A DNA stretch of 60,630 nucleotides from Komagataeibacter sp. FXV3 (lineage in GTDB: Bacteria; Pseudomonadota; Alphaproteobacteria; Acetobacterales; Acetobacteraceae): the NCBI RefSeq assembly GCF_015155755.1, contig NZ_VWPI01000006.1:1-60630 (forward strand). Reading direction: 5' to 3'. A model generated the notes under the pieces. That model ran no database searches. It saw nothing but the letters and a program-made list of their open reading frames with translations, and was not told where the DNA came from. Positions 1 to 60,630 of this stretch are shown piece by piece. Both the position numbers and the translations under genes were made by a program. Every line of letters starts with the position of its first letter. Position 1 is the stretch's first letter.

Positions 1-614
1 AACTGATACCCCCCCGCCCCGCGGACCGGATAGATCGAACCAAAACAACCACCGTGCCCGATTGAGAGGGCTGGCGTATCCGTTCTGGGCCTTAGATATT
101 TCGGCACCTGGATCTGCTGTTCCTGTTCAACCATCTGGTATAGGAAAGGCAATCCTGCAACAAAACCCACCATCGAAGTAATCCAGGGCGCACTGGTATG
201 GGCTTTTATGAAAGCAGCTACATTCGGATAGCCATTGATGGCAGCGGCGTAGGACAGATCGGTAAGTTCCGGGTTCTGGTGCCTGTCGCGAAATCGCATA
301 AGAGTTTCATGCGTCCAGGGATCACCGTAAAGAACCGGCACTTCAATCACACGCGTTTCAAAACTACCTTCCTCTGCGGAAAGGGTTGAATCCAGTTGTT
401 CCAGTTCGTTCATAAGTATATCTGGCGCAATGATATCTGGATCAAACCGAAGCATCAGGGCGACATTACCCGCGCAGATTTCAGTAATGCCAGCAATCTT
501 CCTGCTCCGGATGACATCAGCAAGATGAAATCCCCTGAAACAAGCTTTCAGGCTCATTTCATCACTAAAAATAGCCAGGATCTGCTCATCACCTCCAAAA
601 GTATAACGGGTCAT
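1..614 (-). CDS. pxpB: 5-oxoprolinase subunit B / KipI-family carboxyltransferase-domain protein, partial
   Basis: The frame reads from an ATG at 614 and stays open to the left window edge, so the C-terminus is missing. The protein starts MTRYTFGGDEQILAIFSD and carries the features of the KipI/PxpB (allophanate hydrolase subunit 1, CT_C_D) family: a mid-protein GFVAGLPFLYQ stretch matching the family GFxPGFxYL element, and IYPVRGAGGYQ near the visible end. PxpB with PxpA and PxpC forms the ATP-dependent 5-oxoprolinase that opens pyroglutamate. The start overlaps the stop of the biotin carboxylase gene by 4 bp (ATGA), so translation is probably coupled. A pxpC gene is expected just outside the window. 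The first six residues around the start are the only start option in frame with a sensible overlap. Confidence 0.75.
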   Translation of the reverse strand, partial: MTRYTFGGDEQILAIFSDEMSLKACFRGFHLADVIRSRKIAGITEICAGNVALMLRFDPDIIAPDILMNELEQLDSTLSAEEGSFETRVIEVPVLYGDPWTHETLMRFRDRHQNPELTDLSYAAAINGYPNVAAFIKAHTSAPWITSMVGFVAGLPFLYQMVEQEQQIQVPKYLRPRTDTPALSIGHGGCFGSIYPVRGAGGYQ

Positions 615-1987
615 GACATGGCACTCCCGTGTAACAGCTGATCCTGTGATAGCCAACGTTCCAGCCAACCTGTATCATAGGTTGCTGTAGCCACTTCCGA
701 CGTGCCAGCCAGCCTGACGTGAAGGGGAAGCGTTGTGGCAAAGCCCTCTACCCGTGTGGAATCTAGTGTTTTACGCAATGTTGCGAGGGTCTGTGCACGT
801 TGGTCAGCATGAACGATGATTTTTGCAACAAGAGAGTCATAAAAAGGCGGCACCGTGTAACCTTCATATAGAAAAGTATCAACGCGCACCCCGGTGCCTT
901 GTGGCATAACCAGTTTCTTGACCTGCCCCGGTGCGGGAAGAAAATTACGCTCGGGATCCTCAGCATTGATCCGGCATTCAATGGCATGGCCATGGAGATG
1001 AATATCGGATTGTTTGAAGTGCAACCTTTCCCCGTCCGCGATACGTAGCATTTCTACCACGATATCAACCCCTGTCACCATTTCCGTTACTGGATGTTCA
1101 ACCTGGATACGGGTATTCATTTCCAGAAAATAGAATTTTTCCTCCACTTGATCATAAAGGTACTCAACTGTTCCTGCAGAATTATAACCAACTTGCCGGG
1201 CTAAATTCACGGCAGATTGGCACAATGCTGCGCGAACAGATGGAGAAAGACAGGTAGCAGGCGCTTCTTCCCACACCTTCTGCCGACGTCGCTGGACCGA
1301 ACAATCCCGTTCATAAAGATGTATGACGTCATGACCGTCTCCCAAAACCTGAACTTCGATATGGCGGCCATACTCAATCATGCGTTCCAGATATACGCTT
1401 CCATTGCCAAAGGCGCTTGCTGCCTCCTGCATGGCCTGAGCAAATAATTCTTCCAGTTGTGTTTCATTCCTCGCCACGCGAATGCCACGCCCACCACCAC
1501 CTGCCGTGGCCTTAATCATAACGGGATAACCGATATCATGGGCAATCGCACGTGCGGTTGCACTGTCTGCCACACTACCATCGCTACCAGGCAATGTAGG
1601 AACACCAGCTTCCCTTGCTGCTGTCAAAGCAGAAATTTTGTCCCCCATTTGGCGAATTATTGCAGCTTTTGGTCCAACAAAGATTAGGCCTGCATCTTCC
1701 ACACTCTGGGCGAAGGCAGCGTTTTCGGCCAGAAAACCGTATCCGGGGTGAATTGCATCAGCACCAGTTCGCCGCGCAGCATCCAAGATGGCGGGAATGG
1801 ACAAATAGGAACGCAATGCAGGTGCCGGGCCGATTTCAATCACTTCATCAGCCAGTTGTGCCGCAAGCATGTCCCGGTCAGCCCTGCTTACCACCTGAAC
1901 GGTGCTGATACCCAGCGCCTGCGCAGCCCGGTTGATGCGAACGGCGATTTCACCCCTGTTCGCAATTAGAAGCTTTGAAATCGACAT
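611..1987 (-). CDS. accC: Biotin carboxylase (AccC family)
   Basis: A 458-residue ATP-grasp biotin carboxylase, close to the usual ~450. It has the N-terminal IANRGEIAVRI motif (residues ~8-18), the glycine-rich ATP loop TAGGGGRGIRV (~residues 161-171) and the catalytic EMNTRIQVEHPVTE motif (~residue 290), so it looks active. It carboxylates the biotin on a carrier protein using bicarbonate and ATP. Its neighbours are a biotin carrier upstream and pxpA/pxpB on either side, not accB/accD, so it is probably not the housekeeping acetyl-CoA carboxylase subunit but a dedicated copy serving the 5-oxoprolinase-like cluster. That role is inferred from context. Confidence 0.9.
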   Translation of the reverse strand: MSISKLLIANRGEIAVRINRAAQALGISTVQVVSRADRDMLAAQLADEVIEIGPAPALRSYLSIPAILDAARRTGADAIHPGYGFLAENAAFAQSVEDAGLIFVGPKAAIIRQMGDKISALTAAREAGVPTLPGSDGSVADSATARAIAHDIGYPVMIKATAGGGGRGIRVARNETQLEELFAQAMQEAASAFGNGSVYLERMIEYGRHIEVQVLGDGHDVIHLYERDCSVQRRRQKVWEEAPATCLSPSVRAALCQSAVNLARQVGYNSAGTVEYLYDQVEEKFYFLEMNTRIQVEHPVTEMVTGVDIVVEMLRIADGERLHFKQSDIHLHGHAIECRINAEDPERNFLPAPGQVKKLVMPQGTGVRVDTFLYEGYTVPPFYDSLVAKIIVHADQRAQTLATLRKTLDSTRVEGFATTLPLHVRLAGTSEVATATYDTGWLERWLSQDQLLHGSAMS

Positions 1988-2003
1988 AATCCTTTCTCCC
2001 TGT

Positions 2004-2246
2004 TCAAACCAGAATTTCAGCCAGCAGATCTCCCGCCATTACTGCATCTTCATTTTCGACAAGATAACCTTTGAACAGGCCACCAACCGGCGCGGTGACA
2101 GGTGTGAAAGTTTTCATGACCTCGATCAACCCGATGGTTGCCCCGGTAATGACGATATCGTCCGGCTGAAAATATGGGGGTTGGTCTATACCGGGTTGAT
2201 TGTAAAAAATACCAGGCATGGGTGCCGCAATCGCGTTGGAAGACAT
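2004..2246 (-). CDS. accB: Biotin carboxyl carrier protein (biotinyl/lipoyl domain)
   Basis: An 80-residue stand-alone biotinyl domain. The start at 2246 (MSSNAIAAPMPG) is chosen because a GAAGGG ribosome-binding sequence lies just upstream and because the domain begins immediately after it; a longer in-frame start at 2312 would overlap pxpA and adds nothing recognisable. The biotin-accepting lysine is in EVMKTF, the form in which Met-Lys is retained, and the APMPG start and GDLLAEI end are typical of the fold. It would receive the carboxyl group from the adjacent biotin carboxylase. It is much shorter than a full AccB (about 150 aa), lacking the N-terminal linker. Confidence 0.8.
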   Translation of the reverse strand: MSSNAIAAPMPGIFYNQPGIDQPPYFQPDDIVITGATIGLIEVMKTFTPVTAPVGGLFKGYLVENEDAVMAGDLLAEILV

Positions 2247-2283
2247 GATATGATCCCTTCTTTTCCAGTGTTTTACCGAAATA

Positions 2284-3048
2284 TCAATTACGTCTGGCAA
2301 TCTGGATGTCATGACGTGTCAAGGTGTCACGTAGGCTTTTCGCGACAGCAAGTGCGCCATGCGTATCGGAATGGAAACATATGCTGTCGAAGGAAACATC
2401 CAGTTCCAAGCCTTCAACTGTCCGCACTTTTCCTTCCATGCATGCACGCAGCACGCGCTGCGTCATGTAATCCACATCCCATTCCGGCGAATTGCGACTA
2501 AAGACAATCAACCCGGAGGCATCATATGCTCGATCGGCATAAAATTCCCGCACGACTGGATGTCCAATCATGCAGGCTGCCTGATAGGAGGCTGAACCAC
2601 AAAGACAGTAAAAGGGCACATCCGGATAAAGTGCATGTATGCGTTCCAAAACAAGCTGCGCGAATTCATGATCTCTCGCGGCATGCATGAACAAAGCGCC
2701 ATGCAGTTTGATATGGGCTAGTGGAACCTGATATAGGCGAGCAAAGACCTCAAGCGCACCCATCTGGTAGATAACGTCGTTGACCAGAGAAGCTGTCTCA
2801 GCCTGGATATGACGCCGTCCGAACCCCCGCAAGTCCTGAAAACCCGGATGGACCCCGATGCCTACATTATGTTGTACAGCCGCAGCGACAATCCGGTTCA
2901 TGATATCAGGGTCACCTGCGTGAAATCCCGCTGCTATATTGGCTGAACTGATATAATTCAGGATATGATCATCGTCGCCATCGCCTATCAGCCAATGGCC
3001 AAATCCTTCTCCCATATCACAGTTCAGATCGATTTTTTTTAAGGGCAT
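2284..3048 (-). CDS. pxpA: 5-oxoprolinase subunit A (LamB/YcsF family)
   Basis: A 254-residue LamB/YcsF protein, the usual length. The hallmark start KIDLNCDMGEGFGHW is present, as are NIAAGFHAGDP (~residues 40-50), GVHPGFQDLRGFGRR and a late CFHSDTHGAL motif (~residue 226). PxpA acts with PxpB and PxpC on 5-oxoproline. I chose the ATG at 3048 (MPLKKIDLN) over the GTG at 3063 because the family begins close to this point; GGTGGG lies upstream. It is the first gene of the minus-strand cluster pxpA, biotin carrier, biotin carboxylase, pxpB, divergent from a LysR gene. Confidence 0.88.
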   Translation of the reverse strand: MPLKKIDLNCDMGEGFGHWLIGDGDDDHILNYISSANIAAGFHAGDPDIMNRIVAAAVQHNVGIGVHPGFQDLRGFGRRHIQAETASLVNDVIYQMGALEVFARLYQVPLAHIKLHGALFMHAARDHEFAQLVLERIHALYPDVPFYCLCGSASYQAACMIGHPVVREFYADRAYDASGLIVFSRNSPEWDVDYMTQRVLRACMEGKVRTVEGLELDVSFDSICFHSDTHGALAVAKSLRDTLTRHDIQIARRN

Positions 3049-3107
3049 GACGCTATTTCCCACCAGCCTCGGTTACTGCGCATGCAAGCAATGCCTCCCG
3101 AGGATGT

Positions 3108-3124
3108 TTCGTATTGATATCGAA
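3108..3124. promoter_or_regulatory. Candidate LysR binding site
   Basis: TTCGTATTGATATCGAA is an imperfect inverted repeat with TTCG/CGAA arms in the 172-bp divergent gap between pxpA and the lysR-type gene. LysR proteins usually bind T-N11-A palindromes in such gaps. The assignment rests on position and symmetry only. Confidence 0.35.
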
Positions 3125-3220
3125 TCTATCAGGCATGTATGCTGTTTGGAAAATATAAAATTCAGTGGGCGTGATATTGAAAAATCAGAACGTGCACAGT
3201 GCTATTATGAAGGATATTCC

Positions 3221-4123
3221 ATGTCCCTGACCCTAAGACAGCTTCGGTATTTTGTGGCGGTAGCCCAGTTCGGAAAAATTTCTCAGGCGGCTACAGAACT
3301 ATCCATATCGCAATCAGCCATTACGACTTCCATTCGCGAACTGGAAATGTCTGTTGGAACGCCGTTATTTTCTCGTCTGCCTCATGGCATGGAACTGACA
3401 AAAACAGGACGCCAGTTTCTAGCTCATGCCTATGATGTGCTAAACAAGGTTGATGAAGCGCTTGGTGTTGGATCAGTGCTTGAAAAATTCAGCGGAACAA
3501 TTTCCGTTGCCGCTACCTATACCGTCATTGGATATTTTCTACCGCCCCACCTTAAACGTCTCAAGAAAATGTATCCTGATTTAACTATAAATATTCACGA
3601 AATAACAAGAAGAAACATTGAACTAGGCCTGGTGAAGGGAGATTACGACATTGCAGTTCTTCTTACGTCCAATATCCATAATCAGGATATTGGATCGGAA
3701 CCTCTTATTTCTTCATACCGCCGGTTATGGGTTTGCCACCAACATCCATTGCTGGAAAGGCCAGAACTTTCGCTTGCCGATATTTCTGATGAATCTTACG
3801 TAATGCTGACCATTGATGAGGCTGCCAATACTTCATTGCAATATTGGAAAAAATCAAAGCATAGACCAAATGTTATACTTCGAACTTCGTCGGTAGAGGC
3901 AGTACGCTCTATGGTGGCAAATGGACAGGGTGTCACCATTCTTTCTGATATGGTGTACCGACCATGGTCACTGGAAGGTAAGCGTATCGAGACGGCGACC
4001 TTATCAGATCAGATACCGACAATGAATGTTGGACTTGGTTGGAAACGCGGCGCCATATTCACACCGGCCATGATAATACTACGAAATTATTTCCGTGGGT
4101 GTTTTCGTGACATGACATATTAG
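3221..4123 (+). CDS. LysR-family transcriptional regulator
   Basis: A 300-residue LysR regulator. The start at 3221 (MSLTLRQLRYFVAVAQ) fits the family and has AAGGA 7 bases upstream; an upstream in-frame start would add an unrelated extension across the divergent promoter. The N-terminal winged helix-turn-helix covers residues ~1-60 (SQAATELSISQSAITTSIRELE) and a substrate-binding domain follows from ~90. It is transcribed away from the pxpA cluster, so it most likely controls that cluster; the inducer is not known. The coding end abuts the IS110 leader, but the C-terminus looks complete. Confidence 0.88.
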   Translation: MSLTLRQLRYFVAVAQFGKISQAATELSISQSAITTSIRELEMSVGTPLFSRLPHGMELTKTGRQFLAHAYDVLNKVDEALGVGSVLEKFSGTISVAATYTVIGYFLPPHLKRLKKMYPDLTINIHEITRRNIELGLVKGDYDIAVLLTSNIHNQDIGSEPLISSYRRLWVCHQHPLLERPELSLADISDESYVMLTIDEAANTSLQYWKKSKHRPNVILRTSSVEAVRSMVANGQGVTILSDMVYRPWSLEGKRIETATLSDQIPTMNVGLGWKRGAIFTPAMIILRNYFRGCFRDMTY

Positions 4124-4331
4124 GCTCAGGACTTGTCTTATGAAATCCGGGTCGCTGTATGCGACAAAGGCAGCAGTCAGGAGGTGGCCACCTCGTGACT
4201 GCTGGAGAGAGCGGGTCGAGTCAGGACAGGCCATGATGGGCCGCGAATGAGTATGACCGCCTCTTCTTTTTCTCGGGCCTGAACGGATACCTGGGAGAAA
4301 ATCCTGGATGACAAGCATAGGACAATGGGAA
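4124..4331 (+). ncRNA. Candidate IS110 bridge-RNA leader with strong hairpin
   Basis: This is the non-coding stretch between the LysR stop and the IS110 transposase start. It contains a near-perfect hairpin at 4171-4204: outer arms CAGCAGTCA / TGACTGCTG, one G-G mismatch, then GAGGTGG / CCACCTC with no loop to spare. IS110-group elements encode their bridge RNA in this 5' leader, and its 5' end is a stem-loop. The location and hairpin are seen directly; that it is a bridge RNA is inferred. The exact left end of the element was not determined. Confidence 0.35.
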
Positions 4332-5295
4332 ATGGCACAGACATGCTCAAAGCTGGAGAGTCATGACGTTGTTGTTGGCATTGACGTTTCCAAGGATCAC
4401 CTTGATGCCGCTCAATATCCATCTGGTGACCTGATCCAGACTTCCAACGATACGAAAGGCCTCAGAACGCTTCTACGATGGATTGGCAGGCAACATGCTG
4501 TGCATGTTGTCTTCGAGGCGACCGGCCCTTTCCATCGTCAACTGGAGAGTCATCTGGCCAAGGCCGGCATCCCATTTTCACGGATCAATCCGCGGCACGC
4601 AAGAAAGTTTGCTGAAGCAACAGGGAAGCTTGCAAAAACGGATCAGGTAGATGCCATGATGCTGGCCAGGATGGGAGCACTTCTTGAACCCAGGACGTCT
4701 ACGATCTGCAACGAGCTGCAGTCTGCGCTCCAGGAGCTGGCAGCTGGACGACGAAATCTGACCCGTGACAGGACAGCCCTGCTCAATCGCCAGCAAAACC
4801 TGCAGCTCAGTCTCCTAAAACGTCTGACACGCTATAGACTTCGTCAGATAGAGGCTCAGATCGCAGCCATCGATCAGGCAATCAGCGAACTGATCTCGAC
4901 AGACGAGAGCCTCTCTCGAAAACACGCTATTCTGGTCAGTATTCCAGGTATCGGAGAGGCCGGCTGCGATGCTGATCGCTGATATCCCCGAGCTGGGAAC
5001 ACTGGAAAATGGGCAGGTTGCTGCGCTCGCAGGTCTGGCTCCTGTCACCAGGCAATCAGGAAAGTGGCAGGGTAAAAGCTTTATTCGGGGTGGTCGGATT
5101 CATGTCAGAAACGCCCTGTACATGCCTGCTCTGGTTGCCATGCGGCATAACCCTGACCTTCGAAGCATTTATCTTAGTCTGACGGATAAGGGAAAGCACG
5201 CAAAAGTGGCTCTGACCGCTCTCATGCGGCGTCTCGTCATTCTGGCGAATGTCCTGTTACGCAATGACAGGTTATGGGAACCACGCCACACTTGA
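4332..5295 (+). pseudogene. IS110-family transposase, frameshifted
   Basis: The first part (ATG at 4332, MAQTCSKLES) has the IS110 RuvC-like DEDD domain: VVGIDVSKDHLDAA, then FEATG and KTDQVDAMMLARM. It runs to ~4965 at VSIPGIGEA and then loses frame; the correct reading resumes at ~4969 as MLIADIPELG and continues with the C-terminal Ser domain (ALAGLAPVTRQSGKWQGK, then RNALYMPALVAMR) to 5295. A one-base indel between GEA and MLIADI explains this. Joined, the product would be about 320 aa, a normal IS110 length. Unless a frameshift is programmed, the protein is inactive. Confidence 0.85.
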
Positions 5296-5340
5296 CCAAG
5301 ACGAATACTCATCGACCTGAGAGTATCCGTTGTGGTCAAG
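5291..5340. repeat. Tail-to-tail junction of two IS110 elements
   Basis: Both IS110 copies end in homologous sequence: TTGACCAAGACGAATACTC after the plus-strand copy and, read on the minus strand, TTGACCACAACGGATACTC after the other. They face each other with about ten bases between, giving an 8-bp inverted repeat CTTGACCA (5291-5298) / TGGTCAAG (5333-5340). The similarity supports calling these the right ends of the two elements. Confidence 0.5.
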
Positions 5341-5844
5341 CCGCTTTTGGCGTCCAAAGCCGATCTTTGTGAAGCAGGGCGTTTGCGAGAACAACGAGCT
5401 TTCGCATGATTGCGGTAATGGCGATCTTGGCGTATTTTCCCTTTGCGATAAGGCGATCGTAAACACGCTTGAGGTCTGGGTTGAACCGCATGGCGACGAT
5501 GGCCGGCATGTAGAGAGCTTGTCTTACGGTGGCACGACCACCCTGGATGAAGCTGCGGCCTCGCCATGTGCCGGACTGGCGCGTGATGGGTGCCAGCCCG
5601 GCCAGTGCAGCTGCCTGACCTTCTTCCATCATGCCGAGTTCGGGCATGTCGGCCAGAAGCGCATGAGCCGTGACCGGTACCAGTCCCGGAATACTGGCCA
5701 GCACGTCCCGGTGCCGAGACAGATGCGCATCTTCCGCCACGAGCGCGTCAGTTGCCGCATCGAGGGATGTGACCTGCGCCTCGATCTGCCGCAGGCAATG
5801 ACGCGCGTGGCACTGCAGCAAGCCGATCGTGAGGGTCCTGAGAC
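5336..5844 (-). pseudogene. IS110-family transposase, C-terminal remnant
   Basis: Read on the minus strand this gives HCLRQIEAQVTSLD, SIPGLVPVTAHALLADMPELG, ALAGLAPITRQSGTWRGR and RQALYMPAIVAMRFNPD, the C-terminal half of an IS110 transposase. It is clearly related to, but well diverged from, the copy at 4332-5295, so it is a different element rather than a recent duplicate. The N-terminal half is missing: the homology stops at 5845, where the IS3 element end begins. Confidence 0.85.
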
Positions 5845-5870
5845 TGACGTGCCCCCCTTTTTGTATCCAC

Positions 5871-6213
5871 TCAAAAGGAGAGTTCCCGTTTTTCATGGCT
5901 TGGAGTTGATGGAATAGCAAGGGTCTCGGGGGCATGCCCCCGAGACCCTTGTCTGGCGACCTGATCCGGTGTCATGCCATTCAGTTGGGAATGTGGGCGT
6001 ACCGTATTGTAGTCTTCCCGCCAGTCAGCCAGAATCTGGCGGGCATGCGTCAGGGATGTGAACAGCGTTTCGTTGAGACATTCATCCCTGAGCCGGCCAT
6101 TGAAACCTTCGACAAACCCGTTCTGCTGCGGCTTTCCCGGGGCGATATAATGCCATTCGATCTGCATCCCGTCGGCCCATTTCAGAATGGCATGGGATGT
6201 GAATTCCGTCCCG
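5871..6213 (-). pseudogene. IS3 orfB transposase, C-terminal half
   Basis: From about 6213 the minus strand reads [16 protein letters not shown], then [22 protein letters not shown] and [16 protein letters not shown], the second half of the IS3 DDE integrase domain with the catalytic Glu in the FVEGFNGR helix. The matching first half ends at 7857 with VSDN, so the break lies in the DNGTE motif. The last residues before the stop at 5871 (HEKRELSF) run into the element end. Confidence 0.85.
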
Positions 6214-6244
6214 TAGCACATCAGGAAGCGTCGGCATCGGTAAT

Positions 6245-6272
6245 GCCGATCTGGCCTTAAGGCCAGATCGGC
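6245..6272. repeat. Perfect 28-bp palindrome in IS110 leader
   Basis: The arms are GCCGATCTGGCC and its exact complement around a central TTAA. It lies 66 bases before the transposase start, inside the IS110 left leader. This may be the 5' stem-loop of a bridge RNA or a transcription-limiting hairpin. A second smaller hairpin (CGGCAT / ATGCCG at 6233-6249) overlaps its left edge. Confidence 0.6.
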
Positions 6273-6337
6273 GGCCATGACCAGGCGACATGTCTCCATA
6301 GTGATGGTGTCCAGCCACACAGAGGAGACAACCGACC

Positions 6338-7633
6338 GTGACCAGATCCGATACTACACCAATGATTGCTGTCCTCGTCGCCATCGATGTCGCCAAATCC
6401 CGCAATGAGGTCCTGATCGAAATGCCTGACAGTCGGCGGCGACGGCGTCTGACCGTGGCTAACACGCGCATCGAGCATGACCGCTTCGTGGCAGAGCTCC
6501 AGGCTCTGGCGCCACGACCGGTCATTGTTGGCTTCGAACCGACCGGCCATTATCATCGGCCATTGGCCTGGCGCCTGGTGCAGGCCGGGTTTGATACGCG
6601 CCTGATTTCTTCGGTCGCCCTCGCCCGCACACGCGAAGCTCTGCACAATGGCTGGGACAAGAATGATCCCAAGGATGCGCAGGTCATCCTGCACATGCTC
6701 CAGATCGGTGCAACCAAACCGTATCACGATCCGCTGGCCAACAGGATCAATGACGTTCAGGAATTGTCCGTTACGCATGAGGTGATTTCCCGTGCCAAAA
6801 CTGAGGTCCAGCACCGGATCCTTACCCATTATCTGCCGCTTTATTTTCCGGAGATCGAGCGTTTCAGGGGCAATACCCGCAGCGACTGGTTTTTCGCTCT
6901 GCTCGAGCAATTCCCGGTTCCGGCCAGCATCACGGCGCTCGGCAAGGATGCGTTTGTCGCGGCAGCCTGGGACGTCGTCGGTCGCAAGGTCAGCAAGTCT
7001 CGTCTGCTTGGCGACATCTGGGAAACAGCCCAGACATCCATCGCCTTGCCGATTGCCCCGGATGCTCCTGCGATCGAGATGTTCAGGCTGGTGCTGGGAG
7101 AGGCGCGGCGCCTGATTGCCCAGCGCGACGACATTGAGGTTGCGGCAATCGAACTGCTGGGCGAGCATGCCGATTTCCGGCGTCTGCAGCAGGTGCCAGG
7201 CATCGGGCCGATCCATGCCCTGACAATCCTGGCCGAGGCGGGCGATCTGAGACGTTTTCGTCATCATCGGCAATTTCTCAAATTCTGCGGTCTGGATCTG
7301 TCCACCTACCAGTCGGGTCAGTATCGCGGCAAAACGAAGCTGTCCAAGCGCGGCAATGCTCGCTTGCGCCGCAGATTGTGGATGGCAGCTCAGGTCGCCA
7401 TTCGTCAGCGCGAGAACAGCTTCCGTGACAAGTTCGATCGCTATGTGGCCAGGGACCGGCATGATCCGGACCTGCGCCGCAAGGCGTTCACAGCCATCAC
7501 CGCAAAGATGGGACGCGTTGTGCACGCGATCATTAAACGCGGTGACGATTACCGGCCCTTCGTTGAGGGGCCGGTTCCAGGTGGAGGAACCCCTCTCACT
7601 CAGTGCCGTGAGGGCGCTTCAGCGACCCTGTAG
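6338..7633 (+). CDS. IS110-family transposase
   Basis: A 431-residue protein with both IS110 domains. N-terminal DEDD domain: [14 protein letters not shown] (~residues 12-25), [12 protein letters not shown] with the Glu, and [16 protein letters not shown] with the final Asp pair. C-terminal transposase_20 domain: [21 protein letters not shown], then [15 protein letters not shown] and [18 protein letters not shown]. The start is a GTG at 6338 with GAGGAGA about nine bases upstream; the ATG at 6362 is an alternative. It looks intact and could be active. The recombinase works with an element-encoded RNA in this family. It is plus-strand and disrupts a minus-strand IS3 transposase. Confidence 0.93.
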
Positions 7634-7657
7634 ACAATGTTTGGGTCCTCCACCTGG
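7577..7657. repeat. Long-range inverted repeat across the IS110 stop codon
   Basis: CCAGGTGGAGGA at 7577-7588 is repeated in exact complement at 7646-7657, with further partial pairing just inside (AACCC / GGG). The arms enclose the last 15 or so codons and the stop at 7633. A transcript would fold the transposase end into a large stem-loop. The function is unknown. Confidence 0.6.
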
Positions 7658-7856
7658 GTTATCGCACCCCATCTTCAGGACGGTTAGAGCCACGGCGCCA
7701 TCACGCCGCTCTGGACTTTGTGTTTGCTATAGCAGGGAGCACCTTTATTTTGCGGTAGAGACCGCCTGGTTTTTGCTTGCAGTATTTTTCAACGACAGTG
7801 CAAACTGCCGATGGAGACGTGTTGCCAAATCGACCTGATGCTTCCCGATATAGGAC

Positions 7857-8408
7857 GTTGTCGCTGACGATCATCAAGGGAAAGCCACGATGTTCCCCGA
7901 TCCGGTCGAGTTCGCGGCCGAGCCGCTCGCCTGACAACGACGTATCCGCCACCAGCGCGAGGCATTCGCGCGTGTAATCGTCCACCACCGTCAATACACG
8001 GAACCGCCGTCCGTTGTTCAGCGCGTCCGAGACGAAGTCCAGGCTCCATCGCTGGTTTGGCCCGTCGGGCAGCATCATCGGCGAGCGCGTGCCCATCGCC
8101 CGTTTACGACCGCCACGTTTACGAACCGACAGCCCTTCCTCTCGATACAGCCGGAACAGCTTCTTGTGATTGGGTGTGAGGCCTTCCCGCGCCAGAAGAT
8201 AGCTCAGGCGGCGGTATCCAAAGCGGCGCCGCTGGCCCGCCAGTCCCCGCAGACGCTGGCGCAGGACGACATCGTCCGCCCTGGTCGAAATATAGCGCGC
8301 AACACGGCGGGCAAGACCGACAAGCGCATAGGCACGGCGTTCGCTCAGGGCCAGAACACCGCGAATATGGTCGACCGCCTGGCGACAGGCGTCACCACTT
8401 TTTTCCAA
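7857..8408 (-). pseudogene. IS3 orfB transposase, N-terminal half
   Basis: Minus-strand reading: RRFGYRRLSYLLAREG, then NQRWSLDFVSDAL (first catalytic Asp), VVDDYTREC and LMIVSDN (second catalytic Asp), ending at 7857 where the IS110 insertion begins. The remaining open frame to 7701 is IS110 right-end sequence and not orfB. The start at 8408 overlaps orfA out of frame, as expected for the IS3 orfA/orfB frameshift. The catalytic Glu lies in the separated half at 5871-6213. Confidence 0.88.
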
Positions 8409-8658
8409 CGATTTCCTTCAGCGCCGCATTATCCAGCATGGCATCCGCCAGAAGACGTTTCAGGCGGCTGTTTTCATCTTCCAGCGCCTTCAGCCGTTTG
8501 GCCTTGGACACTTCAAGACCACCATAGCGGGGCTTCCATTTGTAGAAGGTTGCGTCATTGATCCCGTGTTTTCGGCAAAGATCAGAGACCTTCAGCCCAG
8601 TTTCCTGTTCCTTCAGGATCCCTATGATCTGCTCTTCCGTAAAGCGACTGCGTTTCAT
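8392..8658 (-). CDS. IS3 orfA (helix-turn-helix protein)
   Basis: An 88-residue orfA: MKRSRFTEEQIIGILKE with a helix-turn-helix (~residues 20-40, VSDLCRKHGINDATFYKW) and a leucine-zipper-like tail (KRLKALEDENSRLKRLLADAML). It overlaps orfB by 17 bp for a translational frameshift. The gene itself is intact although orfB is split. Confidence 0.88.
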   Translation of the reverse strand: MKRSRFTEEQIIGILKEQETGLKVSDLCRKHGINDATFYKWKPRYGGLEVSKAKRLKALEDENSRLKRLLADAMLDNAALKEIVGKKW

Positions 8659-8724
8659 CCGTCTGTATCCTTCTCGATCGGACTCTACTTTAAAATGGGC
8701 ACATTTTTTTCGGGGGGCACGTCA

Positions 8725-8951
8725 CCCTCGTTCTGCTCGATCCACAAGCCGAGGACCTCCTTCGTGCCGTCGGCGCGTATGCCCAGGGCGATATGCACCG
8801 CCTTGTTGCGCACCATGCCTTCATCACGGATCTTCACCCGCAGGACATCGAAGAACACCACCGGATAAAACGCCTCCAGCGGCCGGTTCTGCCAGGCTGC
8901 CACTTCGTTCAGAACGGCGCCGGTAATAACGGGCTTCTTGCGTCGAGCCAT
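8725..8951 (-). pseudogene. IS256-family transposase scar with internal deletion
   Basis: It starts MARRKKPVITG, the N-terminus of an IS256 (MULE-domain) transposase, then jumps straight to VLNEVAAWQNRPLE, FYPVVFFDVLRVKIRDEGM and GTKEVLGLWIEQNEG, which sit about 150 residues into an intact family member. The region between is deleted in frame. The C-terminal half is lost because the IS3 end begins at 8724. Confidence 0.8.
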
Positions 8952-9027
8952 GATGCTTCTCCTTCCTCAGCATCACACCAAACACACGAAATTCAGGATG
9001 GGTTCTCAAAAAATAACAGCACCCTAA

Positions 9028-9924
9028 GAGGCCGTTTGAGAATGTGTTGATGCGGTGGCTTGGGCGTGATTCAAGCGGGGGATGTAGACCCGAGCGAGCC
9101 GTGGCCGGATGGCTGGATTTGAGAAGCGATTAAAGCGCTACCCGACCGATCTGACGGATGAGGAATGGCTGTTCATTCAGTTGTTTCTGCCGTCAGCGGC
9201 CAAGCGCGGTCGCAAGCTTGTAACGGACCTGCGCGATGTGCTTGATGCGCTTCGCTATCTGGCACGAACAGGCGGTGGATGGTGGATGCTGCCGAACGAC
9301 TTTCCACCCTGGCAGACAGTGTATTGGTGGTTCCGCCGCTTCATGCGCCGGCTCCTGTTTCGCACGATCCACGACGTCGCACTGATGCTCGACCGTGAAC
9401 GCGAAGGGCGCGAGCAGAGCCCGACGGCCGCCGTCGTTGATAGCCAGTCCATCAAGGCACCAGCCGCGGAAACGCGGGGCTTTGATGCTGGCAAGAAGGT
9501 CGTCGGTCGTAAACGACACATTGTCGTCGATACAGATGGCCGATTGCTCATGGTCAATCTGACCACCGCCGATATCTCTGATAGTGCTGGTGCTCAAGCA
9601 ATCGTCGTGGCCATTCGCAAGCGATGGCCCTGGCTCAAGCATCTGTTCACTAACGGTGCCTACGACCGCACCCGTCTTATGGATGCCGCGACCTATCAGG
9701 ATTTCGTCCTCGAGATCATTCGCCGCTCCAACAAGGAGTCGGGCTTCAAGGTGTTGCACCGGCGCTGGGTCGTCGAGCTCACTTTCGGTTGGATGATGCG
9801 CTGGAAGCGCCTCGTTCGGGATTACGAGCAGAGGATCGACGTCTCGAAAGCAATGATCCATGTCGCTCTCGGTAGCCTCATGCTCCGCAGAATTGTCCAC
9901 CCATGACCATTCTCAAACGGACTC
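9028..9924 (+). mobile_element. IS5-family element (IS1031-like), intact
   Basis: The terminal inverted repeats are GAGGCCGTTTGAGAATG (9028-9044) and, in complement at 9908-9924, GAGTCCGTTTGAGAATG, differing at one base. It is flanked by a TAA direct repeat (9025-9027 and 9925-9927), the 3-bp TNA duplication known for the IS1031 group. The 897-bp element holds one transposase gene. A clear duplication suggests this is one of the more recent insertions in the cluster. Confidence 0.88.
9109..9906 (+). CDS. IS5-family transposase
   Basis: A 265-residue DDE transposase that looks complete: TDEEWLFIQLFLPS at the start, GGGWWMLPNDFPPWQTVYWWFRR (~50-75, split here only for description), VVDSQSIK with the first Asp, GFDAGKKVVGRKRH, FTNGAYDR in place of the usual second-Asp ADGGY(A/D)G, and VVELTFGWMMRWKRLVRDYE with the Glu helix. 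The change at the second acidic position (TNGAYD, where an Asp usually follows the Thr/Ala) may weaken or abolish activity. It fills the element between the two inverted repeats. Confidence 0.9.
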   Translation: MAGFEKRLKRYPTDLTDEEWLFIQLFLPSAAKRGRKLVTDLRDVLDALRYLARTGGGWWMLPNDFPPWQTVYWWFRRFMRRLLFRTIHDVALMLDREREGREQSPTAAVVDSQSIKAPAAETRGFDAGKKVVGRKRHIVVDTDGRLLMVNLTTADISDSAGAQAIVVAIRKRWPWLKHLFTNGAYDRTRLMDAATYQDFVLEIIRRSNKESGFKVLHRRWVVELTFGWMMRWKRLVRDYEQRIDVSKAMIHVALGSLMLRRIVHP

Positions 9925-9957
9925 TAACATGGGCAAGATCGCTGGCATGCCGTTACC

Positions 9958-10034
9958 CGTATTGTGCTTGACAATGGCGCACAATACGCGATTATTGCAA
10001 ATATTTAGGATGATATAGAAAAATATTTGCAATA
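9958..10034. repeat. Two tandem perfect inverted repeats downstream of the HAD gene
   Basis: First: CGTATTGTGC (9958-9967) and GCACAATACG (9979-9988). Second: TATTGCAAATATTT (9993-10006) and AAATATTTGCAATA (10021-10034). Both pairs are perfect. They sit between the IS1031-like element and the end of the minus-strand HAD gene, where a terminator would be expected, but no T-run follows on that strand. The rest of 9925-10164 is AT-rich with no gene seen. Confidence 0.6.
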
Positions 10035-10164
10035 TGATGGGTAAAAAAATTCAAGTTTATCTTCCAAAATCCCGGAGGGTGTCTTGTATTTAAGTCGGGT
10101 CCACAAGAATATCCACATTAGTATTATGATATATTTTTTAATATTTAATGCAAATAATAATTTT

Positions 10165-10785
10165 TTAATTTGTTTTATTGATTTTATTTTTTACCATATA
10201 TCCTTCATCTGAGAATTTCAGCAATGGAATATCACCTGATGAATCTCCATATGCTGTAATGTACCCATAGCAGCATCCGGGTCTTGATATATATTCTTTT
10301 ATGCGACGCACTTTTTCTGTTCCGTAACAATTATTGCCTTTCAGTTGACCGGTCACCCGCTGCTTTTTGTTCATTTCCAATGAAGAACACAGCACATTAT
10401 GAAATCCCACCATGCGCGCCCACGGCACCAGATAGAGGTCAAGTGAAGCGCTGAGCAGGATGCAATCATCGCCCTGCGCCTGGTGCTGTCGCAGGCGGGC
10501 CATCATGTCCGGCCGCAGCATGGTGGGAATCCTGTTGTGTGCAAACGCACGTCCTGCTTCCTGCAGGCGGTCCAGGGGCAGGCCGCCAAGCGTATAACGC
10601 AGCAGGCGCTGCTTGGCGGTGTCATTGGGTATGCATTTCAGGGCATACCCAACCAGCCAAGGCAAGCTTTTCATCATGCCATAGCCCAGCCGCACGCTGC
10701 CCCGAACGGCGTGCAGGAAGGGAATGAGGGAGTCGTGTCGTGTCAGCGTACCGTCAAAATCAAACACGGCAAGCTTGCGGCTCAC
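10165..10785 (-). CDS. HAD-family (subfamily IB, PSP-like) phosphatase
   Basis: A 206-residue HAD phosphatase. Motif I is VFDFDGTLTRHDS near the N-terminus with both Asp residues; motif II is ILLSASLD (~95-102); the C-terminal GDSSGDIPLL supplies motif IV. The start is a GTG at 10785 whose bases overlap the upstream stop (GTGA); a longer frame exists but covers the upstream gene. It is the last gene of an overlapping operon with UbiA, YbhN, DprE1-like and DprE2-like proteins. By analogy with the arabinose-donor pathway it could dephosphorylate polyprenyl-phospho-ribose-5-phosphate. That substrate is inferred from context only. The last ~20 codons are AT-rich and lysine/asparagine-rich. Confidence 0.85.
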   Translation of the reverse strand: MSRKLAVFDFDGTLTRHDSLIPFLHAVRGSVRLGYGMMKSLPWLVGYALKCIPNDTAKQRLLRYTLGGLPLDRLQEAGRAFAHNRIPTMLRPDMMARLRQHQAQGDDCILLSASLDLYLVPWARMVGFHNVLCSSLEMNKKQRVTGQLKGNNCYGTEKVRRIKEYISRPGCCYGYITAYGDSSGDIPLLKFSDEGYMVKNKINKTN

Positions 10786-11528
10786 AGGGAGAGTCTTTTG
10801 AAGATGGCTTCGGGAATGAACCGGATAATCAGCATGATGATCCGCCAGAACCACGGCAGATAGACGACGTCCCTTTTATGATTGACGGCATGGATGATCC
10901 CCTGCCCGATATCATTCGGTGTCGCCCACAGGGCCCCCTTGGTGGGGATATGCGCCGTCATCGGGGTATCGACAAAGCCGGGCTTGATGGTCAGGACCGT
11001 AATGGATGCCTTGGCAAGGCGGTTACGCAGCCCTTGCAGGAAGATATCGACCATGCCCTTGGCCGCTCCATAAACGTAATTGCTCTGGCGGCCACGATCG
11101 CCCGCCACGGAGCCGATCACGGCAATCGTGCCTTCCCGGCGCGGCTCGAACAGGTTGGCCGCCAGTGTCGCCAGCGAAATGACGCTCAGCGCATTGGTGC
11201 GGATTTCACACATCGTCAGGTCAACCGAAGCCTCGCAGGCTTTCTGGTCCGGCAGGGAGCCATGCGCGACCAGCACGGTATCCGGCATACCAAGGACCTC
11301 GGCAGCCTTGGCGTAAAGGGGTTCATGCGTGGAAAAATCATTGAGGTCGGCGGTGGCAATCTCGACAACTTGCCCCTGCGTGCTTCGCGCCAGCAGGTCG
11401 GTGCGCATGATCTCCAGCTTGTCCGCGTTGCGCCCGACCAGAAAGAGATTATGGCCCGCCGCAATCCAGTCGCGCGTACATGCGCGGGCAATGGCCGACG
11501 TGGCGCCGAATATAATGATATTGCTCAT
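10782..11528 (-). CDS. SDR reductase, DprE2-like (polyprenylphosphoryl-2-keto-ribose reductase)
   Basis: A 248-residue short-chain dehydrogenase. The Rossmann motif is IIIFGATSAIARAC at the N-terminus; NAG-like and catalytic motifs follow, with Ser in VIGSVAGDRG and the YGAAK Tyr/Lys pair at ~155. A C-terminal hydrophobic patch (WFWRIIMLIIRF) suggests membrane association. Its place directly after a DprE1-like oxidase (6-bp gap) supports the DprE2 role: reducing the 2-keto intermediate to an arabinofuranosyl lipid. It overlaps the next gene by 4 bp. Confidence 0.85.
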   Translation of the reverse strand: MSNIIIFGATSAIARACTRDWIAAGHNLFLVGRNADKLEIMRTDLLARSTQGQVVEIATADLNDFSTHEPLYAKAAEVLGMPDTVLVAHGSLPDQKACEASVDLTMCEIRTNALSVISLATLAANLFEPRREGTIAVIGSVAGDRGRQSNYVYGAAKGMVDIFLQGLRNRLAKASITVLTIKPGFVDTPMTAHIPTKGALWATPNDIGQGIIHAVNHKRDVVYLPWFWRIIMLIIRFIPEAIFKRLSL

Positions 11529-11534
11529 TTAGGG

Positions 11535-12842
11535 TCATCCCTCAGGTTCATTTACACGACGCCAGAACCCCGAGGAAAATCGAGGATCGATAAAGGCCAG
11601 CATCTTTTCCCACTGCGGAAAACCCCGGCGGAACATGGCACCCGACATGCGAGCATCTTTGGCGGGATACAGGGCGCCACCAGACGAAGCAACAATGCTG
11701 TCCAGGCGGTTCAGCAACCGCAGCGTTTTTTCACCCAGATTGGGGAAGTCAAGCGCCAGTGTAGCGCCAGGGCGGGGAAAAGAGAGCATCCCGCTGGCAG
11801 GGCGGGAGCCAAAAGTCTTGAGCACTGCCAAGAATGACCCCATGCCCGAGCCCGCGATCTGGCGCATCATGTCGGCAATGCCGTCTGCCGAAACCTGCGG
11901 CGGCAGCACGCACTGATACTGGTAGAACCCCCTTGTGCCATAGATGCGGTTCCAGTTTTTGACCGCATCCAGTGGGTAGAAATAGGGTACGTAATGGGTC
12001 AGGTGGCGGCCACGTGGTAATTTCTGTCGGTAGTAAACTTCATTGAACACCCGAAGAGAGAGGCTGTTGATGCATGAGAACGGCAGATCCACCGGCACAT
12101 CGCGGTGGTGGTCCTTCCATGGCGGCAGTTCAGGCTGCGGCGGCGCATGCTGACCCGCAAACAGGATACCGCGCCCACTGTGGCGCGTGCAGTCTATCCA
12201 GGCCACCGTATAAGGCCATTCGCGCTCGGCGCACGCATTGAGGCGCCAGAATTCATCAAGCGTGGCGAACCGGTAGCCCTGCGTGATCATGAACGGGTTG
12301 GAGACCGGCAACAGGTCAAACGTTACCTGCGTGATCAGGCCGGTCAGGCCCAGCCCTCCGATGGTGGCGGCAAACCAGTCGGCATTGTGCTCCGCCGAGC
12401 AGGTCAGGCGCTGCCCATCCGAGCGTAGGAGTTCGAATGAGCGGACATGGTTGCCAAAACTGCCGGTGTCGTGGTGGTTCTTACCATGCACGTCATTGGC
12501 GACACAGCCGCCCAACGTCACGAAGCGCGTGCCCGGCGTGGCGGCCGGAAACCAGCCCTGCGGCACGACCAGTTCAAGCAGATCAGCTAGCAGCATCCCG
12601 CTTTCGCAGGTTACGCGGCCGCACGCGCGGTCAAAGGCAATCAGGTGGTCGAGCGCGCGGGTCCGCAACACGGTCGCACCCGGATTGAGGCAGACATCGC
12701 CATAACTGCGCCCGTTGCCAAAGGGAATGCAGGTCTCATCACCCGGCGGCAGGGGCAGGCGGTCATTGCGTGTCCTCACTTCAAGCACATGCCTGTGTCC
12801 GACTGTAGGTAGGCGGTTCCAGGATCTGATATCGTCTCTCAT
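11535..12842 (-). CDS. FAD-binding oxidase, DprE1-like (polyprenylphosphoryl-ribose 2'-oxidase)
   Basis: A 435-residue protein of the VAO/FAD_binding_4 class. Key pieces: FGNGRSYGDVCLNPG at ~45-60, ATPGTRFVTLGGCVANDVHG with HGKNHH after it (~110-130), GLGLTGLITQV, and a C-terminal D-arabinono-lactone-oxidase-like part with YQYQCVLPP. These match DprE1, which oxidises the 2'-OH of decaprenylphosphoryl-ribose. I start at the ATG at 12842, giving ATGA overlap with the upstream stop; the frame continues upstream to 13205 only as an unrelated reading across the YbhN gene. Second-last enzymatic step of the operon with the SDR that follows. Confidence 0.88.
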   Translation of the reverse strand: MRDDIRSWNRLPTVGHRHVLEVRTRNDRLPLPPGDETCIPFGNGRSYGDVCLNPGATVLRTRALDHLIAFDRACGRVTCESGMLLADLLELVVPQGWFPAATPGTRFVTLGGCVANDVHGKNHHDTGSFGNHVRSFELLRSDGQRLTCSAEHNADWFAATIGGLGLTGLITQVTFDLLPVSNPFMITQGYRFATLDEFWRLNACAEREWPYTVAWIDCTRHSGRGILFAGQHAPPQPELPPWKDHHRDVPVDLPFSCINSLSLRVFNEVYYRQKLPRGRHLTHYVPYFYPLDAVKNWNRIYGTRGFYQYQCVLPPQVSADGIADMMRQIAGSGMGSFLAVLKTFGSRPASGMLSFPRPGATLALDFPNLGEKTLRLLNRLDSIVASSGGALYPAKDARMSGAMFRRGFPQWEKMLAFIDPRFSSGFWRRVNEPEG

Positions 12843-13816
12843 GCGGCGGCCTGCTGCGTTGGTGGCATCAGTCGCCTGCGCCCCGCCAGCAGCACGACAA
12901 GGCCAAGAAACACGGCAAACCACAGCGTTGTCAAACGGATGATGATGGTTGCGGCGACAGAATCGACACTGGAGACGCCTGTCATGACCAGCAGCGTCGT
13001 CATTACCGCCTCGGTGCCGCCCAGTCCGCCGGGCATGAAACTTATGCCGCCGATCAGCATGCCCAGCGCATATATGGACATTGACGTCCACAACCCGACA
13101 TCCGCCTCCATGCGTTCGAGTACAAGGTGAAAGGCGAAGGCCTCGGCCGACCATGCAGCCAGCGAGAGGGGCAGCATCATCACGATGACATTGACCGTGT
13201 AGCACTGCCGGGCTTCGATCAGGATATCAAGCAGGTGCCGCAGCGCCCTGACAGCTTTGAACCGACTGGCGGAAACCCATGTCGCGATGGTTTCCAGTAT
13301 GCGCCCGTACAACACGACAAATCCGAAAATGAAGATCAGGACAAGGCAGAGAGCGGCGATGGGACGAGCGGGCGGATAGAGAGACAGGCCCGGCAGCCCG
13401 ATCACTACGATGGCGATCATGTCGGACAGGCGCTCGCTCAGCAATGCAGCAATGCTACGTGAAAACGGCATGCCTCGACTTTCAAGAAAGATGCCGCGTA
13501 GCAGTTCACCCGCCTTGCCGGGCGTGGTGGTGAGGGCAAAGCCGGAAAAATAGATCAGGGCACTATCAACCACACCCACCCTGTGGCCCAGCCTCGACAG
13601 GTATATCTGCCAGCGCACGAAGCGTAGCCCGTAATTGACCAGCGAAAGGACAAGGGCCAGAAAAATACCCCCGGTACCGACCGTGCCGAGGGCATGAAGG
13701 ACCTCACCCCAGCCCGCCCAAAGGGAAAACCCCAGATACCCTAGCGCTGCCAGTACACCGGATAGGACAATACCGCGACTGAGCGCTTGCTGGGAGGGAA
13801 TTTTCAGACCGGCCAT
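12839..13816 (-). CDS. YbhN/AglD-like membrane protein (lysylphosphatidylglycerol synthase TM-region family)
   Basis: A 325-residue integral membrane protein with roughly eight hydrophobic segments (for example IVLSGVLAALGYLGFSLWAG, IFLALVLSLVNYGLRF, LVVLLAG at the end). The TPGKAGELLRG motif (~100-110) and MPGGLGGTEA (~265) are hallmarks of the UPF0104/YbhN family, some of whose members are thought to move lipid-linked sugars across the membrane. It overlaps UbiA upstream by 13 bp and DprE1-like downstream by 4 bp, so it is likely part of the same pathway, perhaps as a flippase. The transport role is an inference. Confidence 0.85.
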   Translation of the reverse strand: MAGLKIPSQQALSRGIVLSGVLAALGYLGFSLWAGWGEVLHALGTVGTGGIFLALVLSLVNYGLRFVRWQIYLSRLGHRVGVVDSALIYFSGFALTTTPGKAGELLRGIFLESRGMPFSRSIAALLSERLSDMIAIVVIGLPGLSLYPPARPIAALCLVLIFIFGFVVLYGRILETIATWVSASRFKAVRALRHLLDILIEARQCYTVNVIVMMLPLSLAAWSAEAFAFHLVLERMEADVGLWTSMSIYALGMLIGGISFMPGGLGGTEAVMTTLLVMTGVSSVDSVAATIIIRLTTLWFAVFLGLVVLLAGRRRLMPPTQQAAA

Positions 13817-14691
13817 ACAATGACCCCTATCGTGACCATGAGCCAGAGCAGCCCGGTTATCAGCAGGTGCGGATCGCGCAGCAGGTCGTGCGCGGTGTCA
13901 TTGCCGCCAGCCCCCCGATGCAGGAGGAAAAGATAGCGAAAAATGCCGTAAACCACCAAGGGAACCGTATAGATCAGGTTTGCGGTGTGGTGTCGCGCCA
14001 CAGTTTCAGGCGAGACGGTATACAGGCTATAGCAGATGATGGTGCAGGCTGCGCTGATGGCGGTGAACTGCTCGATCATTTCAGGAGAATAGTCATCCAG
14101 CACGCGGCGAATAGAAGCGGGATTGACATCGTTGCTGTTTTCCAGCGCCAGCAGCTCGGCGCACCGCTTCGCAAACCCCAGGAAAAGGGTCAACATGAGG
14201 CCACACAGCAGGATCCATGACGTGGCATGAATGCCCAGCCCTACCGTGCCGATTAGGATACGCAGCATGAAGCCTGAAGAAATCAGGAACACATCAATGA
14301 CGGGGATATGCTTCCAGCGAAGAGAGTATCCAATATTGATGACCATGTAGAGTACAAGAAACGTCAGCGCCCAGAGACCTATGATCATCCCCATCCCCAA
14401 TGCAATGACAACAAGGGAGATTGCCAGAATAATGGCAACCCTGACTGATACTTTCCCACTGGCAATCGGACGATTACATTTGACTGGATGCTGCCTGTCT
14501 GCATTGACATCAATTATGTCATTAAAGACATATATTGCACTTGCCATCATTGAGAAGGCTATAAATGAAAGTAAATCTTTTAGAAGAAGATCGTATTCAC
14601 GAATGTTATAGAACACAGGACCAGCAAAAACAAAAAGGTTCTTTATATATTGATGTGGTCGGCAAAGACGAACAAGGGATATGGTGTTCAT
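13804..14691 (-). CDS. UbiA-family prenyltransferase, decaprenyl-phosphate phosphoribosyltransferase-like
   Basis: A 295-residue polytopic UbiA protein. It begins LVRLCRPHQYIKNLFVFAGP, which is typical of the phosphoribosyltransferase branch rather than quinone UbiA, and has the Asp-rich loop NDIIDVNADRQHPVKCNRPI (~57-77) and a second Asp motif around ENSNDVNP. The family member in mycobacteria (UbiA, Rv3806c) joins PRPP to decaprenyl phosphate. As first gene of this operon it would make the ribosyl lipid acted on by the DprE1/DprE2-like pair. The start is MNTISLVRLC at 14691. Confidence 0.85.
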   Translation of the reverse strand: MNTISLVRLCRPHQYIKNLFVFAGPVFYNIREYDLLLKDLLSFIAFSMMASAIYVFNDIIDVNADRQHPVKCNRPIASGKVSVRVAIILAISLVVIALGMGMIIGLWALTFLVLYMVINIGYSLRWKHIPVIDVFLISSGFMLRILIGTVGLGIHATSWILLCGLMLTLFLGFAKRCAELLALENSNDVNPASIRRVLDDYSPEMIEQFTAISAACTIICYSLYTVSPETVARHHTANLIYTVPLVVYGIFRYLFLLHRGAGGNDTAHDLLRDPHLLITGLLWLMVTIGVIVWPV

Positions 14692-15158
14692 TATCTATAT
14701 CTAGCGAAAATTTTCACTTTAATCTATCAAATATAAATATGTTAGTCAAGGTATCTAAAATAAAATAGTAATGGCAGCGGAATTGGTGGCCTGCTCGCCC
14801 CAACCCTCCGTAGAGAACTGGAATTACTTTAGAATCATATCATAAATGAGGTCTCACTCCAGACAGAATGCATCATGACCATTACAAGATGCGACACCGT
14901 CTATTGTGTTGTTTGAGGAGGAACTTCATGTTATGAACAAATTGTTCTTTTGTCATAATGAAGTAAATATAGTATTTTTGATATGAATCATTTACATTCT
15001 GGGGCACGAAAATATAAATGTAATTAATGTTTTTGTCATTTTCTATTTTTCTCTCATCATAACAGAAAAAATGTTCCCTGAGTGTCTGACCGAAAAGTAA
15101 GTTGAGTGATTTCACCGGGTTATGATTCCTGGGTTTGTGAAAACCTGATGAGATCAAG
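14692..15158. other. AT-rich gap without a convincing gene
   Basis: 467 bases of low GC between the UbiA gene and an IS5 remnant. It should hold the promoter of the minus-strand operon. Short open frames on both strands here have no recognisable product. Around 15070-15158 the sequence probably becomes the left end of the IS5 remnant, but I could not fix its boundary. Confidence 0.5.
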
Positions 15159-15956
15159 ATGGCCTGGACTGAAATCACCCGCGCGCAGTATCGCCGGGAC
15201 GACCTGGAGTATGCAAGCGACCTTCATGATGCGGAGTGGGCGCTGATTGCGCCTTTGATGCCCGAGAGGAAACGACTGGGGAGACCATGACGTACGGATT
15301 TGCGCCGGGTCATGGAGGCGATCCTTTATATCGTCACTACGGGTTGCCAGTGGCGACAATTGCCTCGTAACTTTCCCGCGTTCACGACCGTGCAGGGCTA
15401 TTTCTACCGTTGGATCCGCGAGGGACGATGGGAAGCGATGAACCATATTCTCGTGATCCTGTCGCGTGAGCAGGACGGGCAAGACGCCACGCCTTCGGCA
15501 GGCATTATTGACAGCCAGTCGGTTAAAACCGCTGAAAACGGCGGTCCACGCGGTTATGACGCGGGCAAGAAGATCAAGGGCCGCAGGCGGCATATCACGA
15601 CCGACACGCTGGGTCATGTCGTGGCAGCTGTCGTGCATCCCGCCGACATTCAGGATCGTGACGGCGCGCCGCTGGTAGCGATCTGATTGGTGATGGCGGG
15701 TATGCTGGCGAGAAGTTGCGTGGTGCGCTGGCTGAACTCGGCCGATGGACGATCGAAATCGTCAAGCGTAGCGATCGGGCCGAAGGCTTCGTCGTCCTGC
15801 CCAAACGCTGGATCGTGGAGCGCAGCTTTGCATGCGCTCGGACACTGCCGGCGCCTCACGAAGGATGTCGAGGCAACAATCTCGTCATCCTGCGCGTGGT
15901 TGATGATCGCCCATATCCGCAGAGTTCTGCGGAAAATCAATCAAACCGCTTTCTGA
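15159..15956 (+). pseudogene. IS5-family transposase, decayed
   Basis: Reading starts MAWTEITRAQYRR and follows an IS1031-type transposase: DAEWALIAPLMPERKRLGRP, then a TGA where CGA (Arg) would be expected, then MEAILYIVTTGCQWRQLP, IDSQSVKTAENGGPRGYDAGKK and HPADIQDRDGAPL. At ~15685 several residues are missing and the frame shifts (IGDGGYAGEKLRGAL follows), and it shifts again near 15830 (RWIVERSFA, then LGHCRRLTKDVEATI) to the end at 15956. One nonsense change and two frameshifts, so it is dead. Confidence 0.85.
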
Positions 15957-16011
15957 TTCAGGCTCTGAGACCAATCGACTATAAAGAGCATGTTCACTAT
16001 AATGTATAGGG

Positions 16012-16456
16012 CTAATGCACCATACTAGCACTACTTTGGCAGAATGTGTTGCGGGGTCTGGAGTAGAAGGTCTCCACAGTGCGGGCATTGCCCGATGGGT
16101 GGTCGCAGGATGCGATCAAGAATGGCCTGTCGTATTGCTGGCAGACTGGGCTGTGGTGGTGGGCCGGTGACTCTTTTTTTCGTCCGACCACCGTGAGGCG
16201 CCGGGACTGGAGAAAGGTGTAGGCCATCACGGACATCAGGGCGTGTCCGTGCAGGCCTATCCATGATCGTCCCTCAAAGTGATCGAGGCCCAGTTCCTCC
16301 TTGAGTTGCTGATGCGCCTGTTCGCAGACCCATCGGGCCTTGATCGCAGCGGCCAGTAGCCTGAGGGAGGTGTCGGCAGACAGGTTGGACAGATAGTATT
16401 TCCGTTCTCCGGTGGAACGGTGCTCGTCAATCAGCCAGGCTTCCTCCCCGGGCATA
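16012..16456 (-). pseudogene. IS701-family transposase, C-terminal remnant
   Basis: Minus-strand reading PGEEAWLIDEHRSTGERKYY, then RWVCEQAHQQLKEELGLDHF and GRSWIGLHGHALMSVMAY, the C-terminal third of an IS701-type transposase with its Glu helix, ending at the stop at 16012. The upstream part is absent: homology stops exactly at the end of the IS3 element (16457) and does not resume beyond 17760. Confidence 0.8.
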
Positions 16457-16510
16457 TGAATTGCCCCGGGTTTTGTGGAGACAGCAAGACCCGTGAGGTA
16501 AGAAGAATTC

Positions 16511-16834
16511 ATGAGTAACAAATCGAAGCGTTTTCCGCCTGAGTTTCGTGAACGTGCAGCCCGCATGGTTCTGGAGGAAGAGAAGAACCATCCTGCGCGG
16601 TGGTCTGCGGTGATGATGATCGCTCCAAAGCTGGATATTCACCCTGACACGCTGTCAAAATGGACCCGTCTGCATGAGCGGGCCAATGCGCCTGCGGTGA
16701 GTGAGTTGCCTGATCGGGAGAAGATCAGGCAACTGGAGCGGGAGAACCGCGAATTGCGTCAGGCCAATGAAATCCTGCGTAAGGCGTCGGCATATTTTGC
16801 CCAGGCGGAACTCGACCGCCGGTTCAGGCCATGA
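16511..16834 (+). CDS. IS3 orfA
   Basis: A 107-residue orfA: MSNKSKRFPPEFRERAARMV, a helix-turn-helix around DIHPDTLSKW (~45-55) and a coiled-coil tail REKIRQLERENRELRQANEI. It ends 4 bp into orfB (ATGA), compatible with coupling or frameshift production of the fused transposase. It appears intact. Confidence 0.92.
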   Translation: MSNKSKRFPPEFRERAARMVLEEEKNHPARWSAVMMIAPKLDIHPDTLSKWTRLHERANAPAVSELPDREKIRQLERENRELRQANEILRKASAYFAQAELDRRFRP

Positions 16835-17721
16835 CGCGCTTCATTGATGAACACCGGCAGACATATGGTGTCGGGTCAGTCTGCAAGATCCTGCCGATTG
16901 CGCCATCTGTCTATTATGCAACCGTGGCCAGGCAGAAAAATCCCTGTGTGCGCCGCCAGAAAGACAAAGAACTGTGCGATGAAATCCGCAGGGTATGGAA
17001 CGATAATTTTTGTGTCTACGGAGTGCGCAAGGTCTGGCATCAGCTCAGACGCGAAGGCAGGACTATCGCCCGCTGCACGGTAGAGCGGCTGATGCGCCAG
17101 ATGGGACTTAAAGGCGTCATTCGTGGCAAGGGGGTCATAACCACCCGACCTGATCCGCAACGTCCGTGTCCGCAGGATCTGGTGCAACGCCAGTTTCATG
17201 CTCCAGCCCCCAATAGGCTCTGGGTTTCGGATTTTACTTACGTTTCCATATGGCAGGGCTTTGTTTATGTGGCCTTCATCATTGATGTGTTTGCCCGCGT
17301 GATTGTGGGCTGGCGCGTCTCGTCCACCGCCCATACCGACTTCGTGCTGGACGCCCTGGAGCAGGCTCTGTGCCAGAGGCGGCCTGAGGGAAAAGTGACC
17401 CATCATTCGGACCGCGGCTGTCAGTATGTGTCCATTCGCTACACGCAAAGACTGGCTGAAGCGGGTCTCGTTGCTTCTGTCGGAAGCGTTGGAGATTCCT
17501 ATGATAACGCTCTGGCTGAGACCATAAATGGTCTCTACAAAACCGAACTCATCTATCGGCAGGGGCCATGGAAAAACAAAGAAGCGGTTGAACTGGCAAC
17601 ACTTAAATGGGTCGACTGGTTCAACAATCGACGGATCCTGTCCGCCATTGGAAACATCCCGCCAGCAGAAGCTGAGGCTCGCTTTTATGCACAACAGAAA
17701 TCACATGCATTAGCTGCGTAG
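16831..17721 (+). CDS. IS3 orfB transposase
   Basis: A 296-residue integrase-type transposase. DDE residues are visible in RLWVSDFTYVSIW (Asp, ~128), THHSDRGCQYVS (Asp, ~189) and GDSYDNALAETINGLYKTEL (Glu, ~227), with the closing FNNRRILSAIGNIPPAEAE. HTH_21 sits at ~50-95. It looks active. Confidence 0.93.
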   Translation: MTRFIDEHRQTYGVGSVCKILPIAPSVYYATVARQKNPCVRRQKDKELCDEIRRVWNDNFCVYGVRKVWHQLRREGRTIARCTVERLMRQMGLKGVIRGKGVITTRPDPQRPCPQDLVQRQFHAPAPNRLWVSDFTYVSIWQGFVYVAFIIDVFARVIVGWRVSSTAHTDFVLDALEQALCQRRPEGKVTHHSDRGCQYVSIRYTQRLAEAGLVASVGSVGDSYDNALAETINGLYKTELIYRQGPWKNKEAVELATLKWVDWFNNRRILSAIGNIPPAEAEARFYAQQKSHALAA

Positions 17722-17925
17722 TTCAGATAAAAACGTCTCCACAAAACCCGGGGCAATTCAGATCCTGCAATTAGATTTTTAGGTCTTATAAGATTTCTTA
17801 TGCCAACAAAATGGATATCGCGAACCTCACATATCTGTCGGTCTGGAACTCTATAGCTGGTCTTCCATGAAACACCCATCACGCCCGTTGGGAATCCTTA
17901 TTCCGAATTTTCTGCCAAAGTAATG

Positions 17926-19377
17926 CTAGATACCCAGTGCTGTTTTGAGATCAACGGCATTGGTCAGCAACGCTACATATGTTCTGGCAAGGTTTGCTTC
18001 ACTTTCACTTTCAGAAAGAGCGGCAGTCAATAGTTCCTCCCGTGACATGTCACCATGCTGATAGCGTTTCTGAATTACTGCAGTGCGCGATTTTTCAGCA
18101 TCAAGGAGAGAGAGCTGCCTTTGATATTGTGACCTGAAAAATTTTTCGTGTGACAACAGGTTTTCGATCTCAACCCATGCATTCAGAACGACGCTTTGAT
18201 AAAATATACCCGCGCTCCTCTGTTCAGAATGGCGCAGCGCAAGCTGACTGGACAGACGCCCCCCATTAAAGATCGGGAGGGTAAGTGTCGGACCAAAGGA
18301 CGTGTTGCGTGCATTCCACCCCAGTTCGGCCACCGTCAGGGCATCGAGACTGATCTGCCCTGTCAGGGTAACCTGCGGATAGAAATCGGCCTGCGCCATG
18401 CCAATCGTCGCTGTGGCCGCGTGAAGCCGCGCTTCCGCCGCCCGGATATCCGGACGTTTCCGGGCCATATCGGAAGGAATGTCAACAGCAACCTGTGGCA
18501 TTGTCACATCCAGAAGGTCTGCGGGTTTTGCCAGTTCGGGTATGTCCGCATCCGGTCGCCCTGCCGCAAGCACGGCCAGTGCCCGATGTAACGAAGCCTG
18601 TTGCAGGGCAAGTTCATCTTTTTCACCAAGTGCGGCCTGAGTAACGCTTTGCTGCTTCTCCAGATCAACACCTGCAAGGAGACCGCGTGCATTGACAGCC
18701 TTGGCTATGGCCAGAAGCTGCGTTGCCCGTTCCAGCGATTTTTCGGCGCGTTTCAGGCGGTCCGAAACCCACAGCCACTGAAAATAGGTTCTTGCAATTT
18801 CTGCCTGTGTCGAAAGATGCATGGCATCCACATCGGCCTGTACGGCAGACAACTCCGCCTTTGCCGCCTCCCTTAGCCGACGCTGGCGTCCCCAGATATC
18901 CAGTTCCCATGAGGCCACCGCGCCAATACTGTAATTTGTATAGGAGACACCTTCCGGCTCCTGCCTCAGTGCATCCGGGGCAAGACCCAGCAGGGGCTGC
19001 AAAACCTCCCCTACCCCCGCTGTGGCAAGGCGGTCATGCGTATAGGAAGCCTGCCCGTTCAGTGACGGAAGACTCTCAGCCGATGCGGCGCGACGCTGTA
19101 TGCGGGCGGCTTTGACCCGTTCACGTGCCAGCGCCATATCAAGATTTCCGCTTTCGGCACGAAGCATGAGCTGATCGAGCACAGGATCATTGAACATACG
19201 CCACCAAGGCAGGGATGACGGGGGCGAGTGCACCACAGCCCCGGCATTCTGCCACTGCTCCGGCAGCACCGGCTTCGGCCGCACGAAATCTGGCCCCATA
19301 GTGCAGCCGGCTACCACAAGCAGCACGGGAAACAGAAGCATGCGCGCCCTGTAATGGAAAGAGCGCATTTCAGACAT
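17926..19377 (-). CDS. Efflux outer-membrane factor (NodT/OprM family lipoprotein)
   Basis: A 483-residue RND outer-membrane channel. The signal peptide ends in the lipobox LVVAGC (Cys ~25), after which comes the family start MGPDFVRPKPVLPEQW. Two OEP repeats follow; SWELDIWGRQRRLREAAKAE (~150-170) and PTLTLPIFNGGRLSSQLALR (~365-385) are typical. It is the last gene of the operon tetR, small membrane protein, adaptor, pump, channel, overlapping the pump stop by 8 bp. It would dock on the adaptor-pump complex to pass substrates through the outer membrane. Substrates cannot be read from the sequence. Confidence 0.92.
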   Translation of the reverse strand: MSEMRSFHYRARMLLFPVLLVVAGCTMGPDFVRPKPVLPEQWQNAGAVVHSPPSSLPWWRMFNDPVLDQLMLRAESGNLDMALARERVKAARIQRRAASAESLPSLNGQASYTHDRLATAGVGEVLQPLLGLAPDALRQEPEGVSYTNYSIGAVASWELDIWGRQRRLREAAKAELSAVQADVDAMHLSTQAEIARTYFQWLWVSDRLKRAEKSLERATQLLAIAKAVNARGLLAGVDLEKQQSVTQAALGEKDELALQQASLHRALAVLAAGRPDADIPELAKPADLLDVTMPQVAVDIPSDMARKRPDIRAAEARLHAATATIGMAQADFYPQVTLTGQISLDALTVAELGWNARNTSFGPTLTLPIFNGGRLSSQLALRHSEQRSAGIFYQSVVLNAWVEIENLLSHEKFFRSQYQRQLSLLDAEKSRTAVIQKRYQHGDMSREELLTAALSESESEANLARTYVALLTNAVDLKTALGI

Positions 19378-22300
19378 GGACGGCTGCTTTCATGGTGGTG
19401 GCCTTGCGGTCGAACAGGACAGCGTAGAACGCGGGCACGGCAATCAGGGTCAGGGCCGTGCCACCAACAAGCCCGCCAATCATGACAATGGCCATTGGCC
19501 CCCAGAACACATTGAAGCTCAGGGGAATGAAAGCCAGAATTGCCGCCACCGCCGTCAGGCAGACAGGGCGCACGCGGGTCAGCGTCGCATCAATGATGGC
19601 CGCATGCAGCGATGTGGCGCCCTGGTGACTGGCCTGGATCTGATCGACCAGCAGGATCGTATTGCGCATGATCATGCCGGCCAGGGCAATAAGCCCTAGC
19701 AGGGCCACAAAGCCAAACGGCGCCCCTGTCACCAGCAGGCCGGGCACCATCCCGATCAGGCCAAGTGGTGCCGAAAACAGCACAAGCAGGGAGCGGCTGA
19801 AGCTTTGCAACTGAATCATCAGCGCCAGAAGCATCAGCCCCCCGGTCAGCGGAAGGAAAGCGAAGATCGCACTATCCGCTGTTGAGGAAAGCTCCACGTC
19901 TCCCCCCGTTTCAATCCTGTATCCCGCAGGAAGGCGCATGCGCAGGGCTTCCATTGCTGGCGTTGCGCGCTGCACCACAGTCGCGGGCTGGATGTCCGTT
20001 GCAACACCCGACTGAACGGTCATGCAGAGTTCGCCATTTCTCTGCCACAGGATCGGGAAGTCGGTTGTCACCTGTATGGTGCCAAGCTGACCAAGCGGCA
20101 CGACCCCGGTTCCCGTTACAATGGGGAGGTTCGTCCATAGCCCGGGATCAGAGCGCACGGAGCGGGCGGCCCGCACCATGACCGGGATATGATGGTGACC
20201 ATCGGGAATATCACCTGCGACCTGTCCGGAAATGGCCGCCTGAAGCTGTGCGGCAACACTGGCGCGATCTGTCTGGAAATATGCGAGTTTATCCGGATCC
20301 GCTTCAAGGGTCAGGCTGGGTGTCCGGTTCCCCCAGTCTGCCTGCACCGAGACCGCGCCTTGTGTACCGCGCAGGATTTCATCCACGTTGCGTGCAATGG
20401 CCCGCAAGGTGTCCAGATCTGGCCCTATGATGCGGTACTGTACCGGAAAGTCAGCGGTGGGGCCCAGCGACAGACGCTGCACATGCAGGTGCACGCCTGC
20501 AGGCAGGGAGATTGCCTCAACCTGCTGGATAAGCTGTTCCCGTGCATCAAGGTCCTGTGCAACCAGAAGGAGTGTCGCGTGGGCGGCACTGGGTGTGGCC
20601 GGGGCATACGGAAGGTAAAAGCGCGGCGCGCCATCGCCAATATGGGCCTGCATGTGGCGCAGCGATGGGCTTCCCGCCAGGCGCTTTTCCATGATGCCGA
20701 CGGCCGCATCGGTTTCCCCAATGGCTGTTCCCGGTGGCATGGCAACATCCACGATCACTTCCGGGCGATCGGATTGCGGGAAAAACTGCTGGTCAACAAA
20801 CATAAAACCGCCGCACGCTACGATCAGCAGCATGACCGTGCCACCCGCTACGGCTTTTTTATATCGCAGGCTGGCGCTAAGCATGTGGCGCAGCATACCC
20901 GTCAGCCGGGACTCACGTGATGCCTGTGAGGGCTGCCTGGCCTCAGGCAAGAGATGAACCCCCAGAAACGGGATGAAAACGACCGCCACAACCCAGCTGA
21001 ACAGCAGTGCCGCGGCACTGACCCAGAAAATTTCACCGGCGTATTCACCCGTTGTCGACTGCGCCAGGCCAACCGGCAGAAAGCTTACAACCGTCAGCAC
21101 CGTGCCCGTCAGCATTGGAAATGCGGTGTGGCTCCACGCGAAAGAGGCTGCCTCTTCGCGGCTGCGCCCCTGTTCAAGCTTCACGACCATCGCTTCGATA
21201 CTGATGATGGCATCATCTACCAGCAGCCCGAGGGAAAGGATGAGAGCGCCAAGCGAAATACGGTCGAGCCCGATATGCTCCGTGCCCATATACAGGCTGA
21301 CCCCGGCAAGCGTCAGCGGCACGGAGCAGGCTACGATAATCCCCGCTTTCAGGCCCAGGCTGACAAAAGCCACCAGAAGAACAACACTCAGCGCCACGAC
21401 GAACTTGATCAGGAATGTATTTACGGCCTCCCGGATAACCCGGCTCTGGTCTTCCACCTGCGTCAGCGTCATCCCCGCGGGCAGCGTTGCCGAGGCCGCC
21501 GCCTTCTCAAGCGCCCTGCCCAGCGCAAGTCCGTCCGCGCCGTCAGCCATTGCGACAGCAATGACAACGGCCGGCCTGCCCCCGTAACGGATCAGCGACG
21601 GTGCCGGGTCTGCATACTCACGGCTCACCTGGGCAATATCCCTGACACGGATGGTGCCGGAATGGCCTGCCAGTGGCGTCTCTTCAACGGACTGCACACC
21701 GTCGAGGGCCCCGGACATATTCATGGGAACAACGGTTGTAAAATCCACCGAGCCACCAGATGCCAGGGCCGATCGGCCCTGAAGCGACCTTGCCACCTGA
21801 TCGGGACTTATTCCCCTTGCGGCAGTCTGTTGCGGATCAAGATCGACGCTAACCTGCCGGGGGATCTCGCCGCTGATCTGGACCTTGCCTACGCCATGAA
21901 CAGCCTGGAAAATCTTCTTCAGATATTCGGATTCCCTGATGAGGTCTGCATTTTCTCCCCCGGTCAGGGTAAATACATAGCCATAGACATCGGCATAATC
22001 ATCATTGGCGGCGAGCGTCACGCCAGACGGCAGGCTGGGAGAAAGGTCGGACAGTCGATTACGGACCCGCTGCCAGATAACCGGAACACGTTCCTTTCGT
22101 TCGTCATCGCGCAGGAATATCTGCGTCACGCAGGCTGCCGGAACGCAATATGTGCTGAGAACATCTATGGCTTCGATATCACGCAGCCCCTGCTCAAGTG
22201 GTTCGGCAACCTGCCTTTGCATCTGCTGGGCGCTTGCGCCCGGCCATTGGGCAGAAACAATCATGTTCTTGAGCGTGAAAGCGGGATCTTCCGCCCGGCC

Positions 22301-22408
22301 CAGGTGAAAAAAACCGTATCCACCGGCAAGGAAAAGACAGGCCATCATGAAGCTGACAAGTGCCGGATGGCCAACAGCCCAGCGTGAGACGTTGAAACGA
22401 TCCATCAT
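19370..22408 (-). CDS. RND efflux pump, inner-membrane permease
   Basis: A 1012-residue RND permease of the AcrB superfamily, a normal length. The N-terminal segment (ALVSFMMACLFLAGGYGFF) precedes the first periplasmic loop (PGASAQQMQRQVAEPLEQ); TM4 carries the proton-relay pair in LSLGLLVDDAIISIEAM (~390-406); the second half repeats the fold with AFLPLTGGLMLLALMIQLQ and NTILLVDQI. It has the short N-terminus of the HAE1 drug-efflux/MdtB-like group rather than the longer CzcA heavy-metal type. The ATG at 22408 overlaps the adaptor stop by one base. Substrate unknown. Confidence 0.93.
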   Translation of the reverse strand: MMDRFNVSRWAVGHPALVSFMMACLFLAGGYGFFHLGRAEDPAFTLKNMIVSAQWPGASAQQMQRQVAEPLEQGLRDIEAIDVLSTYCVPAACVTQIFLRDDERKERVPVIWQRVRNRLSDLSPSLPSGVTLAANDDYADVYGYVFTLTGGENADLIRESEYLKKIFQAVHGVGKVQISGEIPRQVSVDLDPQQTAARGISPDQVARSLQGRSALASGGSVDFTTVVPMNMSGALDGVQSVEETPLAGHSGTIRVRDIAQVSREYADPAPSLIRYGGRPAVVIAVAMADGADGLALGRALEKAAASATLPAGMTLTQVEDQSRVIREAVNTFLIKFVVALSVVLLVAFVSLGLKAGIIVACSVPLTLAGVSLYMGTEHIGLDRISLGALILSLGLLVDDAIISIEAMVVKLEQGRSREEAASFAWSHTAFPMLTGTVLTVVSFLPVGLAQSTTGEYAGEIFWVSAAALLFSWVVAVVFIPFLGVHLLPEARQPSQASRESRLTGMLRHMLSASLRYKKAVAGGTVMLLIVACGGFMFVDQQFFPQSDRPEVIVDVAMPPGTAIGETDAAVGIMEKRLAGSPSLRHMQAHIGDGAPRFYLPYAPATPSAAHATLLLVAQDLDAREQLIQQVEAISLPAGVHLHVQRLSLGPTADFPVQYRIIGPDLDTLRAIARNVDEILRGTQGAVSVQADWGNRTPSLTLEADPDKLAYFQTDRASVAAQLQAAISGQVAGDIPDGHHHIPVMVRAARSVRSDPGLWTNLPIVTGTGVVPLGQLGTIQVTTDFPILWQRNGELCMTVQSGVATDIQPATVVQRATPAMEALRMRLPAGYRIETGGDVELSSTADSAIFAFLPLTGGLMLLALMIQLQSFSRSLLVLFSAPLGLIGMVPGLLVTGAPFGFVALLGLIALAGMIMRNTILLVDQIQASHQGATSLHAAIIDATLTRVRPVCLTAVAAILAFIPLSFNVFWGPMAIVMIGGLVGGTALTLIAVPAFYAVLFDRKATTMKAAVHV

Positions 22409-23499
22409 CAGCGTTCACCTGCCTGCCCGGCAACAAGAACAGCCTGTCCCTGCTGGAACGAACCGTCAGTATTGGTGACAATCCATTCACCGTCCGTCAG
22501 GCCTTCAACCAGCGCATCTGCCCCTCTCAGCCCGACAATACGGACGCGTCGCAGGACAAGATGGGGCGCCTGCCCATCCGTCAACCCCCACAGATGGGCA
22601 TGCGTCTGGCCTGCTGAATCCACGGCAGTAAGCGGCACGCGCACGGCATGGGACACGTCATGCGCGGCAAGGACAACAGTGACGAGGCTGTTGACAGCCA
22701 CGGGAAGCGGATGATCCAGTTCCAATTTGACATCCTGCATCTGGCTGGTTGCATCAACCGCGCCAATTTCCCTGATGGCAGCCTGAACGGGCTGGCCATC
22801 CTGATCAGGCAGGCCAACTTCCGCCCTGGCACCAACACTCCAGAATGAAGATGATGGAACCTTGAAATGGACTTCAGGTGCCCCTGCGGACAGCCGTATG
22901 ATTTCGCTCCCGGCACCAACCAGGCTACCCGGAACACCCGTGACGCTCATGATCCAGCCATCTTCAGACGCCCGGATTCTGCTTTCAGCCACCTGAATCT
23001 GGGCCTGCGTCAGGGCGGCAAGGGCTGATCTGTATTTTCCCTGTGCCAGATGCCACGAATAGGCACGTTCTTCGACTGCTCCGGCGGATAGCCCCCCTAT
23101 GGTGTCCAGTCCCCGGCTTCTTTTATATGTTGCGGCAGCCTGATTCATTTCGGCGCGGGCGGCATCAACCTCGCCCTGTGCCTGGGCTTCCATCTCTAGC
23201 AGTAGCCTGTCTTCAAATGTGGCTAGAACATCGCCCTGATGAACATATTGACCGCTGACAACCGATACTGATGTCAGGCGCCCGGCCTGTGTCGGGGCGA
23301 GAGAAATACTTCTTTCGGCCTCGTATAATCCAATGAAGACAGCCTTCTGTGGAGAGGCGTCATGCACTCTGAGGGCCTGCACAACCGGTAGGGCTGCATG
23401 TTTTACCGGGGAAGAGGTCGGCTTGCACCCTAAAAGGCATGATGCCGCAACCAGAGGCAGCACCCTTGTCAGGATGTCTGTGCACGTTCGACAGGACAT
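22408..23499 (-). CDS. RND efflux periplasmic adaptor (HlyD/MFP family lipoprotein)
   Basis: A 363-residue membrane-fusion protein. I start at the ATG at 23499 because the signal peptide and lipobox follow directly (VLPLVAASCLLGC, Cys ~24); the frame is open 24 codons further but without any sign of coding. The lipoyl/barrel region has APTQAGRLTSVSVVSGQYVHQGDVLATFEDRL (given in parts: GRLTSVSVVSGQYV then GDVLATF), a hairpin of coiled coil follows (~95-165), then the closing barrel. It links the pump to the outer-membrane channel. Confidence 0.9.
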   Translation of the reverse strand: MSCRTCTDILTRVLPLVAASCLLGCKPTSSPVKHAALPVVQALRVHDASPQKAVFIGLYEAERSISLAPTQAGRLTSVSVVSGQYVHQGDVLATFEDRLLLEMEAQAQGEVDAARAEMNQAAATYKRSRGLDTIGGLSAGAVEERAYSWHLAQGKYRSALAALTQAQIQVAESRIRASEDGWIMSVTGVPGSLVGAGSEIIRLSAGAPEVHFKVPSSSFWSVGARAEVGLPDQDGQPVQAAIREIGAVDATSQMQDVKLELDHPLPVAVNSLVTVVLAAHDVSHAVRVPLTAVDSAGQTHAHLWGLTDGQAPHLVLRRVRIVGLRGADALVEGLTDGEWIVTNTDGSFQQGQAVLVAGQAGER

Positions 23500-23530
23500 G
23501 TTGATTTCCGAAAAATACAGGATTTTTTCT

Positions 23531-23770
23531 TTACGGCAGTGCCGCGATAGCCGAAATTCCCAACAGGACAAGAATAATCATGGTGGCCTGTTGCCCATTA
23601 AACCGGTTCCGGAAGTAGAACCAGCCAGCAAAAAAGATGAACGACGATATATAGCCTGCCATCATGACGGCCATTGGCGGAGCTCTGGTAAAACCCAGAG
23701 CCTGTTTCTGCGCCGCGGTTGCCATGACACCTGAAACAACCGTCCATGACAAAGAGAAAATTCCCTGCAT
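23531..23770 (-). CDS. Small membrane protein in the efflux operon, function unknown
   Basis: A 79-residue, hydrophobic protein that begins two bases after the tetR stop (TGA, one base, ATG) and ends 31 bases before the adaptor. Two or three hydrophobic stretches are visible: FSLSWTVVSGVMA, MAVMMAGYISSFIFFAGWFY and ATMIILVLLGISAIAAL. I do not recognise a family, although it faintly recalls one half of a small drug/metabolite transporter. The tight spacing suggests it is translated with tetR. It may be an accessory part of the pump. Confidence 0.6.
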   Translation of the reverse strand: MQGIFSLSWTVVSGVMATAAQKQALGFTRAPPMAVMMAGYISSFIFFAGWFYFRNRFNGQQATMIILVLLGISAIAALP

Positions 23771-23771
23771 T

Positions 23772-24347
23772 TCAGCCGGCTTTATCAGGGGCCTGTGTTA
23801 ACTGCACCATCAGGTCATGCAGGCTGTCGCGCATGGTCTGGTCTATAATACCAGCCTCCAGAATGTCCCACAGGGAAAGGCCATCAGCAGCCATACAGGC
23901 GAGCAGAAGGGCTGGAGTCATGTTCTCGAACAGGCCGATGGAGCGGATAACGCTCCAGTAATGCTGGATCCATTCCTGACTGAGTTGTGGATCAATCAGC
24001 ATGGCTGCAAGCAGATGACGAATGATGACCGGCGTCTCTTTCGCTTCATCATGGTTAAACCCGATATACGCCCGCGCAGACCTGCCGAACGCAACAGGAT
24101 CATCCTGCATGGAGGTAAGCATCTCACGCCTGAACAGGTCCATTTCACGCATGAAAAGCCCGTCCAGCAGGGCTTTCTTGTTCGGGAAATGGTGCAGCAG
24201 GCCGCCTTTGCTGACGTTTGCCTCCCTGGCTACCAGTTCCAGTGTAAACGCCTGAATGCCGTTCGTGATCAGTATCCGGCCTGCTGCGTTAAGCAGGTCG
24301 TTCTTTACGACTTCGGGTTTGTTGGTGCGTTTTGGTTTTCTGGTCAT
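23772..24347 (-). CDS. TetR-family repressor of the RND efflux operon
   Basis: A 191-residue TetR regulator. The DNA-binding domain is at ~10-55: VKNDLLNAAGRILITNG, then ELVAREANVSKGGLLHHFPNKKALLDGL. I use the ATG at 24347 (MTRKPKRTNKP): an upstream in-frame ATG at 24410 lies beyond the promoter described below, so it cannot be used. First gene of the efflux operon, so it should repress itself and the pump. Ligand unknown. Confidence 0.9.
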   Translation of the reverse strand: MTRKPKRTNKPEVVKNDLLNAAGRILITNGIQAFTLELVAREANVSKGGLLHHFPNKKALLDGLFMREMDLFRREMLTSMQDDPVAFGRSARAYIGFNHDEAKETPVIIRHLLAAMLIDPQLSQEWIQHYWSVIRSIGLFENMTPALLLACMAADGLSLWDILEAGIIDQTMRDSLHDLMVQLTQAPDKAG

Positions 24348-24353
24348 GCCTAT

Positions 24354-24382
24354 TAAATACCGTCCGGACGGTCGGTTTTCAA
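24354..24382 (-). promoter_or_regulatory. Promoter with embedded TetR operator
   Basis: On the minus strand: -35 TTGAAA (24382-24377), a 17-base spacer, -10 TATTTA (24359-24354). A perfect palindrome ACCGTCCGGACGGT (24372-24359) fills the spacer and touches the -10. A repressor there would block polymerase. A transcript starting 7 bases after the -10 would begin at about 24347, the A of the tetR start codon, so the mRNA may be leaderless. Confidence 0.7.
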
Positions 24383-24520
24383 GAAAAAAATAGGGGACGA
24401 GCATAGCCAAGACGCTATTGATTTTTTTTGCAGCATCGCGTGCGGATAGACAGCACTAACGAACTCGCTACCCTAGAGGGTGTTATGTACTTTCGTGCAT
24501 GATTGGTTCAGTAATGCTGA

Positions 24521-24768
24521 ATGACGCAAGTTCGGAAGCCGTATTCCTCTGACGTATCAGACGAAGAATGGTCGTTGGTTGTCCCGTATCTGGTTCTGAT
24601 GCGAGAGGATGTGGAACAGCGGCGGCATGATCTGCGCGAACTGTTCAACGGTCTGCGCTACGTGATCCGCTACGGGATTGCCTAGCGCGTCATGCCGAAC
24701 GATCTGCCGCCCTGGTCGGCAGTCTATCAGCAATCTCGTCGCTGGATGGAGGCAGGCTGCTTCGAAGC
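24521..24768 (+). pseudogene. IS5-family transposase, N-terminal remnant
   Basis: From the ATG at 24521 the frame reads MTQVRKPYSSDVSDEEW, then REDVEQRRHDLRELFNGLRYVIRYGIA, a TAG stop, and VMPNDLPPWSAVYQQSRRWMEAG. This is the N-terminal part of an IS5-type transposase with one nonsense codon; the rest is missing from 24768. The remnant cuts the C-terminus of the TetR-like gene that follows on the other strand. Its left end is probably near 24474. Confidence 0.75.
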
Positions 24769-25147
24769 ATCGCGGATAGGATCGTATCCAGCCATGCGAC
24801 ATTGATGTCGGCAAAAGTCTGAACCTCATGCCTGACGGCTTCCGGCAGGTCCGCATATTCAGCACTCATGAAACTGCACAGGCACAGGCGGTTGCCGTTT
24901 TCGAGCGATCGGCGGAACATCTCGGGATAACGGCGCAGACATAGGCGGAGATCGGGAGTTTCTGCCTGCATGGCGTCAAGCGCGGCCCTGATATCCTCCC
25001 AATAACGCCGTGCAACCGCAGCACCCAGATCGGCCTTGCTGGGAAAGTAATAATAGATACTGGCTGCCTTGATGCCGACTTCCTCCGCCAGATCACGGAA
25101 ATTCAGGCCGTTATAGCCATGCATCTGCGCGGCCCGTCTTATGGCTA
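24765..25147 (-). pseudogene. TetR-family regulator, truncated at both ends
   Basis: Minus-strand reading AIRRAAQMHGYNGLNFRDLAEEVG, GIKAASIYYYFPSKADLGAAV and so on to WLDTILSAML. The helix-turn-helix is intact, but the start is removed by the IS630 element at 25148 and the end by the IS5 remnant at 24765. It faces a truncated GST gene across the IS630, so it may once have regulated that gene. Confidence 0.8.
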
Positions 25148-26190
25148 GAGCACGTCCACTTTATTCCGGCTCATATCCAGCGGCTGTAAAGAAGTTGGCG
25201 CATGCGTCAGGAGTGAAAGCATCCAGGACTGATCCGGCGGCATCCCACAAGGTTGTGACGGTTCTTGCTGCCCTGGCGCGTAAAAGGGCTTTGAGTTTGG
25301 CGAATGCCATTTCGATCGGGTTGAAATCGGGACTATAGGGAGGCAGGAACATCATCTGTGCCCCCACTCGTTCGATGGCCTTCCGCGCTCCCGGAACCTT
25401 GTGGACGGGCAGATTGTCCAGCACGATAATATCGCCTGGGCTCAGCGTCGGCACGAGAACATGCTCCACATAGGCCTGAAAAATCTCGCTGTTCATGGCG
25501 CCATCATGGACGAAGGGTGCGGTCATGCCCGTGAGGCGCAGGCCAGCGGTGAAAGTGGTGGTTTTCCAATGGCCATGAGGAACGCCTGCCCGACAGCGTT
25601 CTCCGCGTAAAGCACGACCACGCAGACGGGCCATCTTCGTGGAGAGACAGGTTTCATCAATGAAGACCAGACGGTGCGGATCGAGGTCAGCCTGGCCGTC
25701 GAACCAGTCCTGCCGACGTTTCAGGATATCTTCACGCTCCTGCTCCAATGCATGTGCGGTCTTTTTTTGAATGTCCACCTATGCTGACGCAGCCATCGAC
25801 TGAGCATGCTGCGGCCGATCCCGACGGATTGCTCATCCTTCAGGCGCGCTACCATCTCCTTGAGCGTGATATCTTTCTGCGCTTCGATCATGCCGACGAT
25901 AAAGGCTTCATGTCCGTCCAGCTTTGAGCCGCGTGGCTTGCCCGGACGCCGCGCCGCCCGTTCGCCGCTTTCACGCTCACGCCGGAGCCACCGGATCGCC
26001 GTCGAAATCCCGATCCCGAACCGCTTCGCCACTGAACGGGCTGACCCGCACGCTGCTCCGGCTTCCAGAACGCGCACCCGAAGATCGTCACTCAATGCTC
26101 GTGCCATCACCATCTCCATCAATGGAAACGGTGAATCACAATCTATGCCCCTTGTCACCCCACACGATTCATCGTTCAGTGGACGTGCTC
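25148..26190 (-). mobile_element. IS630-family element with TA flanks
   Basis: The ends are GAGCACGTCCACT at 25148 and its complement at 26190. TA lies directly outside each end (25146-25147 and 26191-26192), the known IS630/mariner target duplication. The 1043-bp element carries one transposase in two overlapping frames. Confidence 0.85.
25161..26107 (-). CDS. IS630-family transposase, two frames joined by a frameshift
   Basis: The first frame starts MARALSDDLRVRVLEAG at 26107 (GGAG upstream) and contains the helix-turn-helix region, ending after RWTFKKRPHMHW at 25721. The second frame, in the -1 register from ~25778, reads IQKKTAHALEQERED and carries the DDE domain: LVFIDETCLS, IIVLDNLPVHKV and YSPDFNPIEMAFAKLK. 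Both are needed for a normal ~315-residue protein. The overlap has a run of seven A on the coding strand, a classic slippery site, so frameshifting is probably programmed. Confidence 0.85.
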
Positions 26191-26193
26191 TAG

Positions 26194-26433
26194 CCCACCG
26201 GCTCCTATCCGGCCCGCGTCCGGATTGCCCTGACTGCAAAAAATCTCTTGTCTGATGTCGAATTCGTGCCGATCAACCTGTGGAAAGGCGAACACAAAAA
26301 AGCTGATTTCCTCGCCAAAAATTATTCCGGAACCTTGCCGGTCTTCGAACTTGAGGATGGAACCTGCCTTGCGGAATGTACGGCCATCACGGTCTATCTC
26401 GATGCACTTGTTGGAGAACCCACGCTGACCGGC
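26194..26433 (+). pseudogene. Glutathione S-transferase, N-terminal domain fragment
   Basis: The frame reads PTGSYPARVRIALTAKNLLS, VPINLWKGEHKKADFLAKNY, SGTLPVFELEDGTCLAE and AITVYLDALVGEPTL, the thioredoxin-fold domain of a GST. The first ~8 residues, including the start codon, are lost at the IS630 boundary, where a TAG stands in frame. The helical C-terminal domain is missing; homology ends at ~26433, where an IS110 fragment takes over. Confidence 0.8.
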
Positions 26434-26443
26434 CGAATGCCGC

Positions 26444-26761
26444 TTGAGAAAAGTGTTTCAACTCCACGGCGTGAATGCCGAAGATCAGGTTGCGCCAAGC
26501 CGGAAACTGAGCCGGCATCAGATGATCCGGTTTTTCGAGAAACTTCCGCCGACAGTGATTGGCATTGAAGCCTGTGAGGCCTCCCATCACCGGGCCAGAA
26601 CCCTTGGCGCACTTGGCCACAAAGTAAGGCTGATGGCGCCACAGCTTGTCAAACCGTACGTCAGGCGCAGCAAGAATGATGCGGCAGATGCCGAGGCTCT
26701 CTGTGAGGCGATGAGCCGTCTGGCTGCGTACAGACAGGCGGACCCCACTCCAGTGCCGTGA
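26444..26761 (+). pseudogene. IS110/IS1111 transposase, N-terminal fragment
   Basis: Reads KVFQLHGVNAEDQVAPSRKL, IGIEACEASHHRARTLGALG and YVRRSKNDAADAEALCEAM, the N-terminal DEDD domain of an IS1111-type transposase. The first ~10 residues and everything after ~26740 are gone. This is a third, distinct IS110-type sequence in the window. Confidence 0.8.
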
Positions 26762-27082
26762 CCACAGCAGTGGGGCACCCTGCGGCGTGGGCCTGACGAC
26801 CTGTGCACCCGGATTGCGTTCCTGCTGACCGCGATCCGTCCTCCCTTCCATCCGAAATCAGCCATGCGGATGTCATGACGCCAGAAAGCGACAGACAGCC
26901 AGTCTTCGTCTCCTATGGCTGTTTCACGCAATCGGACAGCATGGCGGGACTGCCGTCACTGTTCTTCTTGGTGAAAATACACGCGTATACCCTGCCCATC
27001 GGCATGATGCTGTCTGCTCCCGTAATCACGGCACTATGGTGCAGGACGTACTGCAACGACAATAAATCAGCCCGGGGAGACA
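26762..27082. other. Gap without a recognised gene
   Basis: About 320 bases between the IS fragment and the aldehyde dehydrogenase stop. Open frames exist on both strands, but none shows a family motif or a good ribosome-binding site. It may be decayed IS or coding sequence. Confidence 0.4.
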
Positions 27083-28558
27083 TCAGAAGGGAAAACTGTT
27101 CTTTCCCAGCTGGATCGTGATCCATTTTACTTCCGTCATTTCTTCCATGGAATAGCGTCCGCCTTCCCTGCCAAAGCCACTGTTCTTTACGCCGCCAAAG
27201 GGCACGTGGGGTTCATCTGAAATAGTGCAGTCATTGACATGGACCATGCCGGATTCAAGGCGCAGCGACAGGTCAAACGCTTTTTGCAGATCATTGGTGA
27301 TAACGGCGGCGGACAGGCCGTATGACGTGTCATTCGCCAGTCTCAACGCATCTTCCGCATCCTGCGCACGAAAGATGGATACGATGGGACCGAAGCTTTC
27401 CTCATGATAAATACGCATCGCCGGTGTCACGCCTGTCAGGATGGTTGGCGCGTAATACGGGCCATCATGCGTACCACCCAGCATGACCGTGGCGCCATGG
27501 GCGCGGGCATCCACGATATGCCCGTCAATGAAGTCGCATTGCGCAGGACGGATCAGCGGTCCGATCACCGTTGCCGGGTCGCGTGGGTCGCCTGTCCTGA
27601 TCGTGCGGGCCTTTGCGACGAATTTTTCACAGAATGCATCATATAGCGGTGCTTCCACGATCACGCGCGAACTGGCCATGCAGACCTGCCCCTGATGCAG
27701 GAAAATGCCAAATGCCGCTGCATCCACAGCATAATCCGGATCGGCATCCTTCAGCACGATCAGCGGGCTTTTCCCGCCCATTTCCAATGTAAAGCGCTTC
27801 AGGTTGCGCGCCGCCTCCATCGCCAGATGTTTGCCCGTGCACGTTGAACCGGTAAACGTGATCTTGCGTACACGCGGGTCACGCACCAGTGCCTCCCCCA
27901 CTGCTACACGGTCCCCGACCACGACGTTCAGCACACCTGGCGGCAATCCGGCCTCGGCAAATATATCGGCGATCAGTAGGCCCGAAACAGGCGTTTCCTC
28001 CGACGGTTTCAGGATAAAGGTATTCCCCGCCGCTAGTGCCATGACCACTTTCTTCATGGACAGCAGAAAAGGGGAGTTGAAGGGCGCGATCCCGACAATG
28101 ACCCCCAACGGCCGCCGCACCGACATGGAAACCTGCCCTGCCTGTGTCATGGGCATCGTTTCACCGAATGCATGCCGGACATCGCCGACAGCACTTTGCA
28201 AAAGGTCGATGACGTAATCGATTTCCCACAATGCCTTGGAAAAGACGGAGCCGCATTCCGCAATCAGCGCATCGCGTATTTCATCCCGGCGGCGGTGTAT
28301 GACGTCGCGCACACGTAATAACAGGCATTCACGCGCGCCTGCCAGTGTCGCTCCCCATGTCCGGGCTGCGCGTGCGGCGGCATCCAGCGCGCGTTCGACT
28401 TCCGCCGGCCCTGCCTGTTCCACACGGGCGAACAGGGAACGATCAGCAGGGTTGAAATCATCAGCCAGTGGCTGTCCCGTACCGTGCACCCACGCACCAT
28501 CAATATACAGCCGGTAGGTCGGCACACTATTAGTCAGGGAAAAGGATTCAGGGTTCAC
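27083..28558 (-). CDS. NAD(P)-dependent aldehyde dehydrogenase
   Basis: A 491-residue ALDH-superfamily enzyme. The cofactor region has FILKPSEETPVSG (~180) and FTGSTCTGKHLA (~227); the catalytic Glu is in LEMGGKSP (~252) and the nucleophile Cys in HQGQVCMASSR (~286); EESFGPIVS follows. It resembles vanillin/benzaldehyde/salicylaldehyde dehydrogenases, but the exact substrate is unknown. It lies 38 bp downstream of a GMC alcohol dehydrogenase on the same strand, so the pair could convert an alcohol to an acid in two steps. Confidence 0.92.
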   Translation of the reverse strand: MNPESFSLTNSVPTYRLYIDGAWVHGTGQPLADDFNPADRSLFARVEQAGPAEVERALDAAARAARTWGATLAGARECLLLRVRDVIHRRRDEIRDALIAECGSVFSKALWEIDYVIDLLQSAVGDVRHAFGETMPMTQAGQVSMSVRRPLGVIVGIAPFNSPFLLSMKKVVMALAAGNTFILKPSEETPVSGLLIADIFAEAGLPPGVLNVVVGDRVAVGEALVRDPRVRKITFTGSTCTGKHLAMEAARNLKRFTLEMGGKSPLIVLKDADPDYAVDAAAFGIFLHQGQVCMASSRVIVEAPLYDAFCEKFVAKARTIRTGDPRDPATVIGPLIRPAQCDFIDGHIVDARAHGATVMLGGTHDGPYYAPTILTGVTPAMRIYHEESFGPIVSIFRAQDAEDALRLANDTSYGLSAAVITNDLQKAFDLSLRLESGMVHVNDCTISDEPHVPFGGVKNSGFGREGGRYSMEEMTEVKWITIQLGKNSFPF

Positions 28559-28596
28559 CGTTTATTTCTCCAGCCCATATTCGCGGATTATAATCA

Positions 28597-30147
28597 TTAC
28601 ATGCCGTATTCCGACTGGATCAGCCTGACCGCGCGCGCGCCGATCATGGCGCAGGGGGCCATCGTGTTGCCACTGGTAATGCGCGGCATGACCGACCCAT
28701 CGGCAATGCGCAGTCCCTGTACGCCATGGACCTTTAGCGACCCGTCCACCACCGATCGTTCATCACGTCCCATGCTGGCGGTACAGGTCTGATGGAAATA
28801 GGTGCCCGCCGCATCGCGTATGAACGTATTCATATCGGTCGTATCCAGTGGGCCGGGCATGACTTCACGCCGGACAAATTCCCGCAATTCCGGTGCATTA
28901 CCCATTTCACGGCACAGTTCCGTGGCCCGCAGCAGCGCGTTGACATCTGCTTCCTCTGACAGGAAATTGGCGTTGATTCTTACCGGGTCATCAGGGTCCG
29001 CGCCAGTCAGTTCCACCGAACCCCGGCTTTTGGGCTGGATCAGGCCCGGCGCCAGCGTCCAGCACAGTGCGGGGTCGACCGGCAGGTTGTAGCGCGGCCC
29101 CGTGACCTCGCTGCCGAACGCCTTTTCCTCCAGCACTGGCTGGAGGTCCGGTCCCGGCAGGGCGGAATCACTTTTCCAGAAGAACGTGAACTCGGCCGAA
29201 TTATTGCGCGGGGGTTCAGGCCGCCGGTATTCAAACACGCACCCGGCCAGCAGGATATGATCCTGAAAATTCTGCCCGACCCCCGGCAGGTGCTGGACCG
29301 TGCGTATGCCATGCTGCCACAGATGCGCCGCATTTCCTATGCCAGACAGCATCAGCACCTTTGGCGTATTGATGGCCCCCAGGCTCAGTACGACTTCGGG
29401 TGCGTAAAAACGCTGGACCTGACCGTCGCGCACGCATTCAACCCCAATGGCACGGCTGCCCTGCATGATCAGGCGGCGGACCGTGGTGCCCAGCAGGACC
29501 GTCAGATTGAGCCGGTCCATGCGTGGGCGGATGAAAGCCGTCGCCATGGAAACCCGCTGGTGATCGCCACGGACCGTCACGTTGGGAATGCCCGCGGCCC
29601 CGGCCTGTTCCATGGCTTCGGCATTCAGGTCCTCGACCGCCGGGATCCCCTGCGCCTGTGCCGCGCATACTAGTCCGTGCGCCACAGGCACGGGATTGGC
29701 CGGACGGGTGACATAAACGGGACCGCCAGATCCCCGCAGGCGGCTGTTAGGCGGCCCGTCCCAGTCTTCCAGCTGTTTGTACAGATCGACAACAGCATCA
29801 TACCCCCAGCCCGGATCGCCCGTGACCTCGGCCCAGTAATCGAAATCGACCTTATGCCCACGTGCCCAGACCAGACCATTGGTGCTGGAGCCCCCCCCCA
29901 GTACGCGGCCCATGGGCAGTGGTGGGGTCCGGCCGTTCAGCGCGGGTTGGGACGTGGCGCGGAAACCCCAGTCATACTGGTTGCCGATATTGGACATCCA
30001 TACACGGGAATCAGTAATGACGGGCACCCGGTCATCGCCGCCTGCTTCCAGCAACAGAATGCGCAGGTGCGGATTATCCGCCAGCCAGCCCGCAACAACA
30101 CATCCCGATGTGCCGCCACCGCAGACAATAATATCGTAGTTTTCCAT
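28597..30147 (-). CDS. GMC-family FAD-dependent alcohol dehydrogenase (choline dehydrogenase-like)
   Basis: A 516-residue GMC oxidoreductase. FAD-binding motif YDIIVCGGGTSGCVVAG at the N-terminus, second signature MGRVLGGGSSTNGLVWARG (~80-98), and the C-terminal active-site pair: His in YFHQTCTASMG and Asn in SGNTMAPCAM. Both residues are present, so it looks active. The ATG at 30147 is chosen; a GTG at 30156 is also possible. Paired with the ALDH downstream and divergent from marR. No signal peptide, so it should be cytoplasmic or membrane-associated. Confidence 0.9.
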   Translation of the reverse strand: MENYDIIVCGGGTSGCVVAGWLADNPHLRILLLEAGGDDRVPVITDSRVWMSNIGNQYDWGFRATSQPALNGRTPPLPMGRVLGGGSSTNGLVWARGHKVDFDYWAEVTGDPGWGYDAVVDLYKQLEDWDGPPNSRLRGSGGPVYVTRPANPVPVAHGLVCAAQAQGIPAVEDLNAEAMEQAGAAGIPNVTVRGDHQRVSMATAFIRPRMDRLNLTVLLGTTVRRLIMQGSRAIGVECVRDGQVQRFYAPEVVLSLGAINTPKVLMLSGIGNAAHLWQHGIRTVQHLPGVGQNFQDHILLAGCVFEYRRPEPPRNNSAEFTFFWKSDSALPGPDLQPVLEEKAFGSEVTGPRYNLPVDPALCWTLAPGLIQPKSRGSVELTGADPDDPVRINANFLSEEADVNALLRATELCREMGNAPELREFVRREVMPGPLDTTDMNTFIRDAAGTYFHQTCTASMGRDERSVVDGSLKVHGVQGLRIADGSVMPRITSGNTMAPCAMIGARAVRLIQSEYGM

Positions 30148-30330
30148 CAGCTTCACGATCCTGCCCCCTGTTTGCGCAGGCAGATTTTCCTGCGCTGCAT
30201 GTCCGTCACCCCATCGGAGATGATAATGATACCCTGTGCATCCTTATGCATTGCCGCCTGTGATGCCGGCTTCTGACCGGCTGGCGGGATCATCCATTCC
30301 CTGCGCGGCCAACCTTCCTCCAAACATAAG

Positions 30331-30344
30331 TTCAGCATACTGAA
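30331..30344. promoter_or_regulatory. Palindromic operator, shared motif (MarR/GMC promoter region)
   Basis: TTCAGCATACTGAA, with TTCAG/CTGAA arms, lies between the divergent GMC dehydrogenase and marR genes. Its 12-base core TCAGCATACTGA recurs exactly, on the other strand, at 36037-36048 in front of the amidohydrolase gene. MarR is the most likely binder because the site is in its own promoter region. Confidence 0.55.
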
Positions 30345-30466
30345 TAATCAGGCCATGCCATTCCGGCCGGAATTTGCGATTACGGGACAATGGTCACATT
30401 GTCTGGCATCACGAACTTTCCTTCGCCTACCCCCACCTGCACCACACGACAGGACTGGAGACCATA

Positions 30467-30979
30467 TTGAACGACCTGCCGGACAGCGCCGCCCCGCCAT
30501 CGGCGGATGCCACATCAAGCTTTTACCGCAACCATCTGTCCCATCGGGCGGGCTTCCTGATCCGGCGGCTGCACCAGATCCACCTATCCCTGTTTGCAGA
30601 GGAATGCGCGGACTTTGGCGTGACACCGGTGCAGTACAGCATCCTGACGGTCGCTGCCGTCCATCCTGACATCGATCAGGCCAGCCTGGGGCATGAAGTG
30701 GGCGTGGACCGGGCGACGCTGGCCAACGTGATCGCACGGCTGAAGGCGCACGGCCTTATCAGCCGCAGCAAGAAGGCAACCGACCGGCGGGTCAACCTGA
30801 TCCGTGTCACGGCGCGTGGGTCGGCCGTACTGGCGCAGATGGACGGTGCGGCCCAGCGCGCGCATGAACGCACCGTAGCCGCCCTGCCCGAAAATGAACG
30901 TGCATTGTTCATAAGTTACCTTTCCTATCTGGTCGAAGCCGGAAACGAACACGGACGCGCGCCCCTGCGCATCGGGTAA
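30467..30979 (+). CDS. MarR-family transcriptional regulator
   Basis: A 170-residue MarR regulator. The winged helix covers ~55-120: FGVTPVQYSILTVAAVHPDI, SLGHEVGVDRATLANVIARL and GLISRSKKATDRRVNLI, which is a textbook wing motif. The start is a TTG at 30467 with GGAG six bases upstream; an ATG at 30374 would add an unlikely extension. It is divergent from the GMC/ALDH pair and convergent with the reductase gene. It resembles regulators of aromatic compound catabolism, so an aromatic ligand is plausible. Confidence 0.85.
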   Translation: MNDLPDSAAPPSADATSSFYRNHLSHRAGFLIRRLHQIHLSLFAEECADFGVTPVQYSILTVAAVHPDIDQASLGHEVGVDRATLANVIARLKAHGLISRSKKATDRRVNLIRVTARGSAVLAQMDGAAQRAHERTVAALPENERALFISYLSYLVEAGNEHGRAPLRIG

Positions 30980-30987
30980 CATACCCC

Positions 30988-31944
30988 TTACAGGTCCAGC
31001 ACAAGGCGGGGCGTGCGGCTGCGTGAACAGCAGATAATCATCCTGCCCCGGCTATCATGCAGTTGCGCGCTACGCACGCTGTCGCGGTGCAGGGGTTGGC
31101 CTTCCAGCACGATGGTCTCGCACGCGCCACATATGCCTTCCTCGCACGAATACGGCACATCTATGCCCGCTTCCGTCACCACCTCCAGCACGGAGCGGTC
31201 GGCCGGCACGTGCAGTTCACGCCCCGAACGCGCCAGAACCAGTGTAAAGGCGTCTCCCCCGGTTTCGTCCCCCTGCATCGGGGCGGCATGGAAACGTTCG
31301 ACATGAACGGTTTCAGGCGGGAAACCGGCAGTTGCCAGCGCCAGTTCCGCCAGCATCCGTTCCGGCCCGCAGCAATAGATTTCGCTGCCCGCCACGATAT
31401 TCCCCACCACATCGACCAGCCGGGGGCGGGTGGCATCACCGAAATGCAGCGTGACATCAGGCCGCTGTTCAAGGCGACCGACAAACAGGGCATGTTCGCG
31501 GCTACGGCACCAGTAATGCAGATGGACCGATCGCTCCAGTTTACGCAGCCGTTCATACATAGGCAGCAGCGGTGTAATACCCACGCCACCGGCCAGCAGC
31601 ACAGTATGGGCAGCATCCTCGCGCAAAGCAAAGGCATTGCGGGGCGGGCTTATGGCAAAAATCATGCCTACACGCGCATGGTCGTGCAGCCAGCGTGAGG
31701 CCCCCCGCCCCTCCGCTTCGCGCTTGACGCCAATGGTATAGGGCCGGGTGGACAGCAGCGAGTACTGCCGGACAGTTCCGTCGGGCAGGTGCAGGTCGAT
31801 ATGCGCCCCCGGCGTTGCGGGGGGGAGCGGATTTCCGTCAGGGGCTTCCAGCGTGAAGGTCCACAGATCCCGCGCGCCGAAGGTAATAGTGGTCAGCCGG
31901 ACGGGTATCGTGCCGTCCGGCGCTGCGGGGTCAGTAAACGCCAT
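30988..31944 (-). CDS. PDR/VanB-type oxidoreductase (FMN reductase with 2Fe-2S ferredoxin domain)
   Basis: A 318-residue phthalate-dioxygenase-reductase-type protein. Flavin part: RQYSLLSTRPYTIGVKREAEG (~55), NAD part: LLAGGVGITPLLPMYERL (~115) and YCCGPERML (~205), C-terminal ferredoxin: YSCEEGICGACETIVLEG (~270) with the last Cys in MIICCSRSR. It feeds electrons to the Rieske oxygenase encoded just upstream, whose stop it overlaps by 14 bp. The start is the ATG at 31944; upstream in-frame sequence is a shadow of the oxygenase gene. Confidence 0.92.
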   Translation of the reverse strand: MAFTDPAAPDGTIPVRLTTITFGARDLWTFTLEAPDGNPLPPATPGAHIDLHLPDGTVRQYSLLSTRPYTIGVKREAEGRGASRWLHDHARVGMIFAISPPRNAFALREDAAHTVLLAGGVGITPLLPMYERLRKLERSVHLHYWCRSREHALFVGRLEQRPDVTLHFGDATRPRLVDVVGNIVAGSEIYCCGPERMLAELALATAGFPPETVHVERFHAAPMQGDETGGDAFTLVLARSGRELHVPADRSVLEVVTEAGIDVPYSCEEGICGACETIVLEGQPLHRDSVRSAQLHDSRGRMIICCSRSRTPRLVLDL

Positions 31945-32974
31945 AGGTAATGCCCATGCCCTTGATCCATGCACGGTATTTCTGTCCCAGCAGGTCACTG
32001 CGGTGATGCAGTTCCTGCCGCAGGTCCACGGGAATGCGTTCAGGGCGCTGGGTATCGACAATGGCCGCATCCTGCGCATAGACCAGATCCTGCCTGCGGC
32101 GAACGTCTTCCACGGTGGGTTGTGGATCGAAATTCGTGGCGCAGCAGATACGGATGATGCTGGTCTGTTCATCCACGATCTGTGCCGTAAGATAGGTACA
32201 GAAACGGTCGGCCTCGTTGCCTTCATGCTGGCGCGCGGGATCGGAAATGATCAGGCGCTTTTTGAAATACGCGACCAGCGGGCGAAAACATTTATAGGCA
32301 TAATAGGCGATAACGGGCACCTGCCGGGGATCGCCATAGGGCTGTGTCACGCGTACCTCGGACGTGAAGAGGCCATCGGCGGTTTCCTCCACCTCATAGG
32401 GCGGGATGGGATCGGGATTGTCATAAATGCCGTTCACGCCCGCATGGACAAAGGGAAAATGGCTGGGATCCATGAAGTTTTCGACCGCACGATAGCCGGA
32501 CCGGAAACGGTAGGGACCGCAGTTCACTTTCTGGTACGCCGGGTCATCCCATTCGGGAAAGACGGGAATATCACGCGCGGGCGTGCCCGTGCACACCCAT
32601 ATGAATCCGTAGCGTTCGTGCACATGGTGGGTAATGGCCCGGGCCTTCTTCATGGGCTTTTCGCCCGGTGCGGCCGGGATCAGGATACAGGTGCCGCATC
32701 CATCATATGTCCAGCCGTGATACGGGCAGATGACGGTATCATTGCGCACGAACCCCTTGGACAGCCGCGCGCCACGGTGGATGCACAGGTCGTCCCACGC
32801 ATGCACCTGCCCATCGGTTGCGCGCCACAGCACGAGGTCACGTTCCATAAGGGTGACGGCTACCAGGTCGCCCGGCGTCACGTCTGTTGAAAAACCGACG
32901 ACATGCCAGTCATTCAGCAGCGCCGCATCCTGACAGCCCTGCAGGTCTTCACTGATATTCTTGACAACATTCAT
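31931..32974 (-). CDS. Rieske non-heme iron oxygenase, alpha subunit (VanA-like)
   Basis: A 347-residue ring-hydroxylating/O-demethylating oxygenase. The Rieske cluster ligands are in CIHRG and, 16 residues after the His, CPYHGW (~64-88). The mononuclear iron site is in NFMDPSHFPFVHAG (~168-181). No small subunit gene is nearby, and with a VanB-type reductase this forms a two-component system such as vanillate O-demethylase or a phthalate/carnitine-type monooxygenase. The substrate is not readable. It follows gntR by 30 bp and likely shares its promoter. Confidence 0.92.
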   Translation of the reverse strand: MNVVKNISEDLQGCQDAALLNDWHVVGFSTDVTPGDLVAVTLMERDLVLWRATDGQVHAWDDLCIHRGARLSKGFVRNDTVICPYHGWTYDGCGTCILIPAAPGEKPMKKARAITHHVHERYGFIWVCTGTPARDIPVFPEWDDPAYQKVNCGPYRFRSGYRAVENFMDPSHFPFVHAGVNGIYDNPDPIPPYEVEETADGLFTSEVRVTQPYGDPRQVPVIAYYAYKCFRPLVAYFKKRLIISDPARQHEGNEADRFCTYLTAQIVDEQTSIIRICCATNFDPQPTVEDVRRRQDLVYAQDAAIVDTQRPERIPVDLRQELHHRSDLLGQKYRAWIKGMGITYGVY

Positions 32975-33004
32975 GATACGTCACTTCCACGCCGAAGCAG
33001 TTTT

Positions 33005-33757
33005 CTATTGCGAGACGACGGACGCACTGCCTGCCGTGGCCACGGCCTGCGCCATCTGGTGATAGGTGATTTTCTTGATTTCGGTCCGGGACGCACCGAT
33101 ATGCGCCCGGATCAGACCTTCCGCCGTTGTGGCGCAAGGATTGTCCAGTGCCCGTATGATGGCCGCATGTTCGTCATAAGTGGCGGCGATCCGGTCGGGA
33201 TTTATGAAATCCAGCCGCCGGATCACGCGGATGCGGTCGGTCAGGCGGGTAAAGGAGCGCAGCATTTCCGCATTGCCTGCAAGACGCACCAGCGTGTGGT
33301 GGAAGGCTTCGTCCGCTTCGGCCACCAGCAGGCCATCCGTCTGCCGCGCCGCGTGTGGCACGTCCCATACCGCGCGCAGGGTGGATAGGTCGGGGCGGGA
33401 CGGCTGCGCGCACAGGCGGTGGATGGCGATGACCTCAATATCCGTGCGGAAATCATACAGGTCACGGTAGTATTCCAGATCGACCGGCCTGACCTGCCAG
33501 CAGGAATGTCCCCCCACGTGCTGCACGAACCCCTCATGCGCCAGCAGGTGCAGCGCCAGCCGTAACGGCGTACGGGACACCTGTAGGACAGCCGTCAGTT
33601 CATGTTCCGAATAACGCTGTCCCGGCGGCATGCGGAAATCGACGATTTCCCGCTTGAGGGTTTCGTACGTCCCCTGCGCCAGTGTGCCGCGCGCGCCGTC
33701 CGGCTTCACGAACGGCATGATGGAGGTCACGTTTATGTCGGAAATCTCATCGGTCAT
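33005..33757 (-). CDS. GntR-family regulator (FadR/FCD subfamily)
   Basis: A 250-residue GntR regulator. N-terminal winged helix: LAQGTYETLKREIVDFRMPP, then SEHELTAVLQVSRTPLRLAL (~45-70). The C-terminal FCD domain follows with the Asp/His metal-site pattern (EADEAFHHTLVRLAGN, ~150; and a later DEHAAIIRAL). The ATG at 33757 with AAAGGA upstream gives the best start; the frame is open to 34048 but reads across the promoter. It heads the gntR-Rieske-reductase operon and carries a palindrome 37 bases upstream. Confidence 0.9.
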   Translation of the reverse strand: MTDEISDINVTSIMPFVKPDGARGTLAQGTYETLKREIVDFRMPPGQRYSEHELTAVLQVSRTPLRLALHLLAHEGFVQHVGGHSCWQVRPVDLEYYRDLYDFRTDIEVIAIHRLCAQPSRPDLSTLRAVWDVPHAARQTDGLLVAEADEAFHHTLVRLAGNAEMLRSFTRLTDRIRVIRRLDFINPDRIAATYDEHAAIIRALDNPCATTAEGLIRAHIGASRTEIKKITYHQMAQAVATAGSASVVSQ

Positions 33758-33793
33758 ACTTGTTTCCTTTTCGGGAATCCACGTGATATCCAG

Positions 33794-33807
33794 TTTGGGA
33801 TCCCAAA
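33794..33807. promoter_or_regulatory. Perfect palindrome upstream of gntR, likely GntR operator
   Basis: TTTGGGATCCCAAA is a perfect 14-bp palindrome 37 bases before the gntR start codon. FadR-type GntR proteins bind short palindromes of this shape, often in their own promoter. It differs from the TCAGYATRCTGA motif, which suggests a separate regulator. Confidence 0.55.
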
Positions 33808-33872
33808 TTACATCCAGGCGGAATGAAAACAAATCGAAACGTTTTCTGTCAATCAGATCCTGTGGTTTTTTT

Positions 33873-34763
33873 TTACGGAGTATCCTGATCATGGGCGTTA
33901 TCCTGCCCGTCCACCATGGACATGAGGAGCGTGGCGGCGTGAACCAGCACGCCATCAGGTTGGCGCAGGCCATCAAGAATGCTGAAATGGTCCGCCCCCG
34001 GCACAGGCAGCAGCATGCCCGGCGCATGGCTGGCCGTACGGTAATCATGGAAGGCGCGGCTGTCCCCGCTCAGCGCGGACAGTTCCCTCGTACCATACAC
34101 GATCCCCAGCGGCTTGGGTGAAATGGCACGCCGCAGGGGGGACAGGTCCATGATCTCATCATCCGTAAGACGCAGCGCGTCATTGAGCCATGTGTCGCGC
34201 AGGGGACCCAGTTCAAATATGCCTGAAATCGCAAGCCCCGCCGCGATGGACGGATGATCCAGCGCCAGTGCCGACAGCGTGGCGCCAGCCGACCACCCCG
34301 CGACAAGAAACGGTCCCGATATGCCCATCGCCCCGCCATAACGGGACAGCCAGTCAATGGCCGCATCGACTTCAGCCACAATCCGGGACAGGGAGGCCTG
34401 TGGCGCCAGCGTATGACCAGGCATGGCCACGGACCAGCCCAGCGCCTGCACGCCCGTGACAAGGGCCGCGAAATCCTCGTGCCGGTTCATTTGCCAGTAA
34501 CCGCCATGGATGAATATCAGGCATGGCATATCCGGTCGCGTGCCGGGATAGAGCGACCAGCGGTTACGCTCCCCCGCGCCATAGGCCTGATCGGGTATGG
34601 GTTGCATGACCTGTGCCGAAGCCACGCGCAACGCTGCCATGTAGGCTCGGCTGCCTGGCACCGCGCCGGCATTGTCATAGGCCGCATTGCGTTCGCGCGC
34701 ACTCAGCATGCCCCAGTCACGCATGGGCGCGGCAGCGGGGTCCGTATCAGCCCGCACCATCAT
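33873..34763 (-). CDS. Alpha/beta hydrolase (kynurenine formamidase/esterase-like)
   Basis: A 296-residue alpha/beta hydrolase of the esterase/lipase D type. The oxyanion motif is CLIFIHGGYWQMN (~81-93), the nucleophile Ser is in LVAGWSAGATLSALAL (~155), an Asp candidate in DSRAFHDYRTAS and the His in PGADHFSILDGL near the C-terminus. HGGYW with a GWSAG elbow is typical of arylformamidase-like hydrolases. It overlaps the amidohydrolase stop by 4 bp and is probably co-translated with it. Confidence 0.88.
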   Translation of the reverse strand: MMVRADTDPAAAPMRDWGMLSARERNAAYDNAGAVPGSRAYMAALRVASAQVMQPIPDQAYGAGERNRWSLYPGTRPDMPCLIFIHGGYWQMNRHEDFAALVTGVQALGWSVAMPGHTLAPQASLSRIVAEVDAAIDWLSRYGGAMGISGPFLVAGWSAGATLSALALDHPSIAAGLAISGIFELGPLRDTWLNDALRLTDDEIMDLSPLRRAISPKPLGIVYGTRELSALSGDSRAFHDYRTASHAPGMLLPVPGADHFSILDGLRQPDGVLVHAATLLMSMVDGQDNAHDQDTP

Positions 34764-36013
34764 GACAGCGGCGGGATCAGGGGACTGTCGGCCTCGAAGC
34801 GCTTGCCCGCCCGCAGGCAGAACGCGGGCATGAACATCCGTTCCGTCTGCATGGTGAACCTGCTGTTATCCGTCATGGAGAACTGGCCTTCGTGCAGGTC
34901 GAGGACGGAAATATCCGCCTCCCTGTCCACCTGAAGGGACCCGATCTCATCTTCCATACGCAGCATGCGCGCGGGGTTTGAGGTGACGGTTGCAATGACC
35001 TCCTCCATTCCAACCCCCAGCGCCAGCAGCTTCGACATAGCGTTGGTCAGGTTGAAGGGGGCAACGCCAAAAAAAGGATTGCTTTCCCGCACGTCATCGC
35101 TGCCGCCCTTGGGCAGGCGGACATTATAGCCATGCATGTCCGCCCCCAGCGTATAGGGATGGATACCGGCATCAATAACGGTCCGTGCCATTTCGAAGGA
35201 AAAATGCGATCCATGCCCGACATCGACCGTCACCCCGCGTTCCAGCGCGGCCCAGACCACCGGATGGACCTGTCCCGTTTCGGTGGAGATGAAGCCACCC
35301 GGATGCCGGGTGAAGGGATGGGCCAGCACGTCGCCTTCCTCCATAATCGGCACAAGTTCACGCACGATTTCATCCGGCTCGATATCGGGTGCATCATCCG
35401 GCATGGGCCATAGCTGACCCAGATGAATATACAGCGGAACACCGGCCTCCCGCGCGATCTCCTTGCCGATGCGGATCACTTCCAGCCCCCAGCGGGAAAC
35501 GCCACCAATTTCGGCATGCGCCTTGATGCCGCGCACCAGATCCCTGTTTTCCCGCGCAGCGCGGACCGTATGTTCGATATTTGTCTGTCCGGGACCATAA
35601 AGTTCCGGGTACAGGTGCCCTTCCAGCCCGCCCACCAGATAGGCGGACAGAAAGCACAGCACCCGGCTGTCCGACGGTTCGGCAATGAAATGCCGGAACC
35701 CGCCAATGGTCATGCAACTGGGGCCTCCCTGGTCCACCAGCGTGGTCACACCAGAACGCACGCCAACCAGATCCGCCTCCAGCCCGAAGCGACCCGTCAC
35801 ATGCTGGTAGATATGGGCGTGGGTGTCGATCATGCCCGCAATGACGATCTGGCCGGACACGTCGGTTACATCACGCGCTGTCGCGGCCGGGTCGATGTGG
35901 GGTGCGATGGCGATAATGCGTCCGTCCCTGACCCCGATATCGGCAATGCCGTCATATCCCGTCATGGGATCGATCACTCGACCGCCACGCAACAAGGTAT
36001 CGAATTCTGTCAT
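34760..36013 (-). CDS. Amidohydrolase/deacetylase-family metallohydrolase
   Basis: A 417-residue amidohydrolase-superfamily protein. GMIDTHAHIY (~60-69) supplies the HxH metal ligands, KAHAEIGG (~163) a likely carbamylated-Lys/His site, HLGQLWPMPD and HPFTRHPGG further ligands, and GADMHG (~297) the closing Asp region. The C-terminal barrel-edge ADISVLDL is also typical. It resembles D-aminoacylase/dihydroorotase-like deacetylases. Substrate unknown; with the alpha/beta hydrolase it may cleave amide or ester bonds. Confidence 0.88.
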   Translation of the reverse strand: MTEFDTLLRGGRVIDPMTGYDGIADIGVRDGRIIAIAPHIDPAATARDVTDVSGQIVIAGMIDTHAHIYQHVTGRFGLEADLVGVRSGVTTLVDQGGPSCMTIGGFRHFIAEPSDSRVLCFLSAYLVGGLEGHLYPELYGPGQTNIEHTVRAARENRDLVRGIKAHAEIGGVSRWGLEVIRIGKEIAREAGVPLYIHLGQLWPMPDDAPDIEPDEIVRELVPIMEEGDVLAHPFTRHPGGFISTETGQVHPVVWAALERGVTVDVGHGSHFSFEMARTVIDAGIHPYTLGADMHGYNVRLPKGGSDDVRESNPFFGVAPFNLTNAMSKLLALGVGMEEVIATVTSNPARMLRMEDEIGSLQVDREADISVLDLHEGQFSMTDNSRFTMQTERMFMPAFCLRAGKRFEADSPLIPPLS

Positions 36014-36035
36014 CAGACCCCTCCCTTTTCAATTA

Positions 36036-36049
36036 CTCAGTATGCTGAG
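36036..36049. promoter_or_regulatory. Palindromic operator, second copy of the shared motif
   Basis: CTCAGTATGCTGAG, 23 bases upstream of the amidohydrolase start. The core TCAGTATGCTGA is the exact reverse complement of the core at 30332-30343 in the marR promoter region, and the palindrome is centred where a repressor would block transcription. The two sites suggest one regulator for both operons. Confidence 0.55.
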
Positions 36050-36173
36050 GGTTTTTATAGAAAGCAACACATGATCCGGATTCGCAACAATTACCGATTC
36101 TCACACTGATTTTTACAAAGAAACGAAATGCACGGCGCCGCGCCAGCCATCAGGCTTGGCCCGATGGCGCGTT

Positions 36174-37538
36174 TCAGGCAAGGCTTCTGTCACGAGTTTT
36201 ATGCAGCAGCCCGTACAGGATAATCCCCTGCCCCACCAGCGCTACGGCCGGCAGCCAGACAAACCCCATACGGATCCAGAACGCGATATCGGGATTATCG
36301 GCATTTCCGGTCGGTGTGTAATGTCCCATCCTGAGGAACCAGACCAGAATGAAGCCCCCAATGGCCATGGAAACCTTGCTGACCAGCGTATTCAGTGCGT
36401 AGGCCATGCCCGCCATGCTTTTTCCATGCCGGATATGGCCATGTTCAATCGCATCCGCCAGCAGGACATAATATAGTGGTGAGGCAAGGCCCGTCACGAT
36501 ACTGAACAACGCGAACGTAAAGATGATCCCCCACGTTCCCCCTACGCTGTTGCCGATACAGATTTCGCAAGTGGCCTGCACAATCACGGCCCCTACGAAA
36601 GCATGCTGGTAACCGCGCCACCGGCATGCCACCGGCGTCAGCAACGCCCCGATGAACCAGCAAACGGTGGCAAGCGTTAGCAGCATGCCCCCCAGCGTGG
36701 CCGATCCATGCAGTACGATGCGGGCATAATAGACTGCAAAACCACTGGTTGCGGCAATACACAGGAATTGCAGGAAAACAACGGCATTACTGATATGCCA
36801 CAGTCCGTTGCGCATCAGCCCGGACAGCAGTTCCGGCAATGATGTCCGGCGCCCCGGCAGGGGATTGCGGATAATGCAGCCACGATAGACCATCCGCCAC
36901 AACAGGCTGCCCAGTATTGCCAGCAGCAGGACATAGATCGTGATGCCCGTGCGCTGCTGGGTGGGGTCACTTCCCCCGCCCAGAAAATTGATGGCGGGAA
37001 TGGTCAGCAGCGCAATGATGAACTGGCCCGCGTAACACCCCATCATGCGGAACGCATTCAGGCCGATCCGTTCATCGGCCCGGGTGGTCATGAGATTACC
37101 CAACGTACCGTATGACGTATTGATACCCGAATAGACCGCGCCGAAAATGATATAGGACAGGCAGGCCCAAATGACTTTGCCTGTGTCGGAAAATGGCAGC
37201 GGCAGGAAACACATGAAGGCCGAAATGCCAAACGGCACACTCAGCTTGCCAATGAAAATACTTATGATCCCGCCGCCCCTGCGGTCGATCAGGTAACCTG
37301 CCAGTGGATCACATATGGAATCAAATATCCGCGCAACCAGCAGGATCCACCCGACATCCGCCAACGGCAGCCGGTAGATGTCCGTGTAATAATACAGCAG
37401 ATAGGATGCCGTCATTCCCCACATCAGATTGGATGACAGGTCACCACAACCATATGCAATCTTTTCACGCAATGTCACCGGAACCATGTCGCTGACGGGT
37501 GGCGTGTCATCGCAGGGCGGTGTTGCCAAGGCCTTCAT
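36174..37538 (-). CDS. GPH-family (MelB-like) sugar/glycoside:cation symporter
   Basis: A 454-residue transporter of the glycoside-pentoside-hexuronide family with about 12 hydrophobic segments. EKIAYGCGDLSSNLMWGMTASYLLYYYTD (in two pieces: YGCGDLSSNLMW and YLLYYYTDI) and RIFDSICDPLAGYLIDR (~70-86) are family signatures. It imports glycosides with H+ or Na+. Its place directly after a GMC oxidoreductase and sugar-isomerase-like gene, 14 bp from the former, suggests the substrate is a glycoside handled in the cytoplasm. Confidence 0.88.
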   Translation of the reverse strand: MKALATPPCDDTPPVSDMVPVTLREKIAYGCGDLSSNLMWGMTASYLLYYYTDIYRLPLADVGWILLVARIFDSICDPLAGYLIDRRGGGIISIFIGKLSVPFGISAFMCFLPLPFSDTGKVIWACLSYIIFGAVYSGINTSYGTLGNLMTTRADERIGLNAFRMMGCYAGQFIIALLTIPAINFLGGGSDPTQQRTGITIYVLLLAILGSLLWRMVYRGCIIRNPLPGRRTSLPELLSGLMRNGLWHISNAVVFLQFLCIAATSGFAVYYARIVLHGSATLGGMLLTLATVCWFIGALLTPVACRWRGYQHAFVGAVIVQATCEICIGNSVGGTWGIIFTFALFSIVTGLASPLYYVLLADAIEHGHIRHGKSMAGMAYALNTLVSKVSMAIGGFILVWFLRMGHYTPTGNADNPDIAFWIRMGFVWLPAVALVGQGIILYGLLHKTRDRSLA

Positions 37539-37552
37539 GGGGATTATCCTTG

Positions 37553-39223
37553 TTATAGCCGGCCGGCCTTATATTCCTGCGCCAGATGGACGCATGCCCG
37601 TACTGTCATGGCCATGACGGTCAGTGTCGTACCAAGTGTCCCTCCACTGGGAAAGCTGCTGGCGTCGGTCACGACCACATTAGGCGCGTCCCAGCACTGG
37701 TTATACGGGTTGAGCACCGATACCTTCGGGTCCGTGCCGATACGCGCGCCCCCGCTTTCATGAATGGCGGCCCCCATGACCATGCTTTTGGGGAACATAT
37801 GCCGGATCAGCATCCGGGCCAGAAAATTACGATTCGGGTATAGTCCCGGCCCGCGCTCCTCCAGCCCCAGCGGCGATGCCCAGAAGTGGACGGTACCGCC
37901 GCTTGCCTCGATCATCCGGGCGCAGTCCCTGATCTGGCTTTCCAAGGTCGCGCGTTCGGGCGCCTGCACAGCGCAGCGGATATGCGGCAGGGGCATTTTC
38001 CAGCGGTCCGTCCGCTTCGGGTCCAGACTGACGCGGTTGTCATAATGGGGCAGCATTTCCCCAAATCCCATGATGGAAATCAGCGTGGACTGCGCCGATG
38101 ACGGGCCACCATAGCGATCAATCGATCCCTGGAACGAATATCCATGCGCGTAGGGATGCGGATTGCCGGGGTCCGTATGTCTGTAACGCGGGATATAGAA
38201 CCCGCCGGTCTTGCCATAAAACGGGTGGTCGGGCAGTTCGGTCGCTTGCCCCGTGGCATTGGCGCGGGGAAATGCCCCGAACATGAGCGATGCGCACTGG
38301 TCCATGTAATAATGGCCCAGTTGTCCCGTGCTGTTACCAATTCCGTCGGGATGTCGCGCACTGCGGGAGTTGAGCATGATGCGCAGCGTCTCCACCGGTG
38401 ATGCGCACATGACCACGGCACGGGCTGGGATATGCGCCGCCTGCCGTGTCTCGCGGTTGATATAGCGCACGCCGGTCGCCCTGCCCGTCTCAGGGTCCGT
38501 CGTGATTTCCTGCACGATCGCATCGGATTGCAGGGTCAGCCGTCCTGTCTCCAGCGCAGCCTTCAGGGCCGGGGGCACGGCCGCACCGTCATGGGGCGTA
38601 AAGCGCCAGGCCACGACATGGCGTTCGGGCCATTTTTCCTCAACCGTCTGGCAGAAATATTTCTCCGTAGGGGTCAGGACCGCCGGTTCGGCCATCACGC
38701 CGTCAGGCGCGGTCTCCACCGCATCCATATTTCCGTGAATGCCAAGGAAGCGTTCGACCTGTTCATAATAAGGCACCAGATCGGCATAGGAAATAGGCCA
38801 GTTCACCCCGCCTGTCTGGTGGCTTGCACCCTTGAAATCATAATCCGACCACCGGAACAGTACCCTGCCGAATACATGCAGCCGCCCGCCGACCTGACGA
38901 CCCCGTATCCACAGATACGGGGCGTCCTTTGGCGCGGTATACCCATGCGACCAGTCATTCACGAACAGGCGTTTCATCTGTTCATTGAAAAAAGCCACAC
39001 GCGACTGCAGGTGCTGGCCCGACAGTGTCGCACGGATGCGCGGCATCAGTTGCGCATCACGCGTGGGGCGCTTGCGCGCGATATCCGACAGTTCCTGCTG
39101 CGGTATCGACCGGCCCGCTTCTAGCAGGAGGACACGCAGTCCCTGTTCCGTCAGTTCCTTTGCTGCAAAACTGCCCGCCGCGCCAGAACCGACCACAATG
39201 ACATCATGCGTGTCTGGACTCAT
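37553..39223 (-). CDS. GMC oxidoreductase, candidate glycoside 3-dehydrogenase
   Basis: A 556-residue FAD enzyme: DVIVVGSGAAGSFAAKELTE at the N-terminus, RQVGGRLHVFGRVLFRWSDYDFKG (two parts) near 125, and the C-terminal HESGGARIGTDPKVSVLNPYN. This is the branch that includes pyranose-oxidase-like and glycoside 3-oxidising enzymes. The residue that is normally the second active-site Asn (NPTLTIMA in relatives) aligns with Gly in GTTLTVMAM, which is odd and may alter catalysis. The ATG at 39223 with GGAG upstream is the start chosen; another ATG lies at 39235. No signal peptide or cytochrome partner is nearby, so it is likely cytoplasmic. Confidence 0.85.
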   Translation of the reverse strand: MSPDTHDVIVVGSGAAGSFAAKELTEQGLRVLLLEAGRSIPQQELSDIARKRPTRDAQLMPRIRATLSGQHLQSRVAFFNEQMKRLFVNDWSHGYTAPKDAPYLWIRGRQVGGRLHVFGRVLFRWSDYDFKGASHQTGGVNWPISYADLVPYYEQVERFLGIHGNMDAVETAPDGVMAEPAVLTPTEKYFCQTVEEKWPERHVVAWRFTPHDGAAVPPALKAALETGRLTLQSDAIVQEITTDPETGRATGVRYINRETRQAAHIPARAVVMCASPVETLRIMLNSRSARHPDGIGNSTGQLGHYYMDQCASLMFGAFPRANATGQATELPDHPFYGKTGGFYIPRYRHTDPGNPHPYAHGYSFQGSIDRYGGPSSAQSTLISIMGFGEMLPHYDNRVSLDPKRTDRWKMPLPHIRCAVQAPERATLESQIRDCARMIEASGGTVHFWASPLGLEERGPGLYPNRNFLARMLIRHMFPKSMVMGAAIHESGGARIGTDPKVSVLNPYNQCWDAPNVVVTDASSFPSGGTLGTTLTVMAMTVRACVHLAQEYKAGRL

Positions 39224-39270
39224 CTCAATCTCCATATCTCGTAATAATCCACAACCGGATCGGGGTGCCG

Positions 39271-40209
39271 TTACTGGCGCGCCAGCATACGGGCGCATGT
39301 CTTTCGGGCATGGACAAGGGCAGCGGCAGGATCCTTGCAGGCATCCAGTTCGAGTATGGGGCCACTCAGCAATGGCGCACGCTCCAGCACGTCCGCCCAT
39401 TGCGCAAAATCAACCACGCCATGGCCCATTTCACAGAAATAGTCCCGGTGGCGTTCATGGATATGCGCATCAATCGGGGTTTCACGCGGCATAGGGCCAA
39501 GGGCGTCTTTCCAGTGCGCGGTCACGATACGGTCACGGTGGGCGCGCAGTACCTCGATGGGGTCGGAGCCTTCCAGCGTGATATGCGCACTGTCGGGACA
39601 TAGCCCGACATAACGTGGATCAGTCAGCAGCATGAACAGTGCAATGTCACGTGACTGGCAGAACATCGTATGCGCTTCGGTATGCAGCGCCAGGGCAATG
39701 CCATGTTCCGCAGTCGCCGCGCCAATATGATTCAGCAGGTCCGCCACCGGCAGGGCCGCATGAAGATCGACAAAACATAGCGGCTTGTGCAGGAAAGTCT
39801 GGCGCAGCGGCAGTCCGGCCACCAAGATCCGCCCCCCTGTCTGTGACAAGAAACGGGCCGCATCCGTGGCGGAGCGGATCATGTTGTCCCATTGCGTCCC
39901 CCGCTCTGCAACCGGCGGGGCCGCTTCGATGTCGGCAAAAAAGGCGGACCATATCTCCAGCCCTCTGCGCCCCAGTTCGTCACGTACGTCCTGTGTCGTA
40001 CCGAAGGCTTCAATGAGGCCCGACCAGTTGAATGGTGGAAATGTAAGCTCTATCCCCCGGATGCCCGCTTTGTGCAGGGTATCAAGTATGCGGGTCCAGA
40101 AATGACGCGGATCCTGTCCGGCCAGTGTGGCGATTCCCTGGGAATCCGGCACGCCCCAGAATGCGGGATTGTAGAATGTAACAAGGTCGGCACCAAAATC
40201 AGCAGACAT
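39271..40209 (-). CDS. Sugar phosphate isomerase/epimerase-like TIM barrel
   Basis: A 312-residue xylose-isomerase-like TIM barrel. Candidate metal ligands are the Glu in RGIELTFPPF (~50), HTEAH (~175), the Asp/His in LCPDSAHIT (~205), DAHIHERH (~245), and Glu in ILELDACKD (~285). Family members include isomerases, epimerases and the beta-elimination/hydration enzymes of 3-keto-glycoside breakdown. It sits between the TonB receptor and the GMC oxidoreductase in one operon. The reaction is inferred from context. Confidence 0.85.
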   Translation of the reverse strand: MSADFGADLVTFYNPAFWGVPDSQGIATLAGQDPRHFWTRILDTLHKAGIRGIELTFPPFNWSGLIEAFGTTQDVRDELGRRGLEIWSAFFADIEAAPPVAERGTQWDNMIRSATDAARFLSQTGGRILVAGLPLRQTFLHKPLCFVDLHAALPVADLLNHIGAATAEHGIALALHTEAHTMFCQSRDIALFMLLTDPRYVGLCPDSAHITLEGSDPIEVLRAHRDRIVTAHWKDALGPMPRETPIDAHIHERHRDYFCEMGHGVVDFAQWADVLERAPLLSGPILELDACKDPAAALVHARKTCARMLARQ

Positions 40210-40244
40210 CAGGGTTTTACTTTCGTCAATTACGGCAACTTTGT

Positions 40245-42638
40245 TCAGAATGACGTGGAAACCGTGCCGGTCATGGAAAAGCGCGGCTCGACAAAGAAGG
40301 TATTGGGGGACACTTCATCCGCGTTGGACATCTGCCCGTTCATCAGTCGGACCTGCTGCGCATTGGTCGTGACGCCGGTCGGCGCGGTACGGACGATGGA
40401 GCCGGTCAGGTTGGTAAAGTTGAGGCGGAATGTTGGTGATTTCGCAAATCCGATCGGACGGGCGCGGTACCCCAGCGACAGGGTATCGGATACATAACCT
40501 GGCATCCGTTCATCACCCGCCAGCGTCACCGACTGGGAGCCGGCATAATGCAGGCTGGCATTGGCGAAGAAGCCCCGGTAATTGTATGTCAGCCCGAAAT
40601 TGGCCATGACCTTGGGTGACATGACCGCTTCATGTCCCTTGGTGGGAATATAGGATCCATCCAGAGGAATATTTGAGTCCATCGTCGCATGCAGGTATTC
40701 GACCGAAGCATACGGGCTGAAACCATGGAACGGCTTTGTCGATACCATAAGATCCAGGCCACGCGCGGTCTGGTTACCCGCATTGATGGTAGCGGACTGC
40801 CCTGCCGCGACATAGGTGGTCAGAAGCCGGTTGGTGATGTTGTAGTTAAATAGGGCCAGGTCAACCATGACCAGGTCATTGTGGAAACGGTAGCCCAGCT
40901 CCTCCTTGATGGCATACTGGTTACGTGGCAGAGATTCGGTGCGGGGATTGACCGCAAGGTTGGCGGGCGACGGCTGGCGGAAATCGCCTTCCGCATTGAT
41001 ATAGACCTGGTTGTGCGGATCGATCTGGTAACCTACGGCAAAATGCGGCAGCGGTATGCCGGTATTCATGCCCAGACGGTCATGGCTTGTCCCGGTGGCC
41101 GAATTGGCGTCCGACATATACCAGTAATTGGTCATGACATATTTCAGGCCCGCTTCCACCGTCAGATGATCATGCAGGTATTTTGCCTGATCCTGCAGGA
41201 AAATGGCATGCAGTTCATAGCCCGCGCGCGTGCGGGCAGTGGCCCGTTCGCCGTTGCCATAGAACAGCTGCGTGGCGGTATTGTCCACGTTCGGCATCGC
41301 GCCATTCGACTGCGTCAGGTTATTGGGTTCCTTGAAAATCTGGTCGTCGTTTTCATACCAGTAGCCAAGGCTGACACGGTTATGCCGGTCGGGGCGATAG
41401 CTCAACTGTGCCACGGCGCCGGTCTGGATGAACATCTGCTGCTGGTAATACGCCGTCACGGCCTGCCCTGCCGCCACCGGGGAACCGTTGCTGGTGAAAT
41501 ACTCGCCACTGGCGGTGGTGCCACCGCTATAGCCTTCGGGGCCGAAGCCGGTATTGAAATAGGGTGTCAGGTCAAATGCGAAACGTGCAGGCAGTTCAAT
41601 ATGGATTGGAGATGAAATCGTAACTTCATTCCAATAACTCATATTGTTGCCCCAATAATTATTATTGGATTTGTCGTAATAGTTCTTCCAGCCAAATCCG
41701 TTGCCAGTATGTTTGTAGTCTAGGAACTCCTGTGCGGTGGCATAGTTGTCGACCACGGCGGCCGTGTGGTCCCATGACAGGAAGAATTTGAAATACGATC
41801 CATTCTTGAAATTGTCCTGTATGCCGAAATCCACGTTCTTGCGTTCGTTGATTCCCGCACCCATCCATGACCGTGCATGCGTATGGGAAAACGATACATA
41901 GGAACGCAGGTTGGTATGACCGATATTGCCGGATTCCAGGCGGATATACTCACGGGACATGTTATTTGTTCCATAGGAGAAATCGACCATGCCGCCCGCC
42001 TTCTTCGATGCGTTGTGCGTGACAAGGGACATGACGCCAGCCGCCGATGACGTGGCGGGTAGGTCGGTGCTTGCACTGCCGGGCGTGATGTTGATCGCCT
42101 CGATATCCTCGGCGTCAATATCCTGGTTGATGTAGTTGATGCCGGTTGCCGGACCACCATTGATTGTTGTCGTCTGGTCAGCGTCCGTCAGGCTGCGGAT
42201 TTCGGCAGCACCGGTCACCCCGCCCGTAATGCCGGATGTATTGTTGGTCGCGACGTTCATGCTCGGCACATTGCGGATCAGGTCCACGACCGCAGCCTGC
42301 GGCGAGCGCATTTCAATATACTGCCGCCCGACCGTCTGCACCCCGTGCGGCGCGGTTTGTAGCCGCATCATCCCCCCGCCGCCGTCATCGGCATTCCGTC
42401 CGGAGGTGACATGAATGTCTTCATGCGGCGCGGGAGGCGCGTTTGCTGCAGGCGATGCCGTCCTGCTTGCAGCCTGTCGCGTCGGGGGATGGCGGGGGGC
42501 ACTATGACCGGCTGTATCCGTAATCCCCGTCGTGGCAGCAGCAACCGGGTTTCCGTGCGCGTCATGCAGGAAGTAGAATGTACTGCAGAAACTCAGGAGC
42601 ACGGATCGAAATGTTAAGGTAGAAACCTTCAGGGCCAT
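40245..42638 (-). CDS. TonB-dependent outer-membrane receptor
   Basis: A 797-residue TonB-dependent receptor. The N-terminal signal peptide (FRSVLLSFCSTFYFLHDAHG) is followed by a low-complexity stretch, the plug domain (~90-210, with AAVVDLIRNVPSMNVATNN and INQDIDAEDIEAINITPGSA) and a long beta-barrel ending in Phe (TGTVSTSF), the usual outer-membrane assembly signal. It is the first gene of the operon with the TIM barrel, GMC oxidoreductase and symporter, so it probably imports the glycoside rather than iron. Two LacI-type operators lie upstream. Confidence 0.9.
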   Translation of the reverse strand: MALKVSTLTFRSVLLSFCSTFYFLHDAHGNPVAAATTGITDTAGHSAPRHPPTRQAASRTASPAANAPPAPHEDIHVTSGRNADDGGGGMMRLQTAPHGVQTVGRQYIEMRSPQAAVVDLIRNVPSMNVATNNTSGITGGVTGAAEIRSLTDADQTTTINGGPATGINYINQDIDAEDIEAINITPGSASTDLPATSSAAGVMSLVTHNASKKAGGMVDFSYGTNNMSREYIRLESGNIGHTNLRSYVSFSHTHARSWMGAGINERKNVDFGIQDNFKNGSYFKFFLSWDHTAAVVDNYATAQEFLDYKHTGNGFGWKNYYDKSNNNYWGNNMSYWNEVTISSPIHIELPARFAFDLTPYFNTGFGPEGYSGGTTASGEYFTSNGSPVAAGQAVTAYYQQQMFIQTGAVAQLSYRPDRHNRVSLGYWYENDDQIFKEPNNLTQSNGAMPNVDNTATQLFYGNGERATARTRAGYELHAIFLQDQAKYLHDHLTVEAGLKYVMTNYWYMSDANSATGTSHDRLGMNTGIPLPHFAVGYQIDPHNQVYINAEGDFRQPSPANLAVNPRTESLPRNQYAIKEELGYRFHNDLVMVDLALFNYNITNRLLTTYVAAGQSATINAGNQTARGLDLMVSTKPFHGFSPYASVEYLHATMDSNIPLDGSYIPTKGHEAVMSPKVMANFGLTYNYRGFFANASLHYAGSQSVTLAGDERMPGYVSDTLSLGYRARPIGFAKSPTFRLNFTNLTGSIVRTAPTGVTTNAQQVRLMNGQMSNADEVSPNTFFVEPRFSMTGTVSTSF

Positions 42639-42752
42639 TTCTGCAAATCCTTCGTCAGAAACCGTTTTCCATCAGAAGACGACATTCACGATTTATTGAT
42701 AAAAATGTATCAAGGCACGTTTTGTAGAGGAATCTGGAGCCATTACGTTTCA

Positions 42753-42768
42753 CGGCATACGATTGCCG
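42753..42768. promoter_or_regulatory. LacI-family operator O1
   Basis: CGGCATACGATTGCCG, a 16-bp palindrome (CGGCA/TGCCG arms) with the central CG step usual in LacI-family operators. It lies 115 bases upstream of the TonB receptor start. Fourteen-base core GGCATACGATTGCC differs at only two positions from that of the second site at 42951. Confidence 0.6.
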
Positions 42769-42950
42769 TATCAAGACTCCCCTCCTTCCGTCAATTTCTT
42801 TTTCGTAACGATATGCCGATTTTACGGTTTCTATTTAAATAAACCTATGATTTATATGATTTTACTGTCTGTTATATATTTTTCCTATCCAACCAGAACG
42901 TTTTTGGTGTTTGTCACACATTTCGGAATCGTTATATGTTTGTATTCACA

Positions 42951-42966
42951 TGGCATTCGTTTGCCA
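42951..42966. promoter_or_regulatory. LacI-family operator O2
   Basis: TGGCATTCGTTTGCCA, a 16-bp palindrome (TGGCA/TGCCA arms) with a central CG, matching O1 at 12 of 14 core positions. It lies about 238 bases upstream of the lacI-type start, and its centre is 198 bases from that of O1. Confidence 0.6.
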
Positions 42967-43004
42967 AGTATACATAGAAATATATAACAAACTCAATGAA
43001 ATGA

Positions 43005-43016
43005 TTATCCGGATAA
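43005..43016. promoter_or_regulatory. Palindrome TTATCCGGATAA
   Basis: A perfect 12-bp palindrome, also with a central CG, 188 bases before the lacI-type start. It does not match the O1/O2 consensus, so a link to the same regulator is weak. The remaining parts of the 565-base divergent gap (42639-43203) hold no gene that I can support. Confidence 0.35.
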
Positions 43017-43203
43017 CAGTCCTGTAAACCTGAAATGCCTGTTCCGGCTCCCTGCAACCACTGTTGACCCGAAGCGGTCCTTGGCCCGATTTTTCCTGAA
43101 CCGTGAAGGCTATCCTGACATGAATGGCAACTCCGCGCCTCTGTTCAATGACCTCGGCGGGATATATCATTGGCAAAACAGCAACAGTGGACGTACGCAG
43201 GTT

Positions 43204-44253
43204 ATGGGCAATACGGAAGATGATGTCGGAGCGGCCAGGTCCGGTCGTGTCCGGATTGCCGATATCGCGCGGGAACTGGGGCTAAATCCATCTACCGTCA
43301 GCCGCGCCATCTCTAATCCCAACCGCGTCAATCCCGAAACGCACAAACTGGTAGCGCAGACGGCGCGGCGCATGGGCTATACCGCCAATCACCTTGCCCG
43401 CAGCCTGCGTACCGGGCGGACCAATACATTACTTGTCGCGGCCCCTTCCCAACCGGGGCTGCCGATATCGCCCGTTGTCATTGATGTGCTGCACGGTATT
43501 TTCTTCGAGGCAGGACGGATGGGCTACAGTGTCTTCATCCGTGAAACCGATCCATCAGGCATGGCACCGACCAATCGGCGCCCGCTGAGTGGTCTGGCGG
43601 ACGGGATCATCAGCATCTCCGGCACCGCCGAGATTATCCAGTCAGGTGGCCTGGCGGCGGAAATGGCGCATCTTCCGCTCATCAGTCTTCTGACTGACCA
43701 GACACAGCTGAACATTCCGAGCCTTATCGCCGATGAGGCAGCCGGCCTTTACCAGGCCGCGGATTACCTGATCAGGCAGGGACATGTAAAACTGGCCTAT
43801 ATCGCAGGTCCGCTGGACATATCTGAACATGACAGGCCACGTTACCAGGGCTTCTGCCGGCGGCTGGAAGAAAGCGGCCTGCTGGATGGCCATGTCCGCA
43901 TTGAGGGGGGCAGCTATGATTTTTCATCGGGGACACGCGCGGCGGAAACATTCCTTGACCTGCCCGACAAACCCACCGCCGTCATCGGCGTAAGTGACGC
44001 AGTGGCGCTGGGCTTCATCCGCCGGATCAAGGATGCCGGGCTGCGTGTGCCCGAAGATGTCGCCGTCATCGGTTATGACGACCTTGCCTATTCCGCCTAT
44101 ACCTCCCCCAGCCTGACAACAATATCGCAACCTACGGTTGAAATTGGCAAAGCCGGAACGCGACTGCTGATCGATGCCTGTTCAGGACGCTTTGACCTGA
44201 AACCGCAGCTGATCACGATGCCCACCCATCTGGTGCGCCGTGAATCAGCCTGA
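43204..44253 (+). CDS. LacI-family transcriptional regulator
   Basis: A 349-residue LacI regulator. The helix-turn-helix is VRIADIARELGLNPSTVSRAI (~18-38) with the hinge TANHLARSLRTGRTNTLL; the C-terminal periplasmic-binding-like domain follows, with GYDDLAYSAYTSPSLTTI (~290) near its end. The ATG at 43204 is chosen; an upstream in-frame ATG at 43081 would add an extension of no known character. It lies divergent from the TonB receptor operon and upstream of a TIM barrel and a Gfo/Idh/MocA gene, so it likely controls both sides with a sugar or glycoside ligand. Confidence 0.9.
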   Translation: MGNTEDDVGAARSGRVRIADIARELGLNPSTVSRAISNPNRVNPETHKLVAQTARRMGYTANHLARSLRTGRTNTLLVAAPSQPGLPISPVVIDVLHGIFFEAGRMGYSVFIRETDPSGMAPTNRRPLSGLADGIISISGTAEIIQSGGLAAEMAHLPLISLLTDQTQLNIPSLIADEAAGLYQAADYLIRQGHVKLAYIAGPLDISEHDRPRYQGFCRRLEESGLLDGHVRIEGGSYDFSSGTRAAETFLDLPDKPTAVIGVSDAVALGFIRRIKDAGLRVPEDVAVIGYDDLAYSAYTSPSLTTISQPTVEIGKAGTRLLIDACSGRFDLKPQLITMPTHLVRRESA

Positions 44254-44331
44254 TACCGAATTGCCGCGTACAAGCTGACGGGTCGTTACCGCAGGATTGT
44301 ACGCCATCTCAGCCAGTCAAGGTAAATAACC

Positions 44332-45390
44332 ATGGAAACAATATTGGGTCCGGGCATTTTCGCAGCCCAGTTCATTGGTCCTGCCCCCCCCTTCAACACC
44401 CTTGCAGGCATGGCACGCTGGGCGTCCGCGCTGGGGTACAGGGGCATACAGATTCCCACGCACATTCCTTCCTTCTTCAACCTTGAACTTGCGGCGGACA
44501 GCCGGACATACTGTGATGAGGTATCGGGCATGCTGGCCGCCTACGGCATGAAGATTTCTGAACTGTCAACACACATACAGGGCCAGTTGATGGCCGTGCA
44601 TCCAGCCTACCGGATGGCATTCTCGGATTTCTGCCCGCCGGAACTGAAAGACCGCCCCGATGCATGGCCGCAATGGGCAACGCAGCAGCTTGTGCTGGCG
44701 GCGCGCGCGTCATGCAATCTGGGCCTTACGGCGCATGCTACGTTTTCGGGGGCTCTGGCATGGCCATATCTTTACCCATGGCCACCGCGTGCCCCGGAAC
44801 TGGTCAGCGCGGCGTTTGATGAACTGGCCCGACGCTGGGCACCCGTCCTCAATGCGTTCGACCTTGCGGGAACGGATGTATGCTACGAACTGCACCCCGG
44901 TGAAGATCTGCATGACGGGACCAGTTTCGAACGTTTCCTGGATGCGACGGGACAACATCCCCGTTGCGCCATCTTGTATGATCCCAGTCATCAGCTATTG
45001 CAGCAGATGGATTATCTGGCCTTCATCGACATCTATCACAGCCGCATCCGGGCCTTCCACGTCAAAGACGCGGAATTCCTGCCATCGGGGCGGCAGGGGG
45101 TTTATGGCGGTTACGCAGGCTGGTCTGACCGGGCGGGGCGTTTCCGTTCACCGGGGGATGGGCAGATCAATTTCAAGGGCATCTTCTCGCGTCTGACGCA
45201 ATATGGATACGCGGGCTGGGCCGTGTTGGAATGGGAATGCTTTCTCAAAAGCGCCGAACAGGGCGCGCGTGAAGGCGCTGCCTTCATCAACAGTCACATG
45301 ATTGATGCAAGTGGACAGGCGTTCGATGATTTTGCCGCCTCGTCCCCACGGGACAGATCGTATTACAGGCATATGCTGGGGTTGAAATGA
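44332..45390 (+). CDS. Sugar phosphate isomerase/epimerase-like TIM barrel, second copy
   Basis: A 352-residue TIM barrel of the xylose-isomerase-like family. Glu in CYELHPGEDLHDG (~185), Asp/His in LYDPSHQLLQ (~217), His in FHVKDAEFL and Glu in AVLEWECF (~302) mark the metal site. It is a different branch from the copy at 39271. Together they could be the two enzymes needed for elimination and hydration of a 3-keto-glycoside. It overlaps the Gfo/Idh gene by 4 bp. Confidence 0.85.
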   Translation: METILGPGIFAAQFIGPAPPFNTLAGMARWASALGYRGIQIPTHIPSFFNLELAADSRTYCDEVSGMLAAYGMKISELSTHIQGQLMAVHPAYRMAFSDFCPPELKDRPDAWPQWATQQLVLAARASCNLGLTAHATFSGALAWPYLYPWPPRAPELVSAAFDELARRWAPVLNAFDLAGTDVCYELHPGEDLHDGTSFERFLDATGQHPRCAILYDPSHQLLQQMDYLAFIDIYHSRIRAFHVKDAEFLPSGRQGVYGGYAGWSDRAGRFRSPGDGQINFKGIFSRLTQYGYAGWAVLEWECFLKSAEQGAREGAAFINSHMIDASGQAFDDFAASSPRDRSYYRHMLGLK

Positions 45391-46499
45391 CACGACTGCA
45401 CCCTATCCGGCTGGGCATGGTGGGCGGCGCGCCCGGCGGCTTCATGGGCGATGTACACCGTATGGCACAACGCATGACTGGTCGTTTCATGCTGGCCGCG
45501 GGCGCATTGTCGTCCGATCCGCAACGCGCCGTGACGGCCGGAACCATGCTGGGGTTGCCGCCTGATCGCAGCTATGCCGACTGGCGTGACATGGCGGCAC
45601 GGGAAGCTGCACGCCCTGATGGCATACAGGTCGTCAGCATCGTGACCCCCAATTACCTGCACCTACCCGTCGCCCGCGCGTTCATGGACCACGGCATAAC
45701 CGTCATATGCGACAAGCCGTTATCTGCCGATCCGGCCGAAGCGGAAGCATTTGCCCGCGACATTCCCGATCCCGATGCCCGGTTCATCGTCACCTATACC
45801 TATAGCGGTTATGCCATGGTCCGCCATGCACGCCATTTGGTGGCATCAGGTGCGCTGGGCCGGATCCGCATGATACAGGTGGAATATCCGCAGGACTGGA
45901 TGGCGCTGCCATCATCGGGAAACCTGGGATGGCGACAGGATATACGCCTTGGCGGCGCTGGCGGATGCCTAGGGGATATCGGAACGCATGCACTCCATCT
46001 GGCGGAATTTACAAGCGGGCTGGAATGCCGGCAGGTTTCCGCCCTGCTGACCCGGATAGATGAAAATGCTGCCGTGCCGGACAGTGCCCAGCTACTGCTG
46101 CGTTTTGCCGATAATGCCACGGGCGGAATGTGGGTCAGTCAGGTGGCCGCCGGGTGCGGCAATGCCCTGTGCATCCGTATATATGGGGAAAAAGCCGCCC
46201 TTGGCTGGCAGCAGGAATATCCCGACCAGCTTTCCTTTACCCCATTGGGAAAGGCCACGCAGATCCTTGAACGGGGAAGCACGGATGTGTCCGAACCCGT
46301 TTTTGTGCCCCGTGGCCACCCCGAGGGGTACGTCAGCGCCTTTGCACGGCTGTATGATGACGCCGCCAATCTTCTAACCAACCAGCCTGCCCCCCTGCTC
46401 CCGCGCTTCAGCGCCGGGTTGCGGGGCATGCGCTTTATCGAAGCCGCCCTGCAATCCAGCAGGAACAACGGGCAGTGGCACGACATTCGCGTCGGTTGA
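45387..46499 (+). CDS. Gfo/Idh/MocA-family oxidoreductase
   Basis: A 370-residue NAD(P)-dependent sugar oxidoreductase. N-terminal Rossmann start RLGMVGGAPGGFMGDVHRMA; family Lys in VICDKPLSA (~110); DIGTHALHLAEF (~194) supplies the second active-site His. The GGAPG-F-GDVHR style resembles the branch that includes 3-keto-sugar reductases of levoglucosan-type pathways. By context it could reduce a 3-keto-sugar, or oxidise a glycoside. It is translationally coupled to the TIM barrel gene before it. Confidence 0.88.
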   Translation: MTRLHPIRLGMVGGAPGGFMGDVHRMAQRMTGRFMLAAGALSSDPQRAVTAGTMLGLPPDRSYADWRDMAAREAARPDGIQVVSIVTPNYLHLPVARAFMDHGITVICDKPLSADPAEAEAFARDIPDPDARFIVTYTYSGYAMVRHARHLVASGALGRIRMIQVEYPQDWMALPSSGNLGWRQDIRLGGAGGCLGDIGTHALHLAEFTSGLECRQVSALLTRIDENAAVPDSAQLLLRFADNATGGMWVSQVAAGCGNALCIRIYGEKAALGWQQEYPDQLSFTPLGKATQILERGSTDVSEPVFVPRGHPEGYVSAFARLYDDAANLLTNQPAPLLPRFSAGLRGMRFIEAALQSSRNNGQWHDIRVG

Positions 46500-46713
46500 T
46501 CCCGCGACAGGGTATGGTGGGCGTGTAAGGATCATGGATCCGCGCGCCGTCCGCCCCCACGGGTAGGCGGCGTACCGCCCTTTCCCAATATGAACAATCC
46601 CTGCCCTGGGGGATATACAAGGACAGGATCAGAACACAGGCTGACCGCGTTGAGCGCATAACCTGCGGCCAACAAACCCTTGAGACAATGCTCTTGTGAC
46701 CCTGAAAAACGCA
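46500..46713. other. Unassigned sequence between Gfo gene and IS fragments
   Basis: About 210 bases between the Gfo/Idh stop and the IS1595 fragment. Minus-strand frames continue from the fragment but have no family likeness. It may be further IS debris. Confidence 0.35.
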
Positions 46714-46821
46714 TTTTCCGGTAGCACCTCTGTCCCGTTTGCCTTTGCGATGTCCGCCGAAATAGCTTTCATCAACTTCGATCTCACCGGAAAAGGGCGC
46801 ATTACAGGCAATAGCCGCCAT
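46714..46821 (-). pseudogene. IS1595-family transposase fragment
   Basis: A ~36-residue stretch reading FSGEIEVDESYFGGHRKGKRD and GATGK, which is the DDE-domain signature of IS1595/IS1016 transposases (VDESYFGG). Nothing of the rest is present. Confidence 0.75.
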
Positions 46822-46915
46822 CTTTCAATACATCAACGGCTTCTATAATCCGCGACGGCGCCACTCCTATCTCGGGAGTATCAGCCCACTCGCTTTCGAG
46901 GCCAAAGCCGCGTAA
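46820..46915 (+). pseudogene. IS3 orfB C-terminal fragment
   Basis: Thirty-one residues ending at the TAA at 46913: IFQYINGFYNPRRRHSYLGS and PLAFEAKAA, the usual C-terminus of IS3-type orfB. It abuts the IS1595 fragment on one side and cuts imuB on the other. Confidence 0.8.
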
Positions 46916-48001
46916 AAGAGATCACATACCGGCACAAAACCGTCACAAGTCCAGTTGGCCAGGGTATCGATCAGGTCGGAGACGTCGGCCTCTTCCTCCT
47001 CGATCAGGGCGGATACACCCTGGCGGTGCAGGATCGGCTCGGCCAGCGAAGCCGTCAGCACCATGCGCTCGATCCCGAAGCCCGGATCGATGGTCTCGAT
47101 CCTGTCACAGAGCAGACGGGTCAGGCGTCTGACGTCCCGCACCGGCATGGCCGTAGCCACACGGACGGCCTCGGTGCGGCTGTCCACCCGGTGCAGCAGC
47201 AGGTCAAGGCGGCGCACGCCCTGCTCGCGTTCCTCCAGCCCGGCGCATAGGGGCGGGACGAGTTTGGTGATGTAGCGGGCTATGGTCTCGGCGGCACTGA
47301 TCGGTTCGGCAAAGTTCCGGCTGACCTGCACTGGCGCTTGCAGCCGGACCGGGACAATGGCTTCCGCCTGCCGCCCGAAAGCCTGGTCCAGCCTGCGGGT
47401 GACATCCGGGCCGAAGCGCAGGGCCAGCGGCGCGCGCGGCATGCCGGCCAGCGGGCCAATACGTGACACGCCCAGCCCATGGAGGCCATCGATGATGTCC
47501 ACCGGCAGGCGCAGGGCTTCGATGGACAGATCAGTGATCGTTGCCGCCGTCTCACCGGGCGGCACGAGGGTAATGCGTCCCCGGCCATAGCGCGCCAGCG
47601 CATGGGCCGCACCCCATGTATCGGCGATCGCGGCCCGGGCCGTAATCCCGGACTCCTTCAGGCGCGTGACCATGTTTTCCAGCATGGCGGCCTCACCCCC
47701 ATGCAGGTGATCGGCACCGGTCGTATCCAGCACGATGCCATCTGGCGGATCGGGAGCCACGATGGGGGCGATGCGGTGCTGGAACCACAGCGCCAGCCGC
47801 TCCAGCCCTGCCGGGACGCAGACCCAGCCTGCGGGCGGCGAGATCGACCGACAGGATGACCCGTCGCCGCCCTTCCCGCCCGACGAGTGCCAGTGGGCAG
47901 TCAGGCGCGGGCGCGTCGGTCCCCAGCCGCTTTCTGATCCGGTCTGTCGGCCAGAGCGGCAGGTAGAGTGAGACGACACGGTGCCAGTCTCCCTTTGGCA
48001 T
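46916..48001 (-). pseudogene. imuB: imuB (Y-family polymerase-like), broken
   Basis: The start is MPKGDWHRVVSLYLPLWPTD at 48001, an ImuB N-terminus. At ~47830 the frame shifts: the first frame runs out at LAARRLGLRPG and the second picks up LERLALWFQHRIAPIVA, with about 25 codons missing compared with family members. The rest follows ImuB (DTTGADHLHGGEAAMLENMV, then GGRISR-like loops, GRQAEAIVPVRLQ) until ~46920, where an IS3 fragment replaces the C-terminus. ImuB links ImuC/DnaE2 to the replisome; this copy should be dead. Confidence 0.8.
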
Positions 48002-48677
48002 CACAGGCCTCCACTTCGAAATCGGCGCATTCGCCCGCGCGGGCACGGATCAGTTCGAGCAGCCAGCGGGACCGGCCGACGCCGGGGACCGGCAGCGGCA
48101 CGGATGGCAGGACGGATACCCGCCACCGGGTGACCGAGGCCGTGGGCTGGCCGAAATCCGCGGCATCCGTCTGTCGCCGCCAGCGTCGTATGGCGATGCC
48201 CAGTGCGCCGGATGTCTCGGCCGCCAGCTGCAGGCGGCGTGACGCTGTCATGGACAGGCGGGCCACCTCGGCCACGACCGCGCCCAGACCCTGATGGCGC
48301 AGTGCTTCCTCGAAACAGGCCAGGACATCGACGTCCGAACTGGCCGCGACGTAAATGGTCCGTCGCGCCGACAGGCCAACCTGCTGCAATGCGGGGGCAT
48401 ACAGGTCCTGGCGGGTGGCGATCCACAGCACCTTTCCTCGTGTCCGGGCAGCGATCCCGGCAGAAAACAGGCCGGATGCTGCAGCATTCAGGGCGTCATG
48501 GCCGCCGCCGGCCACCTCATGCAGCGCGCCCAGCGCCAGGCCGCCATCTGGCAGGCGACTGTCAATCTCGGGCACGCCGAAGGGAAGCACCCCTCGTCTG
48601 CGTCGGCCCTGGTCTTCAAGGCGGCTGACCTGAGCTCTCAGCGTCTCCAGCGCAGGATGGGGTTGGGGTGCGGGCAT
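47901..48677 (-). CDS. imuA: ImuA (SOS mutagenesis protein, RecA-like)
   Basis: A 258-residue ImuA, usual length: PHPALETLRAQVSRLE, FGVPEIDSRLPDGGLALGALHEVAG (in two parts: GVPEIDSRLPDGGL and ALHEVAG, ~residues 33-58), VLWIATRQDLYAPALQQVGL (~83) and ASRRLQLAAETSGALGIAIR. It works with ImuB and DnaE2/ImuC in damage-induced mutagenesis. Its end overlaps the imuB start by about 100 bp. It is intact, but its partner is broken and no dnaE2 is seen. A LexA box lies 50 bp upstream. Confidence 0.88.
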   Translation of the reverse strand: MPAPQPHPALETLRAQVSRLEDQGRRRRGVLPFGVPEIDSRLPDGGLALGALHEVAGGGHDALNAAASGLFSAGIAARTRGKVLWIATRQDLYAPALQQVGLSARRTIYVAASSDVDVLACFEEALRHQGLGAVVAEVARLSMTASRRLQLAAETSGALGIAIRRWRRQTDAADFGQPTASVTRWRVSVLPSVPLPVPGVGRSRWLLELIRARAGECADFEVEACDAKGRLAPCRLTLPAALADRPDQKAAGDRRARA

Positions 48678-48726
48678 GGGGTCGGACAGTCCATTCGGGT
48701 GTTTCTGGCACGGAATCAGTGATTGT

Positions 48727-48741
48727 GTTCATTATTTGTTC
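48727..48741 (-). promoter_or_regulatory. LexA box (alphaproteobacterial type)
   Basis: The plus strand reads GTTC-ATTATTT-GTTC, the direct-repeat GTTC-N7-GTTC motif known for LexA in Alphaproteobacteria. It lies 50 bases upstream of the imuA start. Position and exact match make the call fairly firm. Confidence 0.8.
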
Positions 48742-48941
48742 TGGTGCGGTGACGAATGTCAACCCATTCTGGAAAAGCAGCTGTGATCCGGACGCAGGCA
48801 CAGGCCTGCCACACGGTCCAAGCTTGATGAAAACTGTCTGAATTACAGGGATTTATCAGAAACAGTCCGGCCATCCCCTTTGTTCAGGGTGGATACCGTC
48901 CGGCAGGACACCCATATTCGGACGCGCGAAAGGATGGCGTG

Positions 48942-49616
48942 ATGTGCAACCTCTATGCGATGACCGGCAACCAGCAGGCGATCCGGGAGGCAGCCAGGGT
49001 CATGACCGACCGCACCGGCAATCTCTGCCCCCTGCCTGAGATCTGGCCCAACACCATGGCGCCCATCGTGCGGAACGCGCCGGATGGCCGCGAACTGGTC
49101 ATGGCGCGATGGGGCATGCCGACCCCGCCGGGCTACCTGAAAGGCCATAGGGTCGATCGGGGTGTAACCAATATCCGCAATCCGACTTCAACCTGGTGGA
49201 AGCGCTGGGAAGGTGTCGCGCATCGCTGTCTGGTGCCGCTCACGTCTTTTTCTGAACCGGAGCGCCTGCCGGATGGCACCAGCAGGCCCGTCTGGTTTGC
49301 CCGGAGTGATGGGGAACCGCTGGCTTTCTTCGCCGGGATCTGGTGCCAGTGGACGTCAGTGCGGAAACTGGCCGATGGCGAGACGACGGATGACCTGTTT
49401 GGCTTCCTGACCACCGCTGCCAATCGGGAGGTCGGTGCCATTCATCCGAAAGCCATGCCGGTCATCCTGACCCGGCCGGAAGAACTGGACCTGTGGATAA
49501 ATGCGCCTCTGGCCGAAGCGCTGCGATTGCAACGTCCCTTACCTAATAACGCTTTGGCTATTACGAAAGAAACCGTAATATATACAGGAAATACGAAACC
49601 GAATCATTCAGTATAG
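48942..49616 (+). CDS. SRAP/YedK-family abasic-site protein (HMCES-like)
   Basis: A 224-residue SOS-response-associated peptidase. The start is MCNLYAM: after Met removal Cys2 is the residue that cross-links to abasic sites. RVTNIRN-like sequence (GVTNIRNPT, ~67), the Glu in SFSEPERL (~102) and the His in AIHPKAMPVIL (~165) complete the active site. It senses or shields abasic sites in single-stranded DNA. Its divergence from imuA fits a DNA-damage theme, though no second LexA box was seen. The last 25 residues are more AT-rich and atypical. Confidence 0.9.
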   Translation: MCNLYAMTGNQQAIREAARVMTDRTGNLCPLPEIWPNTMAPIVRNAPDGRELVMARWGMPTPPGYLKGHRVDRGVTNIRNPTSTWWKRWEGVAHRCLVPLTSFSEPERLPDGTSRPVWFARSDGEPLAFFAGIWCQWTSVRKLADGETTDDLFGFLTTAANREVGAIHPKAMPVILTRPEELDLWINAPLAEALRLQRPLPNNALAITKETVIYTGNTKPNHSV

Positions 49617-49767
49617 AATATTATAACTTAAATTATTTCCTACAATATAATTCATGATTCCGGGAATAAATCATATTATCTATACGATGACAATCAGGCG
49701 CTCCTACTACCTTAGCGCCTGAGTGTATTACAGAACCAATGTCACTGGAACAATGACCTAAGCGTGT

Positions 49768-49947
49768 TCAGAACGGTGACTGTCCACCCGCATCAGGATC
49801 TGGCTGCCGATCATCGATCCAGAGCAATGCCTCCCCCTCGCTTGTGAATGGGCCACCGTCAAGAATCCTGGAACCACTGAGAACATACCAACCATCTTCC
49901 TGAGGTGCTGGTGGGTTCGTCGTTTTATCGAGAAATAAAGGGATCAT
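49768..49947 (-). CDS. Small hypothetical protein
   Basis: A 59-residue acidic protein (MIPLFLDKTTNPPAPQEDGW, then SGSRILDGGPFTSEGEALLW). The ATG at 49947 has CGGAG about eight bases upstream. I do not recognise a family; DGWYV and LWIDDRQ suggest a small globular domain. Neighbours are the SRAP gene and another small gene. Confidence 0.5.
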   Translation of the reverse strand: MIPLFLDKTTNPPAPQEDGWYVLSGSRILDGGPFTSEGEALLWIDDRQPDPDAGGQSPF

Positions 49948-50046
49948 AATGTTTTCTCCGTTTCTGAACAGCAATGCCCGTTTGTTGATACTCGTCTAAC
50001 GACAAAACAAAGGACGCCGCAACGAGATCCGCACAATAAGATACTA

Positions 50047-50289
50047 TTATTTGTCTTTGAGTATCTTTTTCCCAAGAAGCTCCAACTGATCGACTTCAAC
50101 GCCTTCGGGATTGTGCGTTGCCTTTTTGGCTATTTCTCGTTCCAGTTCGTTTGCATGCTCGTCGCCTTTGAGCACGTGCTCGGCAAGGCGGATAACTTCT
50201 TCACGCGTAAGAAGTTTTGGCGAATGCAAGGCTTTTCGTCCAAGGTCTCGCAGTGAACTTGCCGCATGCGGAACGCGATCATCAGACAT
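50047..50289 (-). CDS. Small hypothetical protein upstream of nothing recognised, next to encapsulin
   Basis: An 80-residue charged, helical protein: SSLRDLGRKALHSPKLLTRE, EVIRLAEHVLKGDEHANELE. AAAGG precedes the ATG at 50289. It lies 107 bp downstream of the encapsulin gene on the same strand, so it may be co-transcribed. The C-terminus (LLGKKILKDK) does not match a known encapsulin-targeting peptide well. Function unknown. Confidence 0.55.
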   Translation of the reverse strand: MSDDRVPHAASSLRDLGRKALHSPKLLTREEVIRLAEHVLKGDEHANELEREIAKKATHNPEGVEVDQLELLGKKILKDK

Positions 50290-50395
50290 AACTCAAACCT
50301 TTTATGCTATAAAAAGAAACCTAATCGACAAGATATTCCATGATTTATATTATCGGTCATGGACCAACGCCGAAGAATAGCGACTTTTCTGCGTA

Positions 50396-51214
50396 TCAGG
50401 ATCTTGTAGACTGACCATATGTATCAATGGCGACCGTCGCTTCGGTCGTCAGTACACGGAAGACGAAACTTTCTTCCAGATACAGTTCGACAGTATCGGC
50501 CGTGTGAGCCAGATAACCGATCGAAAAATCCTGTCCGATATCCAGTACAAGATCACCACCACGCATGGTAACGACAAATGCCCCTTCAATAGCAGGCGCC
50601 CAGATGAGTTTGCCGTCAATCATGGCCTCGATGTGTTTACGAACAGGATAGCCATCATCATCGCCACTGCTGATTGCCTGATAGGCCTGCGCGCCCAGAA
50701 CAATCGAATACGGACCATTAACACCGGCCAGACGCAGTTCGGTCAGCGCCTGGGCAATGACGCGCGGGTAATCCTTTACGACGGACGGGAGTTTCAGGTG
50801 AATATTGGACGTGGCTGCCCGAATGCCTGGGATCCCGGCGGCATCATAACCATCGAAAATGGCCCGGTCTTCAGCAAAAGCGATTTTCTTTGCGGCGTCC
50901 TTGACCGGTTGCCAGTCGGAGTCCAGGGAACCGCGCTCCACGGCGTCAATTTCGTCGCGTGAAAGCGTAAAGGGAACACGCAGTTCGATGAGCGGCAGGA
51001 CTTCTCGCTTTATAACATGCATACCATTATCCGGCGATGCGATCTCGCTGCCGCGCCCAGTTCCGATACCCGCCAGCGACAGTCCCTTTGGCTCAGGCAT
51101 ATCAACAATGCGTCGACCTGCCAGATGGCGCCGTATGGTGCGTGAAGCTTCCTCTTCAATCTGCCTCCACGCCGCACTGGAAATTGGGGCAAGATGACGA
51201 TGGAGATTATTCAT
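50396..51214 (-). CDS. Encapsulin shell protein (family 1, linocin M18-like)
   Basis: A 272-residue encapsulin, the usual length. It opens MNNLHRHLAPISSAAWRQIE with the family HLAPI.W motif, then RTIRRHLAGRRIVDMPEPKG (~25-45), GIPGI, SIVLGAQAYQAI (~180) and a C-terminal DLVLDIGQDFSIGYL and YLEESFVFRVL. It folds like the HK97 capsid and self-assembles into a protein cage. The start at 51214 lies one base after the peroxidase stop; the frame runs further to 51259 inside the peroxidase. The peroxidase before it carries the targeting peptide. Confidence 0.93.
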   Translation of the reverse strand: MNNLHRHLAPISSAAWRQIEEEASRTIRRHLAGRRIVDMPEPKGLSLAGIGTGRGSEIASPDNGMHVIKREVLPLIELRVPFTLSRDEIDAVERGSLDSDWQPVKDAAKKIAFAEDRAIFDGYDAAGIPGIRAATSNIHLKLPSVVKDYPRVIAQALTELRLAGVNGPYSIVLGAQAYQAISSGDDDGYPVRKHIEAMIDGKLIWAPAIEGAFVVTMRGGDLVLDIGQDFSIGYLAHTADTVELYLEESFVFRVLTTEATVAIDTYGQSTRS

Positions 51215-51215
51215 A

Positions 51216-52301
51216 TCATGAGTCCTCTTTGAGTGAACCGATACGCAGGGACGTGCCATCGGCTGCTGCTACGATTGCGGGCGCTGGAGATACCTCTGCA
51301 TGGAAGGCGGCATCAGCCGAAGAAGCAGGCGGCCCCATGTCCGGCGCGCCATCCAGAAAGTCAGCTGTCGGGATAAAAAACAGCGCGCCGGTGACTGCCG
51401 TGCTGACATCCAGAATACGGTCGTAATTCCCCGGCGGCTGTCCAACGAACATGTTTCGTAGCATCTGTTCCATCCGCGCGGGGGAACGGGCATATCCGAT
51501 GAAATATGTACCGAATTCGCCCTTCCCCACCTGGCCAAACGGCATATTGTCGCGGACGATCTGAAGTTGCTCGCCATTTTCTTCAATCGTCGTCAGAACG
51601 TTGTGGGCATAACTTTTCTTGGCGGCATCTGCCTGTTCAATGTCGGAAAGCTTCTTGCGACCAATAACGTCTTCCTGCGTTTCGGTCGGGAGGGCGTTCC
51701 ATTTTTTCAGGTCGTGTAGGTATTTCTGAATAATGACATAACTGCCGCCAGCGAATTCCGGATCTTCCTCGCCAATGATCGTAGAGTTGATGGCCGCCTG
51801 ACCTGACGGGTTCTCGGTCCCATCCACAAAACCAAGCAAATCACGCTCGTCAAAAGATTTGAACCCGTGGACCTCATCGACAACCGTTGCTGCACCTTCA
51901 AGGCGTGAAACAATTGTCGCGGCAAGTTCAAAACACAGATCCATTCGTGTAGCCCGAATGTGAAACAGGAAGTCACCAGATGTTGTTGGCGCATGATGAA
52001 CGCCATGGATTTCCCTGAACGGATGCAGATCCCGTGGACGGGGCATACCGAAGATCACGTCCCAGGCTGACGACCCGATCCCGGTCACACAGGTCAGGCG
52101 TCCATCGGGTATGCGAAAACCGACGCCACGCAATAACGAAGACATATCACCAAGCAAATCACGAACCTGTTTGCCAAGAACGGTGCGATCGCCTTCGTTC
52201 AGGGTAAGGACGAGGAATACAGCCGCCCGGGTCAGCCTGGCATCAACGGATTGAGGTGTGACCAATGTATGGAACCTCCTTGTATCGCTTTCGAAAGACA
52301 T
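51216..52301 (-). CDS. Dyp-type peroxidase, encapsulin cargo
   Basis: A 361-residue dye-decolorising peroxidase. The signature GFVDGTENPSG (~150, GxxDG) and the proximal heme His in KSYAHNVLTT (~228) are seen, as is the Arg in IVRDNMPFG. After the enzyme domain (~1-310) there is a flexible Ala/Pro-rich linker and a C-terminal DGTSLRIGSLKEDS, which matches the SLxIGSLK cargo-loading peptide of encapsulated peroxidases. Encoded directly before the shell gene. It would work inside the cage, using H2O2. Confidence 0.93.
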   Translation of the reverse strand: MSFESDTRRFHTLVTPQSVDARLTRAAVFLVLTLNEGDRTVLGKQVRDLLGDMSSLLRGVGFRIPDGRLTCVTGIGSSAWDVIFGMPRPRDLHPFREIHGVHHAPTTSGDFLFHIRATRMDLCFELAATIVSRLEGAATVVDEVHGFKSFDERDLLGFVDGTENPSGQAAINSTIIGEEDPEFAGGSYVIIQKYLHDLKKWNALPTETQEDVIGRKKLSDIEQADAAKKSYAHNVLTTIEENGEQLQIVRDNMPFGQVGKGEFGTYFIGYARSPARMEQMLRNMFVGQPPGNYDRILDVSTAVTGALFFIPTADFLDGAPDMGPPASSADAAFHAEVSPAPAIVAAADGTSLRIGSLKEDS

Positions 52302-52684
52302 GGAGAAAGCGTTCTGGCGAAAAACCTGACAAATAATCCTGATTTGATGACCTTACAGCATAACCGGGAGCAAAGGAACACAGATATCGTCATAACCAAA
52401 ACGCATATTAAGATAAACAGATAGTATTAGACACCTAATTACATGACGATATAGACAGCATATCAAAATACAACAGACAGCGTCGGGATGTTTTGGGGGC
52501 AGACGTTTATTCATACATGGACGATAAGACCGATCCGGACGGAAGGCAGGCAAATCCCTTAAACTCCGCCCTGCGCCGGACAGTGTCCGTTCCCTGGCGT
52601 TACGCCGCATTCCAGCAACTGGACCGTGTCGGGTATTCGCGCGGCCTGCCCCAGCCCTTCCCTACCGAAGCGAAAGCATGCGAT

Positions 52685-53950
52685 ATGACCAGCCAATCCA
52701 ATCGGCACCTTTCCTTTCCCAAGGACAAGATCCGTATCCTCCTGCTTGAAGGAGTTCATGAAAGCGCCGTCAGACTCCTACAGGTCAACGGCTACGAAAA
52801 CATCACATTCCTGAAAACGGCGCTGGAAGGCGAAGCCCTGCAGAAGGCGCTTGAAGGCGTACATATCGTGGGCATCCGTTCGCGCACGCAGCTGACGCGC
52901 GAAGTGATCGAGAAGGCCGATCGCCTGATCGCCATCGGCTGCTTTTGCATCGGCACCAATCAGGTGGACCTGGATGCCGCGCGTGAGGCCGGTATCCCGG
53001 TGTTCAATGCGCCGTACAGCAACACCCGCTCGGTGGCAGAACTGGTTATGGGTGAGATCGTGATGCTGATGCGCCGCATCTTCCCCAAGTCGGAAGAATG
53101 CAATGCCGGGATCTGGAAGAAATCCGCCACCAACAGCTGGGAAGTGCGCGGCAAGACGCTGGGTATCGTGGGGTATGGCTCCATCGGGTCGCAGCTTTCC
53201 GTACTGGCCGAAGCCTTCGGCATGCGCGTGTTCTATTACGACGTGATCGACAAGCTGGTGCATGGCAACGCAACGCCGGTCGACACGCTGGAAACCTTGC
53301 TGGCGCAGAGCGACGTTGTCAGCCTGCACGTGCCCCAGACCCCGGAAACGGCGGGCATGATTGGCGAAGCCCAGATCCGCGCGATGAAAAAGGGGTCGTT
53401 CCTGATCAACAACGCCCGTGGCAACGTGGTGGACCTCGACGCGCTGGCCGCCGCCCTGAAGGACGGCCACCTGCTGGGTGCCGCGATCGACGTGTTCCCC
53501 AAGGAGCCAAAGCAGGCCGGTGAATCTCTGGAAACGCCCATGCGTGGCCTGGATAATGTGATCCTCACGCCCCATATCGGAGCCTCCACAGCGGAAGCGC
53601 AGGAGCGCATTGGCGTGGAAGTGGCGCGCAAGCTGGTGGAATACTCCGACGTCGGCTCCACGCTGGGCGCGGTGAACTTCCCTATCGTGCAGTTGCCCGA
53701 GAACCCGCGCGGCACGCGCTTCATGCATGTGCATAAAAACGTGCCAGGCATCATGTCACAGGTCAATGAGATCTTCTCCAGTGAGTCCTGCAACATCACC
53801 GCGCAGTACCTGCAGACAGCGGGCGAACTGGGCTATGTGGTGGTGGAAGCCGATACCGGCCACGATGTCGAAAAAGACAACCGTCTCCTTGACCGCCTGC
53901 GCGCACTCAGGGGCACATTGCGTGCCCGCCTGTTGTACAAGCAGAAGTAG
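52685..53950 (+). CDS. serA: D-3-phosphoglycerate dehydrogenase
   Basis: A 421-residue SerA close in length to the E. coli enzyme (410). NAD-binding GIVGYGSIGSQL (~160), catalytic Arg in NNARGNVVDLDAL (~240), Glu in DVFPKEP and His in LTPHIGASTAEAQ (~296), and a C-terminal ACT domain (~345-420; HKNVPGIMSQVNEIF) for serine feedback. The start is the ATG at 52685 (MTSQSNRHLSF); the frame is open to 52493 without a likely start. It catalyses the first step of serine synthesis. It is a housekeeping gene and a terminator follows. Confidence 0.93.
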   Translation: MTSQSNRHLSFPKDKIRILLLEGVHESAVRLLQVNGYENITFLKTALEGEALQKALEGVHIVGIRSRTQLTREVIEKADRLIAIGCFCIGTNQVDLDAAREAGIPVFNAPYSNTRSVAELVMGEIVMLMRRIFPKSEECNAGIWKKSATNSWEVRGKTLGIVGYGSIGSQLSVLAEAFGMRVFYYDVIDKLVHGNATPVDTLETLLAQSDVVSLHVPQTPETAGMIGEAQIRAMKKGSFLINNARGNVVDLDALAAALKDGHLLGAAIDVFPKEPKQAGESLETPMRGLDNVILTPHIGASTAEAQERIGVEVARKLVEYSDVGSTLGAVNFPIVQLPENPRGTRFMHVHKNVPGIMSQVNEIFSSESCNITAQYLQTAGELGYVVVEADTGHDVEKDNRLLDRLRALRGTLRARLLYKQK

Positions 53951-53973
53951 ACAATTATTCTAGATATCATATC

Positions 53974-54000
53974 GGGACACACCGAATGGTGTGTCCCTTT
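53974..54000 (+). terminator. Rho-independent terminator after serA
   Basis: GGGACACACC-GAAT-GGTGTGTCCC followed by TTT: a perfect 10-bp stem with a four-base loop, 24 bases after the serA stop. Confidence 0.9.
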
Positions 54001-54110
54001 CACCGAATATATTCGTCTATGTATATTTTTATTTATGCCTATATACACATATATATCTAAAACGATAAGTGTATCCAGAATATGACAGCCCGTCGAATGC
54101 CCGAAAGAAG

Positions 54111-54563
54111 TTAGACACCCTTGTCTATATCGTCGCCGGCGCGACTTTGAACTACGCGCCCAAAACCCGCCACGCGTGCGATAGCTGATCGTCGTATCGC
54201 GTAATTTGGCGCAACCATGGGATAGTGCCGGGGCAAGTCCCATCGTTCACGATATTCATCTACCGTCATACCGTAAACAGTATGGAGATAGCGTTTAAGC
54301 ATTTTACGCTTTGTACCGTCTTCCAGACAGATGATATATTCAGGAAACACTGATTTGCTTACAGGGACGGCTGGTTTCTTCTTGAGACCCTTTCCCGATT
54401 TCCCGGGTCGTTCACCGCTGAGCGCAGCGTAGACAGATCTGATCAATGGATCAATATCATCTGCCGCAATCTTATTGTTATTTATATACGACAAAACAAT
54501 AGTTACAACCTGTCTCCGGATATCGTCTCTACCTATACGCGTAACGATCGGGCAGTCATGCAT
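54111..54563 (-). CDS. MucR/Ros-family transcriptional regulator
   Basis: A 150-residue MucR/Ros regulator. The C-terminal zinc-finger domain is YIICLEDGTKRKMLKRYLHT, then YGMTVDEYRERWDLPRHYPM and VAPNYAIRRSAIARVAGFGR, with the shortened Cys ligand pattern of this family. The start is placed at 54563 because GGAG lies six bases upstream; an ATG four codons earlier also exists. Ros-type regulators often silence AT-rich or acquired DNA and control surface polysaccharides. It stands alone in an AT-rich patch. Confidence 0.88.
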   Translation of the reverse strand: MHDCPIVTRIGRDDIRRQVVTIVLSYINNNKIAADDIDPLIRSVYAALSGERPGKSGKGLKKKPAVPVSKSVFPEYIICLEDGTKRKMLKRYLHTVYGMTVDEYRERWDLPRHYPMVAPNYAIRRSAIARVAGFGRVVQSRAGDDIDKGV

Positions 54564-54658
54564 CGAATGCTCCATATATGTTCTAAATGGTGAAAAACAT
54601 AAACCGTATTTATGCGTTTATTTTTAATATATATTCTTTATGTAAGGTTTTTTATTCA

Positions 54659-55582
54659 TTATCGCTGCTGGCGACAGAGATCATCCAGTTGTCCTTCAAA
54701 ATCTATCTTTACGATGATCTTCCAGACCTCCCCCACAAAAGAGGGCAACGGGGATTCATACAATCTCACCAGACCAATCGAACCCGCGGAAAACCCGGAA
54801 AGACGCCGTATCTGCAATCTGCCCCGAGGGGGCACCCTTAGCGGAAACGAGGAAATTGGCAATATTGTCGCATGCGTTCCCTTCATGATCGCAGCATGGA
54901 TCAGTTCCAGCGAGGTGGTTTCAAGCCGGACAGCCGGCTTGACCCCCGCGGTCTGGAACCCCACATCGATAAACTGCCTGCAGCGCATGCTTCGGTTAAG
55001 TAAAGCAAGCGGAAACTGTCCGGCCGTCTCCCAACTGACTTCATCGCCTGGCGGAAAATCGTAATCCGCCGCTCCGGCAAGGACCTGGTTTTCCTTATAA
55101 AGTTCGTGCATGGCGAAGGCTGGTGCTCTGGGGCACTCCTCGCAATACATGATGCCAATGTCCAGCTGCTTTATATTCAGCTTTTCAATGATTTCTGCGT
55201 TGGAAAGAACCAGAACGTCACATACGAAGTCCCCGATACGCTCCTTTACCGCATCCATCAGGAGAGGGATGATGTGAACGGCCGTTGGAATGACGCCTAT
55301 TCTGATCGCACCTGCCAGTTTTTGGTGGGATAGGGAGACAACATTCTGGATCTCTGCAACACCGTGCAGGATTTCATGTCCCCATTTGAGTATCTGGGTA
55401 CCTTCAGGTGTCAGACCAAAAACTTTTCTCTTCCGGTCAACAATAACAACGCCGAGCTCTTCCTCCATGACACGTATGGCACGCGAGAGGGATGGCTGCG
55501 ATACGTTGCATGCAGCCGCCGCCTTCGAAAAGCTCTTGAATTTGTCTATCTCCCGAAGATAGTACAGCTGCTTGAGAAACAT
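54659..55582 (-). CDS. LysR-family transcriptional regulator, linked to formate dehydrogenase genes
   Basis: A 307-residue LysR regulator starting MFLKQLYYLREID at 55582 (GGAG six bases upstream). The helix-turn-helix is SFSKAAAACNVSQPSLSRAIRV (~15-36, shown as SKAAAACNVSQPSLSRAI). The substrate-binding domain follows, with GVIPTAVHIIPLL. It lies 135 bp downstream of fdhD on the same strand, so it probably regulates the formate dehydrogenase/molybdenum-cofactor operon, as in many Acetobacteraceae. The effector is unknown. Confidence 0.88.
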   Translation of the reverse strand: MFLKQLYYLREIDKFKSFSKAAAACNVSQPSLSRAIRVMEEELGVVIVDRKRKVFGLTPEGTQILKWGHEILHGVAEIQNVVSLSHQKLAGAIRIGVIPTAVHIIPLLMDAVKERIGDFVCDVLVLSNAEIIEKLNIKQLDIGIMYCEECPRAPAFAMHELYKENQVLAGAADYDFPPGDEVSWETAGQFPLALLNRSMRCRQFIDVGFQTAGVKPAVRLETTSLELIHAAIMKGTHATILPISSFPLRVPPRGRLQIRRLSGFSAGSIGLVRLYESPLPSFVGEVWKIIVKIDFEGQLDDLCRQQR

Positions 55583-55717
55583 GTCATACTCCACGAATAC
55601 TTACTGACCGCCAGCCATATGGCGCGATCATTTCCCTATTTATGTGATATTTTTCTCCATATTCCGGAACGATCAGAATAACGGGAATCTTTTATTTGTT
55701 CAGGATGTAGGATATGA

Positions 55718-56548
55718 TCAGGTAAGACGACTTCCGCCGCAAAACAGCGTCTGCTCGTCCTGCCGCGCAATGGCGATCAGGGTCTGGTTCATTGTTTCGG
55801 CCGTCCGGAACGCACGATAGGTCGGGGCAGAAATTGCGACCACAACGGCGATACCTGCCCGCACGGTCTTGAGCGCCATCTCAAATGAATACCGGCTTGT
55901 CAGCAGGCAGAAACCTTCGTGAAAAACTTCAGGATGGCAGGCACGCACACCGATCAGTTTATCGAGCGCATTATGTCGCCCTACATCTTCCCGGATCATG
56001 TGAATATTACCGTTATTGTTTGCCCATGCGGCTGCGTGCACCATGCGTGTCGCCGCGTTCAGCGTCTGCCACTTACGCAGTTCATGCAATGCGTTGCGTA
56101 TTGCTGTTACGGACAGGCTCGGCCCATCCTCCAACGGCACCGCCGCTACCGCATCATGTTCCGGCACGGTCTCGCTGCCGCATATGCCACAACTCGAATG
56201 GCCCGTCTGCATGCGGACATTACGGCGCATGAGCTGCGTCAGCGCCCTGCCCTTGATAAAAATATCAAGGGTCAGGCCGTCTTTCACCTGTACAATGTTC
56301 ACCGAACGAATATCTGCAGCTGAACCAACGATCTGTTCAGTTATACAATACCCATAAGCGAAATCTTTCAGGTCCGCAGGCGTCATCATCATCGTGCCAT
56401 ACGGAAAAATTCCGTTGAACAGAAGACTGACCGGCACTTCTTCTGCCACGTTCAGGCTGAATGTTTCATCCGGCCGGGACAGGGAACGCACGTCCAACGG
56501 GTAAAAGAGAGCGGACATCACGGCAGCCTCAGGAATCGAGAGGGACAT
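55718..56548 (-). CDS. fdhD: Formate dehydrogenase accessory sulfurtransferase FdhD
   Basis: A 276-residue FdhD. The conserved cysteine loop SSCGICGSE (~138-146) delivers sulfur to the molybdenum cofactor; the MIREDVGRHNALDKLIG motif (~184-200) and FCLLTSRYSFEMALK are also present. FdhD moves sulfur from a cysteine desulfurase to the bis-MGD cofactor, which makes formate dehydrogenase active. It closes a run of cofactor genes on the minus strand, 10 bp after moaE. Confidence 0.93.
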   Translation of the reverse strand: MSLSIPEAAVMSALFYPLDVRSLSRPDETFSLNVAEEVPVSLLFNGIFPYGTMMMTPADLKDFAYGYCITEQIVGSAADIRSVNIVQVKDGLTLDIFIKGRALTQLMRRNVRMQTGHSSCGICGSETVPEHDAVAAVPLEDGPSLSVTAIRNALHELRKWQTLNAATRMVHAAAWANNNGNIHMIREDVGRHNALDKLIGVRACHPEVFHEGFCLLTSRYSFEMALKTVRAGIAVVVAISAPTYRAFRTAETMNQTLIAIARQDEQTLFCGGSRLT

Positions 56549-56558
56549 TGTTCAATGG

Positions 56559-56981
56559 TCAGAGGGTATGGCACGGCACCCATCCGGTCTCTCCACTCGC
56601 ATAATGTTCATTTTTCCAGATTGGAACGCGCTGCTTGATTTCATCGATAATGTAACGACAGGCGTCGAAAGCCGCATCGCGATGTGCCGCGGAGACACCA
56701 ATCCACACTGCCGTTTCGCCTATGGACAGATAGCCGGTCCGATGGATGGCAGTCGCACGGCAGATTGCAAACCGCTGTTTCGCCTCTTGCAGGATGGCCT
56801 GCCCTTCCGTCAGGGCAAGTGGAACGAAAGCATTGTAATCAATCCCGGAGACGGCGCGACCTTCGTTCGTCTGCCTGACCCACCCTTCAAAGGAGCAGAA
56901 CCCGCCCGCTTCAGGGAAAAGGAGCACCTTGCGCAGCGCGCTGATGTCCACAGGCGTCTCCGCCATGATGAAGTCGTTCAT
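56559..56981 (-). CDS. moaE: Molybdopterin synthase catalytic subunit MoaE
   Basis: A 140-residue MoaE. GGFCSFEGWVRQTNEGRAV (~30), the IHRTGYLSIGE stretch (~80) and RVPIWKNEHYASGETGWV (~118, catalytic Lys) are conserved. It transfers sulfur from MoaD to precursor Z (cPMP). The start at 56981 overlaps the moaD stop by 4 bp (ATGA); an upstream frame inside moaD was rejected. Confidence 0.92.
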   Translation of the reverse strand: MNDFIMAETPVDISALRKVLLFPEAGGFCSFEGWVRQTNEGRAVSGIDYNAFVPLALTEGQAILQEAKQRFAICRATAIHRTGYLSIGETAVWIGVSAAHRDAAFDACRYIIDEIKQRVPIWKNEHYASGETGWVPCHTL

Positions 56982-57223
56982 CCGCCCGTCACCGGCGGGA
57001 TGAAGGCTACATGATCGCCTTCGCATAGCGGCTGATCCCATGGCGCGAATGCCGAATTGATCGCAACCCGCATGCGGGCCGGTTCAAGCACAAAGCCATA
57101 GGCGTCACGGAGTTCATCATACAGCGCGGCTGCCGTGGGGGCCGGGGTCTGTCGTCTTTCGTGTGCCCGTCCGGCTTCATCCTGAAGCTGGGCGAAATAC
57201 TGCAACTCTATATTGAGCATCAT
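56978..57223 (-). CDS. moaD: Molybdopterin synthase sulfur carrier subunit MoaD
   Basis: An 81-residue ubiquitin-like MoaD ending in the required Gly-Gly (IPPVTGG). VAINSAFAPWDQPLCEGDHVAF (~52-73, as VAINSAFA and GDHVAFIPP) is typical. The start overlaps the mobA stop (ATGA at 57220-57223); the next codon is a second ATG that could also serve. Confidence 0.9.
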   Translation of the reverse strand: MMLNIELQYFAQLQDEAGRAHERRQTPAPTAAALYDELRDAYGFVLEPARMRVAINSAFAPWDQPLCEGDHVAFIPPVTGG

Positions 57224-57837
57224 ACTTCCTGTTCAAAGCAACCCAGGCGTTTCAACACCTGGTCGCGTTCATCAGGTACGTTTACGTTTTCCAGCGCACC
57301 TGTTTTTTTTACTTCAAGGCGACGAACCGCAGAACCGCCGAGCATCCGGCGCAGCCGAATTTTCTGGTTTGCCGCCTGATTGTGCAGGGCAGCCAGTGTC
57401 GCGGGCTCCCATATCGTGCAAAGCGGCTCAGGCAGTCCGTCGCTTTCGCTTACATAGGCCGTGGCAGCCAGATCCGCATTGCGTTCATGCACAAGGGCGG
57501 CAAGCGTCGTATCATCCAGCAATGGCAGGTCGCAGGCAACGACGAGCCAGGCTACTCCCGGATAGGCCACATGAGCGGACAGCACGCCGACCATTGGCCC
57601 GCCGCCGAGCATGTCCTTTATCTCCTGCCTGTCCACAATGCAGGGATAGGATGCCCGGAGAGGATCAGGCTGCTGATCGGGACGTATCGAGACAAAACAG
57701 CGCTCTGCATACCGCGCCACGAGGTCAAAGGCACGGGCAAGCTGTGGCCGTCCATTATAAGACAGTGCCGCCTTATCCTGTCTCATACGACGGCTTTCGC
57801 CACCGGCCAGGACCAGTCCATACAGTAATGCCGTCAT
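57220..57837 (-). CDS. mobA: Molybdenum cofactor guanylyltransferase MobA
   Basis: A 205-residue NTP transferase: LYGLVLAGGESRRMRQDKAAL (~5-25, shown as GLVLAGGESRRMRQDKA) is the GTP-binding signature, followed by GGGPMVGVLSAH (~80) and VVACDLPLL (~100) with the metal-binding Asp. It attaches GMP to molybdopterin, yielding the MGD cofactor used by formate dehydrogenase. ATG at 57837; an in-frame ATG at 57870 is less likely. Confidence 0.9.
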   Translation of the reverse strand: MTALLYGLVLAGGESRRMRQDKAALSYNGRPQLARAFDLVARYAERCFVSIRPDQQPDPLRASYPCIVDRQEIKDMLGGGPMVGVLSAHVAYPGVAWLVVACDLPLLDDTTLAALVHERNADLAATAYVSESDGLPEPLCTIWEPATLAALHNQAANQKIRLRRMLGGSAVRRLEVKKTGALENVNVPDERDQVLKRLGCFEQEV

Positions 57838-57882
57838 GGTTCGCGCCCTTGGAAACATTGGGGTCTGCACATGAAGCCCACG

Positions 57883-58959
57883 TCATCCCCCAATATAATG
57901 CATTTCGATTTTTTCCCGCCCGGATGCCTGTACTGCGCCGGGTCGTGAGTGCATCCGTTCCTCGCTGTAGCGATCTGTCCGCTGGCGCCAGGTCCGTGAC
58001 AGGGTTGTGCGTAGCCGTTCATCAGCTTCGGCATCACGGGCACTCCCACGCAGCAATGCGCGCAGATCCGTGCCTGCTGTTGCGAAAAGGCAGGTATAGA
58101 GCTTTCCATCGGAAGACAGGCGCGCACGGGAGCAGGCTCCACAAAATGGCGCGCTGACGGATGAGACGAACCCGATCTCCCCTGCCCCATCCGCATAGCG
58201 ATAACGACGGGCGACCTCACCGCGATAGCGTGGCGGTAGCGGCTCAAGGGGCCAGAGTGCCGCGATGCGGGCGCGCAGTTCGCTGGAGGGCACAACATCA
58301 GCATGGTCCCACCCGTTGCGATTGCCCACGTCCATATATTCGATAAGCCGGACCGTTACACCGGTATTGCGAAAGCGCGCCAGAATATCAGGCACGCCCG
58401 CGTCATTCACACCCCGCTGGACCACGGTATTGATCTTGACGCCGCCTTCAAATCCGGCGGCGCATGCAGCATCGACGCCCTTCAGCACGGCAGACAGGCC
58501 TCCCCTGCCGCCGCTCATATGGGCAAAAACAGCAGGATCAAGACTGTCGAGGCTGACCGTTACGCGCCGCAGTCCTGCCTGACGGAGTGCTGGCGCAAAA
58601 CGGGGCAACAGCACGCCATTGGTTGTCAGCGCCACATCCTCAATGCCCGGCAGGGTGCTCAGGCGGCGGACCAGATCGGGCAGGCCGGGCCGCAAGAGGG
58701 GTTCCCCGCCGGTCAGCCGTATTTTCGTCACCCCCAGTTCGGCGGCCATGCGCGCAACCCGTTCGATCTCGTCAAAATCCAGCCGTTCCTTCGGGCCAAG
58801 AAACCGGAAGCCTTCGTGATAGGTCGATTCCGGCATGCAGTAGGGACACCGGAAGTTGCACCGATCCATGACCGAAATGCGCAGGTCACGCAGCGGGCGG
58901 CCAAGCCTGTCGACGGGTAGCGCGGGACGGGCCGCGCAACTGTTGTTATCGTCATCCAT
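57883..58959 (-). CDS. moaA: GTP 3',8-cyclase MoaA
   Basis: A 358-residue radical-SAM enzyme, typically ~330. The SAM cluster is CNFRCPYC (~33-40); TGGEPLLRPG follows (~83); the second cluster is in PFCGACSRARLSSDGKLYTC (~273-292). It makes the first intermediate of molybdopterin. The frame ends with ~25 extra residues past the usual MHYIGG (here close to the end: EKIEMHYIGG), so the end is conventional. It lies 14 bp downstream of the fdh gene and upstream of mobA. Confidence 0.93.
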   Translation of the reverse strand: MDDDNNSCAARPALPVDRLGRPLRDLRISVMDRCNFRCPYCMPESTYHEGFRFLGPKERLDFDEIERVARMAAELGVTKIRLTGGEPLLRPGLPDLVRRLSTLPGIEDVALTTNGVLLPRFAPALRQAGLRRVTVSLDSLDPAVFAHMSGGRGGLSAVLKGVDAACAAGFEGGVKINTVVQRGVNDAGVPDILARFRNTGVTVRLIEYMDVGNRNGWDHADVVPSSELRARIAALWPLEPLPPRYRGEVARRYRYADGAGEIGFVSSVSAPFCGACSRARLSSDGKLYTCLFATAGTDLRALLRGSARDAEADERLRTTLSRTWRQRTDRYSEERMHSRPGAVQASGREKIEMHYIGG

Positions 58960-58973
58960 GGCCGCCTGCCCTG

Positions 58974-60474
58974 TCAGCCTGCGATCCGGATGGGCGGCGC
59001 GGATGCAACACTTTCCACCACCCTGACCGGGATGGATTTGGCTGCGGGCGTTCCGCTGATCTCGTCAAAATAATCCAGTGGCAGCAGTGGGTTCAACTCC
59101 GGGTAATATCCGGCGATGGCGCCGCGCGGCATGGGGTAGTCGAGCACGTTCAGCCCATCGACATAGCGCCTGATCCCGTCATCGCTATAGGTTTCCAGCC
59201 CGATCACATCACCATTCGCCAGACCGCGTTCGGCCATGTCGTCCCTGTTCATGAACACGACAAGGCGGGTGTTGTACACGCCGCGGTAACGGTCGCTGTT
59301 GCTGTAGATGGTCGTATTATACTGATCATGTGAACGAATGGTGGCCAGGCGCAACATGGCCGGGTCCTTGACCGGCACATCGACTTCCAGCCCCGGCAGA
59401 ACGAGGAAATTCGCCTTGCCATTGGGCGTTTTCCACACGCGCCGCCGGGGCGGAATGTCGAGGTGAAAGCCATGCGGGTTCTTGATCCTTTCGGAAAAAT
59501 CCGCATAGATTTCAGGATAGACGTCGGCAATCCTGTCCCGGATCAGCGTGTAGTCGACCATATAATCCGCCCATGGCGTGCGGGAGTCGGGCAGTGTTGC
59601 CATGGCCATGCGGCAGACGATCTCGGTCTCCGGCAGCACATGTTCGCTCACGGGTTCGAACACCCCGCGTGAAGCCGTAACATTTGCCATCGCATCCTCA
59701 ATGGTCACGAACTGCTCACCGGCCTGGGTGCGGATGATTTCCGAGCGGGCCACAACCGGCAGGAGCAGCGCATCCTTGCCATGCACCAGATGCCCCCGGT
59801 TCAGCTTTGTCGCCACGCCAACCGTCAGGTTGAGGTTGCGCATGGCGGCATAGGAGCGGTCCGTATCGGGCACGGCGCGGATGAAATTGCCCCCCATGCC
59901 AAAGAATACCTTGGCGGTACCCGCTTCCATGGCCTCGACCGCTTCGAGCACGTGGTGCCCATGTTCGCGCGGCGGTTCAAACCCGAACACATCCCGCACG
60001 CGATCCAGATAGGCATCGGTCGGTTTTTCATCAATGCCCACCGTGCGGTCGCCCTGCACGTTGGAATGGCCACGGATCGGCGCGATACCGGCACCCGGCT
60101 TGCCGAAATTGCCGCGCAGTAGAAGCAGGTTGGCCACCTGCTGGATCAGGCGCGACCCTTCCTGATGCTGCGTCAGGCCCATGCCGTAACAGATGATCGT
60201 GGCATTGGACTTCATGTAGATATCCGCAATTTTGCGGATCTGTTCCTCGGTTATGCCCGAGATGCGGGTAATCTCTTCCCAGCTACAGTCCATGACATCA
60301 TCACGCAGGGCTTCAATGCCTGCGGTGTGTTCATGAATGAAGTCGCGGTCCAGCACCTGCTCGCCACGTGCTTCCGCTTCAAAAAGCGCCTTCATCATGC
60401 CTTTGAAAATGGCCAGATCGCCACCGATGCGCACATGGACGAATTCACTGGAAATGGGGGTCGAGCCGAACGTG
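58974..60474 (-). pseudogene. Molybdopterin formate dehydrogenase-like protein (FdhF/YdeP family), 5' end lost
   Basis: About 500 C-terminal residues of a molybdopterin oxidoreductase. Visible: VRIGGDLAIFKGMMKALFE, LIQQVANLLLLRGNFGKPGA, APIRGHSNVQGDRTVGIDEKP (in parts) and the C-terminal cofactor domain RSHDQYNTTIYSNSDRYRGV. These fit the FdhF/YdeP family (about 760 aa). The first ~260 residues, including the iron-sulfur and molybdenum-ligand region, are missing: the frame is open to 60474, where an IS21-like end begins. Downstream cofactor genes (moaA to fdhD) follow on the same strand and may have lost their promoter. Confidence 0.85.
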
Positions 60475-60630
60475 TGTTGATTTTCACTGAGAACTGACCC
60501 GGGTTTTTCATCAGGAATTGACCCAGCCAGCTGCTATTTCAGGCATAGTCGGGCGGGCGGTCAAGAAGAGGATCTGTCCTTTCTGTTTTTTGACGCGGCG
60601 GTGCTGGCGCGGAACCTGTAGCTGTCATTT
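60475..60630 (-). mobile_element. IS21-family element, one end at the right window edge
   Basis: From 60475 the sequence TGTTGATTTTCACTGAGAAC followed by TGACCC, and a second copy of the GAAYTGACCC unit at 60512-60521, resembles an IS21 end with its repeated GAxTTGACCC units. Coding sequence for istB lies just inside. The rest is outside the window. Confidence 0.65.
60561..60630 (-). CDS. IstB-like ATPase of IS21, C-terminal end, partial
   Basis: The minus strand reads NDSYRFRASTAASKNRKDRS and a stop at 60563. NGDSYR-type sequence is the usual IstB C-terminal motif. Only ~23 residues are in the window, so the family call is modest. Confidence 0.45.
   Translation of the reverse strand, partial: NDSYRFRASTAASKNRKDRSSS

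Follow-up and report, generated by a model that had tools for sequence, protein, structure and literature searches.

How might a bacterium break glycosides with a gene block that encodes sugar uptake, oxidoreductases and two isomerase-like barrels? The block in question lies at positions 36174-46499 of a 60,630 nt stretch of DNA (the window) from the acetic acid bacterium Komagataeibacter sp. FXV3. An earlier note had listed a TonB receptor, a GPH symporter, a GMC oxidoreductase, two TIM barrels, a Gfo/Idh/MocA oxidoreductase and a LacI regulator, a content borne out by Pfam/NCBIfam matches and by open reading frames for all seven genes at the positions it gave. It had also noted the lack of a glycoside hydrolase, and a domain scan indeed detected no such domain in the seven cluster proteins or in ten flanking ones (27083-36013 and 46435-47979). 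We propose, with a probability of roughly two in three, that the cluster serves to take up glucosides, or related hexosides, and to break them down without hydrolysis, by oxidation, elimination, hydration and reduction, these substrates being the presumed ones.

The gene block and the proposed route

The features are as follows:

36174-37538, minus strand: GPH-family (MFS_2) sugar:cation symporter (TIGR00792, 242 bits, cutoff 231; PF13347)
37553-39223, minus strand: GMC1 oxidoreductase (PF05199/PF00732)
39271-40209, minus strand: TIM1, IolE-like xylose-isomerase-type barrel (AP_endonuc_2; PF01261)
40245-42638, minus strand: TonB-dependent outer-membrane receptor (PF00593, PF07715)
42639-43080, no strand: divergent intergenic region; imperfect palindromes at 42890-42909 and 42961-42980
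43081-44253, plus strand: LacI-family regulator (PF00356, PF13377)
44332-45390, plus strand: HYD, predicted 2-hydroxy-3-keto-glucal hydratase, second AP_endonuc_2 barrel (phmmer match to 8ro4, AtHYD)
45387-46499, plus strand: Gfo/Idh/MocA oxidoreductase, predicted 3-keto-glucose reductase (PF01408, PF22725; PDB 3v5n, 1e-96)

The open reading frame of GMC1 spans 37553-39400 on the minus strand, where 39400 overlaps the upstream gene, and the FAD motif puts the likely start near 39223. The LacI gene probably starts further downstream than the TTG given for it, and the Gfo gene overlaps HYD by 4 bases. In the proposed route, the TonB receptor and the GPH symporter, a predicted importer of the intact glycoside, would carry it to the cytoplasm, where GMC1 would oxidise the sugar ring at C3. 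TIM1, as a metal-dependent barrel, would then take the C2 proton and expel the leaving group, an aglycone or a second sugar. The product, 2-hydroxy-3-keto-glucal, would be hydrated by HYD to 3-keto-glucose, which the Gfo enzyme would reduce to glucose. The block would be under LacI control, with the two palindromes as possible operators, which is a guess.

The gene set seems to be more than a chance assembly, since six further Komagataeibacter genomes carry it in a single block around the hydratase. Homologues of all seven genes are present in four of these six; one locus (L061) has no TonB match and another (L062) no GPH match in the 834 bases remaining before the contig end. Another arrangement found in the genus is LacI-TIM1-HYD-Gfo-GMC1-GPH. 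A megablast of the block against plasmids, bearing on recent DNA-level transfer, returned one short 76% match only. The G+C content of the block does not stand out clearly.

Predicted hydratase and reductase, and known pathways

The route is best supported at its hydration step. HYD matches AtHYD (PDB 8ro4) over residues 1-351 of 352 (phmmer E 5.2e-151), and since AtHYD comes from a four-enzyme pathway of flavoenzyme, eliminase, hydratase and Gfo protein, this full-length match argues for the pathway reading. Residues E186/H188/D217/H220/H243/E300 are identical in the AtHYD alignment and invariant in 12 aligned homologues. The predicted hydration step is supported by close homology. The pathway in question is the Agrobacterium tumefaciens O-glucoside pathway, encoded by a GlycDH/AtOGE/AtHYD/Gfo operon according to PMC10628242 (see also Kastner 2024, Angew e202410681, as cited in PMC13273386). 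Its AtHYD-family hydratase has a counterpart here at 44332-45390, with a Gfo/Idh/MocA gene beside it (45387-46499), as in Agrobacterium; Gfo also adjoins HYD in many other loci. Family and context support reduction by the Gfo protein, for which the broad family is right. Its match to DgpA is only 1e-6, and it scores 112 bits against the levoglucosan dehydrogenase equivalog (cutoff 650).

The earlier scheme of oxidation, elimination, hydration and reduction therefore gains support from the likeness of HYD to AtHYD, the broad Gfo family and the resemblance of GMC1 to sugar-oxidising GMC enzymes. Its models, the levoglucosan (Lgd) and C-glycoside (Dgp) pathways, give way to the Agrobacterium one as the closest. 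The four-step logic is that of the Bacillus smithii levoglucosan pathway (PMC7676230); unlike there, the predicted oxidant is GMC1, and the Gfo protein is far under the levoglucosan dehydrogenase cutoff. C-glycoside deglycosylation (DgpA, PuCGE and bacterial C-glycoside oxidases) likewise proceeds by C3 oxidation and then elimination, and the modelled fold of GMC1 appears similar to C-glycoside oxidases; however, no second small lyase subunit is found among the seven cluster genes. The suggestion that a soluble GMC enzyme in such a route might be new does not hold either, as the Agrobacterium flavoenzyme is placed in the pyranose oxidase family (PMC10628242), itself a GMC family (abstract of PMC11673046). 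With Agrobacterium the cluster shares a close hydratase homologue, a Gfo partner, a pyranose-oxidase-like flavoenzyme, a xylose-isomerase-type barrel as lyase candidate and the lack of a hydrolase, whereas it differs in having a TonB receptor and a GPH symporter.

The oxidase and lyase candidates

GMC1 is predicted to be a cytoplasmic FAD sugar or glycoside C3 oxidoreductase, with C3 specificity and location both presumed; the oxidation step is supported by family and context. Among solved structures, FAD glucose dehydrogenase and fructose dehydrogenase come closest to it, followed by pyranose and C-glycoside oxidases; the mean pLDDT of the GMC1 model is only 71. GMC oxidoreductases typically have a catalytic His and a second His or Asn. 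GMC1 keeps the FAD motif and His491, and Gly stands at the position of its relatives' Asn in 73 of 73 rows. It is 32% identical to a Ketogulonicigenium GMC that has a Cys-rich insert and a small partner subunit; unlike this type of pyranose-oxidase-like dehydrogenase and the Agrobacterium pathway, GMC1 has neither the insert nor a subunit nearby. Searches for the Ketogulonicigenium-type subunit gave no match in the window or in 80 loci, although a diverged one could escape. A GlycDH-type flavoenzyme with a separate Tat-pathway subunit was thus not found, the comparator being the Ketogulonicigenium GMC and not GIN611 GlycDH itself. Phage records contained one 25% match to GMC1.

TIM1 is a candidate 3-keto-glycoside lyase, and the only one seen, because no AtOGE-type relative was found in the window genome (a single genome, in which an empty result is weak evidence). 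Membership of the AtOGE beta-eliminase family was rejected on sequence, as TIM1 has no phmmer match to AtOGE (8bvk), a profile E-value of 0.11 and no catalytic His in the hhalign alignment. In that weak register (probability only 6%), H176, D206 and H232 align with the AtOGE metal ligands His132, Asp163 and His189, and Glu178 occupies the position of the catalytic His134. For E287, the sole counterpart in the alignments was a Glu in HYD; the AtOGE metal site also has Glu233. H176, E178, D206, H209, H232 and E287 are all invariant in 79 of 79 rows. Fold did not discriminate: a Foldseek search with the TIM1 model (pLDDT 93) placed IolE at the top, followed by many epimerases, with AtHYD at rank 25 and YcjR (6wn6) at rank 37, while AtOGE was not in the best 50 rows.

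The nearest characterised relative is IolE (profile match 1e-18), and together with weak matches of the Gfo protein to IolG and scyllo-inositol dehydrogenase this might suggest that the block degrades inositol or another polyol, with GMC1 forming an inosose, TIM1 dehydrating it like IolE and Gfo acting as an inositol-type dehydrogenase. We consider this very improbable, given that the IolE and IolG matches are far under curated cutoffs (62.7 bits for TIM1 against the IolE NCBIfam equivalog, cutoff 290), that the second barrel is a close AtHYD relative and that the importers are of GPH or carbohydrate ABC type. TIM1 could also be a 3-keto-glycoside epimerase or isomerase, leaving elimination to HYD, another enzyme or a spontaneous reaction. 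The epimerases among the Foldseek matches and the Glu at the catalytic His position favour this, as does E. coli YcjR, a 3-keto-D-glucoside 4-epimerase that shares the substrate chemistry and, judging from Foldseek at rank 37 only, the barrel fold. The cluster described here contains a hydratase. Nevertheless, the best match in both sequence and fold, IolE, is named a myo-inosose dehydratase. Moreover, AtHYD was inactive on 3-keto-phlorizin according to PMC10628242, so that clusters that have HYD but lack OGE should encode a separate lyase. We consider an epimerase unlikely, and elimination by TIM1 would remain the preferred reading.

Distribution of the GMC1-TIM1 pair

GMC1 and TIM1 occur together in 73 of 80 loci, and 72 of these 73 have an importer-gene match. 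The members of the pair are annotated only as sugar phosphate isomerase and GMC oxidoreductase. Their distances correlate at 0.98 over 71 rows, to which we give little weight because any pair of linked genes passed on vertically should show the same. Among plasmid records matching TIM1, 133 of 187 are from Rhizobium.

TIM1 and HYD are found in the same 7 of 19 Komagataeibacter genomes, and pathway genes are clustered in other arrangements in Acetobacter musti and Pseudooceanicola, in four Novosphingobium loci (HYD-Gfo divergent from TIM1-GPH) and in Ketogulonicigenium, where TIM1-ABC-GMC1 adjoins HYD-Gfo-GMC-subunit 3-OGE. A 704-aa A. musti open reading frame, considered as a TIM1-HYD fusion, proved to be two genes in different frames. 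For 70 of the 80 loci, no HYD gene lies within some 9 kb of TIM1, a count that leaves out L119 as a 30% match. At genome level, HYD is present in 44 of 50 genomes with TIM1 (given for 50 of the 80 loci); among the six without it, Novosphingobium profundi has a hydratase truncated by a contig end. As 83 of 101 Rhizobiaceae have HYD, its presence elsewhere in rhizobial genomes is uninformative, and this co-occurrence was dropped as evidence for rhizobia.

Three acetic acid bacteria, two Gluconobacter and Tanticharoenia, carry TIM1-GMC1 with neither HYD nor Gfo found. In Acetobacter nitrogenifigens HYD is only partial and Gfo is missing. HYD was not found in a Rhizobium ruizarguesonis either, nor in Yinghuangia, which has TIM1 without GMC1. 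The first three lend something to the epimerase alternative, and genomes with the pair and no HYD found count against the pathway reading, as do the TIM1 loci with no HYD nearby, the Foldseek ranking, Glu178 in TIM1 and the missing Asn in GMC1. Genomes of this kind would also fit a TIM1 that performs both elimination and hydration, with HYD as a helper or acting on another substrate; this is quite unlikely, since redundancy would not account for the different arrangements in which TIM1 has HYD and Gfo as neighbours.

The pathway itself is already published from Agrobacterium, and it is the first half, GMC1 and TIM1, that differs here, its oxidising and splitting enzymes looking like a different, uncharacterised type. 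Literature searches, which covered few subscription papers so that absence is weak, found no paper bringing acetic acid bacteria together with 3-keto, glycoside and levoglucosan chemistry, and three papers on 3-keto-glucal; of seven returned for GMC enzymes, isomerases, hydratases and Acetobacteraceae, only PMC10628242 looked related. Tentatively, at slightly less than even odds, we suggest that GMC1 and TIM1 represent the first known members of a second oxidation-elimination module, a cytoplasmic one, combining a new lyase clade with Glu for the AtOGE catalytic His, a GMC enzyme lacking Cys-rich insert, partner subunit and usual Asn, and interchangeable GPH or ABC importers. Such a module would connect to a common hydratase-reductase pair, and some bacteria would use the module without that pair. 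On the proposed reading, acetic acid bacteria join the organisms with a non-hydrolytic glycoside route, and the analysis brings out a conserved GMC1-TIM1 two-gene pair that is common in rhizobia. Should TIM1 prove to be a lyase, the 3-keto-glycoside lyases would gain another class, one that relies on a different catalytic residue.

Gene content of the block and its hydratase-reductase half

The earlier note had placed seven genes in one block, and open reading frames and Pfam/NCBIfam domains confirm the position of each:

36174-37538, minus strand, GPH symporter
37553-39223, minus strand, GMC oxidoreductase (GMC1)
39271-40209, minus strand, xylose-isomerase-like, IolE-like barrel (TIM1)
40245-42638, minus strand, TonB receptor
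43081-44253, plus strand, LacI protein
44332-45390, plus strand, second barrel (HYD, protein P0003)
45387-46499, plus strand, Gfo/Idh/MocA oxidoreductase (Gfo)

The block had also been described as lacking a glycoside hydrolase, and indeed no hydrolase domain was found in its seven proteins or in ten flanking proteins. The oxidation-elimination-hydration-reduction scheme proposed for it corresponds to a published pathway: in PMC10628242, an Agrobacterium tumefaciens operon encodes the flavoenzyme GlycDH, the Mn beta-eliminase AtOGE, the 2-hydroxy-3-keto-glucal hydratase AtHYD (PDB 8ro4) and a Gfo reductase whose product is glucose. According to the same text, AtHYD had no activity on 3-keto-phlorizin and its hydratase role is based on preliminary evidence. 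The back half of the block is the AtHYD-Gfo pair known from this operon. Residues 1-351 of HYD align to AtHYD with an E-value of 5e-151, and by homology HYD would almost certainly perform the hydratase step, while reduction by Gfo is quite likely.

The suggestion that a GMC enzyme would be new to such a route does not hold. GlycDH is related to the pyranose oxidase family and co-expressed with a Tat-pathway protein (PMC10628242, whose indexed text does not contain the word "GMC"), and pyranose oxidases are GMC enzymes according to PMC11673046; therefore, a GMC-type enzyme is already part of the known pathway.

The source genome comprises 3.6 Mb in 208 contigs. An IS1595-like transposase fragment (46435-46821, minus strand; PF12762, 20 bits, under the cutoff of 27) overlaps Gfo at its 3' end and is possibly a trace of acquisition or rearrangement of the block. 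A separate catabolic block (27083-36013) encodes an aldehyde dehydrogenase, another GMC enzyme, MarR, a VanA-like Rieske oxygenase, a ferredoxin-type reductase, GntR, an alpha/beta hydrolase and an amidohydrolase. Elsewhere in the window, a DyP-type peroxidase gene adjoins an encapsulin shell gene (50396-52301, minus strand), and the C-terminus of the peroxidase, SLRIGSLKEDS, resembles an encapsulin cargo tag. An ALIL pseudoknot (16789-16905, plus strand; Rfam RF01497, 105 bits) overlaps the beginning of an ORF (16831-17721) for an rve-type transposase.

TIM1 and GMC1 as candidates for the front half

The best profile match of TIM1 was IolE (1e-18); AtHYD ranked third (2e-8), and AtOGE had an E-value of 0.11. 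A structure-based search with a good model (pLDDT 93) did not discriminate: IolE came first and was followed by epimerases, by AtHYD at rank 25 and by the 3-keto-glucoside 4-epimerase YcjR at rank 37, and AtOGE was not among the 50 matches listed. A weak hhalign match to an AtOGE homologue (probability 6%, E 0.006) places His176, Asp206 and His232 where AtOGE has its metal-binding His132, Asp163 and His189, and puts Glu178 at the position of the catalytic His134. His176, Glu178, Asp206, His209, His232 and Glu287 were invariant in all 79 TIM1 rows (77 of 80 loci passing a start-motif filter, the window and Ketogulonicigenium); position 180 is His in 77 rows and Asn only in two from Gluconobacter. 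By sequence, TIM1 was rejected as a member of the AtOGE family. We consider it the probable eliminase, if with less assurance than for the other steps, because it is the sole lyase candidate seen in the genome, its fold is the right one, its closest match carries the name dehydratase, and it is coupled to GMC1.

Among solved structures, GMC1 comes closest by profile to FAD glucose dehydrogenase and fructose dehydrogenase, and by fold (moderate model, pLDDT 71) these again come first, followed by bacterial pyranose and C-glycoside oxidases. This points to a sugar and not a simple alcohol as substrate, and GMC1 is likely to oxidise sugars. In all 73 GMC1 rows (71 of 73 GMC1 loci, the window and Ketogulonicigenium), His491 is conserved and Gly replaces an Asn of the aligned glucose and fructose dehydrogenases. 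A signal peptide would not be expected, given that the FAD motif lies about 10 residues from the likely start. GMC1 shares 32% identity with a Ketogulonicigenium GMC enzyme partnered by a subunit 3 protein and lacks the Cys-rich insert of that enzyme, which we take to be an Fe-S site. By these comparisons, GMC1 does not fit the GlycDH type.

Distribution of the pair and its link to HYD-Gfo

A TIM1 profile search of genome contigs yielded 111 relatives, and the neighbourhoods of the best 80 were analysed by comparing ORFs of at least 90 aa with reference proteins (bits >60, overlapping ORFs pruned; TIM1 itself scored in 79, one being masked by an overlapping ORF). Among these 80 loci, GMC1 was present in 73, LacI in 75, ABC importer genes in 68 and GPH in 13, while the small subunit and AtOGE had no match in any. 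Importer matches accompanied 72 of the 73 loci with GMC1, the exception (L078) being cut by its contig. Of the seven loci without GMC1, four are from Novosphingobium, one each comes from Kaistia and Yinghuangia, and the last lies on a cut contig; on an N. resinovorum plasmid (L015, 7679-11564), TIM1 lies beside a GMC protein recognised by Pfam that has no blastp match to GMC1 at 1e-8. HYD was local in 10 of the 80 loci (raw count 11, one 30% match dropped) and not in the remaining 70, and Gfo was likewise local in 10.

Arrangements joining TIM1 or the pair to HYD-Gfo
Window: pair and HYD-Gfo split and divergent
Six further Komagataeibacter genomes: LacI-TIM1-HYD-Gfo-GMC1, with GPH matches in five and TonB matches in five
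Acetobacter musti and Pseudooceanicola: pair joined to HYD-Gfo
Four Novosphingobium loci: TIM1 joined to HYD-Gfo, GMC1 absent
Ketogulonicigenium plasmid (L011, 4499-24001): TIM1-ABC-GMC1 and GMC-subunit 3-OGE flanking a single HYD-Gfo

In the last, the second GMC has as neighbours a gluconate 2-dehydrogenase subunit 3 protein, whose N-terminus looks like a Tat signal, and an AtOGE homologue (5e-83 to 8bvk). Of 19 Komagataeibacter genomes, the 7 that carry TIM1 are also the 7 that carry HYD. The window block is a divergent copy because its TIM1 and GMC1 are only 54-58% and 60-63% identical to their counterparts in the genus.

The pair also turns up where HYD or Gfo was not found. Two Gluconobacter and a Tanticharoenia (L079, L080, L085) carry it with no HYD found and no Gfo match at E 1e-30, a threshold at which 9 of 14 genomes were positive for Gfo. 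In Acetobacter nitrogenifigens, HYD is partial and Gfo gave no match, a Rhizobium ruizarguesonis genome has a 38% Gfo match and no HYD found, and searches of Yinghuangia found no HYD, Gfo or GMC1. HYD elsewhere in rhizobial genomes means little, as its background there is 83 of 101. Given these cases and the rarity of a local HYD, either the pair can be of use without HYD-Gfo, or those steps proceed in another way, or the draft genomes are incomplete. For the window block, we put the four-step oxidation-elimination-hydration-reduction reading at roughly two in three (0.66), with a back half that is known and a front half formed by an uncharacterised GMC1-TIM1 pair.
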